Assembly (NCBI RefSeq): GCF_036046055.1 | Contig: NZ_CP107939.1 | Location: 8,122,001 to 8,186,000, forward strand | DNA length: 64,000 nt | Origin: Nocardia sp. NBC_00403 | Lineage (GTDB): Bacteria > Actinomycetota > Actinomycetes > Mycobacteriales > Mycobacteriaceae | Reading direction: 5' to 3' | Part shown: piece by piece, positions 1-64,000 of the stretch | Layout: each line of letters opens with the position of its first letter | Numbering within the stretch: the first letter of the stretch is position 1 | Notes under the pieces: generated by a model | Seen by the model: only the letters and a program-made list of their open reading frames with translations | Databases searched by the model: none | Told to the model about the DNA's origin: nothing | Translations under genes and position numbers: made by a program

Positions 1-1075
1 TCGCGATGTCAAGCCGGCGAATATCCTCATCGCGCGCGACAGCGGTGTGGATCGCGCACTGGTCACCGATTTCGGAATTGCCCGTCCCACGGGCGAATCG
101 GCGGGCCTGACGGCTGCCGGATCGGTGCTCGCCACGCTGGCGTACGCAGCGCCCGAGCAAATCCACGGCGCGACACTCGATCACCGCGTCGATGTATACG
201 CACTGGGCGCAACCCTCTTTCAATTGCTCACCGGCACAGTGCCTTTTCCGCGTGACACACCTGGCGCGGTGATGCATGCCCACCTGACCGCGCCACCGCC
301 GCGACCGAGCATTGTGGTGCCGACACTGCCGAGGGAACTGGATGCCGTCATCGCTCGCGCGATGGCCAAGAACCCCTACGAGCGCTATCCCGGCTGCGGC
401 GCGCTGGCCGAAGCCGCGGCCGCGGCACTGCGCGGTGAGCGAACCGAACCGGTGCCTCCGCCGTTGCTCGGCCGCCGCACCAAGATCATCGTCGCGGCCG
501 GCGCAACTCTCTGCGCGCTCGCAGCGACCGGCTTCTTTGTCACTCGGCCCGATACCGGGTCAGGACTCGCCGCAACCACCACCGCACCGCCGTCCGCGAG
601 CGTCTCCGCTCCCGCGCCGGCATCGCCATGGGGCCAGTACGGTTTCATCGCCGACGCGTTTCCCGGCCTGCTCCCCGCCACTCCGGCGTCCCGCGGGTAC
701 CAGAACCTTCGATGCAATGCCAGCGACAGCAGCAACCAGATCGTTCCCCTCGACGTAACGGTGGCGGAGCCCGGCCTGTTCTGCTCCGGCGACGGCATCC
801 CGATCTCCTCGGTGTTGGTGAAGTGCAACGCCGACCGCTCGATGCTTCCTCGGCTCCAATCCTTCAGCGGAGACGAGGGTGAGGAAACGTGGAGTCGTCC
901 ATCCGGGACCGGCAGCGCGGTGTGGAGCTCCAAGGCGAATTCCGAGGGATCGCCGAAGGGCGTATTGGAAGTGCGATTCGACGGGAGTGCCCGCGGCTTC
1001 TGCAAAGTGCGGATCTTCGGCGCATCATCCGGCCGTGAACTCCACGATCAGTGGTGGCCGAACGCGCCGATCTAG
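1..1075 (+). CDS. Receptor-type serine/threonine protein kinase, C-terminal part (5' end outside window)
   Basis: The frame is open from base 2 and starts inside the kinase catalytic loop (RDVKPANIL; the preceding His lies outside the window). It continues with the DFG motif (TDFGIAR) and the activation segment end (YAAPEQ). This is the C-terminal half of a Hanks-type kinase that phosphorylates proteins on Ser/Thr at the inner membrane. A hydrophobic stretch at about bases 484-540 (IIVAAGATLCALAATGFFV) predicts one membrane helix. About 175 residues then lie outside the cell, with four cysteines that could form disulfides and a C-terminus WWPNAPI. The ectodomain ligand is unknown. Its stop overlaps the stop of the convergent dehydratase gene by four bases. 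Confidence 0.93.
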   Translation, partial: RDVKPANILIARDSGVDRALVTDFGIARPTGESAGLTAAGSVLATLAYAAPEQIHGATLDHRVDVYALGATLFQLLTGTVPFPRDTPGAVMHAHLTAPPPRPSIVVPTLPRELDAVIARAMAKNPYERYPGCGALAEAAAAALRGERTEPVPPPLLGRRTKIIVAAGATLCALAATGFFVTRPDTGSGLAATTTAPPSASVSAPAPASPWGQYGFIADAFPGLLPATPASRGYQNLRCNASDSSNQIVPLDVTVAEPGLFCSGDGIPISSVLVKCNADRSMLPRLQSFSGDEGEETWSRPSGTGSAVWSSKANSEGSPKGVLEVRFDGSARGFCKVRIFGASSGRELHDQWWPNAPI

Positions 1076-2028
1076 GCGCGCAGATCGGTGGGGTCGGTGT
1101 TGGCCCCACACAAAATCACGCCGACCCGCTCTCCTCGGCCAGGCCGATACGCGCCGGTCGAGAGCGCCGCAAGGGCCGTCGCCGAGCCGTGCTCGACCAC
1201 GAGACCGTAACCCTCCCACAGAGATCGGCGGGCCCGGATGATCGCGTCGTCGTCGACGACCACCGACCGCGCGTCCGCGCTCCTGGCCCAGGACAGGGCA
1301 GCGGCGGAAATGCGGGGCGCGCCAAGAGAATCCGCGGCAATCGAGTCGATGTCCACGTCCAGGACGGCATCCGCCGCCAGCGCCGCATGCAGCGCGCAAC
1401 TGCCCTCGGGCTCCGCGCCGACCACTCTGATACCGCGACCGTCGGCGACCGCGGCGACACCGGAGAACATGCCGCCCGCACCGACCGCGAGCACGATCGT
1501 GTCCAATTTCGGTATGGCGTTGAGGCATTCGAGCAGGATCGTGCCCGCGCCTGCCGAGGTCAGATTGTCGTCGAAGGTGTAGGCGTCGATCGCGCCGGTG
1601 CGCGCCATGAACAGACCCGCATTGTCCTGCGCCTGCTCCTGGGTCCGGCCGAAAACGCGCACATCGGCGCCCAGTGCGCGCAGCCGATCGACCCTCGCCT
1701 TCGCTGCCGACTCCGTGAGGAAGACGGTGGCCGGAATACCGAACATTCGGGCCGCCCAAGCGAATCCGATGTCGGCATTGCGGCCGGTGGCCGAAACGAT
1801 GCCCGCGTCGGGCACCGTGCCCGCAGCAAGCATGGCGGCGAGCAGATTGGCCGCACCCCGCGCCTTGAACGAGCCGGTGTGTTGCATGAATTCGAGCCCG
1901 AGGAAAACCTCCGCGCCGGGGGCATACTCCGGGCCTGCTTCCATCACCGTGAGCGGTCGCACCAGCCCGGCGATTCGCTCGGCAGCAGCTTCTACATCCA
2001 CCAGGGACGGGGTACAGATACCGATCAC
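1072..2028 (-). CDS. PLP-dependent threonine/serine dehydratase family protein
   Basis: A 318-residue fold-type II PLP enzyme. SFKARGA carries the Schiff-base lysine (Lys55), and a glycine-rich phosphate-binding loop (AVGAGGMFSG) follows in the middle of the chain. Family members deaminate L-threonine or L-serine to the 2-oxo acid and ammonia. The length matches catabolic-type dehydratases without the C-terminal ACT regulatory domain, so allosteric control by isoleucine is not expected. The start is GTG at 2028, chosen because GAGGAGG lies seven bases upstream. A related activity such as serine racemase or diaminopropionate lyase cannot be excluded. Confidence 0.85.
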   Translation of the reverse strand: MIGICTPSLVDVEAAAERIAGLVRPLTVMEAGPEYAPGAEVFLGLEFMQHTGSFKARGAANLLAAMLAAGTVPDAGIVSATGRNADIGFAWAARMFGIPATVFLTESAAKARVDRLRALGADVRVFGRTQEQAQDNAGLFMARTGAIDAYTFDDNLTSAGAGTILLECLNAIPKLDTIVLAVGAGGMFSGVAAVADGRGIRVVGAEPEGSCALHAALAADAVLDVDIDSIAADSLGAPRISAAALSWARSADARSVVVDDDAIIRARRSLWEGYGLVVEHGSATALAALSTGAYRPGRGERVGVILCGANTDPTDLRA

Positions 2029-2171
2029 CCGGCAGCCTCCTCACGATCTATGGCCCCGTCGGGGACGTTAGACATGGAGGACGCCGGGCGGTATCGGGCA
2101 TCTGCCCTAATTTGCCGAAGACTGCACCGTCCCCGAACTGTTCCGATCGGCGACAGCACAGCCAAAACCTA

Positions 2172-2813
2172 CTATTTGGAAGTATCTGCGCTCCACCGAT
2201 CCAGTGCAATGTAGGCGGGTTTCCACTGGTGGAAATAGGCGGCGCGGACCTGCTCCGGCAGCGGCGCAAGGACCGTGTCGACAGTCCGCTCGTCGGCGCC
2301 GTCGAGCAGCCACGGAATCAGTTGTGGCGCATCCGGTCCGATCCTGCTGCCGTGCAGCTGGCCGAACGCCTGCCACTGCGGCAGCGTGACCGTGGCCTGG
2401 ATCAAGGGCAGCGCCTGCTTTTCTTCGTGCTCGAGGTGCCCGACCAGGACGGTGACCAGTGCATCGACCAGGTCGCCGAGGCGCTGCGAACCGCTCTCGC
2501 GATCGGCGAAGGCCGCCTCGATTGCCTCGATCAGCGGATCGACGGCGCCGTGCTCGGCTTCCATGGCGTCGAGCAGCGCCAGCTCCGAAGGGCGCGCGGC
2601 CAACGTTTCGCGCATTACCGGCCAGAGCGCATCATCCTCGGCGGTGTGGTGGATATGCAGGGATTTGGTGAACAACCGCCAGCCCGCCGCAGTCGCCAGG
2701 ATCTTGCGCGGGTCGTCGTCGATCCGGCTGGTGATCTTGGCGATCTGCTCCAGCTCGCGCCGCAGCGCGTGGTGCATGGCGTACATGGTGGTCATGTCGA
2801 GCGTGGCGCTCAT
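2172..2813 (-). CDS. Hemerythrin domain protein
   Basis: 213 residues with the helical hemerythrin pattern: His14/15, His53-His55-His56 with Glu59 (HIHHTAEDD), His88, and His126/His129/Glu130 (GHLEHEE). These would form a di-iron site. Proteins of this family bind oxygen or nitric oxide, or act in peroxide and redox protection in the cytoplasm. The gene is the last of a minus-strand set whose first two genes are AhpD/CMD-like proteins, 57 bases downstream of the second. This suggests a joint role in handling peroxides or reactive oxygen, an inference from neighbours. Confidence 0.88.
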   Translation of the reverse strand: MSATLDMTTMYAMHHALRRELEQIAKITSRIDDDPRKILATAAGWRLFTKSLHIHHTAEDDALWPVMRETLAARPSELALLDAMEAEHGAVDPLIEAIEAAFADRESGSQRLGDLVDALVTVLVGHLEHEEKQALPLIQATVTLPQWQAFGQLHGSRIGPDAPQLIPWLLDGADERTVDTVLAPLPEQVRAAYFHQWKPAYIALDRWSADTSK

Positions 2814-2870
2814 GGTTACTCCTGATTGTCGAGCGTGAGCTGCGGCCCGGGCCGGGCCGATGGTGCGTGG

Positions 2871-3332
2871 TCAGCCCCAGTGGGCGCCCGCGGGTTCCTT
2901 GATGGTGGTGTTGATGCGGTTGAAGAAATTGGTGAGGGAGATGTTGAGCACGAGTGCGGCGAGCTGGTTTTCGTCGTATTGGTCGGCGACCGCGTCCCAG
3001 ATCTCGTCGGGCACACCGTCTCCGGATTTGTCGGCGAGCCGGGTGACGACCTCGGTCAACGCCAGTGCGGCGCGTTCGGCCTCGGTGAACTCGGCGCTCT
3101 CACGCCAGGCCGCGACCGCGAACAGCTTGTCGTCGCTGACACCCGCGTTGCGGCCGGTGCCGAGGTGCGAGGTGACGCACGCGCTGCAACCGTTGATCTG
3201 GCTGGCGCGCAAGGCCACGATCTCGAGGAGTTCGGCAGCGAGTCCACCCTGGTGAATGCCCTTGTAGATGGTGTTGATGCCCTTCATGGCGTCGGGCAGC
3301 ACCATCGCGGGGTTCTTCATACGTGCGGTCAT
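2871..3332 (-). CDS. Carboxymuconolactone decarboxylase / AhpD-like peroxidase-family protein (intact CxxC)
   Basis: 153 residues. NGCSACVTSH holds the family's CxxC plus His signature (Cys49, Cys52, His56), as in alkylhydroperoxidase AhpD, where the cysteines reduce peroxide or shuttle electrons. The ATG at 3332 is preceded by AAGGAA at good distance and overlaps the stop of the upstream paralogue by four bases (ATGA), so the two are translationally coupled. The same frame is open much further upstream, but that part lacks a family signature and runs antisense to the regulator gene. It is probably a redox protein acting with its upstream partner and the downstream hemerythrin. Confidence 0.9.
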   Translation of the reverse strand: MTARMKNPAMVLPDAMKGINTIYKGIHQGGLAAELLEIVALRASQINGCSACVTSHLGTGRNAGVSDDKLFAVAAWRESAEFTEAERAALALTEVVTRLADKSGDGVPDEIWDAVADQYDENQLAALVLNISLTNFFNRINTTIKEPAGAHWG

Positions 3333-3913
3333 GGTCGGGTTCCTTTCGAGGGGTCGAGCTCGGACGAGTCGATCGGGTCGGTGTGCGAGACCAGTGGCCA
3401 GTCGTTGGCTACTCGGCCTGCGAGGGTGAGGTAGTTGTCGAAGACGACGAGGGCGACGCAGGCGATGATGTCGACGAGGTCCGCGCCTGCCAGCTCCGCG
3501 CCTGCCTGTTCGAGTTCCGCGTCGGTGACCGCGCCGCGACGCCGCAACAGTGCGGCTGCGAAGCCGAGCACCGCCGCGTCCTTCGGGTCCGCGGCGGTAC
3601 CCGCGCGAGCGCGATCGACCTCGTCTCGGCGCAGCCCGTTCAGCCGGGTGCCGACGAAGCTGTGCGCGGACAGGCCGTAGTCGCAGCCGTTCTCCTGGGA
3701 GACGAGCACCCCGATGCGGGTACGCGTCGCTGCCGACAGACCGCTGTCGCACAGTGCCGCGGCGAGGTCGAGATAGCCACGCAACGCGACAGGGCTGTTG
3801 GCCATCGCCTTGGCGACATTCGGCGTGATCCCGAACCGCTGTTGCGCTTCGGCGAACAGCCGTCGGGTCGCGCCCGTGGTTGCTTCCGGCTCGATCAGGG
3901 GGATGTGCGGCAT
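3329..3913 (-). CDS. Carboxymuconolactone decarboxylase-family protein with altered CxxG motif
   Basis: 194 residues, peroxidase-related CMD family, N-terminus MPHIPLIEPEATTG. Where relatives usually read CxxCxxxH, this protein reads CDYGLSAH (Cys77, Gly80, His84): the second cysteine is replaced by glycine, so classical dithiol peroxidase chemistry is unlikely. It may work through one cysteine or as the non-catalytic partner of the coupled downstream paralogue, which keeps both cysteines. The start ATG at 3913 has AAGAAGG eight bases upstream. It lies 58 bases from the divergent SARP-type regulator, which is a candidate controller. Confidence 0.85.
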   Translation of the reverse strand: MPHIPLIEPEATTGATRRLFAEAQQRFGITPNVAKAMANSPVALRGYLDLAAALCDSGLSAATRTRIGVLVSQENGCDYGLSAHSFVGTRLNGLRRDEVDRARAGTAADPKDAAVLGFAAALLRRRGAVTDAELEQAGAELAGADLVDIIACVALVVFDNYLTLAGRVANDWPLVSHTDPIDSSELDPSKGTRP

Positions 3914-3971
3914 GAACACACCTTCTTCGACCGAGTTGATACTTTGGCGATGCTTCGAAGATGGGTGTTCT

Positions 3972-6900
3972 ATGGGTGGCTTGGTCGGTGTTCGTTTCAC
4001 GGTCCTCGGACCGGTCGAGGTCGTGGTGGACGGTCGCGCATTGCCCGCGGCACCCCGGCATCGTGCCGTTTTGGCCTGGTTGCTGCTCAATGCCGGGCGG
4101 GTGTACAGCAACGAGCGACTGATCGACGCCGTCTGGGGCAGGGAGCCGCCCGGCACCGCGCGCTCGCAAATTCATGCCGCGATGACCGCGATCCGCCGAG
4201 TGCTGCGGGAAGCGGGCATCGCCGAGGCACTGGAGACCAAAGCCGCCGGATACGTCGTGACGCCCGAACCCGGGATGCTCGATCTCGATGAGTTCACCCG
4301 GCGGGTTGCCACAGCTCGGACACTGACAACACAAGATCCGACGGCCGCGGTAGCCGAACTTCGGGCAGCGCTGTCGCTGTGGCAGGGAGAGGCGCTGGCC
4401 GGCCTGAATGCGGACTACATCGCCTCGGCGCGCCTACTGCTCGACGAGAAGCGAATCGGAGCCTTCGAGCAACTGGCCGAGATCGAGCTTTCACTCGGCA
4501 AACACGACCAACTGCTCGATGAGCTGCGGGCACAAGTCGCGGCGAATCCCTTGCGGGAGAAGCTATCCGCGCAGCTCATGCTCGCCCTGCACCGAGCGGG
4601 ACGGCAGGCCGACGCACTCGCCGTCGCACGAAGCTTTCGGACGGTGCTCGCCGAACTGCAGGGGCTCGATCCGGGTAGCGCGTTCGTCGCGTTGGAACAG
4701 GCCGTGCTGCGGAACGACCCGACGACACGGGCACCTGCGCTCCCGCCTCCGTCGACCGCACCCGCGACTTCCGATCTCGCGCTGTCTGGTTCCGTGACCT
4801 CCGGTTCCGAGGCTGCTGGGACCACACCGCCGGATTCGGAGCCGGACGGTCCGCCACAGTCCCCGTCGGCGACCTACACACCGACGCAATCGGAGTCCGC
4901 GCTGCACGGCGCACCGCGATCGGGTTCGACGGCCGCGGTGTCGGAGCCGGCTCCGACACTTCCTGCGGCAAGGTCGACCAGAACGAACTTCCTCCCCTAC
5001 GACATACCGGATTTCGCGGGCCGCAGCACCGAACTCGACCGCCTCATCGCCCCCCTCGACGACGCCTCGGTAACGATCCGCGCCATCGACGGCATGGCGG
5101 GTATCGGCAAGACCGCGCTGGCGGTGCACGTGGCGCATCGAGTGGCGCAACGCTTCCCCGACGGCCAGCTGTTCATCGATCTCCAGGCGCATTCGGCCGA
5201 TCTGGAGCCGGTGGCGGCCGACGCGGCGCTGGAAATTCTCTTGCGCCAGTTGGGAATTCCCGATGAGAGCATCCCGACCTCGACGGTGGATCGTGGCGCG
5301 CTGTGGCGCGCGGAGCTGGCCGGACGCCGGTTGGTCGTCGTGTTCGACAACGCCGCGGATGCCGACCATGTCCGCCCGCTGCTGCCAAGTGCCGGTGCGA
5401 GTCTCCTACTCGTCACCAGCCGCAGGCGACTCGTCGATCTAGATGGCGCGCAAGCACTTTCGGTCGATCTGCTACCCGCCGACGATGCCGTCGGGCTGTT
5501 CGAGCGGATCGTCGGAGCCCGGGCGATCGCCGAACCGCTGGCGGTGCTCGATGTGCTGCAACTGTGCGGCTTCCTGCCGCTCGCCGTGCGGATCGCGGCG
5601 GCCCGGCTGCAGCATCGCCCGCGCTGGACCGTCGAGTATCTGGCCGGAAGACTGCGCGGCGAACGCCGCAGGCTCGCCGAATTGTCCACGGCCGAAAGGG
5701 GGGTGGCTGCCGCCTTCGCGCTGTCGTATCGCCAGTTGGAGCCCGCGCACCGGCGAATGTTCCGCCTCCTCGGCCTGCATCCCGGCCGAGACATCGATGC
5801 CGGTGCGGCAGCGGCGCTGGCCGAGGGCTCGGTCGACGATGCCGAAATGCTGTTGGAAGATCTGCTGGACGCGCACGTCATCGCTCAGCACAAGCTCGGC
5901 CGCTACACCTTTCACGAGTTACTGCGCGAGCACGCCCGTGCCACCGCGGCCGAAGAAGAAACCGACGACAGTCGAAACATTGCCCGCACGTGCCTGTTAG
6001 AGCATTACCTGCACACGGCGCGCGCAGCCGTCGATCTGCTGTTCCACTACAGCACGCAACATCGTCGACCGCTGCGGGAGCCGAGTAGGCCGATCGTTCC
6101 CTTCATCGACAATGCGGCAGCCGCCCGATGGTTGGATGCAGAACGCGAAAACCTCATTGCCACAGCAGGTTACGCCGTCGAACACGGCTCACCCGCCTAC
6201 GCGCGCGACGCGGCGGAGACCCTGCGCCCCTACCTCGACGGGCGCTCTCGCCACACCGATGCCGCGCGCCTGCACACCGTCGGCCTCAGCGCGAGCAGGC
6301 AACTGTCGGACCGCAGCGGCGAAGCCCGTGCACTGACCGACCTCGGCTGGGCCCACTGGCGCGACGGCGACTTCGAACAAGCCGTCAGCCGGTCTACTCG
6401 GGCACTGGAGATATCTCGCGAGATCGGCGACCGTCTGCAGGAAGCTCGGGCACTGAACACCCTCGGCAATGTCGCCTGGCGTCGCCGCGACTACGACCTG
6501 GCTCGCCGAAACCTCGAGCACGCACTGCAACTCGCGATCGAGGCCGACAACCAGGTCGGCGAAGCACACGTGCGCGGCAATCTCGGCATGGTCTTCGCGG
6601 CCGCCACCCGCTACACCGAGGCCGAGGACCATCTCGACCGAGCTCTTGCGCTGCACAGGGAACTCGGCAACCAACGCGGCGAGGCGCTCGTCCTCAATAA
6701 CCTCGGCGTCATCGCCCGTGGCACCGGACAATTCGAACTCTCCCTCGCCAACCACAGCCGCGCCAGGGACCTCTACCGCATGCTGGGCAACCCCAGCGAC
6801 GAGGCCGCCGCCGTCAACGGCCTCGGCGAAACCGCCCGGTGCGGTGGCGATCCCCGCCAAGCCATCGCCGATCACACCACCGCACTCGAACTCGCCGACG

Positions 6901-7076
6901 TGGCAAGCAACCTCCCCGAACAGGCCCGCGCCCACGACGGGCTGGCCCGGGCTCAGCATGCCCTCGGCCGCCTGGACGAAGCCCGCGCGCACGGCAAGTC
7001 GGCACTGAGGCTCTACACCGAACTCGGCGTCCCGGAAGCCGATGACATGCACGCTTTCCTAGACTCCCTGCCCTGA
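3972..7076 (+). CDS. SARP/AfsR-type transcriptional regulator (wHTH-BTAD-NB-ARC-TPR)
   Basis: 1034 residues with the domain order of AfsR-like regulators. These are an N-terminal OmpR-type winged helix (about 1-95, VRFTVLGPVEVVVDGR), a bacterial transcriptional activator domain (about 96-245), a Ser/Thr/Pro-rich linker (about 250-335), an NB-ARC ATPase with Walker A GMAGIGKT at 374-381, and a C-terminal tetratricopeptide region (about 750-1034) with repeats such as ALTDLGWAHWRDGDFEQA. Such proteins bind direct repeats near promoters and activate transcription in an ATP-controlled, partner-dependent way. The ATG at 3972 begins exactly at the winged helix. The divergent AhpD-like operon 58 bases away is a plausible target. 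Confidence 0.92.
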   Translation: MGGLVGVRFTVLGPVEVVVDGRALPAAPRHRAVLAWLLLNAGRVYSNERLIDAVWGREPPGTARSQIHAAMTAIRRVLREAGIAEALETKAAGYVVTPEPGMLDLDEFTRRVATARTLTTQDPTAAVAELRAALSLWQGEALAGLNADYIASARLLLDEKRIGAFEQLAEIELSLGKHDQLLDELRAQVAANPLREKLSAQLMLALHRAGRQADALAVARSFRTVLAELQGLDPGSAFVALEQAVLRNDPTTRAPALPPPSTAPATSDLALSGSVTSGSEAAGTTPPDSEPDGPPQSPSATYTPTQSESALHGAPRSGSTAAVSEPAPTLPAARSTRTNFLPYDIPDFAGRSTELDRLIAPLDDASVTIRAIDGMAGIGKTALAVHVAHRVAQRFPDGQLFIDLQAHSADLEPVAADAALEILLRQLGIPDESIPTSTVDRGALWRAELAGRRLVVVFDNAADADHVRPLLPSAGASLLLVTSRRRLVDLDGAQALSVDLLPADDAVGLFERIVGARAIAEPLAVLDVLQLCGFLPLAVRIAAARLQHRPRWTVEYLAGRLRGERRRLAELSTAERGVAAAFALSYRQLEPAHRRMFRLLGLHPGRDIDAGAAAALAEGSVDDAEMLLEDLLDAHVIAQHKLGRYTFHELLREHARATAAEEETDDSRNIARTCLLEHYLHTARAAVDLLFHYSTQHRRPLREPSRPIVPFIDNAAAARWLDAERENLIATAGYAVEHGSPAYARDAAETLRPYLDGRSRHTDAARLHTVGLSASRQLSDRSGEARALTDLGWAHWRDGDFEQAVSRSTRALEISREIGDRLQEARALNTLGNVAWRRRDYDLARRNLEHALQLAIEADNQVGEAHVRGNLGMVFAAATRYTEAEDHLDRALALHRELGNQRGEALVLNNLGVIARGTGQFELSLANHSRARDLYRMLGNPSDEAAAVNGLGETARCGGDPRQAIADHTTALELADVASNLPEQARAHDGLARAQHALGRLDEARAHGKSALRLYTELGVPEADDMHAFLDSLP

Positions 7077-7158
7077 AATCCCGCGTTCACGGCGCCGCGC
7101 TGGATACCCGATCGGGCCGACCCCGGCGAGCGCGGATCGAATGGTGCGGCGCTCATGC

Positions 7159-7260
7159 CTATGGCTTTCGGAACTGCTCGACCATCGCGGCGTAGCTGTC
7201 GCCGCCGCGACCATGTGCCACCGCCCTGTCGGCCGGCATCCTGACAAGTGACCTCACGGA
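7159..7260 (-). pseudogene. Possible C-terminal remnant of an NAD(P)-dependent dehydrogenase
   Basis: On the minus strand a frame ending at 7159-7161 reads AHGRGGDSYAAMVEQFRKP before the stop. This looks like the last helix of a beta-hydroxyacid dehydrogenase or imine-reductase-type protein, and nothing resembling the rest of such a gene lies upstream. I read it as the tail of a deleted gene. The stretch is too short to be sure and could be chance. Confidence 0.3.
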
Positions 7261-7340
7261 GGTCGAGGTGTTCCAGAAACGAGCACGGCTTGGGCGATCG
7301 AACCAGCACGGGCACCCGGTCGAGGGCGCCGGGCGCCTCG

Positions 7341-7919
7341 CTATTCGAGGATGAGCAGCGCCGATTTCTCCAGGCGGTCGGCTATTTCGGAGTAGGAGGC
7401 ATAACCCATCCCCGCGCGGACAAGAGCGCCCGCGTAGAGGAGTTCCAAGGATTCGACGACGTCCGGGTCGGCGTCGGGGCCGAGGGCGCGCAGTAGGCGT
7501 TTGCGGATTTCGGCGCCGATGCGGGCACGCAAATGCGCGACGTCGGGGTCACGGCCCAACAGCGCGCTGGTGACCGCCCCGGACAGTTCCTGTTCGTCGG
7601 CGACGAGCAGGGCGATATTGCGCAGCTCAGCGAGCACCCGGACCGTGGGGTCCGGGTCCTCGCTGACCGGCGCGGAGCTGGAAACCAAACGCCGCCAGAA
7701 TATCTCGGCGACGAGGTGTTCCTTGGAGGAGAAATAGGTGTATGCCGTGGCGGTGCCGACGCCGGCCGCCGCGGCGACCATGCGGATTGTCATCCCTGCG
7801 AAACCCTCGCGGGCAAGGACTTCCACCGCCGCTCTGGTGAGCTTGTCGACGGTGTCGGCCTGCTTCTCGGTGAGGCGGCGCCGGGTCGCCTCGAGGATGA
7901 TGGACTCGCCTTCGGACAT
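7341..7919 (-). CDS. TetR-family transcriptional regulator, candidate controller of the sterol P450 regulon
   Basis: 192 residues with an N-terminal TetR helix-turn-helix at about 43-62 (MTIRMVAAAAGVGTATAYTY) and a helical ligand-binding C-terminal domain. The gene is the last of the minus-strand run, 11 bases after the KstD-like gene. The palindrome GGACATGTGTCC at 7914-7925 covers its start codon. Near-identical palindromes lie in the aldehyde dehydrogenase/CYP123 and cyp51/mce promoters, so I infer that this protein represses all of them and itself. The ligand may be a sterol or lipid metabolite. From memory, the corresponding M. tuberculosis locus also has a TetR-type gene (Rv0767c) beside Rv0768. 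Confidence 0.88.
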   Translation of the reverse strand: MSEGESIILEATRRRLTEKQADTVDKLTRAAVEVLAREGFAGMTIRMVAAAAGVGTATAYTYFSSKEHLVAEIFWRRLVSSSAPVSEDPDPTVRVLAELRNIALLVADEQELSGAVTSALLGRDPDVAHLRARIGAEIRKRLLRALGPDADPDVVESLELLYAGALVRAGMGYASYSEIADRLEKSALLILE

Positions 7920-7929
7920 GTGTCCAGAT
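7914..7929. promoter_or_regulatory. Candidate TetR operator, copy A (at TetR start codon)
   Basis: GGACATGTGTCCAGAT. The core GGACA-TG-TGTCC is a perfect 5+5 inverted repeat and overlaps the TetR start codon on the minus strand. It matches the copies at 13186, 13371 and 23942. A role in autoregulation is inferred. Confidence 0.5.
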
Positions 7930-7930
7930 C

Positions 7931-9397
7931 CTACTTGGCGGCGGCGAGGCCGGCGCGGCGGCCATAGAAGCTGCCGTCGCCGAGAGACGCGCCACTGACG
8001 TATCCGCCCGCGCAGAGACCCGAGGTGCAGCGTCCCGCGGCGAACAATCCGGCGATCGGCTCGCCCGACACGTGCAGCACCCGGGAGTCGAGGTCGGTGC
8101 GCAGACCGCCGAGTGTGAAGCCCGCGGTGAAACCGCGCATGTCGAAGGCCGCGAGCGGAGCGCCGATCGGCTTCACCCACTCGGGTTTCTTGCCGAGCAA
8201 CGGATCCTTGCCGTCGGCGGCGTGCAGGTTGTACGCGGTGACCGTGCCCTGCAATGTCTGCGTCGGCAGACCCATGTCCGCCTCGAGCTCGGCGACCGTC
8301 TCCGCGGCCCAGGTCGGCGGCTGCCGGAAGAAAGGAGTGGAAGTCTCGGTGGCGAGCGCAGCCTCGAGCGATTCCTCGTCGATGATCAGATACGCCTGAT
8401 TGTCCTGCTGGATGAGCGTGGCCTGGCCGATCCGTCCCGGGTAGGTGTCCTCGGGGATGTAGCGCTGGCCGCGGCCGTTGACCAGGATGCCGCGCGCCAT
8501 CATCTGCGGGTCGCCGAAGAATGCGACCTCGGTGGCGTCCATGTGCGCCAGCTCGGCGCCGAGAGCCTGGGCGAGTCGGATGCCGATGCCGTCGTGCTCC
8601 TCGATCGCGGCGGCGGGCCTGCCGATCAGCCGCGGCGCATAGCCCTCGATCATCTTCTGGTGGTAGGCGAAGCTGCCGGTGGCAAGGACGACACCGCGCT
8701 CGGCCCGGATGGCGATCTGCTTGCCGAACTGGGTGGCCAGCACACCGACGACGCGGTCGGTGTCATCGACGATCAAACGCCGGATCCTGGTGTCGTATTC
8801 GACGCGGACCCCGAGGCCGTCGGCGGTCTCGGCGAGCGGCTTCATCAGCATGTAGCCGCCGCTCTTCTGCCCGATACGCTTATCCGCCATCTGCGGAACA
8901 TGCCCGCGCGGTGCGGGTTTCGCGATCTCGTTGAAAGGCGCGGCATTCTCGCCGCCGGAATACATCAGCCCCTCGTCGTGCGGCGGCTCCCAGCCCGGCT
9001 GACCCCAGAACGCCTCGCGGAACGGGACACCACAGGAGACCAGCCAGTTGTAGTGCTCGACGCTGCCCTGGCAGTAGTCGGCGATCTTGGCCTTGTCGAC
9101 GCCGGGGCCGAGCGCCGCGAGCAGGAACGCCTCCATATTCTCCGGAGTGTCCTCGAAACCGAGTGCCTGCTGCAGCGGGGTGCCGCCACCGAGGTAGATG
9201 AACCCGCCCGCCATGGCGGCCGCGCCGCCCCAGCCGCCGGTGCGTTCCAGGATCAGCACCTCGGCCCCGGCCCGCACGGACTCGATCGCCGCGCATACCC
9301 CCGCAATGCCGTACCCGGCGACGACGACGTCGGCCTCCTTGTCCCACTCGGAGATCGCACTGGCACGCAGTGGCCGAATTGTCGTGGCATCAGACAT
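7931..9397 (-). CDS. FAD-binding dehydrogenase, 3-ketosteroid-delta1-dehydrogenase / fumarate reductase flavoprotein family
   Basis: 488 residues. The N-terminal Rossmann motif VVVAGYGIAGVCAA (Gly28, Gly30, Gly33), with Glu51 at the end of the second strand, binds FAD. The C-terminal motif GLFAAGRCTSG closes the FAD site, as in KstD-like and fumarate-reductase-like flavoproteins. Such enzymes introduce double bonds next to carbonyls, classically in the steroid A ring. True KstD is usually a little longer, so the substrate is not certain. The gene lies in the run with the CMD, HIBADH-like, SDR and aldehyde dehydrogenase genes, after a 153-base gap that may hold its own promoter, and directly precedes the TetR gene. 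Confidence 0.87.
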   Translation of the reverse strand: MSDATTIRPLRASAISEWDKEADVVVAGYGIAGVCAAIESVRAGAEVLILERTGGWGGAAAMAGGFIYLGGGTPLQQALGFEDTPENMEAFLLAALGPGVDKAKIADYCQGSVEHYNWLVSCGVPFREAFWGQPGWEPPHDEGLMYSGGENAAPFNEIAKPAPRGHVPQMADKRIGQKSGGYMLMKPLAETADGLGVRVEYDTRIRRLIVDDTDRVVGVLATQFGKQIAIRAERGVVLATGSFAYHQKMIEGYAPRLIGRPAAAIEEHDGIGIRLAQALGAELAHMDATEVAFFGDPQMMARGILVNGRGQRYIPEDTYPGRIGQATLIQQDNQAYLIIDEESLEAALATETSTPFFRQPPTWAAETVAELEADMGLPTQTLQGTVTAYNLHAADGKDPLLGKKPEWVKPIGAPLAAFDMRGFTAGFTLGGLRTDLDSRVLHVSGEPIAGLFAAGRCTSGLCAGGYVSGASLGDGSFYGRRAGLAAAK

Positions 9398-9550
9398 GTT
9401 CCGTGTTCCTTACTGTTCTGCTCGGTCGGACCGTGATGCGTTGTCGAGCTGTCCCGCTCGCTCACGCGGCAGGCGCCCCGATGGTCCTGTGCTGTCGACT
9501 ACTGTGCCGTTTCGGGCGGCCCGGCGGGTCGAATCGGCAACTCGATCGCC

Positions 9551-10009
9551 CTACTCCGCCGCCGCGTCGGATCGCCCGTCCGCCGCTTCGGACTGCTCCG
9601 CGGCATCCGCCTGTTGTTTACGCGCTGCCTTCTTCTGCTGTCCGACGATGGTCCCCACCAGCAGGTCGAGCTTGGTGCCGTTCGGCCAGCCGACGTAATG
9701 GCAGAGGAACAGTGCGATCTCGTGCAACTGTTCCTCGGTGAGCTCTGCATTGCGCAGCGCCGCGCCGATCTGGATGCCCGCGGTGTCGATTGCGCCCTGG
9801 GCGGTCAGCGCGCCGAGCAGGATCAGTCTCCGGTCGCGCACGGTGAGCGCAGGGCGCGACCAGATATCGGCGAAGAGGTGATCGGCGGTGACGGCGAAGT
9901 GCGCGCCGGGGTAGTCCTGGAACTCGGTGCCGTAGACCTCGGCCATCTTGGCCAGCCCACGCCTACGGACGGACTCGGCCGCCGCGCTGTTCGACGGTTG
10001 ATCGCTCAT
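9551..10009 (-). CDS. Carboxymuconolactone decarboxylase-family protein without CxxC
   Basis: 152 residues, CMD family (YGTEFQDYPGAHF, LTVRDRRLILLGALTAQG, EIALFLCHYVGWPNG). No CxxC pair is present, so this resembles the decarboxylase branch rather than AhpD peroxidases. The C-terminal 30 residues are Ala/Lys/Asp rich. Its start overlaps the stop of the HIBADH-like gene by four bases (ATGA), so the two are translationally coupled. From memory, M. tuberculosis has the same order: Rv0768 (aldehyde dehydrogenase), Rv0769 (SDR), Rv0770 (HIBADH-like), Rv0771 (CMD). The substrate is unknown. Confidence 0.9.
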   Translation of the reverse strand: MSDQPSNSAAAESVRRRGLAKMAEVYGTEFQDYPGAHFAVTADHLFADIWSRPALTVRDRRLILLGALTAQGAIDTAGIQIGAALRNAELTEEQLHEIALFLCHYVGWPNGTKLDLLVGTIVGQQKKAARKQQADAAEQSEAADGRSDAAAE

Positions 10010-10932
10010 CGAGATTCCCTTTCTGATTGGGTAGCGGCAGCGCTGACGCCGAGTCCTGGTCCGAGTCGATCGAGGGCCAGTTCGGCGAGGGGCAGTTCGA
10101 TACCGAGCCGGGAGCCCAATTCGAGGGCGAGGGTGAGGTCCTTTTCGCCGAGATCGCGGACGTGGCCGAGGATCGGCAGCCAGAAATCACCCGGCTCGAT
10201 CGGTGCGGTGCGATCGCGCAGCATGATCGCGCCGGGGCCGCCGGTCACGGCATCGGAATGGCGCACGACCTTGCCGAGTGTGGTGATATCCAGCTCTGCG
10301 GCCTCGGCGAGCCGCTGTGCTTCGGTGGCGGCGGTGAAGGCGACGAAGTGGAGTAAGTTGCGGGCCAATTTCATTCGGGTGCCCGCACCCACCGGGCCCG
10401 CGTGCACGACGAGATCGGCAAAACAGCCGAAGGGGCCACGGACCCGCTGGAATGCCATGTCGCTGCCGCCGACCATGACGGCGAGCCGGCCGCGCTGCGC
10501 ACCGGGCGCACCACCACTCACCGGTGCGTCCACCAACTCGACGCCGCGCTCGGCGCACTGGCTCGCCAGCTCGACCGCGGTCCGATCGCTGATCGTGGAG
10601 TGCACGGCGACCACGGTTCCCGGTTCTGCGGTGCGCAGGATGCCCGCCGGCCCCGCGACCACAGCACGGACCTGCTCGTCGTTCAGCACTGTCACCGAGA
10701 TGACGGCAGCTTGCTGCGCGACCTGTGCCGCGCTGCCTGCCGCTTGCGCCCCCGACTCGAGGAACGGCTGGACCGCGTCCGGCCGCGTGTCACACACCGT
10801 GAGCCCGCCGGGCCACTCCAGCAGCCGCTTCGCCATCGGCGCGCCCATATTGCCGAGACCGATGAAGCCGACCCGGAATTCGGCAGCGGACCCGTTCGCT
10901 GCCTGCTCGGATCGCTCCGCACCCCCGCTCAT
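10006..10932 (-). CDS. 3-hydroxyisobutyrate dehydrogenase-family NAD(P)-dependent oxidoreductase
   Basis: 308 residues. The N-terminal dinucleotide-binding motif is GFIGLGNMGAPMA (about 23-34), the substrate-binding motif is DAPVSGGAPGA (about 135-145), and the catalytic lysine is probably Lys188 in GAGTRMKLARN. Family members oxidise 2- or 3-hydroxy acids with NAD(P). The start at 10932 overlaps the SDR stop, and the gene's stop overlaps the CMD start, each by four bases, so SDR, this gene and CMD are one translationally coupled unit. Rv0770 is the expected M. tuberculosis counterpart. Confidence 0.9.
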   Translation of the reverse strand: MSGGAERSEQAANGSAAEFRVGFIGLGNMGAPMAKRLLEWPGGLTVCDTRPDAVQPFLESGAQAAGSAAQVAQQAAVISVTVLNDEQVRAVVAGPAGILRTAEPGTVVAVHSTISDRTAVELASQCAERGVELVDAPVSGGAPGAQRGRLAVMVGGSDMAFQRVRGPFGCFADLVVHAGPVGAGTRMKLARNLLHFVAFTAATEAQRLAEAAELDITTLGKVVRHSDAVTGGPGAIMLRDRTAPIEPGDFWLPILGHVRDLGEKDLTLALELGSRLGIELPLAELALDRLGPGLGVSAAATQSERESR

Positions 10933-11681
10933 GACCGGAACACTTGTCCGCCGTCGACATTGAAGATCTGGCCGGTCACCCAGCTCGCCTCGTCCGAGAG
11001 CAGGTAGAGACAGGCGCCGACCAGGTCCTGCGGTGTCCCCATCCGTTTGAGCGGCAACCGGTTCACCATGTCGGTGACGATCGCCTCTGGTGTCACCGCC
11101 TTGGTGGCCTCGGTGTCGATCGGTCCGGGCGCGATGGCGTTGATGCGAATCTTGGAGCCGCCCAGCTCGAAGGCCAGCTGCTGGGTGAGACCGTTGACGC
11201 CGACCTTCGCGAGGCCGTAGAAGCTGGAGTATGTCCATGCGGCCGTGGAAGATTGGTTGACGATCGAGCCGCCACCGGCGGCCATCATGGGCTTCCACAC
11301 CGCGCGGGTCATGTTCAGCGCGCCGTCCATGTTCACGCCCATGAACTTCTTGTAGTAGTCCCACGGCACCGTCAACAGCAGATTCAGCTTCATCTCGCCG
11401 TAGATGGCCGCATTGTTGACCAAGTGGTTGATGCCGCCGAACTCGCCGACGGTGAATTCGGCCAGCGCCGTCGCGGATTCGGGTTCGGACACATCGACCT
11501 CACCGAACACCGCGGTACCGCCGTCGGCGACGATCTTCTTCGCGACCGCCTTTCCGGCTGGCACATTACGGTCGGCGACAACGACTTCGGCGCCCTCGGC
11601 GGCCAGCGCCTGCGCATACACCGCGCCGATCCCCTGTGCGGCACCGGTGACGATGACGGATCTTCCCGTGAAACGGGCCAT
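10929..11681 (-). CDS. Short-chain dehydrogenase/reductase
   Basis: 250 residues, classical SDR. The cofactor motif is TGAAQGIG (12-19), followed by NNAA (89-92), catalytic Ser around 144-145, Tyr155 and Lys159 (YGLAK), and a C-terminal end VTGQIFNVDGGQ typical of the family. It would oxidise or reduce an alcohol/ketone with NAD(P). It sits 18 bases after the aldehyde dehydrogenase gene and is coupled to the HIBADH-like gene. The expected counterpart is Rv0769. The natural substrate cannot be read from the sequence, but the setting suggests sterol or lipid-derived intermediates. Confidence 0.92.
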   Translation of the reverse strand: MARFTGRSVIVTGAAQGIGAVYAQALAAEGAEVVVADRNVPAGKAVAKKIVADGGTAVFGEVDVSEPESATALAEFTVGEFGGINHLVNNAAIYGEMKLNLLLTVPWDYYKKFMGVNMDGALNMTRAVWKPMMAAGGGSIVNQSSTAAWTYSSFYGLAKVGVNGLTQQLAFELGGSKIRINAIAPGPIDTEATKAVTPEAIVTDMVNRLPLKRMGTPQDLVGACLYLLSDEASWVTGQIFNVDGGQVFRS

Positions 11682-11699
11682 GAAAGTCAGCTCCTCTAG

Positions 11700-13169
11700 T
11701 CAGGCTTGGTAGGCGATCAGCTTGGTTTCCAGGTATTCCTCGAATCCGGCGATGCCCATCTCCCGGCCGATGCCCGACTGCTTGTACCCGCCGAACGGAG
11801 CGTCCGCGGAGTACCAGATGCCGCCGTTCACGCTCAGCGTCCCGGTGCGAACCCCCTCGGTGACGCGCCGGATCCGGTCCTGGTCGCTCCCCCAGACCGA
11901 ACCCGACAGCCCGTATGGGGAATCGTTGGCGATCCGGATCGCGTCGTCGTCACCGTCGTAGGGGATCACCACCAGCACCGGACCGAAGATCTCCTCGCGG
12001 GCGACCGTCGAGGTATTCGCGATGTCCGCGATCAGGGTCGGCTCGATGTAGAAGCCGCGCTCATGGTTCGCGGGCCGCCCGCCACCGGTGACAATGCGAC
12101 CACCTTCGGCGACGGCGATCTCCAGGTAGCGCTCGACGCGGGCCCGCTGCCGCTGCGAAATCAGCGGGCCGCAGATCGTGCGCGGATCCGCCGGATCACC
12201 GGGCGCGATCCCACCCAATGTGGCCGCGGCGATCTGCACCGCGTCGTCGTAGGACGCACGTGGGACCAGCAGGCGGGTGGTGATGGCACAGCCCTGTCCG
12301 GCGTGCACACACACCGAAAAGGCCGCAACACCAACGGCAGCCGCGATATTCGCGTCGTCGAGCACGATGAACGCCGACTTGCCGCCGAGCTCGAGAAATG
12401 CCTTCTTCAGCGTGGTCGCCGCCCCCGCCATCACCACTTTCCCGGTTTGCGTCGAACCGGTGAAGCTGATCATGTCGACCCGTGGATCGGTGGTCAGTCG
12501 CGCGCCGATCGTGTGGTCGGCGGAGGTGACGATATTGACGACGCCCGGCGGGATGTCGGTGTGCTCGGCGATCACCGCACCGATGGCCGCCGCACACCAT
12601 GGTGTGTCGGGAGCGGGTTTGAGCACCAGCGTGTTTCCGGCCGCGAGCGCCGGTCCGAGTTTCGCGAAATTGATCTGGTGCGGAAAGTTCCACGGGGTGA
12701 TCGCACCGACCACGCCGACCGCCTCTCTGCGTTGCACCCGGCGGGTCTTGATGCCCATCGGCTCTGCCACGCCGAGATCCGTTTCCCAGCTGTATGTTTC
12801 GGCGAGCGACGCGGAGTAGCCCAGGTCGGCGACCGGACCCTCCAACTGCGGCCCTTTGGTCAGCATCGTCGGCGCGCCCGCCTCGGCGACGGTGATCTCC
12901 CGCAGTTCGTCGATGTGGGCTTGTAGCGCGGTGCGCAGCTGTTCGAGGCAGCGTGCGCGGAAGGCGTGATTGCGTGACCAGTCGGTGTCGTCGAACGCGG
13001 TGCGTGCGGCGGCGATGGCGGCGTCCATATCGCCGCCGCCTGCGTCAGCGGCCTGGCCGAGAACTTCCTCGGTCGCGGGGTTCACGGTGTCGAACACGCC
13101 GTCGGCGCCTGCCACCAGCTTGCCGCCGATGAGCAGGCGGGATTCGGCGTTGGGCAGGAGGCTGCTCAT
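11700..13169 (-). CDS. NAD-dependent aldehyde dehydrogenase (AldA/Rv0768-like)
   Basis: 489 residues of the aldehyde dehydrogenase superfamily. The general base is Glu260 (LELGGKS), the nucleophile is Cys294 (HAGQGC), and TPWNFP (159-164) lies at the cofactor site. It oxidises aldehydes to acids. The ATG at 13169 with GGAG upstream was chosen; the frame continues upstream without family similarity and runs into the promoter region. This is the first gene of the minus-strand run, and a candidate TetR palindrome lies 17-32 bases upstream of the start. It diverges from the CYP123-type gene, as Rv0768 does from Rv0766c/Rv0767c by memory. Confidence 0.92.
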   Translation of the reverse strand: MSSLLPNAESRLLIGGKLVAGADGVFDTVNPATEEVLGQAADAGGGDMDAAIAAARTAFDDTDWSRNHAFRARCLEQLRTALQAHIDELREITVAEAGAPTMLTKGPQLEGPVADLGYSASLAETYSWETDLGVAEPMGIKTRRVQRREAVGVVGAITPWNFPHQINFAKLGPALAAGNTLVLKPAPDTPWCAAAIGAVIAEHTDIPPGVVNIVTSADHTIGARLTTDPRVDMISFTGSTQTGKVVMAGAATTLKKAFLELGGKSAFIVLDDANIAAAVGVAAFSVCVHAGQGCAITTRLLVPRASYDDAVQIAAATLGGIAPGDPADPRTICGPLISQRQRARVERYLEIAVAEGGRIVTGGGRPANHERGFYIEPTLIADIANTSTVAREEIFGPVLVVIPYDGDDDAIRIANDSPYGLSGSVWGSDQDRIRRVTEGVRTGTLSVNGGIWYSADAPFGGYKQSGIGREMGIAGFEEYLETKLIAYQA

Positions 13170-13185
13170 GAAGGGCTCCGATACT

Positions 13186-13201
13186 GTCTGGACACGTGTA
13201 C
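13186..13201. promoter_or_regulatory. Candidate TetR operator, copy C (aldehyde dehydrogenase promoter)
   Basis: GTCTGGACACGTGTAC; read on the minus strand it is GTACACGTGTCCAGAC. The core GGACA-CG-TGTAC has one mismatch from a perfect inverted repeat. It lies about 26 bases (centre) upstream of the aldehyde dehydrogenase start, where a bound repressor would block the promoter. Confidence 0.6.
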
Positions 13202-13370
13202 GGAATATAGTCTCGACGCCCGATAAGTCGCAAGAACATGTTTCAGATTTGCCGTCCTTCGGGTAGCGATTCCCGGCCTCGACGGCGATCCGGATATATC
13301 CCGGAAACCACATCACCAACCACGGACAAATACCAAAGAATCGTTGTCGTGAGCATGTCTCAGTGGTACC

Positions 13371-13386
13371 GTCCAGACACATGTCC
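13371..13386. promoter_or_regulatory. Candidate TetR operator, copy B (CYP123 promoter)
   Basis: GTCCAGACACATGTCC; on the minus strand GGACATGTGTCTGGAC. It is centred about 82 bases upstream of the CYP123-type start codon. Together with copy C it brackets the 291-base divergent promoter region. Confidence 0.6.
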
Positions 13387-13460
13387 AGCTATGTGTCTCT
13401 CAATGGTGATGCGACAATTTTCACCGACGAGAACTCGTTATCGAATGTCGGGACGGCGCG

Positions 13461-15704
<2,244 letters not shown>

Positions 15705-15705
<1 letters not shown>

Positions 15706-16252
15706 TGCCAGGTTTCGAACGCAGCGAGCTCGACGAGATGGTCCGGCGCTGGGTGCTGGAGAACCAGCGCTGCGAGGACAAAGGCGATTGGAAGCCGCTC
15801 GCCGAGATGTACACCGAGGACGCCACCTATGGCTGGAACTACGGCCCCACTCAGGAATTCATGGCGGTCGGACGCGAGGAGATCCGGGTGCTCGCCCTCG
15901 GCCAGGAAATGGACGGGCTGGAGGGCTGGTCCTACCCGTATCAGGAGTTCGTGATCGACGAGCGCAGCGGCAGCGTGATCGGCTTCTGGAAACAGGTGGC
16001 CGATGCCAAGCGGCCCGATGGGCGTAACTACAGCCCGGAGGGCATCGGCGGCAGCTGGTTCCGCTACGGCGGCGACTACCAATGGTCCTGGCAGCGTGAC
16101 TTTTTCGACCTCGGCAATGTCTCGCAGTTGTTCTTGGAGATGATCGCAGGCAATGCGCTGTTGCCCGGTATGCAGAAGCGGATTCAGCGATCGATGGCCG
16201 GCAAGCCACTGCCCGGCTGGTACAAAGTCGGCGAAGCGCCGGTTTCCCTGTG

Positions 16253-16256
<4 letters not shown>
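15705..16256 (+). CDS. NTF2/SnoaL-like protein of unknown function in the P450 operon
   Basis: 183 residues. The pattern WVLENQRCEDKGDWKPLAEM followed by YTEDATYGWNYGP is typical of the SnoaL/NTF2-like cone fold, which includes isomerases, dehydratases and ligand-binding proteins. Cysteines are few and aromatic residues many, suggesting a hydrophobic pocket. The ATG overlaps the ferredoxin stop by one base and the stop overlaps the next gene's start, so it belongs to the P450 operon. A role in handling a sterol-like intermediate is inferred only from position. Confidence 0.85.
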
Positions 16257-17689
<1,433 letters not shown>

Positions 17690-17715
17690 CGCGCGCCCCG
17701 AAAGAGTGAATTGCC

Positions 17716-18394
17716 ATGTCCTGCAACTTCGCCGACCTGTTCGAGCACGCCGTCGACGCCATGCCCGACCGGGTCGCGCTGATCGAGGGCGACCGCGTGC
17801 TCACCTTCCGCGAACTCGATGAACAGGCCGATCGACTGGCCGACCACCTCGCCTCGGTGGGCGTCGCCCCCGGCACGCACATCGGCTTTCAGATGCACAA
17901 CGACATCGACACGATGACCACGCTGATCGCCTGCTTCAAGACCCGAGCCGTCCCCATCAATATCAACTACCGCTACGGCGTCGAAGAATTGCGGTACATC
18001 TACGACAGCGTCGACCTGGAGGTGCTGTTCTACCACGCGACGTATGAGCGGGCGGTGCGCACAGCTGCCGCGTCGATGCCGGCGCTGCGGCACCTGATCG
18101 TCGTCGACGACCGAGCGACCGATGGCGGACCCGCAGGCCCATCGACGCCAGGCAAGCAGGGAACCGCATCGTGCGATACGCGATGCAGTGTCGATCACCA
18201 CCAGGCAGGCCGCAGCCGAGACGGTCGATTTCGACGCGCTGGAGCCACGTGCGCAAGCACCTCGCGGGCTAAAAGTTCCGAGGCAGATCTGGATCGCCCC
18301 CGCGATATCGCGAGCGCCCAGCGGGAAGCCCGACTACCGCTGGGCGAAGGAGTACTCGGCGGGTCGCGCGCCGGATCACCAGGCGGGCCTTTGA
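17716..18394 (+). pseudogene. Broken fadD19-like steroid-CoA ligase gene (large internal deletion, frameshifts)
   Basis: The first 135 codons encode a good acyl-CoA ligase N-terminus (FADLFEHAVDAMPDRVALIE, NINYRYGVEELRYIYDSVD) resembling FadD19, which activates cholesterol side chains with CoA. Around base 18135 similarity stops. From about 18196 the C-terminal end reappears in other frames: DFDALE, then VRKHLAG, then KVPRQIW and SGKPDYRWAKE, which keeps the catalytic lysine motif. The ATP-binding and central parts, some 300 residues, are missing, and two frame changes break the tail. The gene cannot make a working ligase. The ATG at 17716 follows AAAGAG. Confidence 0.85.
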
Positions 18395-18482
18395 TGTGGT
18401 CTATCTGCGCGAACAGCCTGGTCACGACAACGAGAACGTGTTCTAATTCGGACGTATCCGCCGTTGTCCTTGGGAGAATCCG

Positions 18483-20078
18483 ATGAGCACAATCGAAACG
18501 ACCACAGAGTCGGCGAGCACCCTGCCCGCCCGGATCACCGAGGCGTTGATCGGCAGGCTGACCGGGATGGTCGCCGCCGACGATGCCGCAGCGCCGTACC
18601 AGATGCTCGAGGTCTACACCGGAGCGGTGGTCGGCGAACTACCGCAGTCGACGCCCGCGGACATCGCCGCCGCCTACGCGACCGCCCGCGCCGCACAGAA
18701 AGAATGGGCCGCTTGGCCGCTGCGGCGCAGACTGCGCGTTTTCGAGCGCGCGCATGAACTGTTGCTGGCCGAGCACGAAACCATCGCCGACCTCATCCAG
18801 ATCGGCTGCGGCAAGACCCGCCGCATGGCCGTCGAGGAATCCTGCGACGTACCGATGGTCATCAGCCACTACCTCAAGACCGCAAAGCGGGTGCTGCGGC
18901 CGGTCCGGCGCGGCGGCCCGATGCCATTGCTGACCGGCTCCACCGAACAACACCGCCCGAAAGGCGTCGTCGCGGTCATCGCGCCGTGGAATTTCCCGTT
19001 CGCGATCGCGCTGTCGGATGCGATGCCCGCGTTGATGGCGGGCAACGGCGTCGTCCTCAAGCCGGACAACAAGACCGCACTGTGCGCGCTGTTCGGAGTG
19101 GAATTGCTCTATCGCGCCGGGCTGCCGCTCGGACTGTTCCAAGTCGTCTGCGGCGAAGGCCCCGAGGTGGGCCCGACGCTGATCGATAACGCCGAGTTCG
19201 TGATGTTCACCGGCTCGACCGCGACCGGTCGGATCGTCGGCGAAGGCGCGGGCCGCAACCTGATCGGTTGCAGCCTGGAACTGGGCGGCAAGAACCCGAT
19301 GATCGTGCTCGACGACGCGAATCTCGACGACGTCATTCCGGGCGCGGCATTCGCGGTGTTCGCGAACTCCGGCCAGGCTTGTATGCACATCGAGCGGATC
19401 TACGTACACGATCGCCACTACGACGAATTCGTGCGCCGATTGGTCACGGCGGCAGAAGAATTGGGTTCGAAGATCGGCGCGGCCTACGACTACACACCGG
19501 AATTCGGCTCGCTGGTGTCGGTCGAGCACCTGAAACGCGTCGCGGCCCATGTGGACGACGCCCGCGCGAAGGGCGCCACGGTGCTGACCGGCGGCAAAGC
19601 GCGCCCGGACATCGGACCCGCCTTCTACGAGCCGACCGTGCTGACCGACGTCACACCCGAGATGACGCACGCGACCATGGAGACCTTCGGCCCGGTGGTC
19701 AGCGTGTACCGGTTCAGCGACGAGCAGGAGGCGATCCGGCTCGCCAACGACACCAACTATGGCCTGAACGCGAGCGTGTGGAGCCGAAACCTGGCCCACG
19801 CCAACCGCATTGCCGATCAGTTGGAAGCCGGCAACATCAATATCAACGACGGCTTCGTGGCCACCTATGCCGCCAAGGCCACACCGTCGGGCGGCGTGAA
19901 GCAGTCCGGCGTCGGCACCCGACACGGTGATCAAGGCCTGCTCAAGTACACCGACACCGTGAACGTCGGCGTCCAGAAGCGTCAGGTGCTCAACGCCCGT
20001 GCGGGCATGCCCTACGAGAAGCAACTGAAGATCACCCTGACGACGCTGCGGCTCATGCGCCGAACCCGGCTGCGCTGA
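18483..20078 (+). CDS. Succinic-semialdehyde-dehydrogenase-type aldehyde dehydrogenase
   Basis: 531 residues, aldehyde dehydrogenase superfamily. APWNFPFA is followed by Glu266 (LELGGKNP) and nucleophile Cys300 (NSGQACMH). The sequence GGVKQSGVGTRHGDQGLLKY near the end and a C-terminal extension of about 35 residues (QLKITLTTLRLMRRTRL) are those of mycobacterial-type succinic semialdehyde dehydrogenases (GabD2-like). It would oxidise a small aldehyde to its acid with NAD(P). It lies between the broken ligase and the CYP125-type gene on the same strand; here the substrate could equally be a lipid-derived aldehyde. Confidence 0.88.
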   Translation: MSTIETTTESASTLPARITEALIGRLTGMVAADDAAAPYQMLEVYTGAVVGELPQSTPADIAAAYATARAAQKEWAAWPLRRRLRVFERAHELLLAEHETIADLIQIGCGKTRRMAVEESCDVPMVISHYLKTAKRVLRPVRRGGPMPLLTGSTEQHRPKGVVAVIAPWNFPFAIALSDAMPALMAGNGVVLKPDNKTALCALFGVELLYRAGLPLGLFQVVCGEGPEVGPTLIDNAEFVMFTGSTATGRIVGEGAGRNLIGCSLELGGKNPMIVLDDANLDDVIPGAAFAVFANSGQACMHIERIYVHDRHYDEFVRRLVTAAEELGSKIGAAYDYTPEFGSLVSVEHLKRVAAHVDDARAKGATVLTGGKARPDIGPAFYEPTVLTDVTPEMTHATMETFGPVVSVYRFSDEQEAIRLANDTNYGLNASVWSRNLAHANRIADQLEAGNININDGFVATYAAKATPSGGVKQSGVGTRHGDQGLLKYTDTVNVGVQKRQVLNARAGMPYEKQLKITLTTLRLMRRTRLR

Positions 20079-20111
20079 GCGCATCTCGTTCTATCCCCCG
20101 AGGAGGCAACC

Positions 20112-21344
20112 ATGACGGCATTGCCGGCAGGCTTCGATTTCACCGACCCGGCGCTGTGGGAAAACCGAAGGCCGGTCGAGGAATTCGCATGGCTGCGCCG
20201 CACCGCGCAGGTGTGGTGGAACGCGCAATCCGACGACACCTCGGGCGGCTTCCGCGACGGCGGGTACTGGGTGGTCAGCAAACTCGACGACGTCAAGGAG
20301 ATCTCGCGGAATCCGGAACTGTTCTCCTCCCAGGAGAAGGGATCCATCATCCGGCTGCCCAATGACACCACTCCGGAGCAGATGGCGCTGACCGGTGCGC
20401 TGCTGGTGAATATGGATCCGCCCAAGCACACCAAGACCCGGCGGGTCGTGTCGAAAGGATTCACCCCGCGTGCGGTGGAGGGTCTGCGGGCGGCGTTGAC
20501 CGAACGCGCCGCCGCCATCGTGCACGCGGCCAAGAAGTCCGGCGGCGGTGATTTCGTCCAGCAGGTTGCCGTCGAACTGCCGTTGCAGGCGATCGCGGAA
20601 CTGCTGGGCGTCCCGGAGACCGATCGGCGCAAGCTCTTCGACTGGACCAATCAGACCCTCAACTACGACGACCCGCAGTACGGCGACACCACCTCGGCCT
20701 CCAGGATGGCCTCGGCCGAACTGCTCGGCTACGCCTGGAACATGGCCGAGCAGCGCCGCGGCTGCCCGGCCGAGGACATCGTCAGCCAACTGGTCAATGC
20801 CGACGTCGACGGTGAGCACCTCGGCTCCGACGAGTTCGGGTTCTTCGTGATCCTGCTCGCGGTGGCGGGGAACGAGACCACCCGCAATGCCATCACCCAT
20901 GGCATGAAGGCGTTCGTGGACAACCCCGAGCAATGGGAGCTCTACCAGCAGCAGCGACCGCGGACCGCGCCCGACGAGATCGTCCGCTGGGCCACCCCCG
21001 TCACGGCCTTCCAGCGCACCGCGACGCAGGACACCGCGCTCGGGGACCGGCAGATCAAGAAGGGACAGCGGCTGGGGCTCTTCTACAGCTCGGCGAACTT
21101 CGACGAAGACGCCTTCGACGACCCCTTCACCTTCGATGTGCTGCGCAACCCGAACCCGCACGTCGGCTTCGGCGGCACCGGTGCGCACTACTGCGTCGGT
21201 GCGAACCTGGCGCGCCTCGAGATCGACCTGATGTTCAACGCCATCGCCGATTTGATGCCCAAGATCACGCAGGTGTCGGATCCGGTACGGTTGCGCTCGG
21301 GGTGGATCAACGGAATCAAGAAGTGGCAGGTGCGATACGAGTGA
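20112..21344 (+). CDS. cyp125: Cytochrome P450 CYP125 type, steroid C26/C27 hydroxylase
   Basis: 410 residues. N-terminus LPAGFDFTDPALWENRRPVE, I-helix AVAGNETTRNAIT, ExxR in DEIVRW, and heme loop GFGGTGAHYCVGANLA with axial Cys361. All follow CYP125A1 of M. tuberculosis closely by memory, including WATPVTAFQRTA and LRSGWINGIKKWQV. CYP125 oxidises the terminal methyl of the cholesterol side chain, opening side-chain degradation. The ATG has GAGGAGG eight bases upstream, and the glutathione peroxidase overlaps its stop by four bases. No KstR-type operator was recognised upstream. Confidence 0.95.
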   Translation: MTALPAGFDFTDPALWENRRPVEEFAWLRRTAQVWWNAQSDDTSGGFRDGGYWVVSKLDDVKEISRNPELFSSQEKGSIIRLPNDTTPEQMALTGALLVNMDPPKHTKTRRVVSKGFTPRAVEGLRAALTERAAAIVHAAKKSGGGDFVQQVAVELPLQAIAELLGVPETDRRKLFDWTNQTLNYDDPQYGDTTSASRMASAELLGYAWNMAEQRRGCPAEDIVSQLVNADVDGEHLGSDEFGFFVILLAVAGNETTRNAITHGMKAFVDNPEQWELYQQQRPRTAPDEIVRWATPVTAFQRTATQDTALGDRQIKKGQRLGLFYSSANFDEDAFDDPFTFDVLRNPNPHVGFGGTGAHYCVGANLARLEIDLMFNAIADLMPKITQVSDPVRLRSGWINGIKKWQVRYE

Positions 21345-21826
21345 GCCTTCGAAATATTCCATTGCGCACGCTGTCCGGCGACGCGACGACCCTGGGCGAG
21401 CTCGCCGGGGACCACGCTGTGCTGCTGGTCAACGTGGCTTCGAAGTGTGGGCTGACGCCGCAGTATTCCGGGCTGGTCGAGCTGCAGAAAGCCTACGGAC
21501 CGCGCGGATTCACCGTGATCGGAGTGCCGAGCAACCAGTTCATGGGTCAGGAACCCGGCACGGCCGAGGAGATCCAGGAATTCTGCTCCACCACCTACGG
21601 TGTGGATTTCCCGCTGCTGGAGAAGACCGACGTCAACGGCGAGGACCGGCACCCGCTCTACAGCGAGCTCGTCGACACCGCGGACGCGGATGGCACCAGC
21701 GGTGACATCCAGTGGAACTTCGAGAAGTTCCTCATCGATCGGGACGGCAAGGTGGTCGGCCGGTTCCGGCCACGGACCGAACCCGACTCCGCGGCAGTCA
21801 TCAACGCCATCGAAGCGGCTCTGTAA
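21341..21826 (+). CDS. Glutathione peroxidase family protein, cysteine type
   Basis: 161 residues. The peroxidatic Cys36 is in NVASKCGLTPQY, the glutamine motif is NQFMGQEPG, and the Trp-Asn pair is in WNFEKFLID. Cys82 in the FCSTTYG motif is the expected resolving cysteine of thioredoxin-dependent members, which fits an organism without glutathione. It reduces peroxides in the cytoplasm. The GTG start at 21341 overlaps the CYP125 stop (GTGA), so it is translationally coupled to the P450. Protection against peroxide from P450 uncoupling is a reasonable inference. Confidence 0.93.
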   Translation: MSLRNIPLRTLSGDATTLGELAGDHAVLLVNVASKCGLTPQYSGLVELQKAYGPRGFTVIGVPSNQFMGQEPGTAEEIQEFCSTTYGVDFPLLEKTDVNGEDRHPLYSELVDTADADGTSGDIQWNFEKFLIDRDGKVVGRFRPRTEPDSAAVINAIEAAL

Positions 21827-21840
21827 ACATCTTTCGGCCG

Positions 21841-21878
21841 AGCCGGAATCGAGGGTGACGCACCGCTCGACTCCGGCT
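21841..21878. terminator. Bidirectional hairpin terminator
   Basis: Arms AGCCGGAATCGAG (21841-21853) and CTCGACTCCGGCT (21866-21878) pair over 13 positions with one mismatch around a 12-base loop. It lies between the convergent glutathione peroxidase and TerD genes. Confidence 0.75.
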
Positions 21879-21887
21879 TCGCTGTGT

Positions 21888-22469
21888 CTATGCCATGGCG
21901 AAGCGCAGCAGGGCCTGCTTGTCACCCTGCTTGATCTGGCCCTTGCGGTTGAGGACTTCCAACTGCCAGCCCGCGCCGGAGCGGAAGGCCCGTGCGACCG
22001 CATTGGCGTTGTCGTTGCCCAGCAGCGACGGCCAGATATCGGCGACCTGTTCGGCGCTGCCGCCGGTCGCGTCGTACACCTTGAACGAAATGTTGTTGGC
22101 CTTCTCGAACGAGCTGCCCTTCTTGAAGGCAGCGGCCACGAACACGATGGCGTCGATGCCGCCGGGCACATCGGCGAAGGTGACATGCACCGATTCGTCG
22201 TCGCCGGAGGCGGCGCCGGTCTGCTCGTCACCGGTGTGCTGGACCGAGCCGTTGCCCATCGGGTCCAGGGAGTCCAGGCCGGCGAAACGCACCGGCTCGG
22301 CGCCTTGCATGAGAATGGCGATCAGATCCAGGTCCACCCCGCGTTTGCGGCGCAGCAGCCCCATCGCACCGCCACTCGTGCCCGCCGACGGATCCCAGCT
22401 CACCCCGACCGTCAGTTTGGTGATGCCGTTGAGATCCGCGGCGCCATCTTCTTTTTTGAGCGTGATCAT
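21888..22469 (-). CDS. TerD-family protein
   Basis: 193 residues from MITLKKEDGAADLNGI. LTVGVSWDPSA, DLDLIAILMQ, VHVTFADVPGGIDAIVFVAA and FEKANNISFKVYDATGG are TerD signatures (calcium-binding acidic sites in the stress-protein/tellurite-resistance family). The function in actinobacteria is not settled; stress response and membrane-associated roles have been proposed. The frame opens 57 bases further upstream, but the chosen ATG aligns with the family start. It is downstream of and on the same strand as cyp51, with a 79-base gap. Confidence 0.88.
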   Translation of the reverse strand: MITLKKEDGAADLNGITKLTVGVSWDPSAGTSGGAMGLLRRKRGVDLDLIAILMQGAEPVRFAGLDSLDPMGNGSVQHTGDEQTGAASGDDESVHVTFADVPGGIDAIVFVAAAFKKGSSFEKANNISFKVYDATGGSAEQVADIWPSLLGNDNANAVARAFRSGAGWQLEVLNRKGQIKQGDKQALLRFAMA

Positions 22470-22548
22470 GCGTTTCACAGTACAAGTGATCCGTATCCCG
22501 ATGCGGCGCAGAATGTTCCTGCTCACACCCGAGCAAGGTGTGCGCCGT

Positions 22549-23904
22549 CTAGGGCTTTTGACGCCTGCGGTAGCGGACGGTGCACGGCTGCTGTAGCTGC
22601 ACCACCATCTTGCTGTGATCGTTGCGGTAGCTGTCGGAGGGCTGGGCCATCTCGAACTCCCAGTCGCGCAACAGGATCGAGAAAATAGCCTTCAGCTGCA
22701 TCAGCGCGAACGCCGCGCCGACACAGCGATGCCGTCCCGCGCCGAACGGAATCCACGTCCAGCGGTTGACGATGTCTGCCTGATTGGGGTCGATATAGCG
22801 GTCCGGATCGAAGTCCTCCGGGTTCGGGAAGTCCTCAGGGATGCGGTTGGAGATGGCGGGAGTGGCGGCGACCAGGTCGCCTTCCGCGATCCGATGCCCG
22901 CAGACCTCGAATTCGCCCTTGGCGACGCGCATCAGGATGATCAGCGGCGGATGCAGTCGCAGTGTCTCCTTCAGCACTGCCTCGAGCTGCGGAATCCGGC
23001 GCAGCGCGGCGAAACTGACTTCCGAACCGTCGGCGTACAGTTCGTCGAGCTCGTCGATAACCCTGGTCAGCAGGTCAGGATGCCGGAGTAGTTCGATCAC
23101 CGTCCAGGCCGCGGTGCCGGAGGTGGTGTGGTGGCCCGCGAACATCATCGAGATGAACATGCCGGTGATCTCGCTGGCGCTGAAGCGCGGATTGCCGTGC
23201 TCGTCGGTGATGGTGATCAGGATGTCCAGCATGTCGCGATCCGTTTTGTGCGCAGGCGGGTTCGCGACGCGGCCGTCCATGATGCCCTGAACCAGGTCGA
23301 CGAGTTCGCGGCGCGCCTCGTCGCGGCGGCGGAAGCTTTCGATCGGCGCGTAGGGGTCCACGTAGGCCAGTGCGTCGGTGCCCCGCTCCAGATCGTGGTA
23401 GAGCCGCGCGAAGCGGTCGTCGAGTTCGTCACGGAATCTGGTCCCGATCAGGCAGGCCGAGGACGTGTAGATGGTCAGTTCGGCAAAGAAATCGAGCAGG
23501 TCGATCTCGCCGGCGTCGCCCCAGCGCGCGAGCATCCGCTCCACCTCGCGCTCGATCGTCGCGGCGTGCCCGCGCATCTGCTCGCCGCGTAGCGCCTGGT
23601 TGTGCAGCATCTCCTTGCGCCGCTCGGGGCTGGCGTCGAAGACAACTCCCGCGCCGAAGATCGGTTTCATGAACGGGTAGGCAGCGCCCTGATCCAGATC
23701 CTCGTCGCCGGAGCGGAAGAAGAATTCGTTGGCCTCGGCGCCCGACAGCATGATGACGCGCCGTCCGGCCAAGTCGAACGACCCGACATCGCCGCATTCG
23801 GCCCGGACTCGGCGCATCAAGGCCAGTGGATCGACCCGAAATTCGTCGAGGTGGCCGTGTTCGTGCTCGCCTCCGGAAACCCGCCGTGGTTTGACCAGGG
23901 TCAT
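22549..23904 (-). CDS. cyp51: Sterol 14-alpha-demethylase CYP51
   Basis: 451 residues. Agreement with M. tuberculosis CYP51 as I remember it is very high: PRRVSGGEHEHGHLDEF, FFFRSGDEDLDQ, the substrate-recognition stretch, MMFAGHHTTSGTA, the ExxR in KETLRLHPP, and heme loop PFGAGRHRCVGAAFA with axial Cys394. It removes the 14-alpha-methyl group of sterols in three oxidations and is the azole target. Bacteria mostly lack full sterol synthesis, so the natural substrate is unclear. Unlike in M. tuberculosis, the gene is separated from cyp123, SDR and ferredoxin by about 7 kb, yet it carries the same palindrome in its promoter. Confidence 0.97.
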   Translation of the reverse strand: MTLVKPRRVSGGEHEHGHLDEFRVDPLALMRRVRAECGDVGSFDLAGRRVIMLSGAEANEFFFRSGDEDLDQGAAYPFMKPIFGAGVVFDASPERRKEMLHNQALRGEQMRGHAATIEREVERMLARWGDAGEIDLLDFFAELTIYTSSACLIGTRFRDELDDRFARLYHDLERGTDALAYVDPYAPIESFRRRDEARRELVDLVQGIMDGRVANPPAHKTDRDMLDILITITDEHGNPRFSASEITGMFISMMFAGHHTTSGTAAWTVIELLRHPDLLTRVIDELDELYADGSEVSFAALRRIPQLEAVLKETLRLHPPLIILMRVAKGEFEVCGHRIAEGDLVAATPAISNRIPEDFPNPEDFDPDRYIDPNQADIVNRWTWIPFGAGRHRCVGAAFALMQLKAIFSILLRDWEFEMAQPSDSYRNDHSKMVVQLQQPCTVRYRRRQKP

Positions 23905-23918
23905 TGGAAATCCTCCCG

Positions 23919-23957
23919 GTATAGCTGTCCGGACGTACGATGGACACCTGTCTGGAC
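23919..23957. promoter_or_regulatory. Candidate TetR operator, copy E plus weaker second copy (cyp51/mce divergent promoter)
   Basis: GGACACCTGTCTGGAC at 23942-23957 matches the copies at 7914, 13186 and 13371. A weaker copy GTATAGCTGTCCGGAC lies 23 bases away at 23919-23934. Both sit 15-53 bases upstream of the cyp51 start and within the 135-base region shared with the Mce gene. Confidence 0.55.
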
Positions 23958-24039
23958 AGTACTACGACACGTAAGGCCGGGCAAGCAATCCGGCACCGCG
24001 AGCGGGGCAACGACGCGCCCCTCTCCAGGCAGGTGAGTA

Positions 24040-25263
24040 ATGCATTCGAAGCAACAGACCGATGGGCCGCGATTGGTAATCGCCCGAAGCATCTGGCGGG
24101 CATTACGCTGGAAAATTGCCGGTGCTGCCCTGATTCTCTCGATGGCCATCGTCATTGCCACTGTGCTGTCGATGTATTCGGGCAGGTACATCTCGACCGC
24201 GTCGGTCACCGTCGACGCGCCGCGCGCCGGACTGGTGCTCGACCCAGATGCCAGGGTGAAGTACCGCGGCATCGAGATCGGCCGGGTGGCGGCGGTCGCC
24301 CGAGCGGAGGACCGGGAGCGGCTGCGGCTGGATCTCGACCCCGAGTTACTGCGGCTCGTCCCGGACAACGCGAGGGTGGACATCCACTCCACCACCATCT
24401 TCGGTGCGAAGAATGTGAATTTCCTTGTTCCGGAACACCCTTCGGGCCGTCCACTGCGACCCGGCGCGCAGGTGAGGGCCGAGGCGGTCACTGTCGAGTT
24501 CAATTCGCTGTTCGACCATCTCGCCGACCTCCTTGCGAAGGTCGAGCCCGGCAAGCTCAACATCGCCATGAATGCACTGAGCACCGCATTGCAGGGGCGC
24601 GGCGACAAGCTCGGCGAGACACTGGCGCACACGGATTCCTATCTGCGCGAGATCAATCCGAGCCTGCCCGCGCTGCGACGGGAGCTGGCCGCCACGGCCG
24701 ATGTCACCGGCCTGTACGCCGACACCGTCGGAGATCTGTTGCGCACGGCGGAAAATGCCACCACCACGAGTGCGACGATCACCGACCGACAGTCGGATCT
24801 CGACGCAGTACTGCTGAACCTCGTAGGAGTCGCAGACACCACAGGTAGTGTGCTCCGGCAGAGCGAACCGTCGTCGATTGCGTCGCTCCAGCTCCTCCGT
24901 CCGACGACCGCGTTGCTGTATGCCTATGCGCCAGGGCTGGATTGCGTCATCAACGCACTCGGCAAACTCATGCCCCTCGCCGAGGAGATCTTCGGCGGCA
25001 GATACCCGGGCGCGTACTTCAACTCGAACTTCATGTACGGCGCAGAGCCGTATCAGTACCCGGACGACCTACCCAAGGTAAATGCCACCGGCGGCCCGCA
25101 CTGCGAAGGCGTGAACGACAGAGTGCCCGGCAGCCACTCCGACTACGTCGTCACCGACACCGGCGAAGGTCGGCCGTTCATACCGTCGACCACTGTGCAC
25201 CCGAACAGCCCACCGGTGTTCGAGCTGCTGTTCGCGGGACTACCGGGGATGGGTGGGCGGTAG
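24040..25263 (+). CDS. Orphan MceA-like protein
   Basis: 407 residues. An N-terminal membrane anchor (about 29-48) is followed by the Mce domain, with DARVKYRGIEIGRV and FGAKNVNFL, then the helical MceA-type region (LNIAMNALSTALQGRGDKLG) and a cysteine-containing tail (GLDCVINALGK, GGPHCEGVN). Mce proteins form a tube that carries lipids or sterols from the outer envelope to a YrbE permease; Mce4 imports cholesterol. No yrbE or other mce genes are present, so this copy must use components encoded elsewhere or be a relic. It diverges from cyp51 and shares its operator region. Confidence 0.9.
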   Translation: MHSKQQTDGPRLVIARSIWRALRWKIAGAALILSMAIVIATVLSMYSGRYISTASVTVDAPRAGLVLDPDARVKYRGIEIGRVAAVARAEDRERLRLDLDPELLRLVPDNARVDIHSTTIFGAKNVNFLVPEHPSGRPLRPGAQVRAEAVTVEFNSLFDHLADLLAKVEPGKLNIAMNALSTALQGRGDKLGETLAHTDSYLREINPSLPALRRELAATADVTGLYADTVGDLLRTAENATTTSATITDRQSDLDAVLLNLVGVADTTGSVLRQSEPSSIASLQLLRPTTALLYAYAPGLDCVINALGKLMPLAEEIFGGRYPGAYFNSNFMYGAEPYQYPDDLPKVNATGGPHCEGVNDRVPGSHSDYVVTDTGEGRPFIPSTTVHPNSPPVFELLFAGLPGMGGR

Positions 25264-25695
25264 CTCGACGCTCAGCAGTGAGGCTGTACCGGCTGAGCGA
25301 AAACCACTGCTCCTCAGCTCGGCGGTGTGGGATGTTGTGCATCCCAGTTCTACTTGGCACCGCTGGGGGCGAGCCCGGTTTACCGAATCCAGTGCACGCT
25401 ACCCAGTATCGGCCGCACTCCACTGGTTTACCGGGCAGTGCAGGGCACGTCAGGTGGGGTCCCCGACTTTCTCTTCCGCGGCTTTTGGAGGCAGGCAACA
25501 GCTTCCAGCGTGCGGACTGGCTGTGGTGCCGTTCTCGAGCACTTCTCTCACAAGGGCAGAGAAACGGTGATCGAGCGTAGTCAGATGGTGGTTGCCGAAG
25601 GCTGGACAGCCACCATCTGACTACGCTCGATCACCAAAGCGCTTGGAACGCAACCACAGCCAGTCCTCACTGCGCGCCGCTATTTCACGCTCGGG
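25264..25695. other. Intergenic region without a convincing gene, holding large inverted repeats
   Basis: Between the convergent mce and HMG-CoA-lyase-like genes. Short open frames exist on the plus strand, but their composition and lack of family motifs argue against coding. The element GGTTTACCG occurs twice (near 25378 and 25427). The right half is occupied by the inverted repeats listed separately. Confidence 0.6.
25515..25668. repeat. Nested inverted repeat with a perfect 26-base arm
   Basis: Inner arms at 25566-25591 and 25610-25635 are perfect reverse complements over 26 bases (GGTGATCGAGCG...GATGGTGG), with an 18-base spacer. Outside them GGACTGGCTGTGGT near 25519 recurs inverted near 25650. 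The whole segment therefore looks like two inverted copies of one sequence, the left copy holding roughly 20 extra bases. No terminal T-run or transposase is present. It could be a convergent-gene terminator, a MITE-like remnant or a DNA-binding target. Confidence 0.85.
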
Positions 25696-26616
25696 TCAGA
25701 TGACCCAGTCGAAGGCTTCGGCTTTCGAGCGCGTGCCCTCGGCGGTGCGGGAGCGGTTGGGTTCGCCGAGGTCTGTCAGGAGATCTTCGGAGAGTTCGAC
25801 CAGGGCGGCCAGGGTGGTGGGGGTGAACCAGGTGGGGCGGGTGGCGAAGAGGATGTCTTCGGTGGCGGTGTTGCCGCTGGCGCCGGGGGCGAAGGGGCAG
25901 CCGCCCAGACCGCCTAGTGAGCCGTCGACCATGGTGGCGCCCGCTCCGAGCGCGGCGAGGGTGTTGGCTACGCCCATGCCCCAGGTGTCGTGGCCGTGGA
26001 AGACGATGCGGCGGTGCGGGGTTCGGTCGCGGACCGCGGAGATGAGGGCGGTTACCTGAGCCGGGTCGGCCTGGCCGAGGGTGTCGGCGACGACGATGTC
26101 GGTAGCGCCTTCGGTGCGCGGGTCGTTGGCGATGGCCAGGACTCGTTCGGGATCTACCGGGCCGTCGAACGGGCAGGTGAAGCTGGTGGCCAGGCAAAGT
26201 TGGATTTCGCCGCCCGCTTGGTGGGCGAGGCGGACCGCGTCGGGCATGGCCGCGACGCTGTCCTCGGTGCTGCGGCCGATATTCGCCTTGTTGTGCGCGT
26301 CCGAAGCGGAGAAGCAGTATTGGAAGTTGCGCACGCCGGCGGCCGCCGCTTTTTCGACGTGCCGGGGTGTGGCCACCCAGACCCAGCAGTGTCGCAGCTC
26401 TTCGGGAGTCAGCGCCGCGATGAGGTCCATAGTGTTGGCCATCGGTGGCACCAGATCCGGGCGGGCCATGGAGCCGATCTCCAGAGCGGGCACGCCGAGC
26501 GCGAGCAGGCGCCGGACGATGTCGACCTTGTGTTCCACCGGAAGCACCTTGCCGGTGAGCTGAAGCCCGTCGCGCAGCGTCACATCGCGCAGCACCGACT
26601 CGGTCAGCACCGTCAT
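25696..26616 (-). CDS. Hydroxymethylglutaryl-CoA-lyase-like TIM-barrel enzyme
   Basis: 306 residues. RDVTLRDGLQ near the N-terminus carries the metal-binding Asp and catalytic Arg, HGHDTWGMG the metal-binding histidines, and GLGGCPFAPGASGN the mobile cysteine loop of HMG-CoA lyases. Such enzymes split HMG-CoA or related 3-hydroxy-3-methyl acyl-CoAs into acetyl-CoA and a 3-oxo acid. The ATG at 26616 is preceded by GAGAAGAA. The CoA-transferase gene lies upstream on the same strand, though 516 bases away. Together they could activate and cleave a branched dicarboxylic acid, for example HMG or a citramalate-type compound. Confidence 0.87.
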   Translation of the reverse strand: MTVLTESVLRDVTLRDGLQLTGKVLPVEHKVDIVRRLLALGVPALEIGSMARPDLVPPMANTMDLIAALTPEELRHCWVWVATPRHVEKAAAAGVRNFQYCFSASDAHNKANIGRSTEDSVAAMPDAVRLAHQAGGEIQLCLATSFTCPFDGPVDPERVLAIANDPRTEGATDIVVADTLGQADPAQVTALISAVRDRTPHRRIVFHGHDTWGMGVANTLAALGAGATMVDGSLGGLGGCPFAPGASGNTATEDILFATRPTWFTPTTLAALVELSEDLLTDLGEPNRSRTAEGTRSKAEAFDWVI

Positions 26617-27132
26617 TTCTTCTCGCGCACTTCCTGCGGCACACACATCACGCCACCGCATGGCTTCCCGTTTCCCACCGCCGGGTTGGGATGCACGGTG
26701 GGTCGGCGAGGTGTCGGGGCGCGCAGCTCATATGCCGAACGCCCAGGTGGCCGCCTGCGGCCATACACCCGACGAGTCATGAGGCCTCCAGTACAAGCAC
26801 TGCGCGATTGTCCCTCACGACGCCTGCCGGTGTCTCGCGGGAGGTCCCGCGCCCGGCCGGCACCACCGTTGCGTGACCATTTCTCATGACTGCCGCACGT
26901 TCGTGGTCGGCGTTTCCATAGGGAGTCGACGTGCGGTACGCGGTCTGCGTCGATGGTGACGAGATGGGCCCGCAATCCGCCGGCCGACACCCACTGGAAG
27001 TGGTCGATCGGGTTCGGTGTTCCTTGTCGTGTACGCGCACCATCGGACGCGGCATCCATATCCGGCGACTGGAAGGGCCACGTCTGATCGACCACGCTTC
27101 CCTCGCGGGAGCGCACTCGGGACGTGCGGCGG
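26617..27132. other. 516-base stretch without a convincing gene
   Basis: Frames are open on both strands, but none shows a recognisable domain or a good ribosome site. On the minus strand short protein-like pieces in two frames (VSAGGLRAHLVTIDADRVPH and VVRDNRAVLVLEAS before a stop at 26777) could be the remains of a decayed gene. Confidence 0.4.
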
Positions 27133-28344
27133 TCATGACCCCTCCAGCGCATCGATGTCGGCGTCGCTCATGCCGAGCAGTTCCGACAGCACCTCGCGTG
27201 TGTGCGCACCGAGATCGGGGCCGACATTGCGGATGGGCAGCGACTGCTCGCCGATCACCGGGACGATGCCGGTGAAGCCGACCGTTTTCGGTTGCGAGGC
27301 GCCGACATCCACGGGGAAGGGCTGGATCATGTTGCGCGCTTTGTACTGTTCGTCGGCGACGATGTCGGCGGCGGTGTAGATAGGGCCGCACGGAATGGCG
27401 GCCGCGTCGAGCAGCTTCAGGGCCTCTTCGCGGGTATGGGTGACCGTCCACTCGGCGATCGAGGCGTCCAGCCGCTCACGGTTGCGCCAGCGGCCCGCGT
27501 TGTCCTGCAGATCGGGGTCCCCGGCCAGGTCCGGGCGGCCGATCACGGCCATATAGCGCTGGAAGATGGCGTCACCGTTGCCGCCGATGATGATGCTGAC
27601 GCCGTCGCGACACGGGTAGGCGTTGCTCGGTGCGATGCCTTCCATCCGGCCGCCGACGCGTTCCCGGTTGATGCCGTAGGCAAGGTAGTCCGGCACCAGC
27701 GATTCCATCACCGACAGAATCGCCTCGTTGAGGGCGACATCGATGATGCGCTCACCGAGCGGAATCGACTCGGCCCGCTGCGTGCGCTGGAACAGCGCCA
27801 TCACCGTGCCGAACGCCGCGTAGATCCCCGCGATGGAATCACCGATGGAGACGCCGGTACGCACCGGCGGCCGATCCGGGTCGCCGACGAGTTCACGCAA
27901 GCCACCGACAGCCTCGGCGACGGCGGCGAAGCCGGGTCGCGACGCCATCGGCCCGGTCTGCCCGTATGCGGAGATGCGAGTGATCACCAGATCGGGATTG
28001 ACCTCGTTCAACACATCGGGCCCGAGACCCCATTTCTCGAGCATGCCCGGCCGGAAATTCTCCAGCAGCACATCGCACCGGCGGATCAGATCGAGCACAA
28101 TGCCACGCCCCGCCTCGGTGCGTAGATCAAGGGTGATCGACTTCTTGTTGCGATTGACGGTGCGATACAGCATCGAGGTGTCGCCGCCATAGAGCCGCCA
28201 GTTGCGCAACTCGTCCCCGACCTTGGGCCGCTCCACCTTGATGACCTCGGCACCGAAGTCACCGAGGATGCGTCCCGCGGTCGGCGCGGCGATGTAATTG
28301 CCGAGTTCGAGGACGCGCACCCCATCCAACGGCCCAATACTCAT
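27133..28344 (-). CDS. Class III (CaiB/BaiF family) CoA-transferase
   Basis: 403 residues from the ATG at 28344. GPLDGVRVLELGNYIAAPTA and GAEVIKVERP are family hallmarks, and the catalytic Asp169 lies in SIGDSIAGIYAAFG, the same position as in formyl-CoA transferase. It moves CoA between carboxylic acids without ATP. A GTG six bases upstream is an alternative start. With the HMG-CoA-lyase-like gene downstream it could form a two-step pathway: CoA transfer to a hydroxy-dicarboxylate and then retro-aldol cleavage. The substrate is not determined by sequence. Confidence 0.92.
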   Translation of the reverse strand: MSIGPLDGVRVLELGNYIAAPTAGRILGDFGAEVIKVERPKVGDELRNWRLYGGDTSMLYRTVNRNKKSITLDLRTEAGRGIVLDLIRRCDVLLENFRPGMLEKWGLGPDVLNEVNPDLVITRISAYGQTGPMASRPGFAAVAEAVGGLRELVGDPDRPPVRTGVSIGDSIAGIYAAFGTVMALFQRTQRAESIPLGERIIDVALNEAILSVMESLVPDYLAYGINRERVGGRMEGIAPSNAYPCRDGVSIIIGGNGDAIFQRYMAVIGRPDLAGDPDLQDNAGRWRNRERLDASIAEWTVTHTREEALKLLDAAAIPCGPIYTAADIVADEQYKARNMIQPFPVDVGASQPKTVGFTGIVPVIGEQSLPIRNVGPDLGAHTREVLSELLGMSDADIDALEGS

Positions 28345-28796
28345 GGCCACCAGTGTGGCCTATCCCCATCTCCACCACCCGCCGACCCGACGCGCGAGTG
28401 GCACACAGCTGCGGCAAACGTCGGGAGCCCCCTCCTCACTCGATCCTCTACCACGGGCTAGACAGCCAGGTCGCCCGCCCGGCGCGCCGGCGGCACCTGA
28501 CTACGGCAAACAGCGGGGCCCTCGACCCCGACCACGAACTTGGCAGGCGGCTTCAGGCGACCGAACTGGGACCAGTCGGAGTTCTGGGGGAGGTGGCCTC
28601 GGGTGAAGTGGGTGATGCCCGACTCGATGCCACCCGGGGCGACACTGACCACGCTCGCCCCACCGCGTCCGCCCACCCGGCGACCGGCACCAAGCAGCGG
28701 CGAAGGTCGAGAGGCCCCCTCAACGATGTGCCACTCGACGATCGACTCGGACCGGCCCCGGGCGGGGGTTTCGGGTGTAGTTGTGGCTGCGCGGGT
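28345..28796. other. 452-base stretch, possible gene fragment on the minus strand
   Basis: A 72-codon minus-strand frame at 28458-28676 (with GASVVSVAPGGIESGIT) faintly resembles an SDR C-terminal part, but nothing complete is visible. It may be a deletion remnant. No other feature was seen here. Confidence 0.3.
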
Positions 28797-29729
28797 CTAG
28801 GAGGCCAGGCGCACCGGCTCGTCGATGGTCGAGTAGTGCTCGGCGTTGCCGGCGAGGATGGTGCTCGCGGTGCCGTCGACGCCGACGGGGACGTCACCGG
28901 CGAGGGTGATGCGGGTCAGCTTGCGGGGCTGGTCGTCGTAGTCGTCGATGGCGTAGTGCTGGGTGGCGCGGTTGTCCCAGATCGCGACGTCACCGGGGGC
29001 CCAGTTCCAGCGGGTGGTGTTTTCCAGCCGGGTCACCCGGTCCTGGAACAGGCGGAAGAGGGCCTGCGACTCGGTGCTGGACACGCCGACGAATTGCTTG
29101 ACGAAGTGGCCGACCAGCAGGGCCCGCTCGCCGGTCTCGGGGTGCACCCGCACCACCGGGTGCTCGGTCTCGTAGTAGCTCGACTGGAACTCGGCACGGT
29201 AGGCCTCGGTGTTGGGGGTCGACTTGTCGACGTTGCGGGCGGCGTAGTCGTAGACGTTGGTGTGCACGGCACGCAGGTTCTCGGCCAGCCGTTTGAGCGG
29301 CTCGGGCAACGAGTTGTATGCGGCGACGGTGGAGGCCCAGGTGGTCGAACCGCCGTAGGACGGCAGGTGCACCGCGCGCAGGATCGAGGCCTTCGGGATC
29401 CGGTCGACGAAGGTGACGTCGGTGTGCCAGCTGTTGGCGCGGCCGTGCTCGGAATCGATGGCCAGGCTCTTGACGCCGTGCGAGGTGACCGTCGGGTGCG
29501 GCGTGGTCGGGCTGCCGAGCAGCTCCGCGAAGGCGTACTGCCCGTCCTCGTCCAGGTGATCCTGGCCGCGGAAGAAGATCACCTTGTGCTCGAGCAGAGC
29601 ACGCCGGATCACCTCGACCGTCGCCGAGTCCAGGTCGCCGCCGAGCCGGACATTGTCGACCTGAGCACCGATGTGGGCACCGAGCTTGGTCACCGAGGTG
29701 GTAGCGGGAGTGGCGTAGTCGACCGTCAT
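28797..29729 (-). CDS. Alpha-ketoglutarate-dependent sulfate ester dioxygenase (TauD/Rv3406 family)
   Basis: 310 residues. Iron ligands are His102 and Asp104 (WHTDVTF) and His258 ([12 protein letters not shown]). Arg273 binds the 2-oxoglutarate carboxylate. [24 protein letters not shown] and [14 protein letters not shown] follow M. tuberculosis Rv3406 closely by memory. Rv3406 cleaves alkyl sulfates oxidatively to give aldehyde and sulfate for sulfur supply. The start ATG 29729 was chosen because the N-terminus then matches the family; the frame is open further upstream. Confidence 0.93.
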
Positions 29730-29858
29730 GAGATCACCTTCGCTGTTCGAGGCTGATTGATGCGCTGTTGAGCACATCACCCGAACTGCCCCGCCAACGA
29801 GGGTTTCCGTCGCCATGATCACAATTGCAGTGCGCGCGCAATAGGCGCTCACGCGGCG

Positions 29859-30629
29859 TCAGCTCACATGTTCACGCAGGTAGGCGAGATCGTCGGCGAC
29901 GCCTTCCGCGGGGGTTTCGAGGATTACCGGAGCGTCTGCGGTGCGGCACACCTCAGCGAGCAGCTGCGGGTCGATGGTGCCGTCGGCGAAGTTGGCGTGC
30001 CGGTCGGCGCCGGAATCGAACTCGTCGCGCGAAGAGTTCAAGTGCACCAGGTCGATTCGACCGGTGATCGCCTTGATCCGTTCGACGACGCCGACGAGCT
30101 CTTCGCCGCCTGCCCAGGCATGGCAGGTGTCGAGGCAGAAGCCCGCGCCGTATTCGCCGACCGCGTCCCACAGCCGGGCAATCGAATCGAAATGCCTGGC
30201 CATGGCATGGTTTCCGCCCGCAGTGTTCTCGATCAGAATGGGCACCGCGAAACCGCCCTTGTCCTGCTGGCGTTCGAACAGCTTGCGCCAGTTATCGATT
30301 CCGGTGTCGATCTCGGCATCGGAGCGGACGTGGCCGCCGTGCACGACCAGGCCGAAGGCACCGAGATCCGCCGCGGCCTTCGCCTGCTGTGCCACCGCGT
30401 TGCGCGACGGCATCCGCAGCCGGTTGTTCAGACTCGCCACATTGATTTGATACGACGAGTGCACGACCACGTCGATCGGACTCACGAGGATCTCCTCGGT
30501 CCGCGGATGTGGGGTCGGCTTGTCCCAGCTCTGTGGATCGACGACGAACAGCTGGATGACATCGGCGCCGAGTTTCTCACCGAAACCGATCGGATCGCTG
30601 TCGAGCCGGACATGTGCTCCAATGCGCAT
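29859..30629 (-). CDS. nfo: Endonuclease IV (AP endonuclease)
   Basis: 256 residues, TIM barrel with zinc ligands in VVHGGHV, LIENTAGG, CLDTCHAWAGG, HLNSSRDEFDSGADRHAN and ILETPAEG. This is the standard endonuclease IV set and matches the M. tuberculosis End protein by memory. It cuts DNA 5' to abasic sites in base excision repair. The length is normal for the family (about 250). It is a stand-alone gene between the dioxygenase and the divergent kinase. Confidence 0.95.
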   Translation of the reverse strand: MRIGAHVRLDSDPIGFGEKLGADVIQLFVVDPQSWDKPTPHPRTEEILVSPIDVVVHSSYQINVASLNNRLRMPSRNAVAQQAKAAADLGAFGLVVHGGHVRSDAEIDTGIDNWRKLFERQQDKGGFAVPILIENTAGGNHAMARHFDSIARLWDAVGEYGAGFCLDTCHAWAGGEELVGVVERIKAITGRIDLVHLNSSRDEFDSGADRHANFADGTIDPQLLAEVCRTADAPVILETPAEGVADDLAYLREHVS

Positions 30630-30779
30630 GGGGCCACTTTATCGACTGGCACCGACAAGCCGGGAGCAACCGATACATAGGCCGAATGACCGCACAACGA
30701 GTCTGTTGCATCGAGGCGGCGCATAGAGATACATCGGTAGGATCCAGGTGCTCGACCCGATGAGGGGGGTGAATCCACT

Positions 30780-32246
30780 GTGTTGCGCAAAGGCGACGTC
30801 TTCGCGGGCTATGCCATCCAGCGCGTGCTCGGCCAAGGCGGCATGGGCACCGTCTATCTGGCCAAGCATCCGCGGCTGCCACGGCTGACCGCGTTGAAGC
30901 TGCTGAACCCGGAGCTCTACAGCGACACCGAAATCCGCGGCCGCTTCGAGCGCGAGGCCGACCTGATCGCCCGGCTCGACCATCCCAATATCGTGACCGT
31001 CTACGACCGCGGCGCGGAGGACGAGCAGCTGTGGATCTCCATGCAGTTCGTTCCCGGGGCGGACGCATCCTGCGCGGATGTGAATGTGCTCGCGCCGGGT
31101 CGAGCGGTGCAAATCGTGGGCGACACGGCCAAGGCATTGGATTTCGCGCACGCCAACGGCGTGCTGCACCGTGACGTGAAACCGGCGAACATCCTGCTGG
31201 CCAAAGCGCCGATCGGACAGCCCGAACGGGTGCTGCTCACCGATTTCGGCATCGCGGGCGTGCGCGACAGCGACACCACGCTGAGCTCGGCAGGCTCGAT
31301 CACCGCCACCCTCGCCTATGCCGCACCCGAACAGTTGCTCGGGCTGCCACTGGACGATCGGGCCGATCAATACGCGCTCGCCTGCACCCTGTTCTGGATG
31401 CTGACCGGCGTCGGACCGTACTCCGGCGGCAATCCGGCCGCGGTCATCAACGGCCATATCTACGGACCGGTGCCGTCTATATGCCACACCAGGCCGGGCA
31501 TTCCACCCGCACTGGACGGAGTACTCGCGCGGGCGCTGGCCAAACGATCGACAGACCGGTTCGGCAGCTGCTCGGAGTTCGCGGCAGCAGCACGATGGGC
31601 GCTCTCGTCCAGCGGGCCGCAACACCCGCACCCTCCGAACGGATCACCGCACACCGCACACCCCGCACCTGGCCGGCCGCCCGTCGATACGACGCCGCCA
31701 CATCACGCGCCGACCAACCAGCTGCCACCACACCCTGCACCACAGCACGGCCCGCCATCACACCACGCCGCACCGTATGGCCTGCCGCCTCATCACGCCG
31801 CACCACACCATGCACCACAGCAGCCCGCATGGGCTTCCCCCGCGCAACCGCAGGCCGCTCCGACGCACACGGCATCTCCTGCCACGCAACAGCAATCCAT
31901 GCCACCACACCCCACACCGCCGCAGGCGACAACGGCGTATACGGCGCACCCGCAAGCCGTTTCACCACACGTCGTGTCTCCTACCGCGCGGCAATACACG
32001 CCACCACACCTCACACACTCGGCACCACACAACACCGAGGTGTCGCCCGAGCAGCAGGGGCCGGCCGGATCCGCCGACACGCCGCCGAGCTCGGCGGCAC
32101 CGCGGATGCCGCTGCCACCGCGGCGGAAGCCGCGTCCGGGAACCATTGCGCTACCCGATATTCGGGCGCGACCGGCCAGGTCGACGCCGCCCGATTCGGC
32201 GCGGCGCGGCGGGCGGCAACCGCCCGAACCACCTCCTCCGCCATAG
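30780..32246 (+). CDS. Serine/threonine protein kinase with His/Pro-rich tail, no membrane helix
   Basis: 488 residues, start GTG 30780 with a strong purine-rich site (GAGGGGGG). The kinase domain is complete (about 8-275): glycine loop GQGGMGTV, Lys40, HRDVKPAN with Asp132 and Asn137, DFG Asp155, YAAPEQ. From about 280 the protein is a low-complexity tail very rich in histidine and proline (HHAPTNQLPPHPAPQHG and similar) and ends in PPEPPPPP. No transmembrane helix follows, unlike in the next kinase, so it is probably cytosolic. The tail could bind transition metals or SH3-like partners. It shares its N-terminal design with the downstream kinase (MLxxGDVFAGYxI), so they are tandem paralogues. 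Confidence 0.93.
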   Translation: MLRKGDVFAGYAIQRVLGQGGMGTVYLAKHPRLPRLTALKLLNPELYSDTEIRGRFEREADLIARLDHPNIVTVYDRGAEDEQLWISMQFVPGADASCADVNVLAPGRAVQIVGDTAKALDFAHANGVLHRDVKPANILLAKAPIGQPERVLLTDFGIAGVRDSDTTLSSAGSITATLAYAAPEQLLGLPLDDRADQYALACTLFWMLTGVGPYSGGNPAAVINGHIYGPVPSICHTRPGIPPALDGVLARALAKRSTDRFGSCSEFAAAARWALSSSGPQHPHPPNGSPHTAHPAPGRPPVDTTPPHHAPTNQLPPHPAPQHGPPSHHAAPYGLPPHHAAPHHAPQQPAWASPAQPQAAPTHTASPATQQQSMPPHPTPPQATTAYTAHPQAVSPHVVSPTARQYTPPHLTHSAPHNTEVSPEQQGPAGSADTPPSSAAPRMPLPPRRKPRPGTIALPDIRARPARSTPPDSARRGGRQPPEPPPPP

Positions 32247-32394
32247 CTTTTCGCTATAAAATGGGCGAGCTGGGCTGCCCGAATACTGCTAAGGTTTCGA
32301 TGTTTTTCGCGCACGGGTCGGGCCGATCGCGCGTTCTTATGCTGTACGTCTGCGCATCGGTGGGTCCCGATGCGTGGCGGGAAGTGGAGCAGAC

Positions 32395-34230
32395 ATGCTG
32401 GCCAGCGGTGACGTTTTCGCCGGCTATGTCATCGATCGGCAACTGGGTCGCGGTGGCATGGGTTCGGTCTACCTGGCGAAACATCCGCGGCTACCGCGGA
32501 TGACGGCGCTGAAGCTGTTGAACAGAGAGATGTTCTTCGACAAGGAGGTGCGGGCGCGGTTCGAACGGGAGGCGGATCTGGTCGCCCAGCTCGATCACCC
32601 CAATATCGTCACGGTGTACGACCGCGGCCTCGACGATGAGCAGCTGTGGATCTCGATGCAGTACATCGACGGCATCGATGCCGCGTCGGTGGATCCCAAG
32701 ACACTGCCGCCGGAGCGGGCGGTGCAGATCATCAAGGAGACCGCGGACGCGCTCGACTACGCCCACGGCATGGGCGTGCTGCACCGCGACGTGAAGCCCG
32801 CGAACATCCTGCTGGCCCGCTCGGGCGCGGGACGCGGCGAACGGGTGTACCTGACCGACTTCGGCATCGCCCGGCTGCGTGACGACACCGGCCATCTCAC
32901 CCAAACCGGGACCTTCACCGCGACGCTCGCCTACGCCTCACCCGAGCAGCTGACCGGCGCCACACTGGACCACCGATCGGATCAGTATTCGCTGGCCTGC
33001 TCATTGTTCTGGCTGTTCACCGGCACCGGCCCCTTCGCTGCGACCAACCCGGCCGCGGTGATCCAGGGACATCTGCAGGCCGCGCCGCCCGCGCTCAGCA
33101 GCGCCCGCCCCGGACTGCCCTATGCGCTGGACAGCGTCCTCGCCAGGGCCATGGCCAAGCGGCCGGAGGACAGGTACGCCTCCTGTTCGGAGTTCGCGGC
33201 CGCCGCACGCCACGCCCTCACCAATCCGAGCGTGCCGTCGATGCCGGTCGTCGGCGGGCCACGCCCCGTCACCGGGCCCGCCGTTCCCCTGACCGGCGGA
33301 CCTCGCCCGCAGACCGCACCGCCGATTCCCGTGACGGGAACACCGTTTCCGGTGGCCAACGGGCCGGGTCCGCGTACGAGCGGGGCACACCCGCTGACCG
33401 GACCACCCCTCGCCAACACCCCGCCGGGCACGCAGGTGCAGCCGCCCATGCAGACCGGCCCCGCCCAACAGCAGCCGAACCCGTACCAGCAGCCGGCCAA
33501 CCAGCACCCATTCGGTTTCCACACACCACCCGGACCGCCGAATGGTGGTGGCGTGCGGCCGATCCCCCCCGGTCAACCGCCGCGACACAAGTCCAACACC
33601 GGACTCATCATCGGGATCAGCCTCGGCGTGGTGGTGCTGATCCTGGTGGTTCTCGGCATTATCGGAGCCGTCACCGACGATTCGTCATCGACCGCCAGCA
33701 CCACCACATCCACGTCGTCCACGTCGTCCACGTCGTCCTCGTCGTCCTCGTCGAGCAACAGCGGCACGGCGACTCCGAGCATCGAAGCGATCAGCACCGA
33801 ATTCGGGCGCATGGTGCCCACGTCCAAGTCCGGCGACACCGGCTACAACGGCGCCCATTGCATCGCGGCCGATTCGACCTCGCCATCGCCGCCGACCACC
33901 GGCTCACCGGATTTCGGCAAGTGGCTCTACGAGTGGGATTGCTACGGCGGCGGTGAGACCGCCGACCCGGACCCCTTCTACACGATCTTCGTCTACAAAT
34001 CCGCCGCTGACGTGCAGGCCATGGTCAACGCCCTGCCGACGAACACCAAGTCGACCGACACCAACGGCGGCATGTCGTACACGAACTACAAGTACACGAA
34101 CGACGGGCCCAAGATCATCACCGTCTTCACCGGCGACAAGGATCGCGCCCAGTTCGCCATGTACACCGACGGTCTCGCGGGCAGCATCGAGAACGCCATG
34201 CGCTGGTGGCGCACGGCACCGCTGAACTAA
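32395..34230 (+). CDS. Receptor-type serine/threonine protein kinase
   Basis: 611 residues from ATG 32395 (GGAG seven bases upstream; a GTG at 32374 is in frame). The kinase domain has GRGGMGSV, Lys40, HRDVKPAN and TDFGIAR, then a Pro/Thr/Gly-rich juxtamembrane linker (about 285-400) likely to be phosphorylated. One membrane helix follows at about 402-426 ([19 protein letters not shown]), then an extracellular Ser/Thr spacer and a sensor of about 150 residues with two cysteines ([16 protein letters not shown]) ending RWWRTAPLN. The sensor end resembles that of the kinase at the window start (QWWPNAPI). It is a paralogue of the adjacent upstream kinase. Confidence 0.95.
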
Positions 34231-34320
34231 CGCGAAAACCCGTCGTATCCCGCGGTTCTCGGGCTCGGCTCGCGGCGAAAGGCGAAAATGCTTCGCGCCG
34301 GAGCCGTCCCGGATCCTACG

Positions 34321-34437
34321 ATGGTCGACATGTTCGGCTTCGTCATCGCTCAGCAGTCCGCAGTCGCGGACGCGATGGCGGCTGCCCTGGCAGCGTCGGC
34401 AGCCGCTGCCGCGCAGCTCGACGGCGCCCGAAGCTGA
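34321..34437 (+). CDS. Possible 38-residue leader peptide upstream of the second tuf gene
   Basis: A small frame begins ATGGTCGACATG at 34321 and encodes an alanine-rich 38-mer ([20 protein letters not shown] then a run of Ala). Its TGA stop at 34435-34437 is the first part of the left arm of a hairpin 90 bases before the tuf start. The arrangement resembles a translation-coupled attenuator. The ribosome site is weak (CGGATCC), so this may also be non-coding. Confidence 0.4.
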
Positions 34438-34478
34438 CCTTCCCCGGGATGTCCCGGGACCTCGGACGGGGAAGGTCA
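34435..34478 (+). promoter_or_regulatory. Hairpin in the tuf leader with an overlapping alternative hairpin
   Basis: TGACCTTCCCC (34435-34445) and GGGGAAGGTCA (34468-34478) are perfect 11-base complements. Inside, CCCGGGA-TG-TCCCGGG (34443-34458) forms a second 7-base stem sharing three bases with the first. It could be a terminator for the upstream small frame or an attenuator for EF-Tu. No T-run follows. Confidence 0.6.
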
Positions 34479-34526
34479 CCCGTCCTAGAGGTTCCGTCGC
34501 GCCATCTCGAAAACCAGGGAAATCCC

Positions 34527-35708
34527 ATGTCCAAGAAGACGTATGTCCGCACCAAGCCGCACCTCAACATCGGCACCATGGGTCACGTCGACCACGGCAA
34601 GACCACCCTCACGGCGGCGATCACCAAGGTGCTCGCCGAGCGTGGCGGCGGTAGTTTCGTACCCTTCGACCGCATCGACCGCGCGCCGGAGGAGGCGCTG
34701 CGCGGTATCACCATCAATATCGCGCATGTCGAATACGAAACGGCCACCAGGCATTACGCGCACATCGACATGCCGGGTCACGCCGACTTCGTGAAGAACA
34801 TGATCACCGGCGCCGCCCAGCTCGACGGCGCCATCCTGGTGGTCTCCGCGCAGGACGGCGTGATGCCGCAGACGGCCGAGCATGTGCTGCTGGCCCGTCA
34901 GGTCGGCGTCGAGCACATCGTCGTCGCCCTCAACAAGGCCGACGCGGGCGACCCGGAACTGCTCGACCTGATCGAGCTGGAGGTCCGTGACCTGCTCACC
35001 GCCCAGGGCTACCCCGGCGCGGAACTACCGGTCGTGCGGGTGTCGGGATTGCGGGCGCTGGCGGGCGAGGACCACTGGACCGCGGCGCTGCTCGAACTGC
35101 TCGACGCTGTCGACACGCATGTACCGACCCCCGTCCGGTACACCGACGCGCCGCTCCTGCTGCCGGTGGAGAACGTCCTGACCATTACCGGTCGGGGCAC
35201 CGTCGTCACTGGTGCGGTGGAGCGCGGCCGGGTCCGTCTCGGTGACCGGGTGGAACTGCTCGGTCTCGACGGCGAGGCCCTGACCACGGTCGTAACCGGG
35301 GTGGAAACCTTCGGCCGGACAATGGAGTTCGCGGAAGCGGGCGACAATGTCGCGCTGCTGCTGCGCGGCGTGCAGCGCGGTCAGGTCCGTCGCGGCCAGG
35401 TCGTCGTTGAGCCGGGCAGCATCGCGGTGCACACCCGGTTCAACGCCCGCGTGTACCTGCTCGGCACGGCCGAGGGTGGTCGGCGCACACCGATCACCTC
35501 CGGCTACCGCCCGCAGTTCTACGTGCGGACCGGCGATGTCGTCGGTGACGTGACCCTGCCCGACGACATCGGAATGGCGATCCCCGGCGACACGGTCGAA
35601 CTGACCGTGCGACTGGGTCACCCGGTTCCGCTCGAGCCGGGCCTCGGCTTCGTCATCCGCGAGGGCGGGCGCACTGTCGGTGCGGGCACGGTGCTCAGCA
35701 CCGACTAG
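34527..35708 (+). CDS. tuf: Divergent elongation factor Tu (tuf3-like second copy)
   Basis: 393 residues. The G1 loop is GHVDHGKT (19-26), switch I has [15 protein letters not shown]3 is DMPGH, and G4 is NKAD instead of the usual NKCD. The helix after G4 is shortened ([18 protein letters not shown]) compared with housekeeping EF-Tu. The sequence follows Streptomyces Tuf3, a divergent copy induced under stress, rather than the ribosomal-operon gene, and no fus, rpsL or rpsG genes lie nearby. It can be expected to deliver aminoacyl-tRNA under special conditions or in the presence of elfamycin-type inhibitors, an inference from that relative. A perfect 14-base hairpin terminates it. Confidence 0.93.
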
Positions 35709-35714
35709 CGGGCG

Positions 35715-35751
35715 ATGCGGGGAGCCGCGATGTTCATGCGGCTCCCCGCAT
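35715..35751. terminator. Strong bidirectional hairpin terminator
   Basis: ATGCGGGGAGCCGC (35715-35728) and GCGGCTCCCCGCAT (35738-35751) are perfect 14-base complements with a 9-base loop, placed between the convergent tuf gene and the minus-strand hypothetical gene. Confidence 0.88.
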
Positions 35752-35763
35752 TACGACCGATTT

Positions 35764-36573
35764 CTACTGTGCCGCATCGTCGTCCGGGAGGTGCGATTCC
35801 GGATCCAGGGTCGGCACCCTGGTGGCTCGCATCGACAGGAACGTATCGAGCAGCGCGAGTCTGTCGACGGTCAGACCGGTTGTCATGGACGACAGTTCGT
35901 CCAGCAGAATCTCCGCTCCCGACGCCACCTCGATCCCGGGCGATCCCGGGTCGACCCGACGCCACGGCAGGGCGATCGACCACGAGGGGTCGCCGCAGGC
36001 CCACGCCCACAGGACGGCACGGACCACCGTGTGCATGGTGGTGTACACCCGGAAATGCTCGGCCTCGGATCCCGCTCGGTGTTCGAGTTCGTAGACCCAC
36101 TCGTAGCGGCGCGCCCCGATGTAGTTGTCGTCGTCGCGCGCCACGACCAGAAAGGGGTCGTCCGGGTCGGTTCCCGCGACCACGAGGTCTTCCAGCAGCG
36201 GGGCGGTGAGGTACGGCAGCGTCCGCCCGTCACCGACGGTGACCAGGACGTCGACGTGGCCGCGTGGGTCGTAGAGATGCCCGGTCTGCACGTCGAGAAC
36301 CGCCAGGTCGCGATCCTTGGTCAGCTCGAGCACGGTGTGCAGATGCCGGTTGCGGCCGGGCCCGGTGGCGCGCAGGACCGCTCCGCGGGAGTCCGCAATG
36401 GTGACGACCAGATCATCGGCACTGCTGCGACCGTTGGCCTCGGCCACGAACTCACCTACGTCGGGCGAGATGGCACCACTGTAGGGATGAGCCCACATCT
36501 GCCGGTACCGCTCGAGTGCGTCGAGGGCGGTATCGACATCAGCGGCCGGGGCTACCCCGAAATCGCAACTCAC
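35764..36573 (-). CDS. Hypothetical acidic cytosolic protein
   Basis: 269 residues from GTG 36573; I do not recognise the family. The protein is acidic and shows alternating helix and strand patterns (DALERYRQMWAHPYSG, VVTIADSRGAVLRATGPG, DLAVLDVQTG, YEWVYELEHRAG). It has no signal peptide, membrane helix or obvious catalytic motif. The composition resembles immunity or structural proteins of actinobacteria, but this is only an impression. It is a single gene between the tuf terminator and the GNAT gene, 63 bases from the latter. Confidence 0.75.
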   Translation of the reverse strand: MSCDFGVAPAADVDTALDALERYRQMWAHPYSGAISPDVGEFVAEANGRSSADDLVVTIADSRGAVLRATGPGRNRHLHTVLELTKDRDLAVLDVQTGHLYDPRGHVDVLVTVGDGRTLPYLTAPLLEDLVVAGTDPDDPFLVVARDDDNYIGARRYEWVYELEHRAGSEAEHFRVYTTMHTVVRAVLWAWACGDPSWSIALPWRRVDPGSPGIEVASGAEILLDELSSMTTGLTVDRLALLDTFLSMRATRVPTLDPESHLPDDDAAQ

Positions 36574-36636
36574 CCAATCGAGTTAACCCGATGACAATAG
36601 GGTTCCCCAGGATTGGGGACTAGTGCGCAGTCGCTA

Positions 36637-37470
36637 TCAGGTGAATGCGTAGTGCACGAATTCACCGGCCGACTCGAAACCGATGGCCCGATAGATCTTG
36701 TTCGGGGTGGGGTTGTCGATATCGGCGAACAGGCAGACGTCGATGCCCTCGGTGCGCAGCGTGTGCGCCACATGAGCAGTCAGAATGCCGGCGTAACCGT
36801 GGCCACGATCGGCGGGCGGCGTGTAGACGGGACCAATGCGGGACCAGCCGTACACGGGCGCCTGATGGGCCGCCAACGAGACCGGCCTGCCCTCGTGTTC
36901 CCACAGCCACCACCGCCCCGCCGCAATCCGCTTGCCCACGAGCGTGGCGGTCCACCCCTGTGGGCCCATGCCCGACTCGACCCGCATCGCCTCCGACCAA
37001 GCGAGGCACAGATCGATGTCGGATTCGACCGCGCGGCGCGGCGAACCGGCAGCCTCGGGGGACCGGAGTGTGCGGAGCCGATACAGGCGCGTGGTGTAAG
37101 CGTGCCGATACCCGCCGCCGCGCATCGCACTCCAGCGGTCGCCGAACCGGGTGGCGGTCTCGATGGCCCCCTCGACTCCGCCCGCGTCGGGAGCGATCTC
37201 GGCAAGCGCCTCGGCGACGGCGTCCACGCAGCCGTCGGCGAGCTCACCGAGGTACAGGTCGCGACCCGCGCTGCGCATCGCCACACCGAGCACTGTGCCG
37301 TCCTCGGCGTGCGCCGAGAGGAAACGCGACGGCTCGTTCGAGCCGTCGAGGCCACCGGCGGAGTTGGCGGTACCGGTGGTGATCACTGTGTGCCGCAAGG
37401 GGTCACGGCGCAGGAACGTCTCGGTCCGCGATCGGAACTCCGCGGGGTCCGTGGTGATCTCGATGCGCAT
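36637..37470 (-). CDS. GNAT-family N-acetyltransferase
   Basis: 277 residues. The acetyl-CoA pyrophosphate-binding motif is RGHGYAG in the C-terminal domain, preceded by the beta strand RIGPVYTPP and followed by FADIDNPTPNKIYRAIGFE, the usual GNAT end. An N-terminal domain of about 130 residues looks like a second, degenerate GNAT half. It would transfer an acetyl group to an amine; the substrate is unknown. A resistance or protein-acetylation role is possible. It may be transcribed with the downstream hypothetical gene, with a gap of 63 bases. Confidence 0.9.
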   Translation of the reverse strand: MRIEITTDPAEFRSRTETFLRRDPLRHTVITTGTANSAGGLDGSNEPSRFLSAHAEDGTVLGVAMRSAGRDLYLGELADGCVDAVAEALAEIAPDAGGVEGAIETATRFGDRWSAMRGGGYRHAYTTRLYRLRTLRSPEAAGSPRRAVESDIDLCLAWSEAMRVESGMGPQGWTATLVGKRIAAGRWWLWEHEGRPVSLAAHQAPVYGWSRIGPVYTPPADRGHGYAGILTAHVAHTLRTEGIDVCLFADIDNPTPNKIYRAIGFESAGEFVHYAFT

Positions 37471-37553
37471 CGGATCAGGCTAGAGCCCCGAATACGATGT
37501 GCGCTCGTAATTCTCGCGAGCGCGCAAAATGCAGATACCGAAGTGTCAGCGTT

Positions 37554-37847
37554 TCAGCCGGTTTCGCCCACTCGCGCACCTTCGGCGCGGAGCTTGAGCA
37601 GGACCAGACCCGCTGTGCACGCCAGAATCAGTCCGGCAACCGTGATTTCGACATGTAAGCCGGCAATGCCGAGGACGGCCCCGACGATTCCGCCGACGAA
37701 AATCAGCCAGCCCGATATCCGCGACAGAATCGTGGACAGGGTGCGCACTGGCTGGTTCGACACCATATGCTGCACCGTTGCCGGGGCCGCTGGTTCAGCG
37801 GCTGCGGACGAGGCATGCAGCGGAGTTGTCGAGTAAGCTCCCATCAT
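37554..37847 (-). CDS. Small membrane protein, two predicted helices
   Basis: 97 residues, no recognised family. An Ala/Thr-rich N-terminal 40 residues precede two hydrophobic segments (SGWLIFVGGIVGAVLGIAGL and VEITVAGLILACTAGLVLL) joined by a very short turn, giving a hairpin in the membrane. Two Met codons at the start are both possible. It resembles small actinobacterial hypothetical membrane proteins of around 100 residues. Confidence 0.72.
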   Translation of the reverse strand: MMGAYSTTPLHASSAAAEPAAPATVQHMVSNQPVRTLSTILSRISGWLIFVGGIVGAVLGIAGLHVEITVAGLILACTAGLVLLKLRAEGARVGETG

Positions 37848-38138
37848 CTACTCCTCGATGACGCCGATCAGAGTGTTGCTGTCGCGCAAATCGCACCGCG
37901 CGTCTCTCATCTGGATACAGGCGTCTCACGCGTAACTTTGATCACACGCTAAGCCACGGAACGCGGTTCATTCGCGACACGTGCCCGCGACACGCAATGT
38001 AGATCAATTCGATATCTGAATTACGGATGTTTATGATTCGCATGTTCGGCGCATCACCAGCGAATTTCTCACCTGTGGCCGGGCCGCCCGGCCTCGATTA
38101 GTGTGAGCCCGACTCGATACGCACGAGGAGTGTCACCG
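37848..38138. other. Divergent promoter region between small membrane protein and lipoprotein
   Basis: 291 bases with locally raised AT content (37990-38050). The direct repeat CGCGACACG occurs twice around 37972-37996, and TAATTC/GAATTA-like inverted sequences lie near 38007-38023. No open frame of note is present. It probably contains the promoters of both flanking genes. Confidence 0.5.
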
Positions 38139-38606
38139 ATGGAGAGCAGCAGGACCAAGATCGCCGGTCCGGCGATCGCCGCGGGCGCGGTCTCCCTCGG
38201 ACTCGTCCTGATCGGCGCCTGCGGTGTCGGTAAACACGACACCTATGTCGCACCACCGCCGATCAAGTCTGCCGCCGACGCCGCACCGATGCGGGAAGGC
38301 TCCAGCGTGACGGTGCCGAAGGTCTTCATTCCGCCCTCGCCCACCTGGAAGGTCGCCCCCAACGCACCGCGTAGGGATGTGGCCTTCACCGTGCCGCCGA
38401 CGGCGGCGCCGGGGGAATCGACCACCCGGCCGTCCGGGACGACGACGTTGCGGGCCGACACCAGTCCGCTGCCGCCACCACCGCCGGTCGTCGCTACCGA
38501 GGCCCCCGAACCGGTGACCACGCCGCCACCGACTACGCCGTCCGTCGAACCGACGCCGCCGCTGGCCACGACACCGGCCGCCGAGCCATCCAGCGGCGGC
38601 GAGTAA
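38139..38606 (+). CDS. Proline-rich lipoprotein
   Basis: 155 residues from ATG 38139, with GAGGAG nine bases upstream (a GTG at 38103 is in frame). A short basic start (MESSRTK) and hydrophobic helix end in LIGACG, a lipobox with the cysteine to be lipidated. The mature part is disordered and rich in Pro/Thr/Ala (PLPPPPPVV, PPPTTPSVEPTPP), as in cell-wall spacers. It is probably anchored to the outer face of the plasma membrane. Function unknown. Confidence 0.8.
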   Translation: MESSRTKIAGPAIAAGAVSLGLVLIGACGVGKHDTYVAPPPIKSAADAAPMREGSSVTVPKVFIPPSPTWKVAPNAPRRDVAFTVPPTAAPGESTTRPSGTTTLRADTSPLPPPPPVVATEAPEPVTTPPPTTPSVEPTPPLATTPAAEPSSGGE

Positions 38607-38621
38607 TCCGATCCCCCGCGA

Positions 38622-38650
38622 CGGTGCGTGAGCTCACAACCCACGCACCG
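38622..38650. terminator. Bidirectional hairpin terminator
   Basis: CGGTGCGTG (38622-38630) and CACGCACCG (38642-38650) are perfect complements with an 11-base loop, between the convergent lipoprotein and acyl-CoA dehydrogenase genes. Confidence 0.72.
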
Positions 38651-38661
38651 CCATCCGGTTT

Positions 38662-39789
38662 TTAGAGCTCGGCCAGGTCGTAGTCGCCGACCCCCGCGGT
38701 CAGCACCCGCAAGTGCTCGAAACCGCCGCCGAGCGTGCGCTCGATGGCGGTGAGCCGGGCCACGTAGTGGCCGACAGGGTATTCCGCGGTGACACCGATG
38801 CCGCCGTGCATCTGGATCGCTTCCTGACCGACGTGCCGGGCGGCCCGCCCGACCTGCAACCGGGCCCGCGACGCGACCACCGTGTCGTTGCCGCCGTCCG
38901 CCAGCGATGCCGTCGCGTAGAGACTCATGCTGCGCGCGAGCTCGAGCGAGACGTACATGTTCGCCGCCCGCTGGGTCAGGGTCTGGAACTTCGACAGCGT
39001 GACACCGAACTGCTTACGCGTACGCAGATATTCGGCGGTCAGCCGCAGTGCCTCCGCCATCGCGCCGACGGACTCCGCACACAGCCCGGCCTGGGCGTGC
39101 ACGGTGGTCGACTCGATCGCCGACGCGGCGTCGAGGTTGTCACCGAGCAATTCCGCGGGCGCCTTGTCGAACTCGATCTGTGCGCCACGCTGGCCGTCCA
39201 CCGTCCGGTAGGACTTGCGGACCACGCCGGCGGCGTCGAGACCGACCAGGAATAGACCGACACCGCCACCGGGCAGCACCGCACTCACCACGAGCTCATC
39301 GGCGCAGTCGCCGTGCGGCACCGGGTTTTTGATGCCGGTCAGCACGTAGGAATCGCCCTGCGCCGTCGCAGTCGTGCGCAGTTCGGTGGACGGCCAGCGC
39401 ACCCCGGGCTCGGCATGTGCGAAGGCAAGCAGCTTGTTGCCTTCGACCACCTCGGGCAGGATCCGCTGCCGTTGCTCAGCACTGCCGACCCTGGCGATCA
39501 AGCCACCCGGCACCAGCACCGCGTCCAGAATCGGCTCCGGTGCGAGCCTACGGCCGAACTCCTCCAGCACGAGGTTGGTCTCCACCGGTCCGGCACCGAC
39601 GCCGCCGTCCTCCTCGGTGAAGCTCAGGCCGAGCACGCCGAGTTCGGCGAGCTGACGCCAGACATCGCGGCTCCAGCCGAGTTCGGTGTCGGTGATCTTC
39701 AGCCGGGATTCGGGATCGTAGTTGCGGGCCAGCAGATCGCGGACGGTGTCGCGCAGCATGACCTGTTCATCGGTGAGTTCGAAATCCAT
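38662..39789 (-). CDS. Acyl-CoA dehydrogenase, small-subunit type (FadE)
   Basis: 375 residues. DFELTDEQVMLRDTVRDLL begins a typical acyl-CoA dehydrogenase, and MHGGIGVTAEYPVGHY marks the C-terminal domain. It follows a second, different acyl-CoA dehydrogenase by nine bases. In mycobacterial steroid degradation such adjacent unequal FadE pairs form alpha2-beta2 heterotetramers (for example FadE28/FadE29) acting on side-chain CoA esters. The usual catalytic glutamate region here reads differently from the partner, consistent with a division of labour. The substrate is unknown; steroid or branched acyl-CoA is likely. Confidence 0.9.
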   Translation of the reverse strand: MDFELTDEQVMLRDTVRDLLARNYDPESRLKITDTELGWSRDVWRQLAELGVLGLSFTEEDGGVGAGPVETNLVLEEFGRRLAPEPILDAVLVPGGLIARVGSAEQRQRILPEVVEGNKLLAFAHAEPGVRWPSTELRTTATAQGDSYVLTGIKNPVPHGDCADELVVSAVLPGGGVGLFLVGLDAAGVVRKSYRTVDGQRGAQIEFDKAPAELLGDNLDAASAIESTTVHAQAGLCAESVGAMAEALRLTAEYLRTRKQFGVTLSKFQTLTQRAANMYVSLELARSMSLYATASLADGGNDTVVASRARLQVGRAARHVGQEAIQMHGGIGVTAEYPVGHYVARLTAIERTLGGGFEHLRVLTAGVGDYDLAEL

Positions 39790-39798
39790 GGTGTCGCC

Positions 39799-40971
39799 TC
39801 ACAATCCGAGGATCGTGGAGGCGATGATGGTGCGCTGCACCTCGCTCGAACCTCCGTAGATGGTTGTCTTGCGGTAGTTCAGATAGCCGGGGCCGCTACG
39901 CTGCGCCCAGCCGGGCGAGGCGATGTCGTCGGCGTCGACCGGCACCGCGTCCTGGCCCGCGATATCGAGCAGCAATTCGGTGGCGGCCTGCTGCAGCTCG
40001 GAGCCGCGCAGCTTCAGCACCGACGAGGCCGGATTCGGCTTGCCCTCGACAGAGTTGGAGACCACGCGCAGCTGGGTGATCTCCAACGCGAGCAGTTCGT
40101 TCTCCAGCTCAGCGATCCGCGCCGCGAAGACCGGGTCCTCCAGCAGTGTGCCCGAGCCCGACTTGGTCTGGCGCGCATAGTCTTTCGCCACACCGATCTT
40201 GACCTTGGTGCGGCCGACGCCGGTGATACCGGTGCGCTCGTTGCCGAGCAGGAACTTGGCGTAGGTCCAGCCCATGTTCTCCTCGCCGACCAGCTGATCG
40301 GCGGGCACCCGGACGTTCTCGAAGAAGACCTCGTTCACCTCGTAGCCGCCGTCGATGAGCTTGATCGGGCGGATGGTGACACCGGGGCTCTTCACGTCGA
40401 ACAGCAGGAAGGAAATGCCCGCCTGCTTCTTCGGTGCGTTCGGATCGGTGCGCACGAGGCAGAAGATCCAGTCCGCGTACTGCGCGAGGGTGGTCCAGAT
40501 CTTCTGGCCGTTGACGATGTAGGAATCGCCGTCGCGCACCGCGGTGGTGCGCAGCGAGGCCAGGTCCGAACCCGCGTCGGGCTCGGAGAAGCCCTGGCAC
40601 CACCAGATGTCCAGTGCCGCGGTCGCAGGCAGGAAGCGCTGCTTGACCTCCTGTGATCCGAACTGCGCGATCACCGGGCCGACCATCTGGGCATTGAACG
40701 TCAGCGGCTCCGGCACCGAGGCCAGCTGCAATTCGTCCTGCCAGATGTGGCGCTGCATCGGCGTCCAGTCCTTGCCGCCCCACTCCACCGGCCAGTTCGG
40801 CACGGCCAGACCATGGTCGTTGAGGATTTTGTGCGCTGTGACGATGTCGTCGCGGGACAGTTCGCGGCCGTATTTCACGCGCTCACGGATGTCTTCGGGA
40901 ATCTCGGTCCGGTAGAACTTTCGCAGCTCATCGCGAAAGACCACCTCGTCGGGGGACAGACTGATTTTCAT
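39799..40971 (-). CDS. Acyl-CoA dehydrogenase, partner subunit (FadE)
   Basis: 390 residues from ATG 40971, with GGGAG eight bases upstream. Signatures are GFSEPDAGSDLASLRT (FAD-adjacent loop), GQKIWTT and the end YGGSSEVQRTIIA. It introduces a double bond into acyl-CoA using FAD. It is the first gene of a two-gene operon; the nine-base gap to the next FadE suggests a heteromeric enzyme. An in-frame ATG lies two codons earlier, and the frame continues upstream without family similarity. Confidence 0.92.
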   Translation of the reverse strand: MKISLSPDEVVFRDELRKFYRTEIPEDIRERVKYGRELSRDDIVTAHKILNDHGLAVPNWPVEWGGKDWTPMQRHIWQDELQLASVPEPLTFNAQMVGPVIAQFGSQEVKQRFLPATAALDIWWCQGFSEPDAGSDLASLRTTAVRDGDSYIVNGQKIWTTLAQYADWIFCLVRTDPNAPKKQAGISFLLFDVKSPGVTIRPIKLIDGGYEVNEVFFENVRVPADQLVGEENMGWTYAKFLLGNERTGITGVGRTKVKIGVAKDYARQTKSGSGTLLEDPVFAARIAELENELLALEITQLRVVSNSVEGKPNPASSVLKLRGSELQQAATELLLDIAGQDAVPVDADDIASPGWAQRSGPGYLNYRKTTIYGGSSEVQRTIIASTILGL

Positions 40972-41168
40972 ACACATCTCCCGGTGTGTCTCGTACGTCC
41001 GAGTCAAACCTACCCTCCGGTAATCTCTCATTGCCGACTGGGTCACAGCGGGAGGACACGCATTCGCCCGGACACCGTGACCGGCTAGCTCGGCGGCGGA
41101 AACAACGAGCTGGTACGTTGCTGGGCGTGGGTAGGGGAACCCTGGGGATCGGTATCTAGGAGTAACGA

Positions 41169-41912
41169 GTGAACGGCAGACCCATCGCACGCGCGGCCGC
41201 GGCAATGACCTCCCTCGGCATCGGTGCGGTGCTGGCACTCACCGGGACCGCAGCGGCCGAACCGGTCGCGCCCTCGCCGGTCGACATCGGCCTCGCCCAG
41301 CTCACCGACACCGCGGGATCCGACACAGCCACGCAGGCGGGCGTCGCCGCCCTGCAGCAGTACACCAAGCTCGTCGATGTAGCCGAATTGCGGCACGTCG
41401 CAGGCACGTTCATTCCATTCGCGTACGCGGCGCCGACCTTCGGCTGTGGCAGCAACGGCCCCATCACCACCATCATCGCCGCGGCCACCGCCAACGGGCC
41501 CACCTCGAACGAGGGCGCAAACCCCAGTCCGGGCACCCTGCGGTTCAGCGCAACGCCCGCGCACTCGGGTTCGCCACTGGCCTCCGGACTGACAGTGGCC
41601 TGGATCAACATCAATACTGGCGCCAGCGGTCTCGACATGCTCGACGACCGGACCGAATACGGCCTGCCGAGCCTGTCGAAGAACGTGGCGAGCGGATCGG
41701 GCACGGTCCTGGCCTCGATGTGGGGCATCATCGACTACCCGTTCGCGCACTGCGTGATGACCCCGACGGTCGGGCTGTTCACTGTCCCCAATGCCCCGGC
41801 GCCCGCACCGGCCGCGCCCGCCGTCCCGGGCGAAACGCCGTCGCAGCCGGGCGCGGCGCAACCTGCCCCCGCCAACTCCCAGCTCCCGACCTCGGCGCCC
41901 GCACCGGCTTGA
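41169..41912 (+). CDS. Secreted hypothetical protein
   Basis: 247 residues, start GTG 41169 with AGGAG at good distance. An Ala-rich signal peptide with probable cleavage after GTAAA precedes a domain of about 175 residues with two cysteines (FGCGSNGP, AHCVMTP). Motifs LRFSATPAHSGSPL and GLTVAWININTGASG suggest a beta-rich extracellular fold. The last 45 residues are Ala/Pro-rich. It resembles secreted Nocardia/Rhodococcus hypothetical proteins of this size. Function unknown. Confidence 0.83.
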   Translation: MNGRPIARAAAAMTSLGIGAVLALTGTAAAEPVAPSPVDIGLAQLTDTAGSDTATQAGVAALQQYTKLVDVAELRHVAGTFIPFAYAAPTFGCGSNGPITTIIAAATANGPTSNEGANPSPGTLRFSATPAHSGSPLASGLTVAWININTGASGLDMLDDRTEYGLPSLSKNVASGSGTVLASMWGIIDYPFAHCVMTPTVGLFTVPNAPAPAPAAPAVPGETPSQPGAAQPAPANSQLPTSAPAPA

Positions 41913-41974
41913 TCGAGCCCGGCGGCGCGGTCGATCAGCGCACCGCCTGACTCCGATCTCGTTGCCCGCGTAGC

Positions 41975-42011
41975 AATTCGGGTGTGGTCGTGCGGTGATC
42001 GCACCCGAATT
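41975..42011. terminator. Bidirectional hairpin terminator
   Basis: AATTCGGGTG (41975-41984) and CACCCGAATT (42002-42011) are perfect 10-base complements with a 17-base loop, between the convergent secreted-protein and epoxide hydrolase genes. Confidence 0.7.
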
Positions 42012-42019
42012 CATTGCCC

Positions 42020-43171
42020 TCAGCGCAGCTTCGCGAAGAAGGTCCTGACGTCGGCGGCATGCATGTCCGGAAGTTCCATCGGGATGAAATGGTTGCCGGT
42101 GTTGCCTTCCGGCCAGTGCGCAATGATGTTGTCGCGCTCGGCAAGTCGCCGCATTAGTGCGGAGCCGCCGCCGTAGACGCCGGTGGGGACCAACTGCTGA
42201 CCGGTGGGCCAGGTGAATGCGCCGTTGCCGTCGAGACCGTTGTACATCGGCCAGGACGACGTGCCCGCAGTGTTGGTGAACCAGTACAGGCTGATGTTGG
42301 TCAGTAGATGGTCGCGGTCCATCACGTCTTCGGCCCGGTCTGCCAGCGGGGTGAATTCGTCGAACTTCTGCATGAGCCAGGCGAGCAGGCCGACCGGGGA
42401 ATCGGTCCAGGCGTGCGCGAACGTCTGTGGGGCCGCGCGCAAGAGGACGTGGTGGTCGATACCGCCGGACATCCACTGCTGCATCTGATCCCACTCGGCG
42501 CGCTCGTCGATGGACATGGCCGGCACGTCGGCCTCGGTAGGCAGCCCGATGCCGCCGTCGATGTGCACCCCGACCACCCGACCGGGCGCGTCGATCGCCA
42601 TTTCGGGCGCGACATAGGCGCCGAGGTCACCGCCCTGCGTGCCATAGCGCTGGTAACCGAGGCGGTCCATCAGCGTCACCCACATCTCGGCGACCCGGCG
42701 CACCGTCATTCCCGTCTCGCGCGGCGCTTCGGAGAAGGCGAAACCAGGGACCGAGGGGATCACGACGTGGAACGCTTGCGCAGGGTCGAGGTCGTGCGCG
42801 CGCGGATCGGTCAGCAGCCCAATAGTTTTCGTGAACTCCACGAACGAGTTCGGCCAACCATGGGTGAGGATCAGCGGGAGCGCCCCCGGTTCGGGCGAGC
42901 GCACATGCAGGAAATGCACGTCGAGGCCGTCGATTTCGGTGACGAACTGCGGGAACTCGTTCAGCGCCGCTTCCTGTGCCCGCCAGTCGAAGCCGGTGCG
43001 CCAGTATTCGGCCAGTTCCTTCAGGTAGTCGACAGAGACTCCACGCTCCCGGCCCACGCCGGGCAGCTGGGCCGACCAGCGGGTGCGCGTAAGCCGTTCG
43101 ATCAGGTCGTCGACATCCGCCTGCGGGATGTCGATGCGGAAGGGGCGAATGGCGGTGCGGTCGATGTCCAT
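42020..43171 (-). CDS. Epoxide hydrolase (alpha/beta-hydrolase with EHN domain)
   Basis: 383 residues from ATG 43171 (AAGGAG upstream). An N-terminal epoxide-hydrolase domain (about 8-110) carries RTRWSAQLPG. It is followed by the oxyanion motif HGWPNS, nucleophile Asp182 (TQGGDLGAYV) and C-terminal His in TGNHFIPME. It opens epoxides to diols through an aspartyl ester. It lies divergent to a WYL regulator, 96 bases from it, with a TAGGAC-based palindrome between them, so control by that regulator is likely. The substrate is unknown; lipid or xenobiotic epoxides are typical. Confidence 0.93.
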   Translation of the reverse strand: MDIDRTAIRPFRIDIPQADVDDLIERLTRTRWSAQLPGVGRERGVSVDYLKELAEYWRTGFDWRAQEAALNEFPQFVTEIDGLDVHFLHVRSPEPGALPLILTHGWPNSFVEFTKTIGLLTDPRAHDLDPAQAFHVVIPSVPGFAFSEAPRETGMTVRRVAEMWVTLMDRLGYQRYGTQGGDLGAYVAPEMAIDAPGRVVGVHIDGGIGLPTEADVPAMSIDERAEWDQMQQWMSGGIDHHVLLRAAPQTFAHAWTDSPVGLLAWLMQKFDEFTPLADRAEDVMDRDHLLTNISLYWFTNTAGTSSWPMYNGLDGNGAFTWPTGQQLVPTGVYGGGSALMRRLAERDNIIAHWPEGNTGNHFIPMELPDMHAADVRTFFAKLR

Positions 43172-43216
43172 CAGGATGGCTCCTTGTGGGTCGGTCGTTC
43201 GGTTCGTGATCAACGG

Positions 43217-43246
43217 TAGGACCCATATAGGACCATGTATGTCCTA
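43217..43246. promoter_or_regulatory. Candidate WYL-regulator operator
   Basis: TAGGAC at 43217-43222 and 43228-43233 (11 bases apart, one helical turn), with the inverted copy GTCCTA at 43241-43246. This gives TAGGAC-N7-GTCCTA plus an extra half site. It lies between the divergent epoxide hydrolase and WYL regulator. Confidence 0.6.
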
Positions 43247-43267
43247 GTTATCTGGAATCCTGAAATC

Positions 43268-44230
43268 ATGAACGACACCCCCGCTCGCCTGCTGCGGCTG
43301 CTCTCGCTGCTGCAGACTCCTCGCGAATGGCCGGGCAGCGAATTGGCCGACCGCCTCGACGTCACCGATCGCACCGTGCGCCGCGATATCGAACGGTTGC
43401 GCGACCTCGGCTACCCGGTCGAAGCGACGATGGGCGCGCTCGGCGGCTACCGGCTGGTCGCAGGCACCGCAATGCCGCCGCTGCTGGTGGACGACGACGA
43501 AGCGGTCGCCATCACGGTCGGACTGCGCGCCGCCGCCGGATACGCCGTCGCGGGCATCGAGGAGGCGTCGGTGCGCGCGCTGGCCAAGGTGGAGCAGGTG
43601 CTCCCCGCGAAATTGCGCAGGCGAGTTCGGGTCCTCGGCGCCGCGCTGACACTGCCGAACGATGACGGCCCCTCGGTCGACCCGGACGTGCTGACGACAC
43701 TGGCCTCGGCCGTAACCAACAGGGAGCGAGTGCGCTTCGCGTACCGCAGCGGCACCGGCTCCGAAACCCGTCGCCATGTGGAACCGGCCGGGCTCGTCGC
43801 CGCCCGCCGACGCTGGTACCTCGTCGCTCACGACATGGAACGGGACGATTGGCGCGTCTTCCGCCTCGACCGGATCGAACGCCCCCAGGCCACCGGCGCG
43901 CGCTACGCCCCGCGCGAACTTCCCGCCGCCGATCCCGCCGCATATGTGGCCGGGCGCCGAACCGATTGGGGCACACCCACTTACCGCGTCAGTGTGACAA
44001 TCCACGCGCCGGTCGGAAAGGTCGCAGGCCGACTGGGCGATACCCCGGGCGACCTGGCCGCCATCGATCGCGACTGCTGCCGGCTCGAGGCCACCCGCGA
44101 CGACTCGCCGGAGTGGTTGGCATACCGCCTGATCGGACTCGGCGTCGACTTCCAGGTGCACGAGCCACCCGCATTGGTCGCACACCTGCGCACTATCCGC
44201 ACTCGCATCACCACAGCCATCACCGCGTGA
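43268..44230 (+). CDS. WYL-domain helix-turn-helix transcriptional regulator
   Basis: 320 residues from ATG 43268. The N-terminal DeoR-like winged helix (LLRLLSLLQTPREWPGSELA, VTDRTVRRDIERLRDLGYPV) is followed by a WYL domain (RRWYLVAHDMERDDWRVFRL) and a C-terminal extension. WYL domains sense nucleotides or other small ligands and control DNA binding. It faces the epoxide hydrolase with a palindrome between the two genes, the usual arrangement of a local regulator. An earlier in-frame ATG at 43235 would run through the operator, so the later start was preferred. Confidence 0.92.
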   Translation: MNDTPARLLRLLSLLQTPREWPGSELADRLDVTDRTVRRDIERLRDLGYPVEATMGALGGYRLVAGTAMPPLLVDDDEAVAITVGLRAAAGYAVAGIEEASVRALAKVEQVLPAKLRRRVRVLGAALTLPNDDGPSVDPDVLTTLASAVTNRERVRFAYRSGTGSETRRHVEPAGLVAARRRWYLVAHDMERDDWRVFRLDRIERPQATGARYAPRELPAADPAAYVAGRRTDWGTPTYRVSVTIHAPVGKVAGRLGDTPGDLAAIDRDCCRLEATRDDSPEWLAYRLIGLGVDFQVHEPPALVAHLRTIRTRITTAITA

Positions 44231-44510
44231 TCGTGGACCCGGCTACGCGGTCGTCGTCATCCGACACCAGCTGCTGGTCTCGCGCCGATGGTCGGCCTCG
44301 TCGCTCCGTGGCCATGTGAGGATTCTGCTCGCGCAATTGTGTGATCGCGACGTGCAACTCGCCGTGCTCATCCACCGAGGCGGGGGTGTCGTCGCCGAGC
44401 CGGGCGGCGAGTTCCCGGTAGCCGGCGTCCACACTCTCGGCGACCAGGTCGGCGGACGGGTGTGCGGATTTCGTCGCGGATCGGTCGCAACAGGCGCGAT
44501 AGGTCGGCAA
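44220..44510 (-). CDS. Hypothetical protein, possibly a remnant
   Basis: A 96-codon frame beginning TTG at 44510 has codon-third-position GC typical of real genes. It reads through a plausible helix (LVAESVDAGYRELAARLGDD) and a hydrophilic end. It overlaps the end of the WYL gene by 11 bases, convergent. The first 20 codons look shifted relative to another frame (LLRPIRDEIR), so it may be a truncated, frameshifted gene. No family recognised. Confidence 0.4.
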   Translation of the reverse strand: MPTYRACCDRSATKSAHPSADLVAESVDAGYRELAARLGDDTPASVDEHGELHVAITQLREQNPHMATERRGRPSARDQQLVSDDDDRVAGSTITR

Positions 44511-44719
44511 TCCCGGGTGGGACTTCTGCTTGGTCCGAATCCTTTCCCGGGCGGGGACGCTCTTATGGGGCGGTCCGATTCAAGCCAAAAGGCATTGGAT
44601 CAGGACGACACGGCCGACGACGCCGATCACCAAACCCGGTTGGCATACCAATGATCCAGCTGCACCCAGCGCACCACAGTCCTCGATCCCGGTCCATCCC
44701 ACAACCACAAGGAGCCCAC

Positions 44720-45778
44720 ATGTCCGCTCTCCGCCTGCCGCAACCAACCCCAGCGACGCCCGTGAGAGGGCCGTTGCCCGGCCGTCGGTGGTCCGGCTCA
44801 CGACGTCGGACGCCCGCCCTGGCCGTCATGGCGGCACTGGCCACCAGCATGCTGTCGATCGCACCCAGCGCCGCTGACGCCGACACCACGGCCGGTCAGC
44901 CCGTCCCCGCCACCGACATCGCATCGACAACAGCTGACGACGTCGGTCGGTCACCGTCGTTGACAGCACCCACCCATGTCGTCACCGTCGCGGGGCTGCC
45001 GATCGCCTACCGCAGCTTCGGACACGGACCAACCCTGCTATTGACCCCGTGCCTCGGATTCAGCATGGACGACTGGGACCCGGCACTGCTCGACCGCCTG
45101 GCCACGACCAACCACGTCGTCATCTTCGACTCCGACGGCGTGGGACGGACCCCGGCCAGCTCCTCGGCCATCTTGACCGTCCCACAACTCTCCGATCAGG
45201 TTGCCGGCCTGATCCGAGCTCTCCACCTGAACCGCCCCACCGTCGTGGGCTACTCCCTCGGAGGATTCGTCGCGCAACGTGTGGCCGTGGACCACCCCGA
45301 TGCCGTTGGCGCCCTGGTCCTGATGGGTACCGGCCCCGGCGGATCACAGCAGGTGCTGCCCGATCTGCCCAGTCTGGTCCGGGGTGGGCCGGCGTTCGAC
45401 CCGCTTGTGCCTGCCGACCAGGTCATTCCGCTGTACTTCAGCGGCCACCCCGACGCTCTAGGTGCGTGGCGTCAACGAACAGCTCTGCGGCCCAACAGGG
45501 TCGGGATGAACCTGACCGGCCTCAACCGTCAACGCGCCGCAATGACCGACTGGCTCATCAACCCCACCACCAACGTCGTCAGCAGCCTGCCCACCCTGCA
45601 GCTGCCCACCCTCATCCTGGGCGCCGAAAACGACGAACAAGAACCCGCTGCCAACTCCACCGTGCTACATCACTACATCAACGGTTCGGAATTGCTGATC
45701 TACCCCGGGCTCGGTCACGCGTTCCCCTTCGAAGCACCAGAGCGCGTTGCTGAAGACATCGCCCGATTCACTCGGTAG
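44720..45778 (+). CDS. Secreted alpha/beta-hydrolase
   Basis: 352 residues from ATG 44720, with AAGGAG seven bases upstream. A long basic N-terminus (RRWSGSRRRTPALAVMAALA) and cleavage region APSAADA look like a signal peptide, possibly of the twin-arginine kind. The mature enzyme has the oxyanion strand, nucleophile Ser179 (VVGYSLGGF), a C-terminal Asp region and His in GLGHAFP. It is close to haloperoxidase/esterase-type hydrolases. The substrate is an ester or lipid; not determinable. Confidence 0.87.
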   Translation: MSALRLPQPTPATPVRGPLPGRRWSGSRRRTPALAVMAALATSMLSIAPSAADADTTAGQPVPATDIASTTADDVGRSPSLTAPTHVVTVAGLPIAYRSFGHGPTLLLTPCLGFSMDDWDPALLDRLATTNHVVIFDSDGVGRTPASSSAILTVPQLSDQVAGLIRALHLNRPTVVGYSLGGFVAQRVAVDHPDAVGALVLMGTGPGGSQQVLPDLPSLVRGGPAFDPLVPADQVIPLYFSGHPDALGAWRQRTALRPNRVGMNLTGLNRQRAAMTDWLINPTTNVVSSLPTLQLPTLILGAENDEQEPAANSTVLHHYINGSELLIYPGLGHAFPFEAPERVAEDIARFTR

Positions 45779-46116
45779 CAGCCGGGGTGACCTGGTGATC
45801 TGCCACTACGCGGACAGGCTGTCCTACCGGGCCATTAGCGTTCGACAACCGAGGCCGGTTGCGACCCGTTGTCGGATACGAAACGCTATGGCCGCCTGAT
45901 CATTCGGCTGCCAGCGCGCGATGCTCGAAGCGGCGCCATTGCGAAATCGGCAGGGCGCCGAATCGTTCCGCCGCTATTGCCTTGGCCACCGCCACCTGCG
46001 GTTCCAGCACGAATCTACGCCGACCGGACGGCGCGAGCGAGTGCACGGCGGTCCAGGGTGTCTCGGATAGCCGCAGCACTGATGCCCTGCGGCGGAAGCG
46101 TATTCGGCGCTTGTGG
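45779..46116. other. 338-base gap with a short gene remnant
   Basis: No complete gene is visible. The only protein-like stretch is on the minus strand (see 45900-46079). The rest holds no recognised signal. Confidence 0.5.
45900..46079 (-). pseudogene. Possible small gene or remnant, 59 codons
   Basis: A minus-strand frame from GTG 46079 to a stop at 45900 reads VLRLSETPWTAVHS then QVAVAKAIAAERFGALPISQ and ends FEHRALAAE. It has protein-like composition and no ribosome-binding site. It may be the 3' end of a lost gene just downstream of the MFS transporter. No family assignment. Confidence 0.3.
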
Positions 46117-47508
46117 TCATGACGACACCGGCACCGGAGCAGACTCCCGAACCCGCGTCGGGCGCAGCGCCAACGCGACGACGCCCGCGGCGAGAGCGGC
46201 GGAGATGCCGAGCAGGAAGGCTCGGTGCGAGGCGTTCAGCGCGGCCTGCAAGGTGGTCGGCGAGCCGATGATGGCGATCAGAATGGCCGTGCCGAGCACT
46301 GCGCCGAACTGACGGAAGGCGGCGCCGACCGCGCTGGCGGAGCCGTAGCGGTCGGCCGGGACATTGGCTACCGAGGCGGCGCCGAGGGCCGGGAAAGCCA
46401 GCCCGATACCGATGCCGACCAGCGACTGGCCGGGGAGCCAGGTGCCGAGGAAGTCGGGCTCGGCGCCGCTGCCGCGGAGGACGAGTAGGCCGATGGCATA
46501 GACAATGGTGCCGGGGACGATCACCGCTCGGTGGCCGAAACGGTCCGCGATGCGGCCCGCGGGGATGGCGACGACGGTGGTCAGCAATGGGCCGGGCAGT
46601 ACGGCCAAACCCGCCTTCAGAATGCTGTATTGCCATACTCCGGTAAGGAAAAGGATGTTGCCGAGGATCATCGAGAAGAAGGCGAGTGCGAACAACAAGG
46701 TGCCGACGTTTCCGACCGCGAAGCTCTGGATCCGCATCAGCGCCGGGTCGACCACCGGTTGCGGGTGAACCAGGCACCGGCGCACCAGCCAGCCGATCAG
46801 AACCGCCGCGGCGACGAAGCAGGCCACCGTGTCGCGGCTGCCCCAACCCCAGCTGTCGCCCTGGATGATCGCCAGCGCGAGCAGGCCGAGTCCGGCCGCG
46901 GACAGCACCGCGCCGAGCAGGTCGGGCAGGCCGGTCGCGTTGTCGTCCTTGCTTTCGCGAAGCGCGGATCGCCCCGCGGCCAGGATCAGCAGCCCGACCG
47001 GAATGTTGATCAGGAAGATCCAGCGCCAGTCCGCGATCTCGATGAGCAGACCACCCAGCGGCGGTCCGGCCCCCGCGGCGAGCGCCGCCGCCGCGCCCCA
47101 GATCCCGACGGCCGCGGCTCGTCGCTCCGAGGGGAACTCGGGTAACAGCAACGCCAACGAGACCGGCGCGATTACGGCCGCACCCACGCCCTGCAGCGAG
47201 CGGGCGCCGACGAGCAGCTGCCAGTTCGGCGCCAACGCACAGGCGATCGAGGTGATCACAAAAAGGCCTATCCCCCAGAGCAGCACACGCTTGTGTCCGA
47301 GCCGGTCGGCGAGCCCACCCGCGGGAACGAGCAACGCGGCCATGGCGATGAAGTACGCGTCCAGCACCCAGCTCAACTGCGCGCGGCTGGCCTCGGGGAA
47401 GGAGGCCGCTATGTCGGGGAAGCTCACGTTGACGATCGAGGTGTCGAGGAAGGCGAGGAACGCGCTCCCGCAGATGGCCACTAGCGCCAGCGCGCGTCTT
47501 TGGAACAT
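46117..47508 (-). CDS. MFS drug-export permease, DHA2 (EmrB/QacA) family
   Basis: 463 residues with about 14 hydrophobic helices. FLAFLDTSIVNVSFPDIA is the DHA2 motif in helix 1, and LADRLGHKRVLLWGI the major-facilitator loop 2-3 motif. It exports drugs or toxic metabolites in exchange for protons. It is divergent from an HxlR-type regulator; the 52-base region between them holds a perfect 7+7 palindrome, so the pair is probably a regulator/efflux unit induced by its substrate. Confidence 0.93.
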   Translation of the reverse strand: MFQRRALALVAICGSAFLAFLDTSIVNVSFPDIAASFPEASRAQLSWVLDAYFIAMAALLVPAGGLADRLGHKRVLLWGIGLFVITSIACALAPNWQLLVGARSLQGVGAAVIAPVSLALLLPEFPSERRAAAVGIWGAAAALAAGAGPPLGGLLIEIADWRWIFLINIPVGLLILAAGRSALRESKDDNATGLPDLLGAVLSAAGLGLLALAIIQGDSWGWGSRDTVACFVAAAVLIGWLVRRCLVHPQPVVDPALMRIQSFAVGNVGTLLFALAFFSMILGNILFLTGVWQYSILKAGLAVLPGPLLTTVVAIPAGRIADRFGHRAVIVPGTIVYAIGLLVLRGSGAEPDFLGTWLPGQSLVGIGIGLAFPALGAASVANVPADRYGSASAVGAAFRQFGAVLGTAILIAIIGSPTTLQAALNASHRAFLLGISAALAAGVVALALRPTRVRESAPVPVSS

Positions 47509-47528
47509 GCGTAGACGCTAAGCGTCGT

Positions 47529-47545
47529 CGTTGCATTTTGCAACG
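47529..47545. promoter_or_regulatory. Candidate HxlR operator
   Basis: CGTTGCATTTTGCAACG: perfect 7-base arms (CGTTGCA/TGCAACG) around TTT, lying in the 52 bases between the MFS and HxlR starts. Confidence 0.75.
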
Positions 47546-47560
47546 GCTAGGCTGGGGGTG

Positions 47561-48049
47561 ATGAAACACGACGATCTGCTGGCGAGTAATTGCGCGATCG
47601 AACGCTCCGGAGCCGTCCTCGGTGAGCGCTGGGTGATCGCGATCCTGCGCGCAGCCTATTTCCGGGCCCGCACCTTCGAGGACTATCAGCGCAAAACCGG
47701 TATCGCACGAAACATCCTGACCGAACGGCTCAATCGCCTGGTCGCCTTCGGCATCATGGAACGCCGCGAGTACGCCTCCGGCCCACATCGCGCCCTGCAC
47801 GAATACCGCCTCACCAACGCCGGAATGGAGCTCTATCCGGTCATCGCCGCCATCCTCGCCTGGGGCGAGAAGCACACGGGCCTGATCAACGGCGCCCCCA
47901 CCGAACTGGTGCACGGCACCTGCGGCAAAGTGACGCACGCCAAAGTGGTGTGCGAGTGCTGCGGTGACGAGCTACACCCACACCACATCGAGGTCCGTCC
48001 CGGCCCCGGCGCGAGCAGCCCCGCGCCACCGTGGACGCCGATCGGCTGA
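47561..48049 (+). CDS. HxlR-family transcriptional regulator
   Basis: 162 residues from ATG 47561. CAIERSGAVLGERWVIAILR starts the HxlR winged helix, with TGIARNILTERLNRLVAFGI as recognition region and YRLTNAGMELYPVI as wing and dimer helix. The C-terminal extension contains a cysteine cluster (HGTCGK and VCECCGDELHPHH), which could bind metal or sense redox or electrophiles, as some HxlR/DUF24 proteins do. It lies divergent to the MFS exporter with a palindrome between. An in-frame TTG at 47531 would overlap the palindrome and is less likely. Confidence 0.92.
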   Translation: MKHDDLLASNCAIERSGAVLGERWVIAILRAAYFRARTFEDYQRKTGIARNILTERLNRLVAFGIMERREYASGPHRALHEYRLTNAGMELYPVIAAILAWGEKHTGLINGAPTELVHGTCGKVTHAKVVCECCGDELHPHHIEVRPGPGASSPAPPWTPIG

Positions 48050-48080
48050 CCTTGCCGCTGCGGCGAGTGCTGTCGTGCGG

Positions 48081-48986
48081 CTAGCGCCAGAGCCGAATGC
48101 GCAGGATCGCGCCGCCCTCGGTACCGGCAAGCAGTTCGTCGGGGTGACCGGGCACGGCCGCGACCGAGGTCATCGGTTGGTCGGTGAGCACGGCGCAGGC
48201 GGCGTTCGTGTCCGGGTCGATACGGACCAGTTGGCCGGAGATGGTGGTGACGTACAGGATGCCGTCCCGGTCGACCAGGTCGTCGGCGAAGTCGGGAATG
48301 CCGGGCAGCGTCGAGGAAAGGTCGGCGACGACGGATCGGACGGACGGATCGTCGATGGACATGCGCAGCACACGACCGAGTGGATTGCCGTTCGACGTCA
48401 GATAGAGCGAGCGATCACGAACGACGATGCCGTTGGCAGTGGCCGTGGTGGCCCGCGCGGTCCACTCGGTGTCGACCACGCCGTCCCTGCCGATGCGGAT
48501 CACACCGGACGTCGCGGCCACATAGAGATTGCCCGCCTGATCAAAGGCAGCGCCGTTGGGCATGGTGAAACCGGAAACGAACGTCTCGGGCTTCGGGTCG
48601 GCAGCGGTGGGGTCGAAGCGGACGACACCGCCCGGTCGCAACACGCTGGTGGGTGAATCGCCGTAGACGACGTAGAGCAGTCCGTCGGGACCAAGACGCA
48701 CCGCACCCGGATACTCGACGGGAACCCGCCCGGTCAGCGCACCCGAGCTGTTGTAGCGCTGGACTTCATTGCGGTAGAGGCGCGATACCCACAGATTGCC
48801 CTGCGCGTCATAGCCCACGTTCTCCGACCAGTCGAGGATCGGAACACCTGCGGGCACCGCGGTCGCGGCCTGCGCGGGGGCGCACGCGGCGATCGGCTCG
48901 GCGGCGGCAGTGGACGGGGTTGCGACCCCACCGCAGGCAACGGCAACCAGTGCGGCGATCGGCCAGCAACGATGAATTCTACGCAC
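48081..48986 (-). CDS. Secreted SMP-30/NHL-type beta-propeller protein
   Basis: 301 residues from GTG 48986 with GAGGTG upstream. The signal peptide (RRIHRCWPIAALVAVACGGV, cleavage near TAAAEP) is followed by repeated blades: NVGYDAQGNLWVSRLYRNEV, VRLGPDGLLYVVYG, AAFDQAGNLYVAATSGVIRI, DGILYVTTISGQLVRID. Gluconolactonase/SMP-30-like and NHL propellers share this pattern. It may bind or hydrolyse an extracellular ligand. No catalytic metal site is obvious. The gene is divergent to the alpha/beta-hydrolase at 49053. Confidence 0.83.
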   Translation of the reverse strand: MRRIHRCWPIAALVAVACGGVATPSTAAAEPIAACAPAQAATAVPAGVPILDWSENVGYDAQGNLWVSRLYRNEVQRYNSSGALTGRVPVEYPGAVRLGPDGLLYVVYGDSPTSVLRPGGVVRFDPTAADPKPETFVSGFTMPNGAAFDQAGNLYVAATSGVIRIGRDGVVDTEWTARATTATANGIVVRDRSLYLTSNGNPLGRVLRMSIDDPSVRSVVADLSSTLPGIPDFADDLVDRDGILYVTTISGQLVRIDPDTNAACAVLTDQPMTSVAAVPGHPDELLAGTEGGAILRIRLWR

Positions 48987-49052
48987 CCGGCACCTCGGCT
49001 CTCGATACGAACACTGATCGTCCAGCAGTCTAGACACCGCGCGGATTCGGCC

Positions 49053-49829
49053 ATGAAGTCGACTGATTCGCACAGAATTTGGCACTATCTATGGATGCCC
49101 TTTTTCGTCGGCGCTCGTGGCCGTATGCATTATCGGCGGTGGCCGTTCGACAATGACGGCGACAGAGCCGGTGTGATCGTATTACTGCCCGGTATCGGAC
49201 AGCACAGCGGGCACTATCACCGCTTCGCGCGGACGGCGCGCGCCGCCGGGATCGAGGCATGGGCGCTGGACACCTCGGGCTACGGGCTGAGCGAAGGCGA
49301 CCCGAACAACCCGGGCACCCTGGCCGAGCTGGTGGCGGACGCGACCATGCTGATCGAGCTGGTGCAGGCCGAGCTGCCCCGCACGCCACTGATCCTGATG
49401 GGTCACTCGCTCGGGGCCGTCACGGCGCTCGGCGCACTGGGCGCGGCGGTGCCCGACCAGGCATCGGCAACCGACGACCTGAACGCGGTGGAGGCGGATT
49501 ACCCGCGAACTCCGAGCCTGCCGCCGAGCGCACTGGTCGGACTGGTGTTGTCCGGGGTGCCGAAGCGGGCACTCGGCGGCGGCGCACCCGGTGCGCCGGG
49601 ATCGCCGTTGCCCGGTTCCCTTCCGGTGCTGGCAGTGCACGGTGTCGAGGATCGACGCGCACCGATCGATGCGATGAGGGTCTGGACTCGACGCCACGAA
49701 TCGGTAGATTTACGCGAGTACGCCGACGCCGGGCACGATCTGCTGCACGAACCGGTGCATGCGCGGGTCGCTGCCGACATCGCGGAATGGGTGCAGGGTG
49801 TCGTCGTGGGGTTGGCACGACACCGATGA
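49053..49829 (+). CDS. Alpha/beta-hydrolase, monoacylglycerol-lipase-like
   Basis: 258 residues from ATG 49053. The oxyanion region is LLPGIGQHSGHYHRFA (the HG motif of monoacylglycerol lipases replaced by PG), the nucleophile Ser119 is in GHSLG, Asp is in VHGVEDRRAP, and His is in DAGHDLLHE. It hydrolyses lipid esters, probably in the cytoplasm, since no signal peptide is seen. Intrinsic to the family are a mobile lid (about 145-185, here Ala/Gly/Pro rich) and short length. The next gene begins 36 bases after its stop. Confidence 0.86.
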   Translation: MKSTDSHRIWHYLWMPFFVGARGRMHYRRWPFDNDGDRAGVIVLLPGIGQHSGHYHRFARTARAAGIEAWALDTSGYGLSEGDPNNPGTLAELVADATMLIELVQAELPRTPLILMGHSLGAVTALGALGAAVPDQASATDDLNAVEADYPRTPSLPPSALVGLVLSGVPKRALGGGAPGAPGSPLPGSLPVLAVHGVEDRRAPIDAMRVWTRRHESVDLREYADAGHDLLHEPVHARVAADIAEWVQGVVVGLARHR

Positions 49830-49865
49830 GCTGAACGCAGCACGATGAGGAAGGGGGACGGCGAG

Positions 49866-50246
49866 ATGCAGTCGAAAGTGACAGCCCTCGACACCGCGGT
49901 CGATGAGGGTGAACTGTGGATCGACGGACTGTTGGTCGCCGAAGGCGCGCCGGAACGGTGCGCCCTGCGCTACGAACAGCTCGCCGATCAGGTCGAAGCG
50001 CAGATCCGGGTGCTCGCCGCAGCGACCTCACTCCCCGGGTTCGGCGGATTCGGCTCCGGTGACGCACTGCGCCGCGGCTTCGAGACCAAGGCCGACGGCG
50101 CGGTGACCCGGTTGCAGCACTATGCCGACGCCGCAAGGGAACTCGCGCGCACCTTCCGCGCGGCCGGTGCGGCGTACACGCAAGCCGACGACGGGCTCGC
50201 GGTCGCGGTCGACCAGACCGAAGTGGCGGGGGTCGCCCATGCGTAA
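49866..50246 (+). CDS. Type VII secretion-associated helical protein (EspC/DUF-like)
   Basis: 126 residues from ATG 49866. The protein is mostly helical: an N-terminal part (VDEGELWIDGLLVAEGAPE), then heptad-like QLADQVEAQIRVLAAATSL and a long C-terminal helix (ADAARELARTFRAAGAAYTQ). Size and pattern resemble the small ESX partner proteins of the EspC/DUF2580 and WXG100 type. Its stop overlaps the next start by eight bases, so it is translationally coupled to the PPE-like partner, the usual layout of type VII secretion pairs. The exact family is uncertain. Confidence 0.78.
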   Translation: MQSKVTALDTAVDEGELWIDGLLVAEGAPERCALRYEQLADQVEAQIRVLAAATSLPGFGGFGSGDALRRGFETKADGAVTRLQHYADAARELARTFRAAGAAYTQADDGLAVAVDQTEVAGVAHA

Positions 50247-51531
50247 GTTGCCGCGCACCGCCGAGCACGGAGCCCACCGCGCCGATCCCGATTACGCACC
50301 GAACGTCGAAATCTTCGACAACCTGACGCATCAGGACATCCACGCAGGCGTCCAGCTGCTCGACCCCGCGGCACTGTCCGCGGGCAAGCAGGCGTGGCAG
50401 GGTTCCGCGACCGGGCTTGCCGAGGCGGTCGAGCAGGCGCACAACGAAATTCGCGCCGCCATCGCCGACGGCTGGCGCGGGAGCGCCGCGCAACAGGCCG
50501 CCGATGCCGTGCACCAGTTCGAGCAGTCCGGGCAGCAGCTCGCCGATGTGATGTCGACGGTGGCGCAGCGGCTCGGTCAGGCAGGCGACGCCGCAGAGGC
50601 CCTGCGCGCCGCAGTCGTCGAACCCTCCAGTGCCACACCGGATCTCGCGTCCGCACTACTCGATCCGGCACAGGCCACCAGCAATACCGACACCCAGAAG
50701 GCCACCGAGCACTCGCGCCAAGATGTGGTGCAGGCGATGGACAGCATCTATACGAATGCCTTCATCCCCAGCGGATCCGGAATACCGGCCTTCCCTGATG
50801 ACACGACAGGCGCCGCACCCCAGGAGCCCGGCAGCACATCGACACCGCAGCAGGCGACGACTGCGTCTGCTGCCGACAGCACCATGGGAAGGCTTACCGC
50901 ACAGCAGATCTCGACGCCCGCTCCCCCGGCTGGGACTCCGGAGTCGATGGCGGCCGAAGAGACCGCACCGGCGGCAGCCTCCGAGACGACCCCCGCCGCG
51001 GTTTCCCCTGCGGCCGGTTCGCTCGGTAGCACCGCCGCTGCCACCGGCGGCCTCGACACGACACCTGCCGCGCCACGGGTTGTCGCCGCCGCAGCGGAGC
51101 AACCAGCGTCGGGGCCTGCGGCGATCACCCCGGACCGAGCTCCTCGAACAGCTTCCGGCACACCGGTTGTCGCCGCCGCGACTGTGGCGCCGTCGACCGT
51201 GCCCGGCTCCGGCGGCAACGCCACGGCCGCCGACGAGGAACGCAAGCGCGAGGAGCGCCGCAAGGACTCCAACAGCGATGCGGTCAGCGGGATGGGCGCG
51301 GGCGCGATGGGCGGCATGATGGGCGGCGCGCTCGCCACGGCCGACACTCCAAGACAATCCTCGAGCTCGCCGCAGCGGGCCGCGCAATCCGACTACGAAG
51401 ACGACGACGATCTGCACTTCGTCGACGACGAGCTCACCTTCCTCGAACCTGCCGACGAGGCAGGCGAATTGATCGGTGCGATGGATCCGACGACACCGCC
51501 GGTGCTCGGCGAGTGGAGCGAGTACGAGTGA
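50239..51531 (+). CDS. Putative type VII secreted protein with WxG helical hairpin and disordered tail
   Basis: 430 residues from ATG 50239. The first 180 residues form a long helical hairpin with WQGSATGLAEAVEQAHNEIR and DGWRGSAAQQAADAVHQFEQ, where the WRG turn resembles the WxG of EsxA/PPE-type proteins. The remaining 250 residues are Ala/Ser/Thr/Pro-rich and disordered, with a basic patch (EERKREERRK), GAMGGMMGG and an acidic end (DYEDDDDLHFVDDEL). It probably pairs with the preceding protein and is recognised by the downstream EspG-like chaperone. It does not carry a classic PPE motif. Confidence 0.8.
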   Translation: MRKLPRTAEHGAHRADPDYAPNVEIFDNLTHQDIHAGVQLLDPAALSAGKQAWQGSATGLAEAVEQAHNEIRAAIADGWRGSAAQQAADAVHQFEQSGQQLADVMSTVAQRLGQAGDAAEALRAAVVEPSSATPDLASALLDPAQATSNTDTQKATEHSRQDVVQAMDSIYTNAFIPSGSGIPAFPDDTTGAAPQEPGSTSTPQQATTASAADSTMGRLTAQQISTPAPPAGTPESMAAEETAPAAASETTPAAVSPAAGSLGSTAAATGGLDTTPAAPRVVAAAAEQPASGPAAITPDRAPRTASGTPVVAAATVAPSTVPGSGGNATAADEERKREERRKDSNSDAVSGMGAGAMGGMMGGALATADTPRQSSSSPQRAAQSDYEDDDDLHFVDDELTFLEPADEAGELIGAMDPTTPPVLGEWSEYE

Positions 51532-52298
51532 GCTGGACGCTCACGCCCGACCAGTTCGCGCTGGCCTGGGCGCGCACCGACGGCGATCGGATTCCCTATC
51601 CTCTCGCTGTCCGACTCTCGGCCCGCGACACCACCGAGCGGGCGTCGCAACTGCCCGCACTGAACCGGTGGTGTGACCGCACACTCGACGCCGACCTGGA
51701 GGCGGCGTTGCGGCTGCTGGCCCGACCCACGGTGCGCGTCGAAGTATTCGGGCAGCGCGACGATACGAATTCCGAAGCCGCCACGATCCGGCCCGTCCGG
51801 GTGCTCGGCGTGTCCACCGGTGAGATCGCGGTCGTCGCCGCGCAGCGCGCCGCCGCGACACCGGACCGCGGTGGTGACATCCGGCTGTTCGTCGGCGCTG
51901 CGAAAAACCTGTCCGCCAGGGTGGTTTCGATGCTGCCGGAGAACACCCCCGGCGCGATTTCGCGGATGACCGCGCCACAGACGCGGGTCAAAGAGGACAG
52001 CCGCGACCTGGTGACCGTGCCGGTCGCCGGTCCATCGACGCCATCGCGCATGCGACGGCTGCTCAACCGGCCTCGCGACGGCATCGGCCAGATCGTGGTC
52101 TCGCTGCGCCGAGCCGACGACGAACTGCGTCCGTTCGGCGTGCTGTGCTGGATCGATGTGGTCGGCGACGGCCGATACGCCGTGCGCACGGGCGCGGATG
52201 TCGACATCGTGCCGGTGACCGCGGAAGTGTTCACCGCACAATTGAGCCCGATGGTCACCGCGGCCGAACGCCGGATCACCTACGCCGAACGCTGGTGA
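51528..52298 (+). CDS. EspG-family type VII secretion chaperone
   Basis: 256 residues from GTG 51528, overlapping the previous stop (GTGA). N-terminus WTLTPDQFALAWARTDGDRI, YPLAVRLSARDTTERASQ, a central VRVEVFGQRDD strand, and the end TAAERRITYAERW follow the EspG family, which binds PE-PPE pairs and delivers them to the ESX ATPase. No ESX core genes (eccA-E, mycP, esxAB) are in the window. This three-gene set is therefore a satellite that depends on a machine elsewhere in the genome. Confidence 0.85.
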   Translation: MSWTLTPDQFALAWARTDGDRIPYPLAVRLSARDTTERASQLPALNRWCDRTLDADLEAALRLLARPTVRVEVFGQRDDTNSEAATIRPVRVLGVSTGEIAVVAAQRAAATPDRGGDIRLFVGAAKNLSARVVSMLPENTPGAISRMTAPQTRVKEDSRDLVTVPVAGPSTPSRMRRLLNRPRDGIGQIVVSLRRADDELRPFGVLCWIDVVGDGRYAVRTGADVDIVPVTAEVFTAQLSPMVTAAERRITYAERW

Positions 52299-52317
52299 GC
52301 TTCGTTACGGTGGGCAC

Positions 52318-52842
52318 GTGCCACTCTACGAATTCGAAGGCAAACGCCCCCAAGTCGATCCGACCGCGTTCATCGCGCCCAATGCGACGCTGATCGGTGA
52401 CGTTCGGGTCGAGGCAGGCGCCTCCATCTGGTACGGCGCGGTACTGCGCGCGGATTTGGCCCCGATCATCATCCGGGAACGCGCCAACGTCCAGGACAAC
52501 GCCGTGCTGCACGTACCGCCGGACGTACCGATGGAGATCGGCCCCGGCGCGACGATCGCACACAGCGTGGTGTTCCACGGCGCGTCGGTCGGTGCGGAAG
52601 CCATTGTCGGCAACAGCAGCACTGTCCTCGACATGGCCGAGATCGGTGCGGGAACGATGATCGCCGCACACTCCTTGGTGCCCGCGCACGCGAAGATTCC
52701 GGAGGGCGTCCTTGCCGCAGGCGCACCCGCCCAGGTCAAGAAGCCGATCGCGGGCACCCCGGCCGAGGGTTGGGTCAAGCTCAACCCTGGCTTCTACGCG
52801 GACCTGGCCCAGCGTCACCGCAAGGGCATCACCGAGGTCTGA
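52318..52842 (+). CDS. Gamma-carbonic-anhydrase-like left-handed beta-helix protein
   Basis: 174 residues, start GTG 52318. Hexapeptide repeats (IAPNATLIGDVRVEAGASIW, IGPGATIAHSVVFHG, VLDMAEIGAGTMIAAHSLV) form a left-handed beta-helix trimer. Histidines in LHVPP, IAHSVVFHG and AAHS are at the places of the zinc ligands of gamma carbonic anhydrases (YrdA/Cam type). It may hydrate CO2 or bind a cofactor; many homologues are inactive as isolated. Its stop is 18 bases from the convergent phosphoribosyltransferase. Confidence 0.9.
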   Translation: MPLYEFEGKRPQVDPTAFIAPNATLIGDVRVEAGASIWYGAVLRADLAPIIIRERANVQDNAVLHVPPDVPMEIGPGATIAHSVVFHGASVGAEAIVGNSSTVLDMAEIGAGTMIAAHSLVPAHAKIPEGVLAAGAPAQVKKPIAGTPAEGWVKLNPGFYADLAQRHRKGITEV

Positions 52843-52860
52843 CCGGCGCACGCACGCCGC

Positions 52861-53484
52861 TCAGGACAGCAGTGCCGTGACTTCCTCGTCTTCGAGCTGG
52901 TGGAAGTCACGGTAGGCGGTGCCGACCCCGCCGAGTGCGCGCGGCACCAGCGGACAGATCACCTCGTCGGCCTCCGCATCGACGCGATGCAGCGCCTCCG
53001 CCGAGGACACCGGCACGGCAACCACGATCCGCTCGGGCTGTTCTTGCCGCACGATGCGGCAGGCGACCACGACGGTGGCTCCGGTCGCCATGCCGTCGTC
53101 CACGATCACGACCGTGCGCCCGCCCATCGCGATCGGCTCGGCGTCACCGCGCAGCACCATGCGGCGGCGTTCGAGTTCGACGCGCTCGAAGTCCTCGATC
53201 TCGGCGAGCTGCCGCGGCGTGATCCCCGTGTGGTCCAAGACATCCTGGTTGAGCACCCGAACGCCGCCCGCACCGATGGCGCCCATCGCCAGCTCCGGCT
53301 GCCACGGCACACCGAGCTTGCGAACCAACAGAATATCGAGATCGCCGCCGATCACATCCCGCACCGCGGCGGCCACCGGAACACCGCCACGGGGCAGCCC
53401 GAGCACCAGCGGGTCCGACGCACGCAGGTGCGCCAACTCAGCACCCAGCGCACGACCGGCCGACGCCCGATCGGTGTAGATCAT
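52861..53484 (-). CDS. Phosphoribosyltransferase-domain protein
   Basis: 207 residues. The PRPP-binding motif VVIVDDGMATGAT lies in the C-terminal half, and LGLPRGGVPVA in the N-terminal half forms the pyrophosphate loop, an arrangement seen in the predicted phosphoribosyltransferases that often accompany dienelactone-hydrolase or amidophosphoribosyl-type proteins. The family's substrate is not known; a role in nucleotide salvage or signalling is possible. It is followed at a short distance by the amidase on the same strand, 11 bases away, so the two may share a transcript. Confidence 0.88.
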   Translation of the reverse strand: MIYTDRASAGRALGAELAHLRASDPLVLGLPRGGVPVAAAVRDVIGGDLDILLVRKLGVPWQPELAMGAIGAGGVRVLNQDVLDHTGITPRQLAEIEDFERVELERRRMVLRGDAEPIAMGGRTVVIVDDGMATGATVVVACRIVRQEQPERIVVAVPVSSAEALHRVDAEADEVICPLVPRALGGVGTAYRDFHQLEDEEVTALLS

Positions 53485-53495
53485 CCAACAGAACG

Positions 53496-54350
53496 CTACT
53501 CCGGTACCCGCTCGGCGATGGTGAATCGACGCAATGCCAGGCTCGGGTTCGTGGTGCGCACGGTCGCCAGGTAGTCGAGGTCGATGCCGGCGCTCAGCAC
53601 ACCCGGATCATCGCCGAGTTCGGCGAGCACGCTGCCGGTCGGATCGATGATCATCGACGCGCCTGCGCCGCGCGGCGCGGACTGATCGGCAGCTGCGACG
53701 TACACGGTGTTCTCGATCGCGCGGGCGCGCAGCAGCGTTGTCCACTGGTCCACCTTCGACGGGCCGGGAATCCACTGTGCGGGTAGCACCAGCACCTGTG
53801 CGCCCGCCGCCGCGACGCGACGACTGCCCTCGGGGAACCGTAGATCGAAACAGGTCTGCATGCCGAACATCACATCGTCGACCACGAATGTGGCGGGCGT
53901 CTCGATCTCCCCCGGTTCGACGATGTCGGATTCGAGGTGTCCGAACGCGTCGTAGAGGTGCACCTTCCGATACCTCGCGACGAGGCTCGCATCGGGTGCC
54001 AGGGCGACGAGGGTATTGCGGATCCGGTCCGCGCCTGCCGCCACTTGCTCCACCGTTCCGGCCACCAGATGCACACCGAATTCGCGCGCGATCGAGCCGA
54101 GGCCGGTGACGAACGGCCCGGTCAACGGTTCGGCGACGGCGACAACGCGCGCGTCGAGGCGAGACACGGCAAACATCGAGTATTCGGGCGCGATCACCAC
54201 TTTTGCGCCGCGTTCCCGAGCCACGCGGACGTGCTCGCGCAGCGCGGTGAGGTTCGCCGCGGGATCGGTTCCCGGCGCAAACTGAACGACCGCAACATCC
54301 AGCGCAGACGTCGCCGGGCTCTGATGCACGGACGCACTATCGGGTTGCAT
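53496..54350 (-). CDS. Carbon-nitrogen hydrolase (nitrilase superfamily amidase)
   Basis: 284 residues from ATG 54350. The catalytic triad is Glu56 (APEYSMF), Lys129 (YRKVHLYD) and Cys167 (MQTCFDLRFPE), with substrate-loop sequences WTTLLRARAIENTVYVAAAD. This is the Nit2/omega-amidase-like branch, which hydrolyses small amides such as deaminated glutathione or 2-oxoglutaramate. The frame is open upstream, but that part lacks similarity. The gene is transcribed toward the phosphoribosyltransferase gene and is divergent from deaD, with 62 bases between. Confidence 0.9.
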   Translation of the reverse strand: MQPDSASVHQSPATSALDVAVVQFAPGTDPAANLTALREHVRVARERGAKVVIAPEYSMFAVSRLDARVVAVAEPLTGPFVTGLGSIAREFGVHLVAGTVEQVAAGADRIRNTLVALAPDASLVARYRKVHLYDAFGHLESDIVEPGEIETPATFVVDDVMFGMQTCFDLRFPEGSRRVAAAGAQVLVLPAQWIPGPSKVDQWTTLLRARAIENTVYVAAADQSAPRGAGASMIIDPTGSVLAELGDDPGVLSAGIDLDYLATVRTTNPSLALRRFTIAERVPE

Positions 54351-54412
54351 AGATCTCACGGTATTGGGCCGGTGGCCGGGACGGCTACCGGGAGGCAGTA
54401 AACTCCTGGTCA

Positions 54413-56206
<1,794 letters not shown>

Positions 56207-56341
56207 ACCGGGGAGGGTTCATCGAGGTCAGGCGCGCTAGCTACAGTGTTGCCGTCCAGCGTGTATTGCAGCGCTAGTCGGTAGCGGGAGTCCCGCGAAG
56301 ACCCGGGGGCGGTGTCCCGCAAAGACACAGGAGGGCCGCGA

Positions 56342-59300
56342 TTGTTCGTGTTCGGTGATCGTGTCGTTTGCACCGCCGTCGATCTCGTGCGCGCGGCGCA
56401 ATGTGAGTTTGCGCTGTTGCGCGCCCTCGATGCCGAACTGGGCAATCTGGTGCCCGTCGCGGATACCGCACCGGAACCGGTTGCGCAGCCGCGCGGCGGG
56501 TTCGACGATTCCAAGGCACGCAGGCTCGCGGACTTCCGAGACCGGTTCGGTAGCTCGATGGTCGAAGTCGAATGTCGTGCGCGCGGGCCCGAAGGTGAGG
56601 GACGCGAACTCAACGGATCGTCGGCTCGCATCGACGCATTGCGGGAAGCGCACGCCGGGACAGTCGCCGCGCTGCGGGCCGGTGTGCACGTGATCCACGG
56701 TGCGACCTTTTTCGACGGTCGGTTCGCCTGCTCCTGCGATTTTCTGGTGCGGGCGGGTCACCGGGTCCGCTACACCGTGCACGGCACCGCCGCGGGCCCG
56801 CCGGATCATGTGGGTGCCGCGCTCGAACTAGCCGCGTGCGCCGAAGCTTTGGACGGCTCCGGCGCACTGACGGCACCGCTGGTCCGGCTGTACGTCGGCG
56901 AACACAGCACAACCCACACACTCTCCGATCTGGTGCCGGTGTACCTCGCGCGGCGCCGCCGAGTCGAACGCATCCTGGACGACAAGCTCAGCGAGCTGCT
57001 GCCGGTGCAGTGGGGCGATCCCCGTTACCTGGCCTGTGGGCATTGCCCGACCTGCACCACAGCGCTCGCGGCTGCGCGCGACCTGCTCCTGGTCGCCGGG
57101 ATGCCGCGCACCGCGCGTGCGCGATTGCGGGAGGCGGGCGTGAGCACCATCGATAGGCTTGCCGTCACCGAGACCACCGTGCCGGGCGTGCCACCACGGA
57201 CCTTCGGCGGGCTGCGCAAACAAGCCGAAATCCAGCTGCGCCGCGAGGATTCCGGGAAACCGACGCATCACCTCGTCGACGTGATCGCGCTCGGCGCGCT
57301 GCCGCCGCCCTCGCCGGGGGACCTGTCGCTGACCATCGACGAAGGTCCTGGCGGGCAGCCGATCGGCGTCGAGGTGGGCGGACCCGGCACCGTCCATCTG
57401 GCCTTCCGGATGGCAGCCGCCGACGATGTCATCGAACAGCGTCGTGCGCTGGGCGAGGTGCTCGGCTATCTGGCGCAGCGCAGGCGAATGTACCCGGACA
57501 TGCACGTCTACCACTACTCGTCCGGGGTCAGGTCCGCGCTGCTGCGCTGGACCGGCGCGCACGGTAACGGCGAGGAGGTCGTCGACGACCTGCTGCGCGC
57601 GGGCGTGCTGGTGGATCTGTATCCGATTGTGCGCAACGCGTTGCTCATCGGCGAACGGTCCTACCGGTTGAGCAGGCTCCGGCGGCTGCTACCCGGCGAG
57701 GCGCATTCCTCGATCACCGAACGTGATTGTCTGACCGTACTGCGACTGCGGGACTGGCTGGTGGACCGGGCTGCCGAACAGCGGATCGACCCGCAGGCGG
57801 TGACACTCGAGCGCGCGAGTTCGTGGTGCCTGGTGACCGAACCCGACGAGGCGGATCTCGCGCCGCCCTCGCGCCCCTCCTCGATCGAGGCGGCGCTCGC
57901 GGAATTCGCTGCGCCACACCAGGAGCCGCACCATCCGGCCGCGTTGCTGGCCGCGGCGCTCGGCTATCACCGGCGCGAACGCCAACCGTTGTGGTGGGCG
58001 CATGCCGATCGGCTCAGCCACCCGGTCGACGAATGGGCCGATGCCCCAGGCGTTCTCGTCGCCGACTGGGGCACGGTGGACACCAAATGGCATCGCAGCC
58101 CGCACCGGGCAACCATGCGCCGCTACCTCACGCTGACCGGGCGCATCGGCATCGGCTGGGGCGCGGCGTCGGGTTCGAGCGCGGCAGGCAGCGGTGCGGC
58201 GGGCACTTCCGGGCCGGGACCGCATACGGCGGGCGCCGTGGCGGCACACACCGTGCTGGCACCGGGAACCATGGTGTACACCTTCTACGATCGGCCCGTC
58301 GCCGCCGGCATGGTCACCGCCGTCGGGCGGCGGGCGACCGCCGTCGCCACGGTTCTCGGCTGTTCGGTGGACGCGGACTTCGACGACACTGTGCGGCTGG
58401 AGGAGTTGCTGTCGGAGGGGTGCGAGCCCTACGACGAGCTACCGACAGCCATCGCGCCCGGACTACCCGTTTGGGACGAAACCACCGAGACCGCCGTCGA
58501 ATTCGTCGCCCAAGAGCTGCTGATGGCGCTGCCCGAGGTCCCGTCCGGCGCGATATTCGACATCCTGGCCCGCCGCCCGCCCCGTTTGCATCGCGCCGGC
58601 GGCCTGCCCGATGTGCACGGCGACCATGCCGCGGCGATCACCACCGCCGTGCGCGACCTCGACAACTCCTATCTCGCCGTGCAGGGCCCGTCGGGCACCG
58701 GCAAGATCTCCACCGTCGCCCGCGCGATCGAACGCCTCGTCACCCGGCACAGGTGGCGGATCGGCATTGTCGCGCCCGCACATTCGACCGTCGAGAACAT
58801 GCTCGACCTGATCGTCGAGATCGGGGTGCTGCCCGAACTTGTCGCGAAGAAGGACGTGCAGTCGGTGGCGCCGGAGTGGGCCGTGATCGACGGCGCCCGG
58901 TACCCGCGATTCCTGGACAACGCCGTCAACGGGTGCGTACTCGGCGGTAGCCCGGCGGATTTCGCCGACGACGAACTGGTGTCCCACGAGCGTCTCGATC
59001 TGCTCGTGATCGCCGACGCGGGCAGCTTTCCGCTGGCCGACACCGTCGCGGTCGCGGTCAGCGCGCGCAACCTGTTGCTGCTCGGCGACCCGGCGCCGCC
59101 GACAACGCGTAGCGCCCACCCGGAGCCGGTCGGCGAATCGGTTCTCGGCTGGCTCACCGAGGGACGCAACACCCTGCCCGCCGAACGCGGCTACTTCCTG
59201 GACCGGACCTGGCGGATGCACCCGCGGGTCTGCGAACCGATTTCCCGGCTGTACTACGACAGCAGGCTGCGCTCCAACGAAACGGTCACGCTTGCACGAC

Positions 59301-59788
59301 AGCTCGACGGCGTGCCACCGGGGGTCGACACCGTGCTCGTCGAACACACCGGCAACTCCATCGAGTCGGTGGCCGAGGCGCGCGAGGTGGTCCGCCGGGT
59401 GCGCGCCCTACTCGGGCTGCCGTGGACGACCGGCGCGATGACCCGGCGGCTGCATCCGCACGACATCTTCGTCGTCGCGCCATACAGCGCCCAGGTGGGT
59501 CTGATCCGGACGCTGCTCGCGCGGGCCAAGATCGAGGACGTGCTGGTCGGCACGGCCGACCGCTTCCGTGGCAGGGAGGCCGCCGTCGTCCTGCTCTCGA
59601 TGACCACATCGAGCCCGGCGGACGCACCCTACGGCATGGGGTTTCTGTTGTCACGCAGCCTGATCCAGGCCGCACTCTGCCGTGCCATGTGGAAGGCGAC
59701 CATCATCCGCTCGCCACTGCTCACCGAGTATCTGCCCGCCGCCGCGGACGATCTGTCGGACTTGGCGAGCTTCCTGCATCTGAGCTGA
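56342..59788 (+). CDS. TM0106-family RecB-like nuclease fused to Upf1-like helicase, catalytic motifs apparently degenerate
   Basis: 1148 residues from TTG 56342, chosen because AGGAGGG precedes it by six bases (GTG 56312 is in frame). N-terminal RecB/Cas4-like part (about 1-260) has a possible cluster region CGHCPTCTTAL, then a predicted RNase H-like middle (300-460) and C-terminal SF1 helicase (700-1148). The expected DxK of the nuclease reads HGT (147-149), Walker A is GPSGTGKIS (Ile789 where Thr/Ser is expected), Walker B is VIADAG (891-894), and the later Q-box reads FRGREA. Fold-level features (TWRMHP, GTADRFRG) are kept. It may be a catalytically dead or altered member. The reading frame is intact. 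Confidence 0.8.
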   Translation: MFVFGDRVVCTAVDLVRAAQCEFALLRALDAELGNLVPVADTAPEPVAQPRGGFDDSKARRLADFRDRFGSSMVEVECRARGPEGEGRELNGSSARIDALREAHAGTVAALRAGVHVIHGATFFDGRFACSCDFLVRAGHRVRYTVHGTAAGPPDHVGAALELAACAEALDGSGALTAPLVRLYVGEHSTTHTLSDLVPVYLARRRRVERILDDKLSELLPVQWGDPRYLACGHCPTCTTALAAARDLLLVAGMPRTARARLREAGVSTIDRLAVTETTVPGVPPRTFGGLRKQAEIQLRREDSGKPTHHLVDVIALGALPPPSPGDLSLTIDEGPGGQPIGVEVGGPGTVHLAFRMAAADDVIEQRRALGEVLGYLAQRRRMYPDMHVYHYSSGVRSALLRWTGAHGNGEEVVDDLLRAGVLVDLYPIVRNALLIGERSYRLSRLRRLLPGEAHSSITERDCLTVLRLRDWLVDRAAEQRIDPQAVTLERASSWCLVTEPDEADLAPPSRPSSIEAALAEFAAPHQEPHHPAALLAAALGYHRRERQPLWWAHADRLSHPVDEWADAPGVLVADWGTVDTKWHRSPHRATMRRYLTLTGRIGIGWGAASGSSAAGSGAAGTSGPGPHTAGAVAAHTVLAPGTMVYTFYDRPVAAGMVTAVGRRATAVATVLGCSVDADFDDTVRLEELLSEGCEPYDELPTAIAPGLPVWDETTETAVEFVAQELLMALPEVPSGAIFDILARRPPRLHRAGGLPDVHGDHAAAITTAVRDLDNSYLAVQGPSGTGKISTVARAIERLVTRHRWRIGIVAPAHSTVENMLDLIVEIGVLPELVAKKDVQSVAPEWAVIDGARYPRFLDNAVNGCVLGGSPADFADDELVSHERLDLLVIADAGSFPLADTVAVAVSARNLLLLGDPAPPTTRSAHPEPVGESVLGWLTEGRNTLPAERGYFLDRTWRMHPRVCEPISRLYYDSRLRSNETVTLARQLDGVPPGVDTVLVEHTGNSIESVAEAREVVRRVRALLGLPWTTGAMTRRLHPHDIFVVAPYSAQVGLIRTLLARAKIEDVLVGTADRFRGREAAVVLLSMTTSSPADAPYGMGFLLSRSLIQAALCRAMWKATIIRSPLLTEYLPAAADDLSDLASFLHLS

Positions 59789-59799
59789 ATCGCGGCACA

Positions 59800-59822
59800 C
59801 GCGGTCATGGCGCACGACCGCG
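59800..59822 (+). terminator. Hairpin after the nuclease/helicase gene
   Basis: CGCGGTC (59800-59806) and GACCGCG (59816-59822) pair perfectly with a 9-base loop, 12 bases after the stop. No T-run. Confidence 0.5.
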
Positions 59823-60037
59823 GCCATCGAGTGCACGCTGCGCAATGTGAGTCTTGTCGTAATCCCGTGGCCGTCCGCACAGTTCGGATCGATCCGGCGT
59901 CTCGAATACCTATTCGGAGTATGGGTATTACCGAAGCGAATTCATCGGATGAAATCATTCCATAAACACCGGCCAGCACCCGACAGGAATTTACAGCCAG
60001 ACCGGTTGGTATTCAATGCGAAATTCAGGGCCTCGAA

Positions 60038-60056
60038 ATTGCCGAAAGTCGGCAAT
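60038..60056 (-). terminator. Rho-independent-like terminator of the deaminase/aldolase gene
   Basis: ATTGCCGA (60038-60045) and TCGGCAAT (60049-60056) pair over eight bases with loop AAG. On the minus strand the stem is followed by TTTCG, a short T-tract. Confidence 0.7.
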
Positions 60057-60093
60057 CCTGTCAGCGATCCCGGGGGAGCAACGTCCGTCGGCC

Positions 60094-61272
60094 TCAGCCG
60101 AAGCAGTTGCCCTCACCGCGGTAAGTCGGCACCGTCGTCCTGGTGCCGTCGCTGTCGACCAGATGGATGTGATCGATGCGCTCGCACAGCTCGCCCGCCT
60201 TGGCGTGGCGGAACCAGACCCGGTCACCGATCTGCAGTTCAGCAGCCCCGGACAGCGGCGTCTGCACCTCGCCCGCACCCTCGGTGCCGATCAGCCGCAA
60301 CCCACTGGGCCACACCGGCTTCGGCACCCGCGACGGACCCGTCGGACCAGAGGCGATGTAGCCGCCCGCGAAGACGGTGGCGATGGACGGGGTCGGCTTG
60401 CGCAGCACCGAGGTGGCGAAGTACAGCGCGGGGCGGGGGGTGAACGAGCGGTAGTGGTCGAACAACGTCGGCACGTACAGGCCGGAGCCCGCCGTCACCT
60501 CGGTGACATCGGGGTCGACAATACTGACCTCGATCGATCCCGAACCGCCACTGTTGACGATCTCCAGCTTGCCGACCACCGAACGGACCGCGTCGAGAAC
60601 CTGCTTGCGGCGCTTGGTTATTTCGGCCGCGGAGGCCTGCTTCACCAGCCGTACAGCGATATTTGAGTCGGGCAGCCCGGCGATCTGCGCTTCGTAGGTC
60701 ATCACGCCGACCACCTCGAACCCGCGCCCCATCGCCACCCGGGCGAGCTCCGCTGCCTGGTCGGGAGTGCGAATGGGCGAGCGGCGCACGCCGAGGTGCA
60801 GCGGTCCGATCCGCAACGAGGCGTCCACGTCGAGACAGATCCGTGGGCGAACACGCTCGCTGCCGACCACCGCACGGATCAACTCCAGCTGCGCGAGGTC
60901 ATCGATCATCAGGGTGATGGATTGCCGGAGGGTGTCGTCGGTGGCGAGTTCGGCAAGCGCGGCGCGGTCGACGGCCGGATAGCCGAGCAGCACGTCCCGG
61001 GCCCCGCGGCGAACCAGCCAGATGGCTTCGGCCAGCGAGTACGACATGATGCCCGCAAACCCGCCGTCGGCGGTCAGCCCTTGCCCGAGCACCTGCTCCA
61101 GCACGGCCCGGCACCGCACCGACTTGCTGGCCACGCGCACCGGCACACCGTGCGCGCGGCGCACCAGGTCGGCGGCATTGGCCCGCAGCGCGGCCAGGTC
61201 GAGGGCGGCCAGCGGCGGGTCGAGCTCGGCCGTGGCGGTATCCAGCGCGACAATCGGCGACGTCGGGGTCAC
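60094..61272 (-). CDS. Amino acid deaminase/aldolase, alanine-racemase-fold PLP enzyme
   Basis: 392 residues. PVRVASKSVRCRAVLE contains the probable PLP lysine of fold-type III enzymes (alanine racemase N-terminal barrel), and the C-terminal part has GTEGAGEVQTPL and WFRHAKAGELCERIDHIHLV, which hold the metal-binding His/Cys of D-threonine aldolase and D-serine dehydratase relatives. It would act on a D-hydroxy amino acid or a similar compound. It is followed by a terminator hairpin and preceded 97 bases upstream by a TetR-like ligand-domain gene on the same strand. Confidence 0.88.
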   Translation of the reverse strand: MTPTSPIVALDTATAELDPPLAALDLAALRANAADLVRRAHGVPVRVASKSVRCRAVLEQVLGQGLTADGGFAGIMSYSLAEAIWLVRRGARDVLLGYPAVDRAALAELATDDTLRQSITLMIDDLAQLELIRAVVGSERVRPRICLDVDASLRIGPLHLGVRRSPIRTPDQAAELARVAMGRGFEVVGVMTYEAQIAGLPDSNIAVRLVKQASAAEITKRRKQVLDAVRSVVGKLEIVNSGGSGSIEVSIVDPDVTEVTAGSGLYVPTLFDHYRSFTPRPALYFATSVLRKPTPSIATVFAGGYIASGPTGPSRVPKPVWPSGLRLIGTEGAGEVQTPLSGAAELQIGDRVWFRHAKAGELCERIDHIHLVDSDGTRTTVPTYRGEGNCFG

Positions 61273-61369
61273 CGGTACAACTCAACCACCAAACTGGTCA
61301 CACGTCCAGTATTGGCCGGCGGCCAGTCGCTGTCCTGCCGAGCGACCAGCACACGGTCGCCGACGGTCC

Positions 61370-61849
61370 TCACAATTCGGCCGCCCGGGTGGCCAAGCTG
61401 CTGACCAGGTCGTCGAGCACCACCAGCGTGGTCTCGTCATTGCAATCGGCGAGCCAGCGCAACACGGTTCCCTGCAGCACCGACACCGCATAGGCAGCGA
61501 TGGCCTCCACCGGCTCCAGCCACTGCGCGCCGGACTTCTCCGCACACAGGCCGAGGAAGACAGCGACCTCGGCGTCCATCTCGCGATACACCGCAGACGC
61601 GGTCGGATCCGGAATGCATTCGGTCTGTACTTCCCAGCGCTGCCGCAGCGTCTGCACGGTTATTTCATAGGCACGGATCTGCCTGGTCGGGGTGGCCTTG
61701 ACTACCGGCCAGTACGCGCTCACGCCGGCATGCAGCAGCACCCGCAACGCCCGCACTCCGGTGATATCGAGCGAGGCGGCCGCTTTCTCGACCGCCTCGC
61801 AGATGGTCGGTCGCAACCGGCCCTCCGCTATTTCTCCACGAACGCTCAA
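61370..61849 (-). CDS. TetR-like ligand-binding-domain protein lacking a visible HTH
   Basis: 159 residues from TTG 61849, with GAGGGAG seven bases upstream. The sequence matches the C-terminal ligand-binding half of TetR proteins (LLHAGVSAYWPVVKATPTRQ, YEITVQTLRQRW, AIAAYAVSVLQGTVLRWL). No DNA-binding helix-turn-helix precedes it: the in-frame extension to 61969 (199 residues) has no HTH pattern, and the other frames are not clearly homologous. It may be a truncated gene or a stand-alone ligand-binding protein acting on a partner regulator. It precedes the deaminase/aldolase gene. Confidence 0.7.
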   Translation of the reverse strand: MSVRGEIAEGRLRPTICEAVEKAAASLDITGVRALRVLLHAGVSAYWPVVKATPTRQIRAYEITVQTLRQRWEVQTECIPDPTASAVYREMDAEVAVFLGLCAEKSGAQWLEPVEAIAAYAVSVLQGTVLRWLADCNDETTLVVLDDLVSSLATRAAEL

Positions 61850-62278
61850 CGACGACTCCCTCGGCGAAAGAACTCGCGCACCACCGTCGGCGCGACTCGC
61901 TGAACATGGCGGGCCGCTCCCCAAGAATCCTCTGCTAGGAAATTCCCTGGCTGCCCGGTCCAACATCAAGCAATAGTAAGGGCATATCGGGGTTTAAGAA
62001 TAGGTTCGGCGGGTATTACCGGACTGAAAGAATGTTTTGTTACCCAAACGGAATGGGTCCGCGACCGCCCGGTGTCCGCCGGAATCGCCTCCCTGGGCGC
62101 CACTCTCGACCGCCCCCACCCCCGGACACACGATTTTCCACAGTACGGACAGCCTCACAGAGGCCCGTCATCATGTGATCGATCCCACACAAATACTTCG
62201 CAAATCGGCCACCTGGCCGTTCGACGTTCGATCCGGGAACGACACCTGGCGTCACCGACGGGGCGATAGCCTGGATCG
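61850..62278. other. 429-base divergent region between TetR-like and phosphatase genes
   Basis: No gene seen. Bases about 61930-62045 are A/T-richer and contain GGGTATTACCG (62011-62021), also found at 59923-59933 beyond the aldolase. It probably contains promoters of the flanking genes and possibly the lost 5' part of the TetR gene. Confidence 0.5.
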
Positions 62279-63025
62279 GTGACTCTCTCGCCCCCCGCCG
62301 ACCAGTTCTTCCTCGCCGGCACCTTCAACTTCCGCGATGTCGGCGGCCTGCGGACCCTCGACGGCGCGAAGGTTCGCCCCGGCGTGCTGCTGCGCTCGGC
62401 CCAACTCAGCGGCCTGGACGCACCCGGCCACGCCATCCTGCGCGAACTCGGCGTCACCGAGGTGCACGACCTGCGCGGCCGCCGCGAGATCGACCATATC
62501 GGGCACGACAACCTGCCCGAAGACGTACGGCTGAACATCACGCCCTTCGATTCGCGGATGGGCGAGGCGCCACCACACGACGCGCAGACCCACTCCGCGT
62601 TCGCGCACATGCTCGAGGTGTATCGGCTGTTTCCCGCCCTGCCCGAGGCGCACGTCGCGATCGTCGCCATCGCGGAATCGATTGTGCGCGGCGACGGCGC
62701 GGTCCTGGTGCACTGCGCCGCGGGCAAGGACCGCACCGGCTGGGCGATCGCCACGCTGCTGCGTGCGGTCGAGGTCACCGAGGAAGACGTGCTCACCGAC
62801 TTCCTGCTCAGCAATGCGGCGGTGCCGTCGCTGCGCGCCATGATGGCGACGAAACTGGCTGCGGGCGAAGAGCTTTCCGATGACCTGCTCGGCGTCCGCG
62901 CGGAGTACCTCACGGTCGCGCTGGAGTCGGTGCGCGAGCGGCACGGCGAGTTCGAGGTGTACCTCGGCGCCATCGGCTTCACCCACGAGCTGCGCACCAA
63001 GTTGCGCGAGCGACTGCTGGAATGA
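62279..63025 (+). CDS. PtpB-like protein tyrosine/lipid phosphatase
   Basis: 248 residues, start GTG 62279. NFRDVGGL near the N-terminus and the P-loop HCAAGKDRTG (Cys146, Lys150, Asp151, Arg152) with the lysine at position +4 mark the PtpB family, where M. tuberculosis PtpB (Rv0153c) dephosphorylates tyrosine and phosphoinositides. The C-terminal LLGVRAEYL is shared too. No signal peptide is seen, but PtpB is secreted by a route without one. It stands alone in a single-gene unit, convergent with the AMP-ligase gene (7 bases between stops). Confidence 0.93.
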   Translation: MTLSPPADQFFLAGTFNFRDVGGLRTLDGAKVRPGVLLRSAQLSGLDAPGHAILRELGVTEVHDLRGRREIDHIGHDNLPEDVRLNITPFDSRMGEAPPHDAQTHSAFAHMLEVYRLFPALPEAHVAIVAIAESIVRGDGAVLVHCAAGKDRTGWAIATLLRAVEVTEEDVLTDFLLSNAAVPSLRAMMATKLAAGEELSDDLLGVRAEYLTVALESVRERHGEFEVYLGAIGFTHELRTKLRERLLE

Positions 63026-63032
63026 GCGAAGG

Positions 63033-64000
63033 CTAAGCGGACAGCCCGCTGCGGACCAGTCCGTCGGCATCGATGGTCACCTGATCGCCGGTGTGGAACC
63101 AGCTTCCGGTGAAGCGGTCCGCGGTCGACTTCGGATCGTTCCAGTAGCGGCAGCTGACATTCGGTCCGCGACAGAGCAATTCGCCGTGACCGACCTGGGC
63201 CTGCGGGCCCCACAGCGCCAATTCCGTACCGCCGAAGGGGAATCCGAGCACCGCGTCGGCGCCGGATGGGGCGTCGGTGTCGTCGTCGACGGCCAGACCG
63301 ATGCCGCTGGTTTCGGTTGCGCCCCACACCGACCATCGCCGCGCCGCGGGGAACATGTCCCGCAGTGCGGCCGTCAGATTCGCGGGTTCCGCGGCGGCGG
63401 CCCGTTCGGCGCGGTGTCCGGCATTGCTGACGCGGGTGATGCCCTCGGTGTCGAGGCCATCGGTGCGCAGCCTTGCCAGCTCCGGTAGTAGCCGGGTGAA
63501 AATGCGCGGTGTCGCCGACACCATGTCGATCCGCTCGGCCACCAGGGTTTCGGCCAGCCTGCGAGTGTCCGGCGCGAGCACGACCGTGCCGCCGACCGCG
63601 AAGGTCGGCAGCAGTTGATCCACACATCCGCTGGCATGGGCGAGCGGCAGCAGCATCAGGTTGCGCAGGCCGTCGGTCGGCAGATCCAGCGCCGCGACCA
63701 CCGAACGGATTGCCGACAACAAGTTTTCGTTGGTCAGCTCGACGCCCATCGGCGCGGCAGTGCCGCTGGTGTAGCACAGCAGCGCCAGATCACCCAGTGC
63801 CGCACCGTCATCGATGAACGCGGCCCCATCGGGCAGCGGCGCGTCCGAGCCGCCCGCACTGCCGGCGCCGAGCACGAAATCGGTGCTGCTGTCGGCGATC
63901 ACCCGCTCGGCCACTTCGGCGGGCAGGCCGTCGTGCACCAGCACCGGCACCGCGCCGCTGAGCAGCGCGCCGAGAAACGCCTGCACCCACCGGGCGCCTG
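63033..64000 (-). CDS. AMP-binding acyl-CoA ligase, C-terminal domain missing (5' end outside window)
   Basis: The frame continues past base 64000, so the start is outside the window. Visible are the ANL adenylation motifs: CYTSGTAAPMGVELT (where the usual P-loop has PKG, here PMG), VWGATETSG, and the end GDQVTIDADGLVRSG just before the stop. After this point family members continue about 110 residues with the hinge and the catalytic lysine, but the stop lies 7 bases from the end of the convergent phosphatase. Hence the gene has lost the mobile C-terminal domain and the P-loop lysine, and is probably inactive or a pseudogene in progress. Confidence 0.75.
   Translation of the reverse strand, partial: GARWVQAFLGALLSGAVPVLVHDGLPAEVAERVIADSSTDFVLGAGSAGGSDAPLPDGAAFIDDGAALGDLALLCYTSGTAAPMGVELTNENLLSAIRSVVAALDLPTDGLRNLMLLPLAHASGCVDQLLPTFAVGGTVVLAPDTRRLAETLVAERIDMVSATPRIFTRLLPELARLRTDGLDTEGITRVSNAGHRAERAAAAEPANLTAALRDMFPAARRWSVWGATETSGIGLAVDDDTDAPSGADAVLGFPFGGTELALWGPQAQVGHGELLCRGPNVSCRYWNDPKSTADRFTGSWFHTGDQVTIDADGLVRSGLSA

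Follow-up and report, generated by a model that had tools for sequence, protein, structure and literature searches.

The window, i.e., the whole 64,000-nucleotide stretch of Nocardia sp. NBC_00403 DNA analysed here, includes a TetR-family regulator gene surrounded by genes for P450s and other oxidoreductases (Table 1). A same-strand run starts with the aldehyde dehydrogenase gene and ends with the TetR gene, which, given this gene order, closes the aldehyde dehydrogenase operon; the gap between the end of the FAD-binding oxidoreductase gene and the TetR gene is 11 bases. On the opposite strand, a P450 gene precedes those of an SDR, a ferredoxin and an NTF2/SnoaL-like protein. The CYP123 label of this P450 is based on the initial annotation and on gene order, not on a subfamily model. 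The NTF2/SnoaL-like protein, for which no PDB sequence match was found at E 0.01, is a candidate 8,14-sterol reductase, its gene adjoining that of the ferredoxin as in the 8,14-Bsr clusters described in PMC13277303. The likeness to these clusters, in which CYP51, ferredoxin and an NTF2-like gene share one neighbourhood, is one of gene neighbourhood. In this genome, some 7 kb separate cyp51 from the cyp123 operon. Its product matches 1e9x over the full length (residues 4-448), and its closest characterised relative is CYP51. The divergent MCE gene may share operator 4; of 30 loci, 18 have an MCE relative close to cyp51.

Table 1. Genes, operators and associated elements, with positions in the window; operator scores are those of the independent matrix described in the text.
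Feature	Position	Strand	Evidence or remark
TetR-family regulator, 192 aa	7341..7919	-	TetR_N PF00440 50.5 bits, cutoff 24; ATG 7917-7919 falls within operator 1
Operator 1 (TetR promoter)	7910..7929	-	27.8 bits; centred on TetR start codon; -10-like TAGGAT 7928-7933
FAD-binding oxidoreductase, PRK07121 subfamily	7931..9397	-	NF005512 929.7 bits, cutoff 812
Carboxymuconolactone decarboxylase-like protein	9551..10009	-	PF02627 36.8 bits
Beta-hydroxyacid dehydrogenase (6PGDH/HIBADH type), predicted start	10006..10929	-	PF03446 and PF14833
SDR oxidoreductase	10929..11681	-	NF005853 423 bits, cutoff 303
Aldehyde dehydrogenase, Rv0768 family	11700..13169	-	TIGR04284 894.5 bits, cutoff 775
Operator 2 (aldehyde dehydrogenase promoter)	13186..13205	-	20.4 bits; -10 TATATT 13204-13209, -35 TTGCGA 13228-13233
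KstR-like box TGAAACATGTTCTT	13232..13245	-	adjoins -35 of aldehyde dehydrogenase promoter
Operator 3 (cyp123 promoter)	13371..13390	+	23.5 bits; -35 TTGTCG 13344-13349, -10 TACCGT 13367-13372
Cytochrome P450, CYP123-type	13461..14666	+	matches P450 structures; divergent from Rv0768-type gene
SDR, Rv0765c-like by position	14666..15484	+	NF005854 428.7 bits, cutoff 260
Small ferredoxin, 74 aa, CYP51-type by position	15481..15705	+	CQGHAVC...CP motif by eye
NTF2/SnoaL-like protein, 180 aa	15714..16256	+	SnoaL_4 21.1 bits, under cutoff 24
CYP51, sterol 14-alpha-demethylase	22549..23904	-	805 bits to M. tuberculosis CYP51 1e9x
Third GTCYRGAC unit, GTCCGGAC	23927..23934	-	downstream of operator 4
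Operator 4 (cyp51 promoter)	23938..23957	-	12.0 bits, rank 4 in window; -35 TTGCCC 23979-23984, -10 TACTGT 23956-23961
Single MCE-family protein, Mce4_CUP1 domain	24040..25263	+	PF11887 209.8 bits

The initial annotation had connected the TetR, CYP123, aldehyde dehydrogenase and CYP51 promoters by one palindromic motif, and its four 16-mers were verified in the window at their coordinates and on the correct strands. The core GGACAYSTGTCY, allowing at most one mismatch, has seven matches in the window for 2.67 expected and is by itself not significant, as seven matches are reached in 6 of 100 shuffles. Its exact form occurs nine times in the 8.73 Mb genome (one match in the control), three of these within the locus. 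The longer pattern GKACAYNTGTCYRGAY finds the four sites only and nothing in the controls, a specificity that is circular since it was derived from these same sites. The full operator of about 20 bases, RTCYRGACANNTGTCYRGAY, was scored with a symmetric 20-base matrix built independently, using no sites but 37 distinct ones from TetR promoters in other genomes. The four sites occupy ranks 1-4 in the window, confirming the shared motif, and the fifth place scores 11.05 bits. With 500 permuted matrices, the best window score averages 11.0 and reaches 21.6 at most; the cyp51 copy, close to the best chance match and one of 15 genome places with two mismatches, is thus not significant from sequence alone, and it is accepted because its conservation and position establish it. 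Clear operator sites are confined to this locus, and looser sites show no genome-wide excess (169 vs 229 in the control). Whether the motif is as common in random DNA, a doubt raised by the initial annotation, depends on the length considered: the 20-base operator stands apart from chance, whereas the 12-base core is also found at 6 other places in the genome.

The 20-base operator is also conserved among relatives, both at gene starts and in scans of Nocardia cyp51. A site sharing at least 13 of 18 consensus positions lies near the TetR start in all 80 loci of relatives. When sites of at least 12 bits were counted from -300 to +30 in relatives, they were found at the starts of TetR (87/87), aldehyde dehydrogenase (42/42), CYP123 (33/36, mostly at -78 to -82) and CYP51 (17/21), and far more rarely at those of other genes, such as SnoaL (1/26), g16250 (0/27) and AMP-binding genes (0/18). 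In Nocardia, a site is present in 95 of the 97 regions upstream of cyp51, and 200 scrambled matrices give at most 3. The four site-free CYP51 starts comprise L109 (54% match), L100 (11.5 bits) and two Rhodococcus loci (-1.6 and 2.8 bits) in which cyp51 stands inside a tetR-cyp123-SDR-cyp51-NTF2 operon, as judged from these five genes. The exact motif is present in 16 of 19 TetR-bearing genomes (all but G052, G072 and G123) and in 9 of 131 lacking the TetR (p 1.2e-12), a co-occurrence that is partly built in because the pattern was picked after viewing the sites of TetR-bearing genomes. Only 2 of 98 Nocardia genomes lack the TetR, and both also lack CYP51 (p 0.003); in all these counts, related genomes are non-independent observations.

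The sites occupy a common promoter register. Whichever of the four promoter types is considered, the -10-like hexamer most often starts 4 bases ahead of the operator; TANNNT at -4 is found in 41/42 aldehyde dehydrogenase, 32/32 CYP123 and 96/96 cyp51 promoters. At the TetR promoter, the same register is seen in 10 of the 11 non-Nocardia loci listed, the exception being L023, and five rows belonging to the other TetR subfamily deviate from it. An operator laid over the -10-like element and the predicted start has the architecture expected for a repressor. Three of the four operators are intergenic. Operator 1 overlaps coding sequence as well as the stop codon that ends the gene upstream, the TAG of its -10-like hexamer doubling as this stop codon, and no TTG -35 was seen at the TetR promoter. 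Taken together, the short palindrome on four promoters is very probably the operator of one TetR-type repressor, and the conserved sites, the shared register and the site-free in-operon cyp51 lend good support to the regulon and to the co-regulation of the displaced cyp51, as the initial annotation had proposed.

Its choice of the TetR at 7341 as putative controller is supported by the site at the regulator's own start in 80/80 loci and by the way in which the motif appears to track the TetR type. The modelled protein is all-helical (pLDDT 85), and its best structural matches are KstR (TM 0.7-0.8), a mere hint because TetR folds resemble one another. According to PDB titles, there are structures of KstR with operator DNA and others with sterol-CoA esters. 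The locus TetR is not KstR, as it scores 32.2 bits against the KstR (Rv3574 family) model NF033703 (cutoff 280), and a separate KstR gene lies at 1732527-1733072. In a tree of 51 rows, among which Rv0767c does not figure, the cyp123-adjacent TetRs of the related genus g2 fall into a separate group, which suggests that the locus TetR is not a plain counterpart of the g2 protein. The initial annotation had judged the motif unlike those of KstR and KstR2. The KstR box does differ from the operator; nevertheless, a KstR-like box is also present at the aldehyde dehydrogenase promoter, based on AACNNGTT, which we take to be the KstR operator core. This core occurs in 34/44 aldehyde dehydrogenase and 0/97 cyp51 upstream regions, for a background of 2.1% of 100-base stretches, so the gene set may overlap the KstR regulon.

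The idea of such a regulon was already put forward in 2019 for an Rv0767c-type TetR of Mycobacterium. That work (PMC6593523) proposes a palindromic, phytosterol-induced and autoregulated motif X, assigned in Mycobacterium sp. VKM Ac-1817D to G155_05115, with a regulon of 14 operons, 12 of which are induced more than 3-fold by phytosterol. Motif X is distinct from the KstR and KstR2 motifs and in two cases stands alongside KstR sites; most putative motif-X genes are uninduced in M. smegmatis or R. jostii RHA1, and neither cyp51 nor cyp123 is mentioned in that text. As here, the palindrome is located at P450, aldehyde dehydrogenase and short-chain dehydrogenase promoters and at the TetR's start codon, a likeness of gene kinds and position, not of compared operator letters. 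In contrast to the 14 operons, clear sites occur in this locus only, and the locus TetR groups apart from the TetR beside cyp123 in g2. The GAC/GTC enrichment at Rv0767c ChIP sites (PMC10312376, excerpt) fits the operator. In M. tuberculosis, the counterpart locus Rv0762c-Rv0771 comprises genes of like kinds, namely cyp51, ferredoxin, oxidoreductases, cyp123, Rv0767c, aldA and CMD; in an excerpt of PMC10470581, all ten genes have fold changes of 0.14-0.25 in a section on para-hydroxybenzaldehyde, with the ArsR-type Rv0576 as putative regulator. Their locus numbers are contiguous, whereas the displaced Nocardia cyp51 has its own operator. New here are the Nocardia version, the promoter register, the operator copies on dispersed operon pieces, the KstR-like box and the tree separating the locus TetR from the g2 TetR beside cyp123.

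The operator, its conservation, the promoter register and the TetR link are supported by these comparisons, from which we infer binding, repression, a ligand, a sterol function and the direction of rearrangement. It is highly likely that the TetR has the palindrome as its operator; it would repress four promoters until released by a lipid ligand. A ligand-free dimer would occupy the 20-base operator, perhaps with two dimers at cyp51, over the 3' end of the -10 and the predicted start, and would block RNA polymerase at the aldehyde dehydrogenase operon, the internal tetR start, the cyp123-SDR-ferredoxin-NTF2 operon, cyp51 and perhaps the divergent MCE gene. The lipid freeing the TetR would most likely be a sterol or a sterol-derived acyl-CoA. 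An ancestral tetR-cyp123-SDR-cyp51-NTF2 operon, of the kind that persists in the two Rhodococcus loci, would have split in Nocardia, the pieces turned into separate transcription units each carrying an operator copy.

The same TetR and operators could possibly, if rather doubtfully, serve a non-sterol pathway devoted to another lipid, a terpenoid or an aldehyde, with a non-sterol or occasional substrate for CYP51. Indeed, most of the enzymes, namely the CYP123-type P450, the SDRs, the aldehyde dehydrogenase, the carboxymuconolactone decarboxylase-like protein and the beta-hydroxyacid dehydrogenase, belong to broad families, and a ligand other than a sterol is conceivable since in g2 the closer relative of the locus TetR is located away from cyp123, beside genes that are glycosyltransferase- and P450-like (L272) or glycosyltransferase- and methyltransferase-like (L273), all below curated cutoffs. 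Against this, CYP51 and the NTF2-like neighbour of the ferredoxin suit C-14 demethylation (PMC13277303, sections 5 and 7), lanosterol is demethylated by a Rhodococcus CYP51 according to an excerpt of the review PMC11279926, and phytosterol induces the Mycobacterium system (PMC6593523, excerpt). The KstR-like box, the Mce4_CUP1 domain of the MCE partner and the modelled KstR-like fold point the same way, and the gene set under the shared operator is likely sterol-oxidising. Control of these sites by another regulator, such as a TetR paralogue, KstR or an ArsR-type protein, is very unlikely: the GGACANNTGTCC core is common to two TetR subfamilies, a KstR gene is present (335 bits) and Rv0576 has been named in M. 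tuberculosis (PMC10470581, excerpt), but the genome encodes a single protein of this TetR's type at E 1e-30, the site accompanies the TetR start and the TetR itself across genomes, and the KstR box differs from the operator. An activator role, compatible with the sequence taken by itself, is still less probable given operators in a repressor position. Chance or coding constraint, for which the shuffles of the 12-base core and the near-chance score of the lone cyp51 copy could plead, is practically discounted by the recurrence of the site, its presence before Nocardia cyp51, the shared register, the mostly intergenic positions and the site-free in-operon cyp51.

Within the sterol reading, we tentatively envisage a complete methylsterol-stripping module. 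CYP51, the ferredoxin and the NTF2-like reductase would strip the 14-alpha-methyl group, while the CYP123-type P450, the aldehyde dehydrogenase and an SDR or the beta-hydroxyacid dehydrogenase would oxidise and decarboxylate the C-4 methyls. The TetR would sense a methylated sterol, either as such or as the CoA ester, products would pass to the KstR pathway, with the KstR-like box as the tie, and each piece detached in Nocardia would have kept or regained its operator in the same promoter register. Structures of actinobacterial CYP51 are solved, and an operator, a repressor and a gene set make its cellular role testable; the ligand freeing the TetR from DNA would tell which compound the enzymes serve. 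The locus also illustrates neatly how an operon can disperse while a copied operator holds its parts in step.

Lastly, a weaker copy of the motif had been noted near 23919. It scores -1.3 as an operator and does not stand as such; its eight-base GTCYRGAC unit does recur, with a counterpart at the +23 offset in 30% of 96 cyp51 promoters.

At the promoters of the TetR, aldehyde dehydrogenase, cyp123 and cyp51 genes, the initial annotation had placed four 16-mers fitting a single palindrome, and all of them are present at the positions claimed. The 12-base core alone is unremarkable, as it matches the window seven times with one mismatch allowed, against 2.67 expected, and 6 of 100 shuffles reach seven. 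The long pattern, derived from the four sites themselves, matches the whole genome (one contig of 8.73 Mb, with the window at 8122001-8186000 and Nocardia as closest named relatives) at these sites only. A symmetric 20-base matrix was built with the window sites excluded, using 37 distinct sites at TetR promoters in other genomes: 31 from 80 named loci around TetR relatives (78 Nocardia, 2 Rhodococcus) and six from further genomes, one of them, in locus L016, standing upstream of the TetR start rather than on it. This independent matrix ranks the same four sites first to fourth in the window (27.8, 23.5, 20.4 and 12.0 bits), confirming that one palindrome is shared by four promoters; the best window score of 500 column-permuted matrices averages 11.0, with a maximum of 21.6. 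The first three sites are strong, whereas the cyp51 copy, at 12.0 bits against 11.05 for the fifth place, needs other support. A second copy proposed at cyp51 does not stand as a full operator (-1.3 bits), but its 8-base unit recurs. A large regulon extending across the genome of this strain is rejected, loose matches showing no excess.

Operators, promoter elements and genes in the window
Feature	Position	Detail
TetR gene	7341..7919 (-)	
TetR operator	7910-7929	promoter TAGGAT, no -35
Aldehyde dehydrogenase operator	13186-13205	promoter TTGCGA-18-TATATT
KstR-like box	13232-13245	TGAAACATGTTCTT, adjoins -35 of aldehyde dehydrogenase promoter
cyp123 operator	13371-13390	promoter TTGTCG-17-TACCGT
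Ferredoxin	15481-15705	in cyp123 run
NTF2-like protein	15714-16256	in cyp123 run
cyp51	22549-23904	apart from cyp123 run, own operator
cyp51 operator	23938-23957	promoter TTGCCC-17-TACTGT

Near the TetR start, every one of the 80 loci has a site matching the consensus at 13 or more of 18 positions, a level reached by 491 of 4000 random 240-base draws from the same loci, real sites included. At gene starts (matrix score of at least 12 bits, from -300 to +30, starts with room in the locus, second hits included; genes found by tblastn at 50% identity or more, CYP51 at any identity), sites were found for TetR in 87/87 cases, aldehyde dehydrogenase in 42/42, CYP123 in 33/36 and CYP51 in 17/21, as well as for MCE in 7/8, these being mostly weak (12.7 bits). 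The other genes of these loci have them less often: CMD (12/54), SDR765 (6/36), SDR769 (4/49), FAD (3/45), beta-hydroxyacid dehydrogenase (3/51), a second aldehyde dehydrogenase (2/10) and SnoaL (1/26), and by the same thresholds there are none at the starts of g16250 (0/27) or the AMP-binding gene (0/18). Nine of the 12 CMD genes with a site come after a site pair of the aldehyde dehydrogenase/cyp123 type. Coding constraint at the TetR start does not account for this conservation, since the operator half upstream of the coding part is conserved too and the three other sites are intergenic.

The CYP51 assignment is certain from its match of 805 bits. The gene is present in 92 of 98 Nocardia genomes, and 97 of its 98 places were surveyed, the one dropped being a fragment without N-terminus. 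Within 400 bases upstream, 95 of the 97 carry a site (120-160 bases upstream for the best site in 12 of them), against 0.28 on average and at most 3 for 200 permuted matrices. With its centre about 43 bases ahead of the gene start, the cyp51 operator of the window is therefore real, if weak. In two Rhodococcus loci (L117 and L123), the five genes TetR, CYP123, SDR, CYP51 and NTF2-like follow one another, with cyp51 starting 15-33 bases after SDR; TetR has an operator there, whereas the in-operon cyp51 has none (best scores -1.6 and 2.8 bits). The cyp123 run of the window retains SDR, ferredoxin and NTF2-like genes with cyp51 absent between them. Elsewhere in Nocardia, cyp51 is divergent from aldehyde dehydrogenase in seven loci, all with a site, and follows TetR in eight, seven with a site (the exception, L109, is a 54% match). 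The Rhodococcus order would represent the ancestral state, and the proposal that a displaced cyp51 stays co-regulated holds, as the separate Nocardia gene has the site that the in-operon Rhodococcus gene lacks. PMC13277303 describes an NTF2-superfamily 8,14-sterol reductase whose gene frequently lies in one cluster with those of CYP51 and the CYP51 ferredoxin, the M. tuberculosis enzyme being also active but less efficient.

The operator also keeps a fixed register with the promoter. A TANNNT hexamer begins 4 bases before it at 69 of the 77 distinct TetR promoters, with the remaining 8 having it at -3, and in 32/32 cases for cyp123, 41/42 for aldehyde dehydrogenase and 96/96 for cyp51. Of this hexamer, the TA at -4 alone counts as independent, the final T coming partly from the operator itself; wherever the FAD gene lies ahead of TetR, which includes the window, this TA derives from the FAD stop codon. 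For cyp51, the best site within 90 bases scoring at least 8 bits was used (96/97 retained); CYP123 and aldehyde dehydrogenase sites below 12 bits were left out. The consensus lines also show a TTG, the spacer being 17 or 18. Among the listed loci outside Nocardia that group with the window's TetR, TA stands at -4 in 10 of 11 (two Rhodococcus; the exception is L023), and the register differs in the five listed rows of the other TetR group. The operator overlaps the predicted start point and therefore occupies a repressor position. Since the TetR start codon coincides with the operator centre, its transcript would be leaderless. Chance similarity is rejected by this register, together with the conservation at gene starts and in cyp51 upstream regions across the genus. 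No report of the operator in Nocardia, nor of the promoter register, was seen among the open-access papers listed by literature searches.

The presence of the operator follows that of the TetR. Across 150 genomes of the order, motif RGACANNTGTCYRGAC occurs in 16 of 19 bearing the TetR (E 1e-30) against 9 of 131 lacking it (Fisher p 1.2e-12), an excess partly built in, because the motif was chosen after sites in many of the 19 were known; the scarcity of hits among the 131 does not share this bias. A reversed control pattern occurs in 2/19 and 22/131, respectively. The TetR-bearing set mixes both TetR groups, and in five of its genomes (G043, G052, G102, G109 and G123) identity does not exceed about 51%. 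Within Nocardia, 96 of 98 genomes have the TetR and the two without it also lack CYP51 (p 0.003), as do four that bear it; because genomes share ancestry, these p values overstate the evidence. Taken at the sequence level, a repressor-operator system is well supported, and a sterol function of the regulon is likely. Many Nocardia genomes, including G021 and G152, hold at least two TetRs of this kind (E 1e-40), and the genome of the window holds one.

Such a regulon is of a kind known before. PMC6593523 reports for Mycobacterium sp. VKM Ac-1817D a palindrome, motif X, at 14 operons, of which phytosterol induced 12 by more than 3-fold; the motif was assigned to the orthologue of the TetR Rv0767c, and a copy lies near the start codon of that orthologue. 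According to the same paper, most motif X genes were uninduced in M. smegmatis and R. jostii RHA1. An Rv0767c motif (e-value 1.2E-14) was put in a less significant class (PMC4482099), and Rv0767c ChIP sites are enriched in GAC and GTC (PMC10312376), which agrees with GGACA..TGTCC here. PMC10470581 lists Rv0762c-Rv0771 together (fold changes 0.14-0.25) and names the ArsR-type Rv0576 as putative regulator, and thus does not support TetR control there.

Simple orthology with Rv0767c was set aside. Indeed, in a related genus (g2, probably Mycobacterium, because named relatives of similar identity belong to it), 13 loci have, next to aldehyde dehydrogenase and cyp123, a TetR with only 46-49% identity to that of the window, and a nearer relative (65-75%) is encoded away from these genes, at 8 loci. 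A midpoint-rooted tree, which drew a long-branch warning from the program, places the window's TetR among the second kind (36 rows, support 100/99), the first standing apart (13 rows, 94/92). The TetR controlling the cyp51 genes of Nocardia and Rhodococcus may thus fall short of strict orthology with the mycobacterial TetR, either because one paralogue replaced the other or because one was lost. GGACANNTGTCC operators are common to both kinds. Among the names, truncated and for many rows absent, of the best 120 matches in each of two protein searches, none refers to M. tuberculosis. In two of the 8 loci, L272 (sites 4123 and 7964) and L273 (8874 and 4956), one site lies at the start of the closer TetR and the other, 3.8-3.9 kb off, adjoins a glycosyltransferase-like gene scoring below curated cutoffs; a P450 gene, also below its cutoff, follows this TetR in L272. 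A second regulon with the same operator is possible there.

The promoter of the aldehyde dehydrogenase, an enzyme of the Rv0768 family, contains AACNNGTT in 34 of 44 relatives; by comparison, 2.1% of random stretches of 100 bases have it, and none of 97 cyp51 regions does. The KstR consensus is TnnAACnnGTTnnA, and the genome has a KstR gene (1732527-1733072). This promoter could be under the double control of KstR and the window's TetR; motif X was seen together with KstR sites in two cases (PMC6593523). A model of the TetR (pLDDT 85) has KstR as best match, with 17 KstR and 3 Rhodococcus TetR entries among the 20 top PDB rows (TM about 0.7-0.8, 19-23% identity). As these include KstR-sterol-CoA ester complexes, the modelled fold gives a hint of a sterol-like ligand. 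A Mce4_CUP1 domain is present in the product of the MCE gene that diverges from cyp51, and 18 of 30 loci have an MCE relative in the vicinity of cyp51.

Other features were noticed in these loci. Strong sites at 11547 (L084), 11527 (L092) and 2896 (L105) lie upstream of a gene judged SDR-like by eye. In L084 and L092 this gene encodes 288 aa, and the site also precedes a divergent 161-aa gene; both genes are likely further regulon members. Three loci, from Nocardia sp. CY41, N. niwae and N. abscessus (L048 15800, L069 15566 and L074 15656), have a site that precedes by about 105 bases the gene of a 419-aa protein, regulator-like by eye. Overlapping dyads with 12-base spacing, forming three GTCYRGAC-like units in tandem, are found on the TetR-oriented strand in L016 (1438-1469), L017 (1461-1492) and L023 (185-216), which suggests that two TetR dimers may sit side by side on some operators. 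In the window, the AMP-binding (acyl-CoA synthetase-like) gene at 17716-18486 looks degenerate, its family match ending after about 135 residues and a stretch resembling the enzyme's end appearing by eye in another frame. The protein encoded at 16250-17689, without Pfam match, has a long poly-glycine stretch, and its gene adjoins the NTF2-like gene in many relatives.
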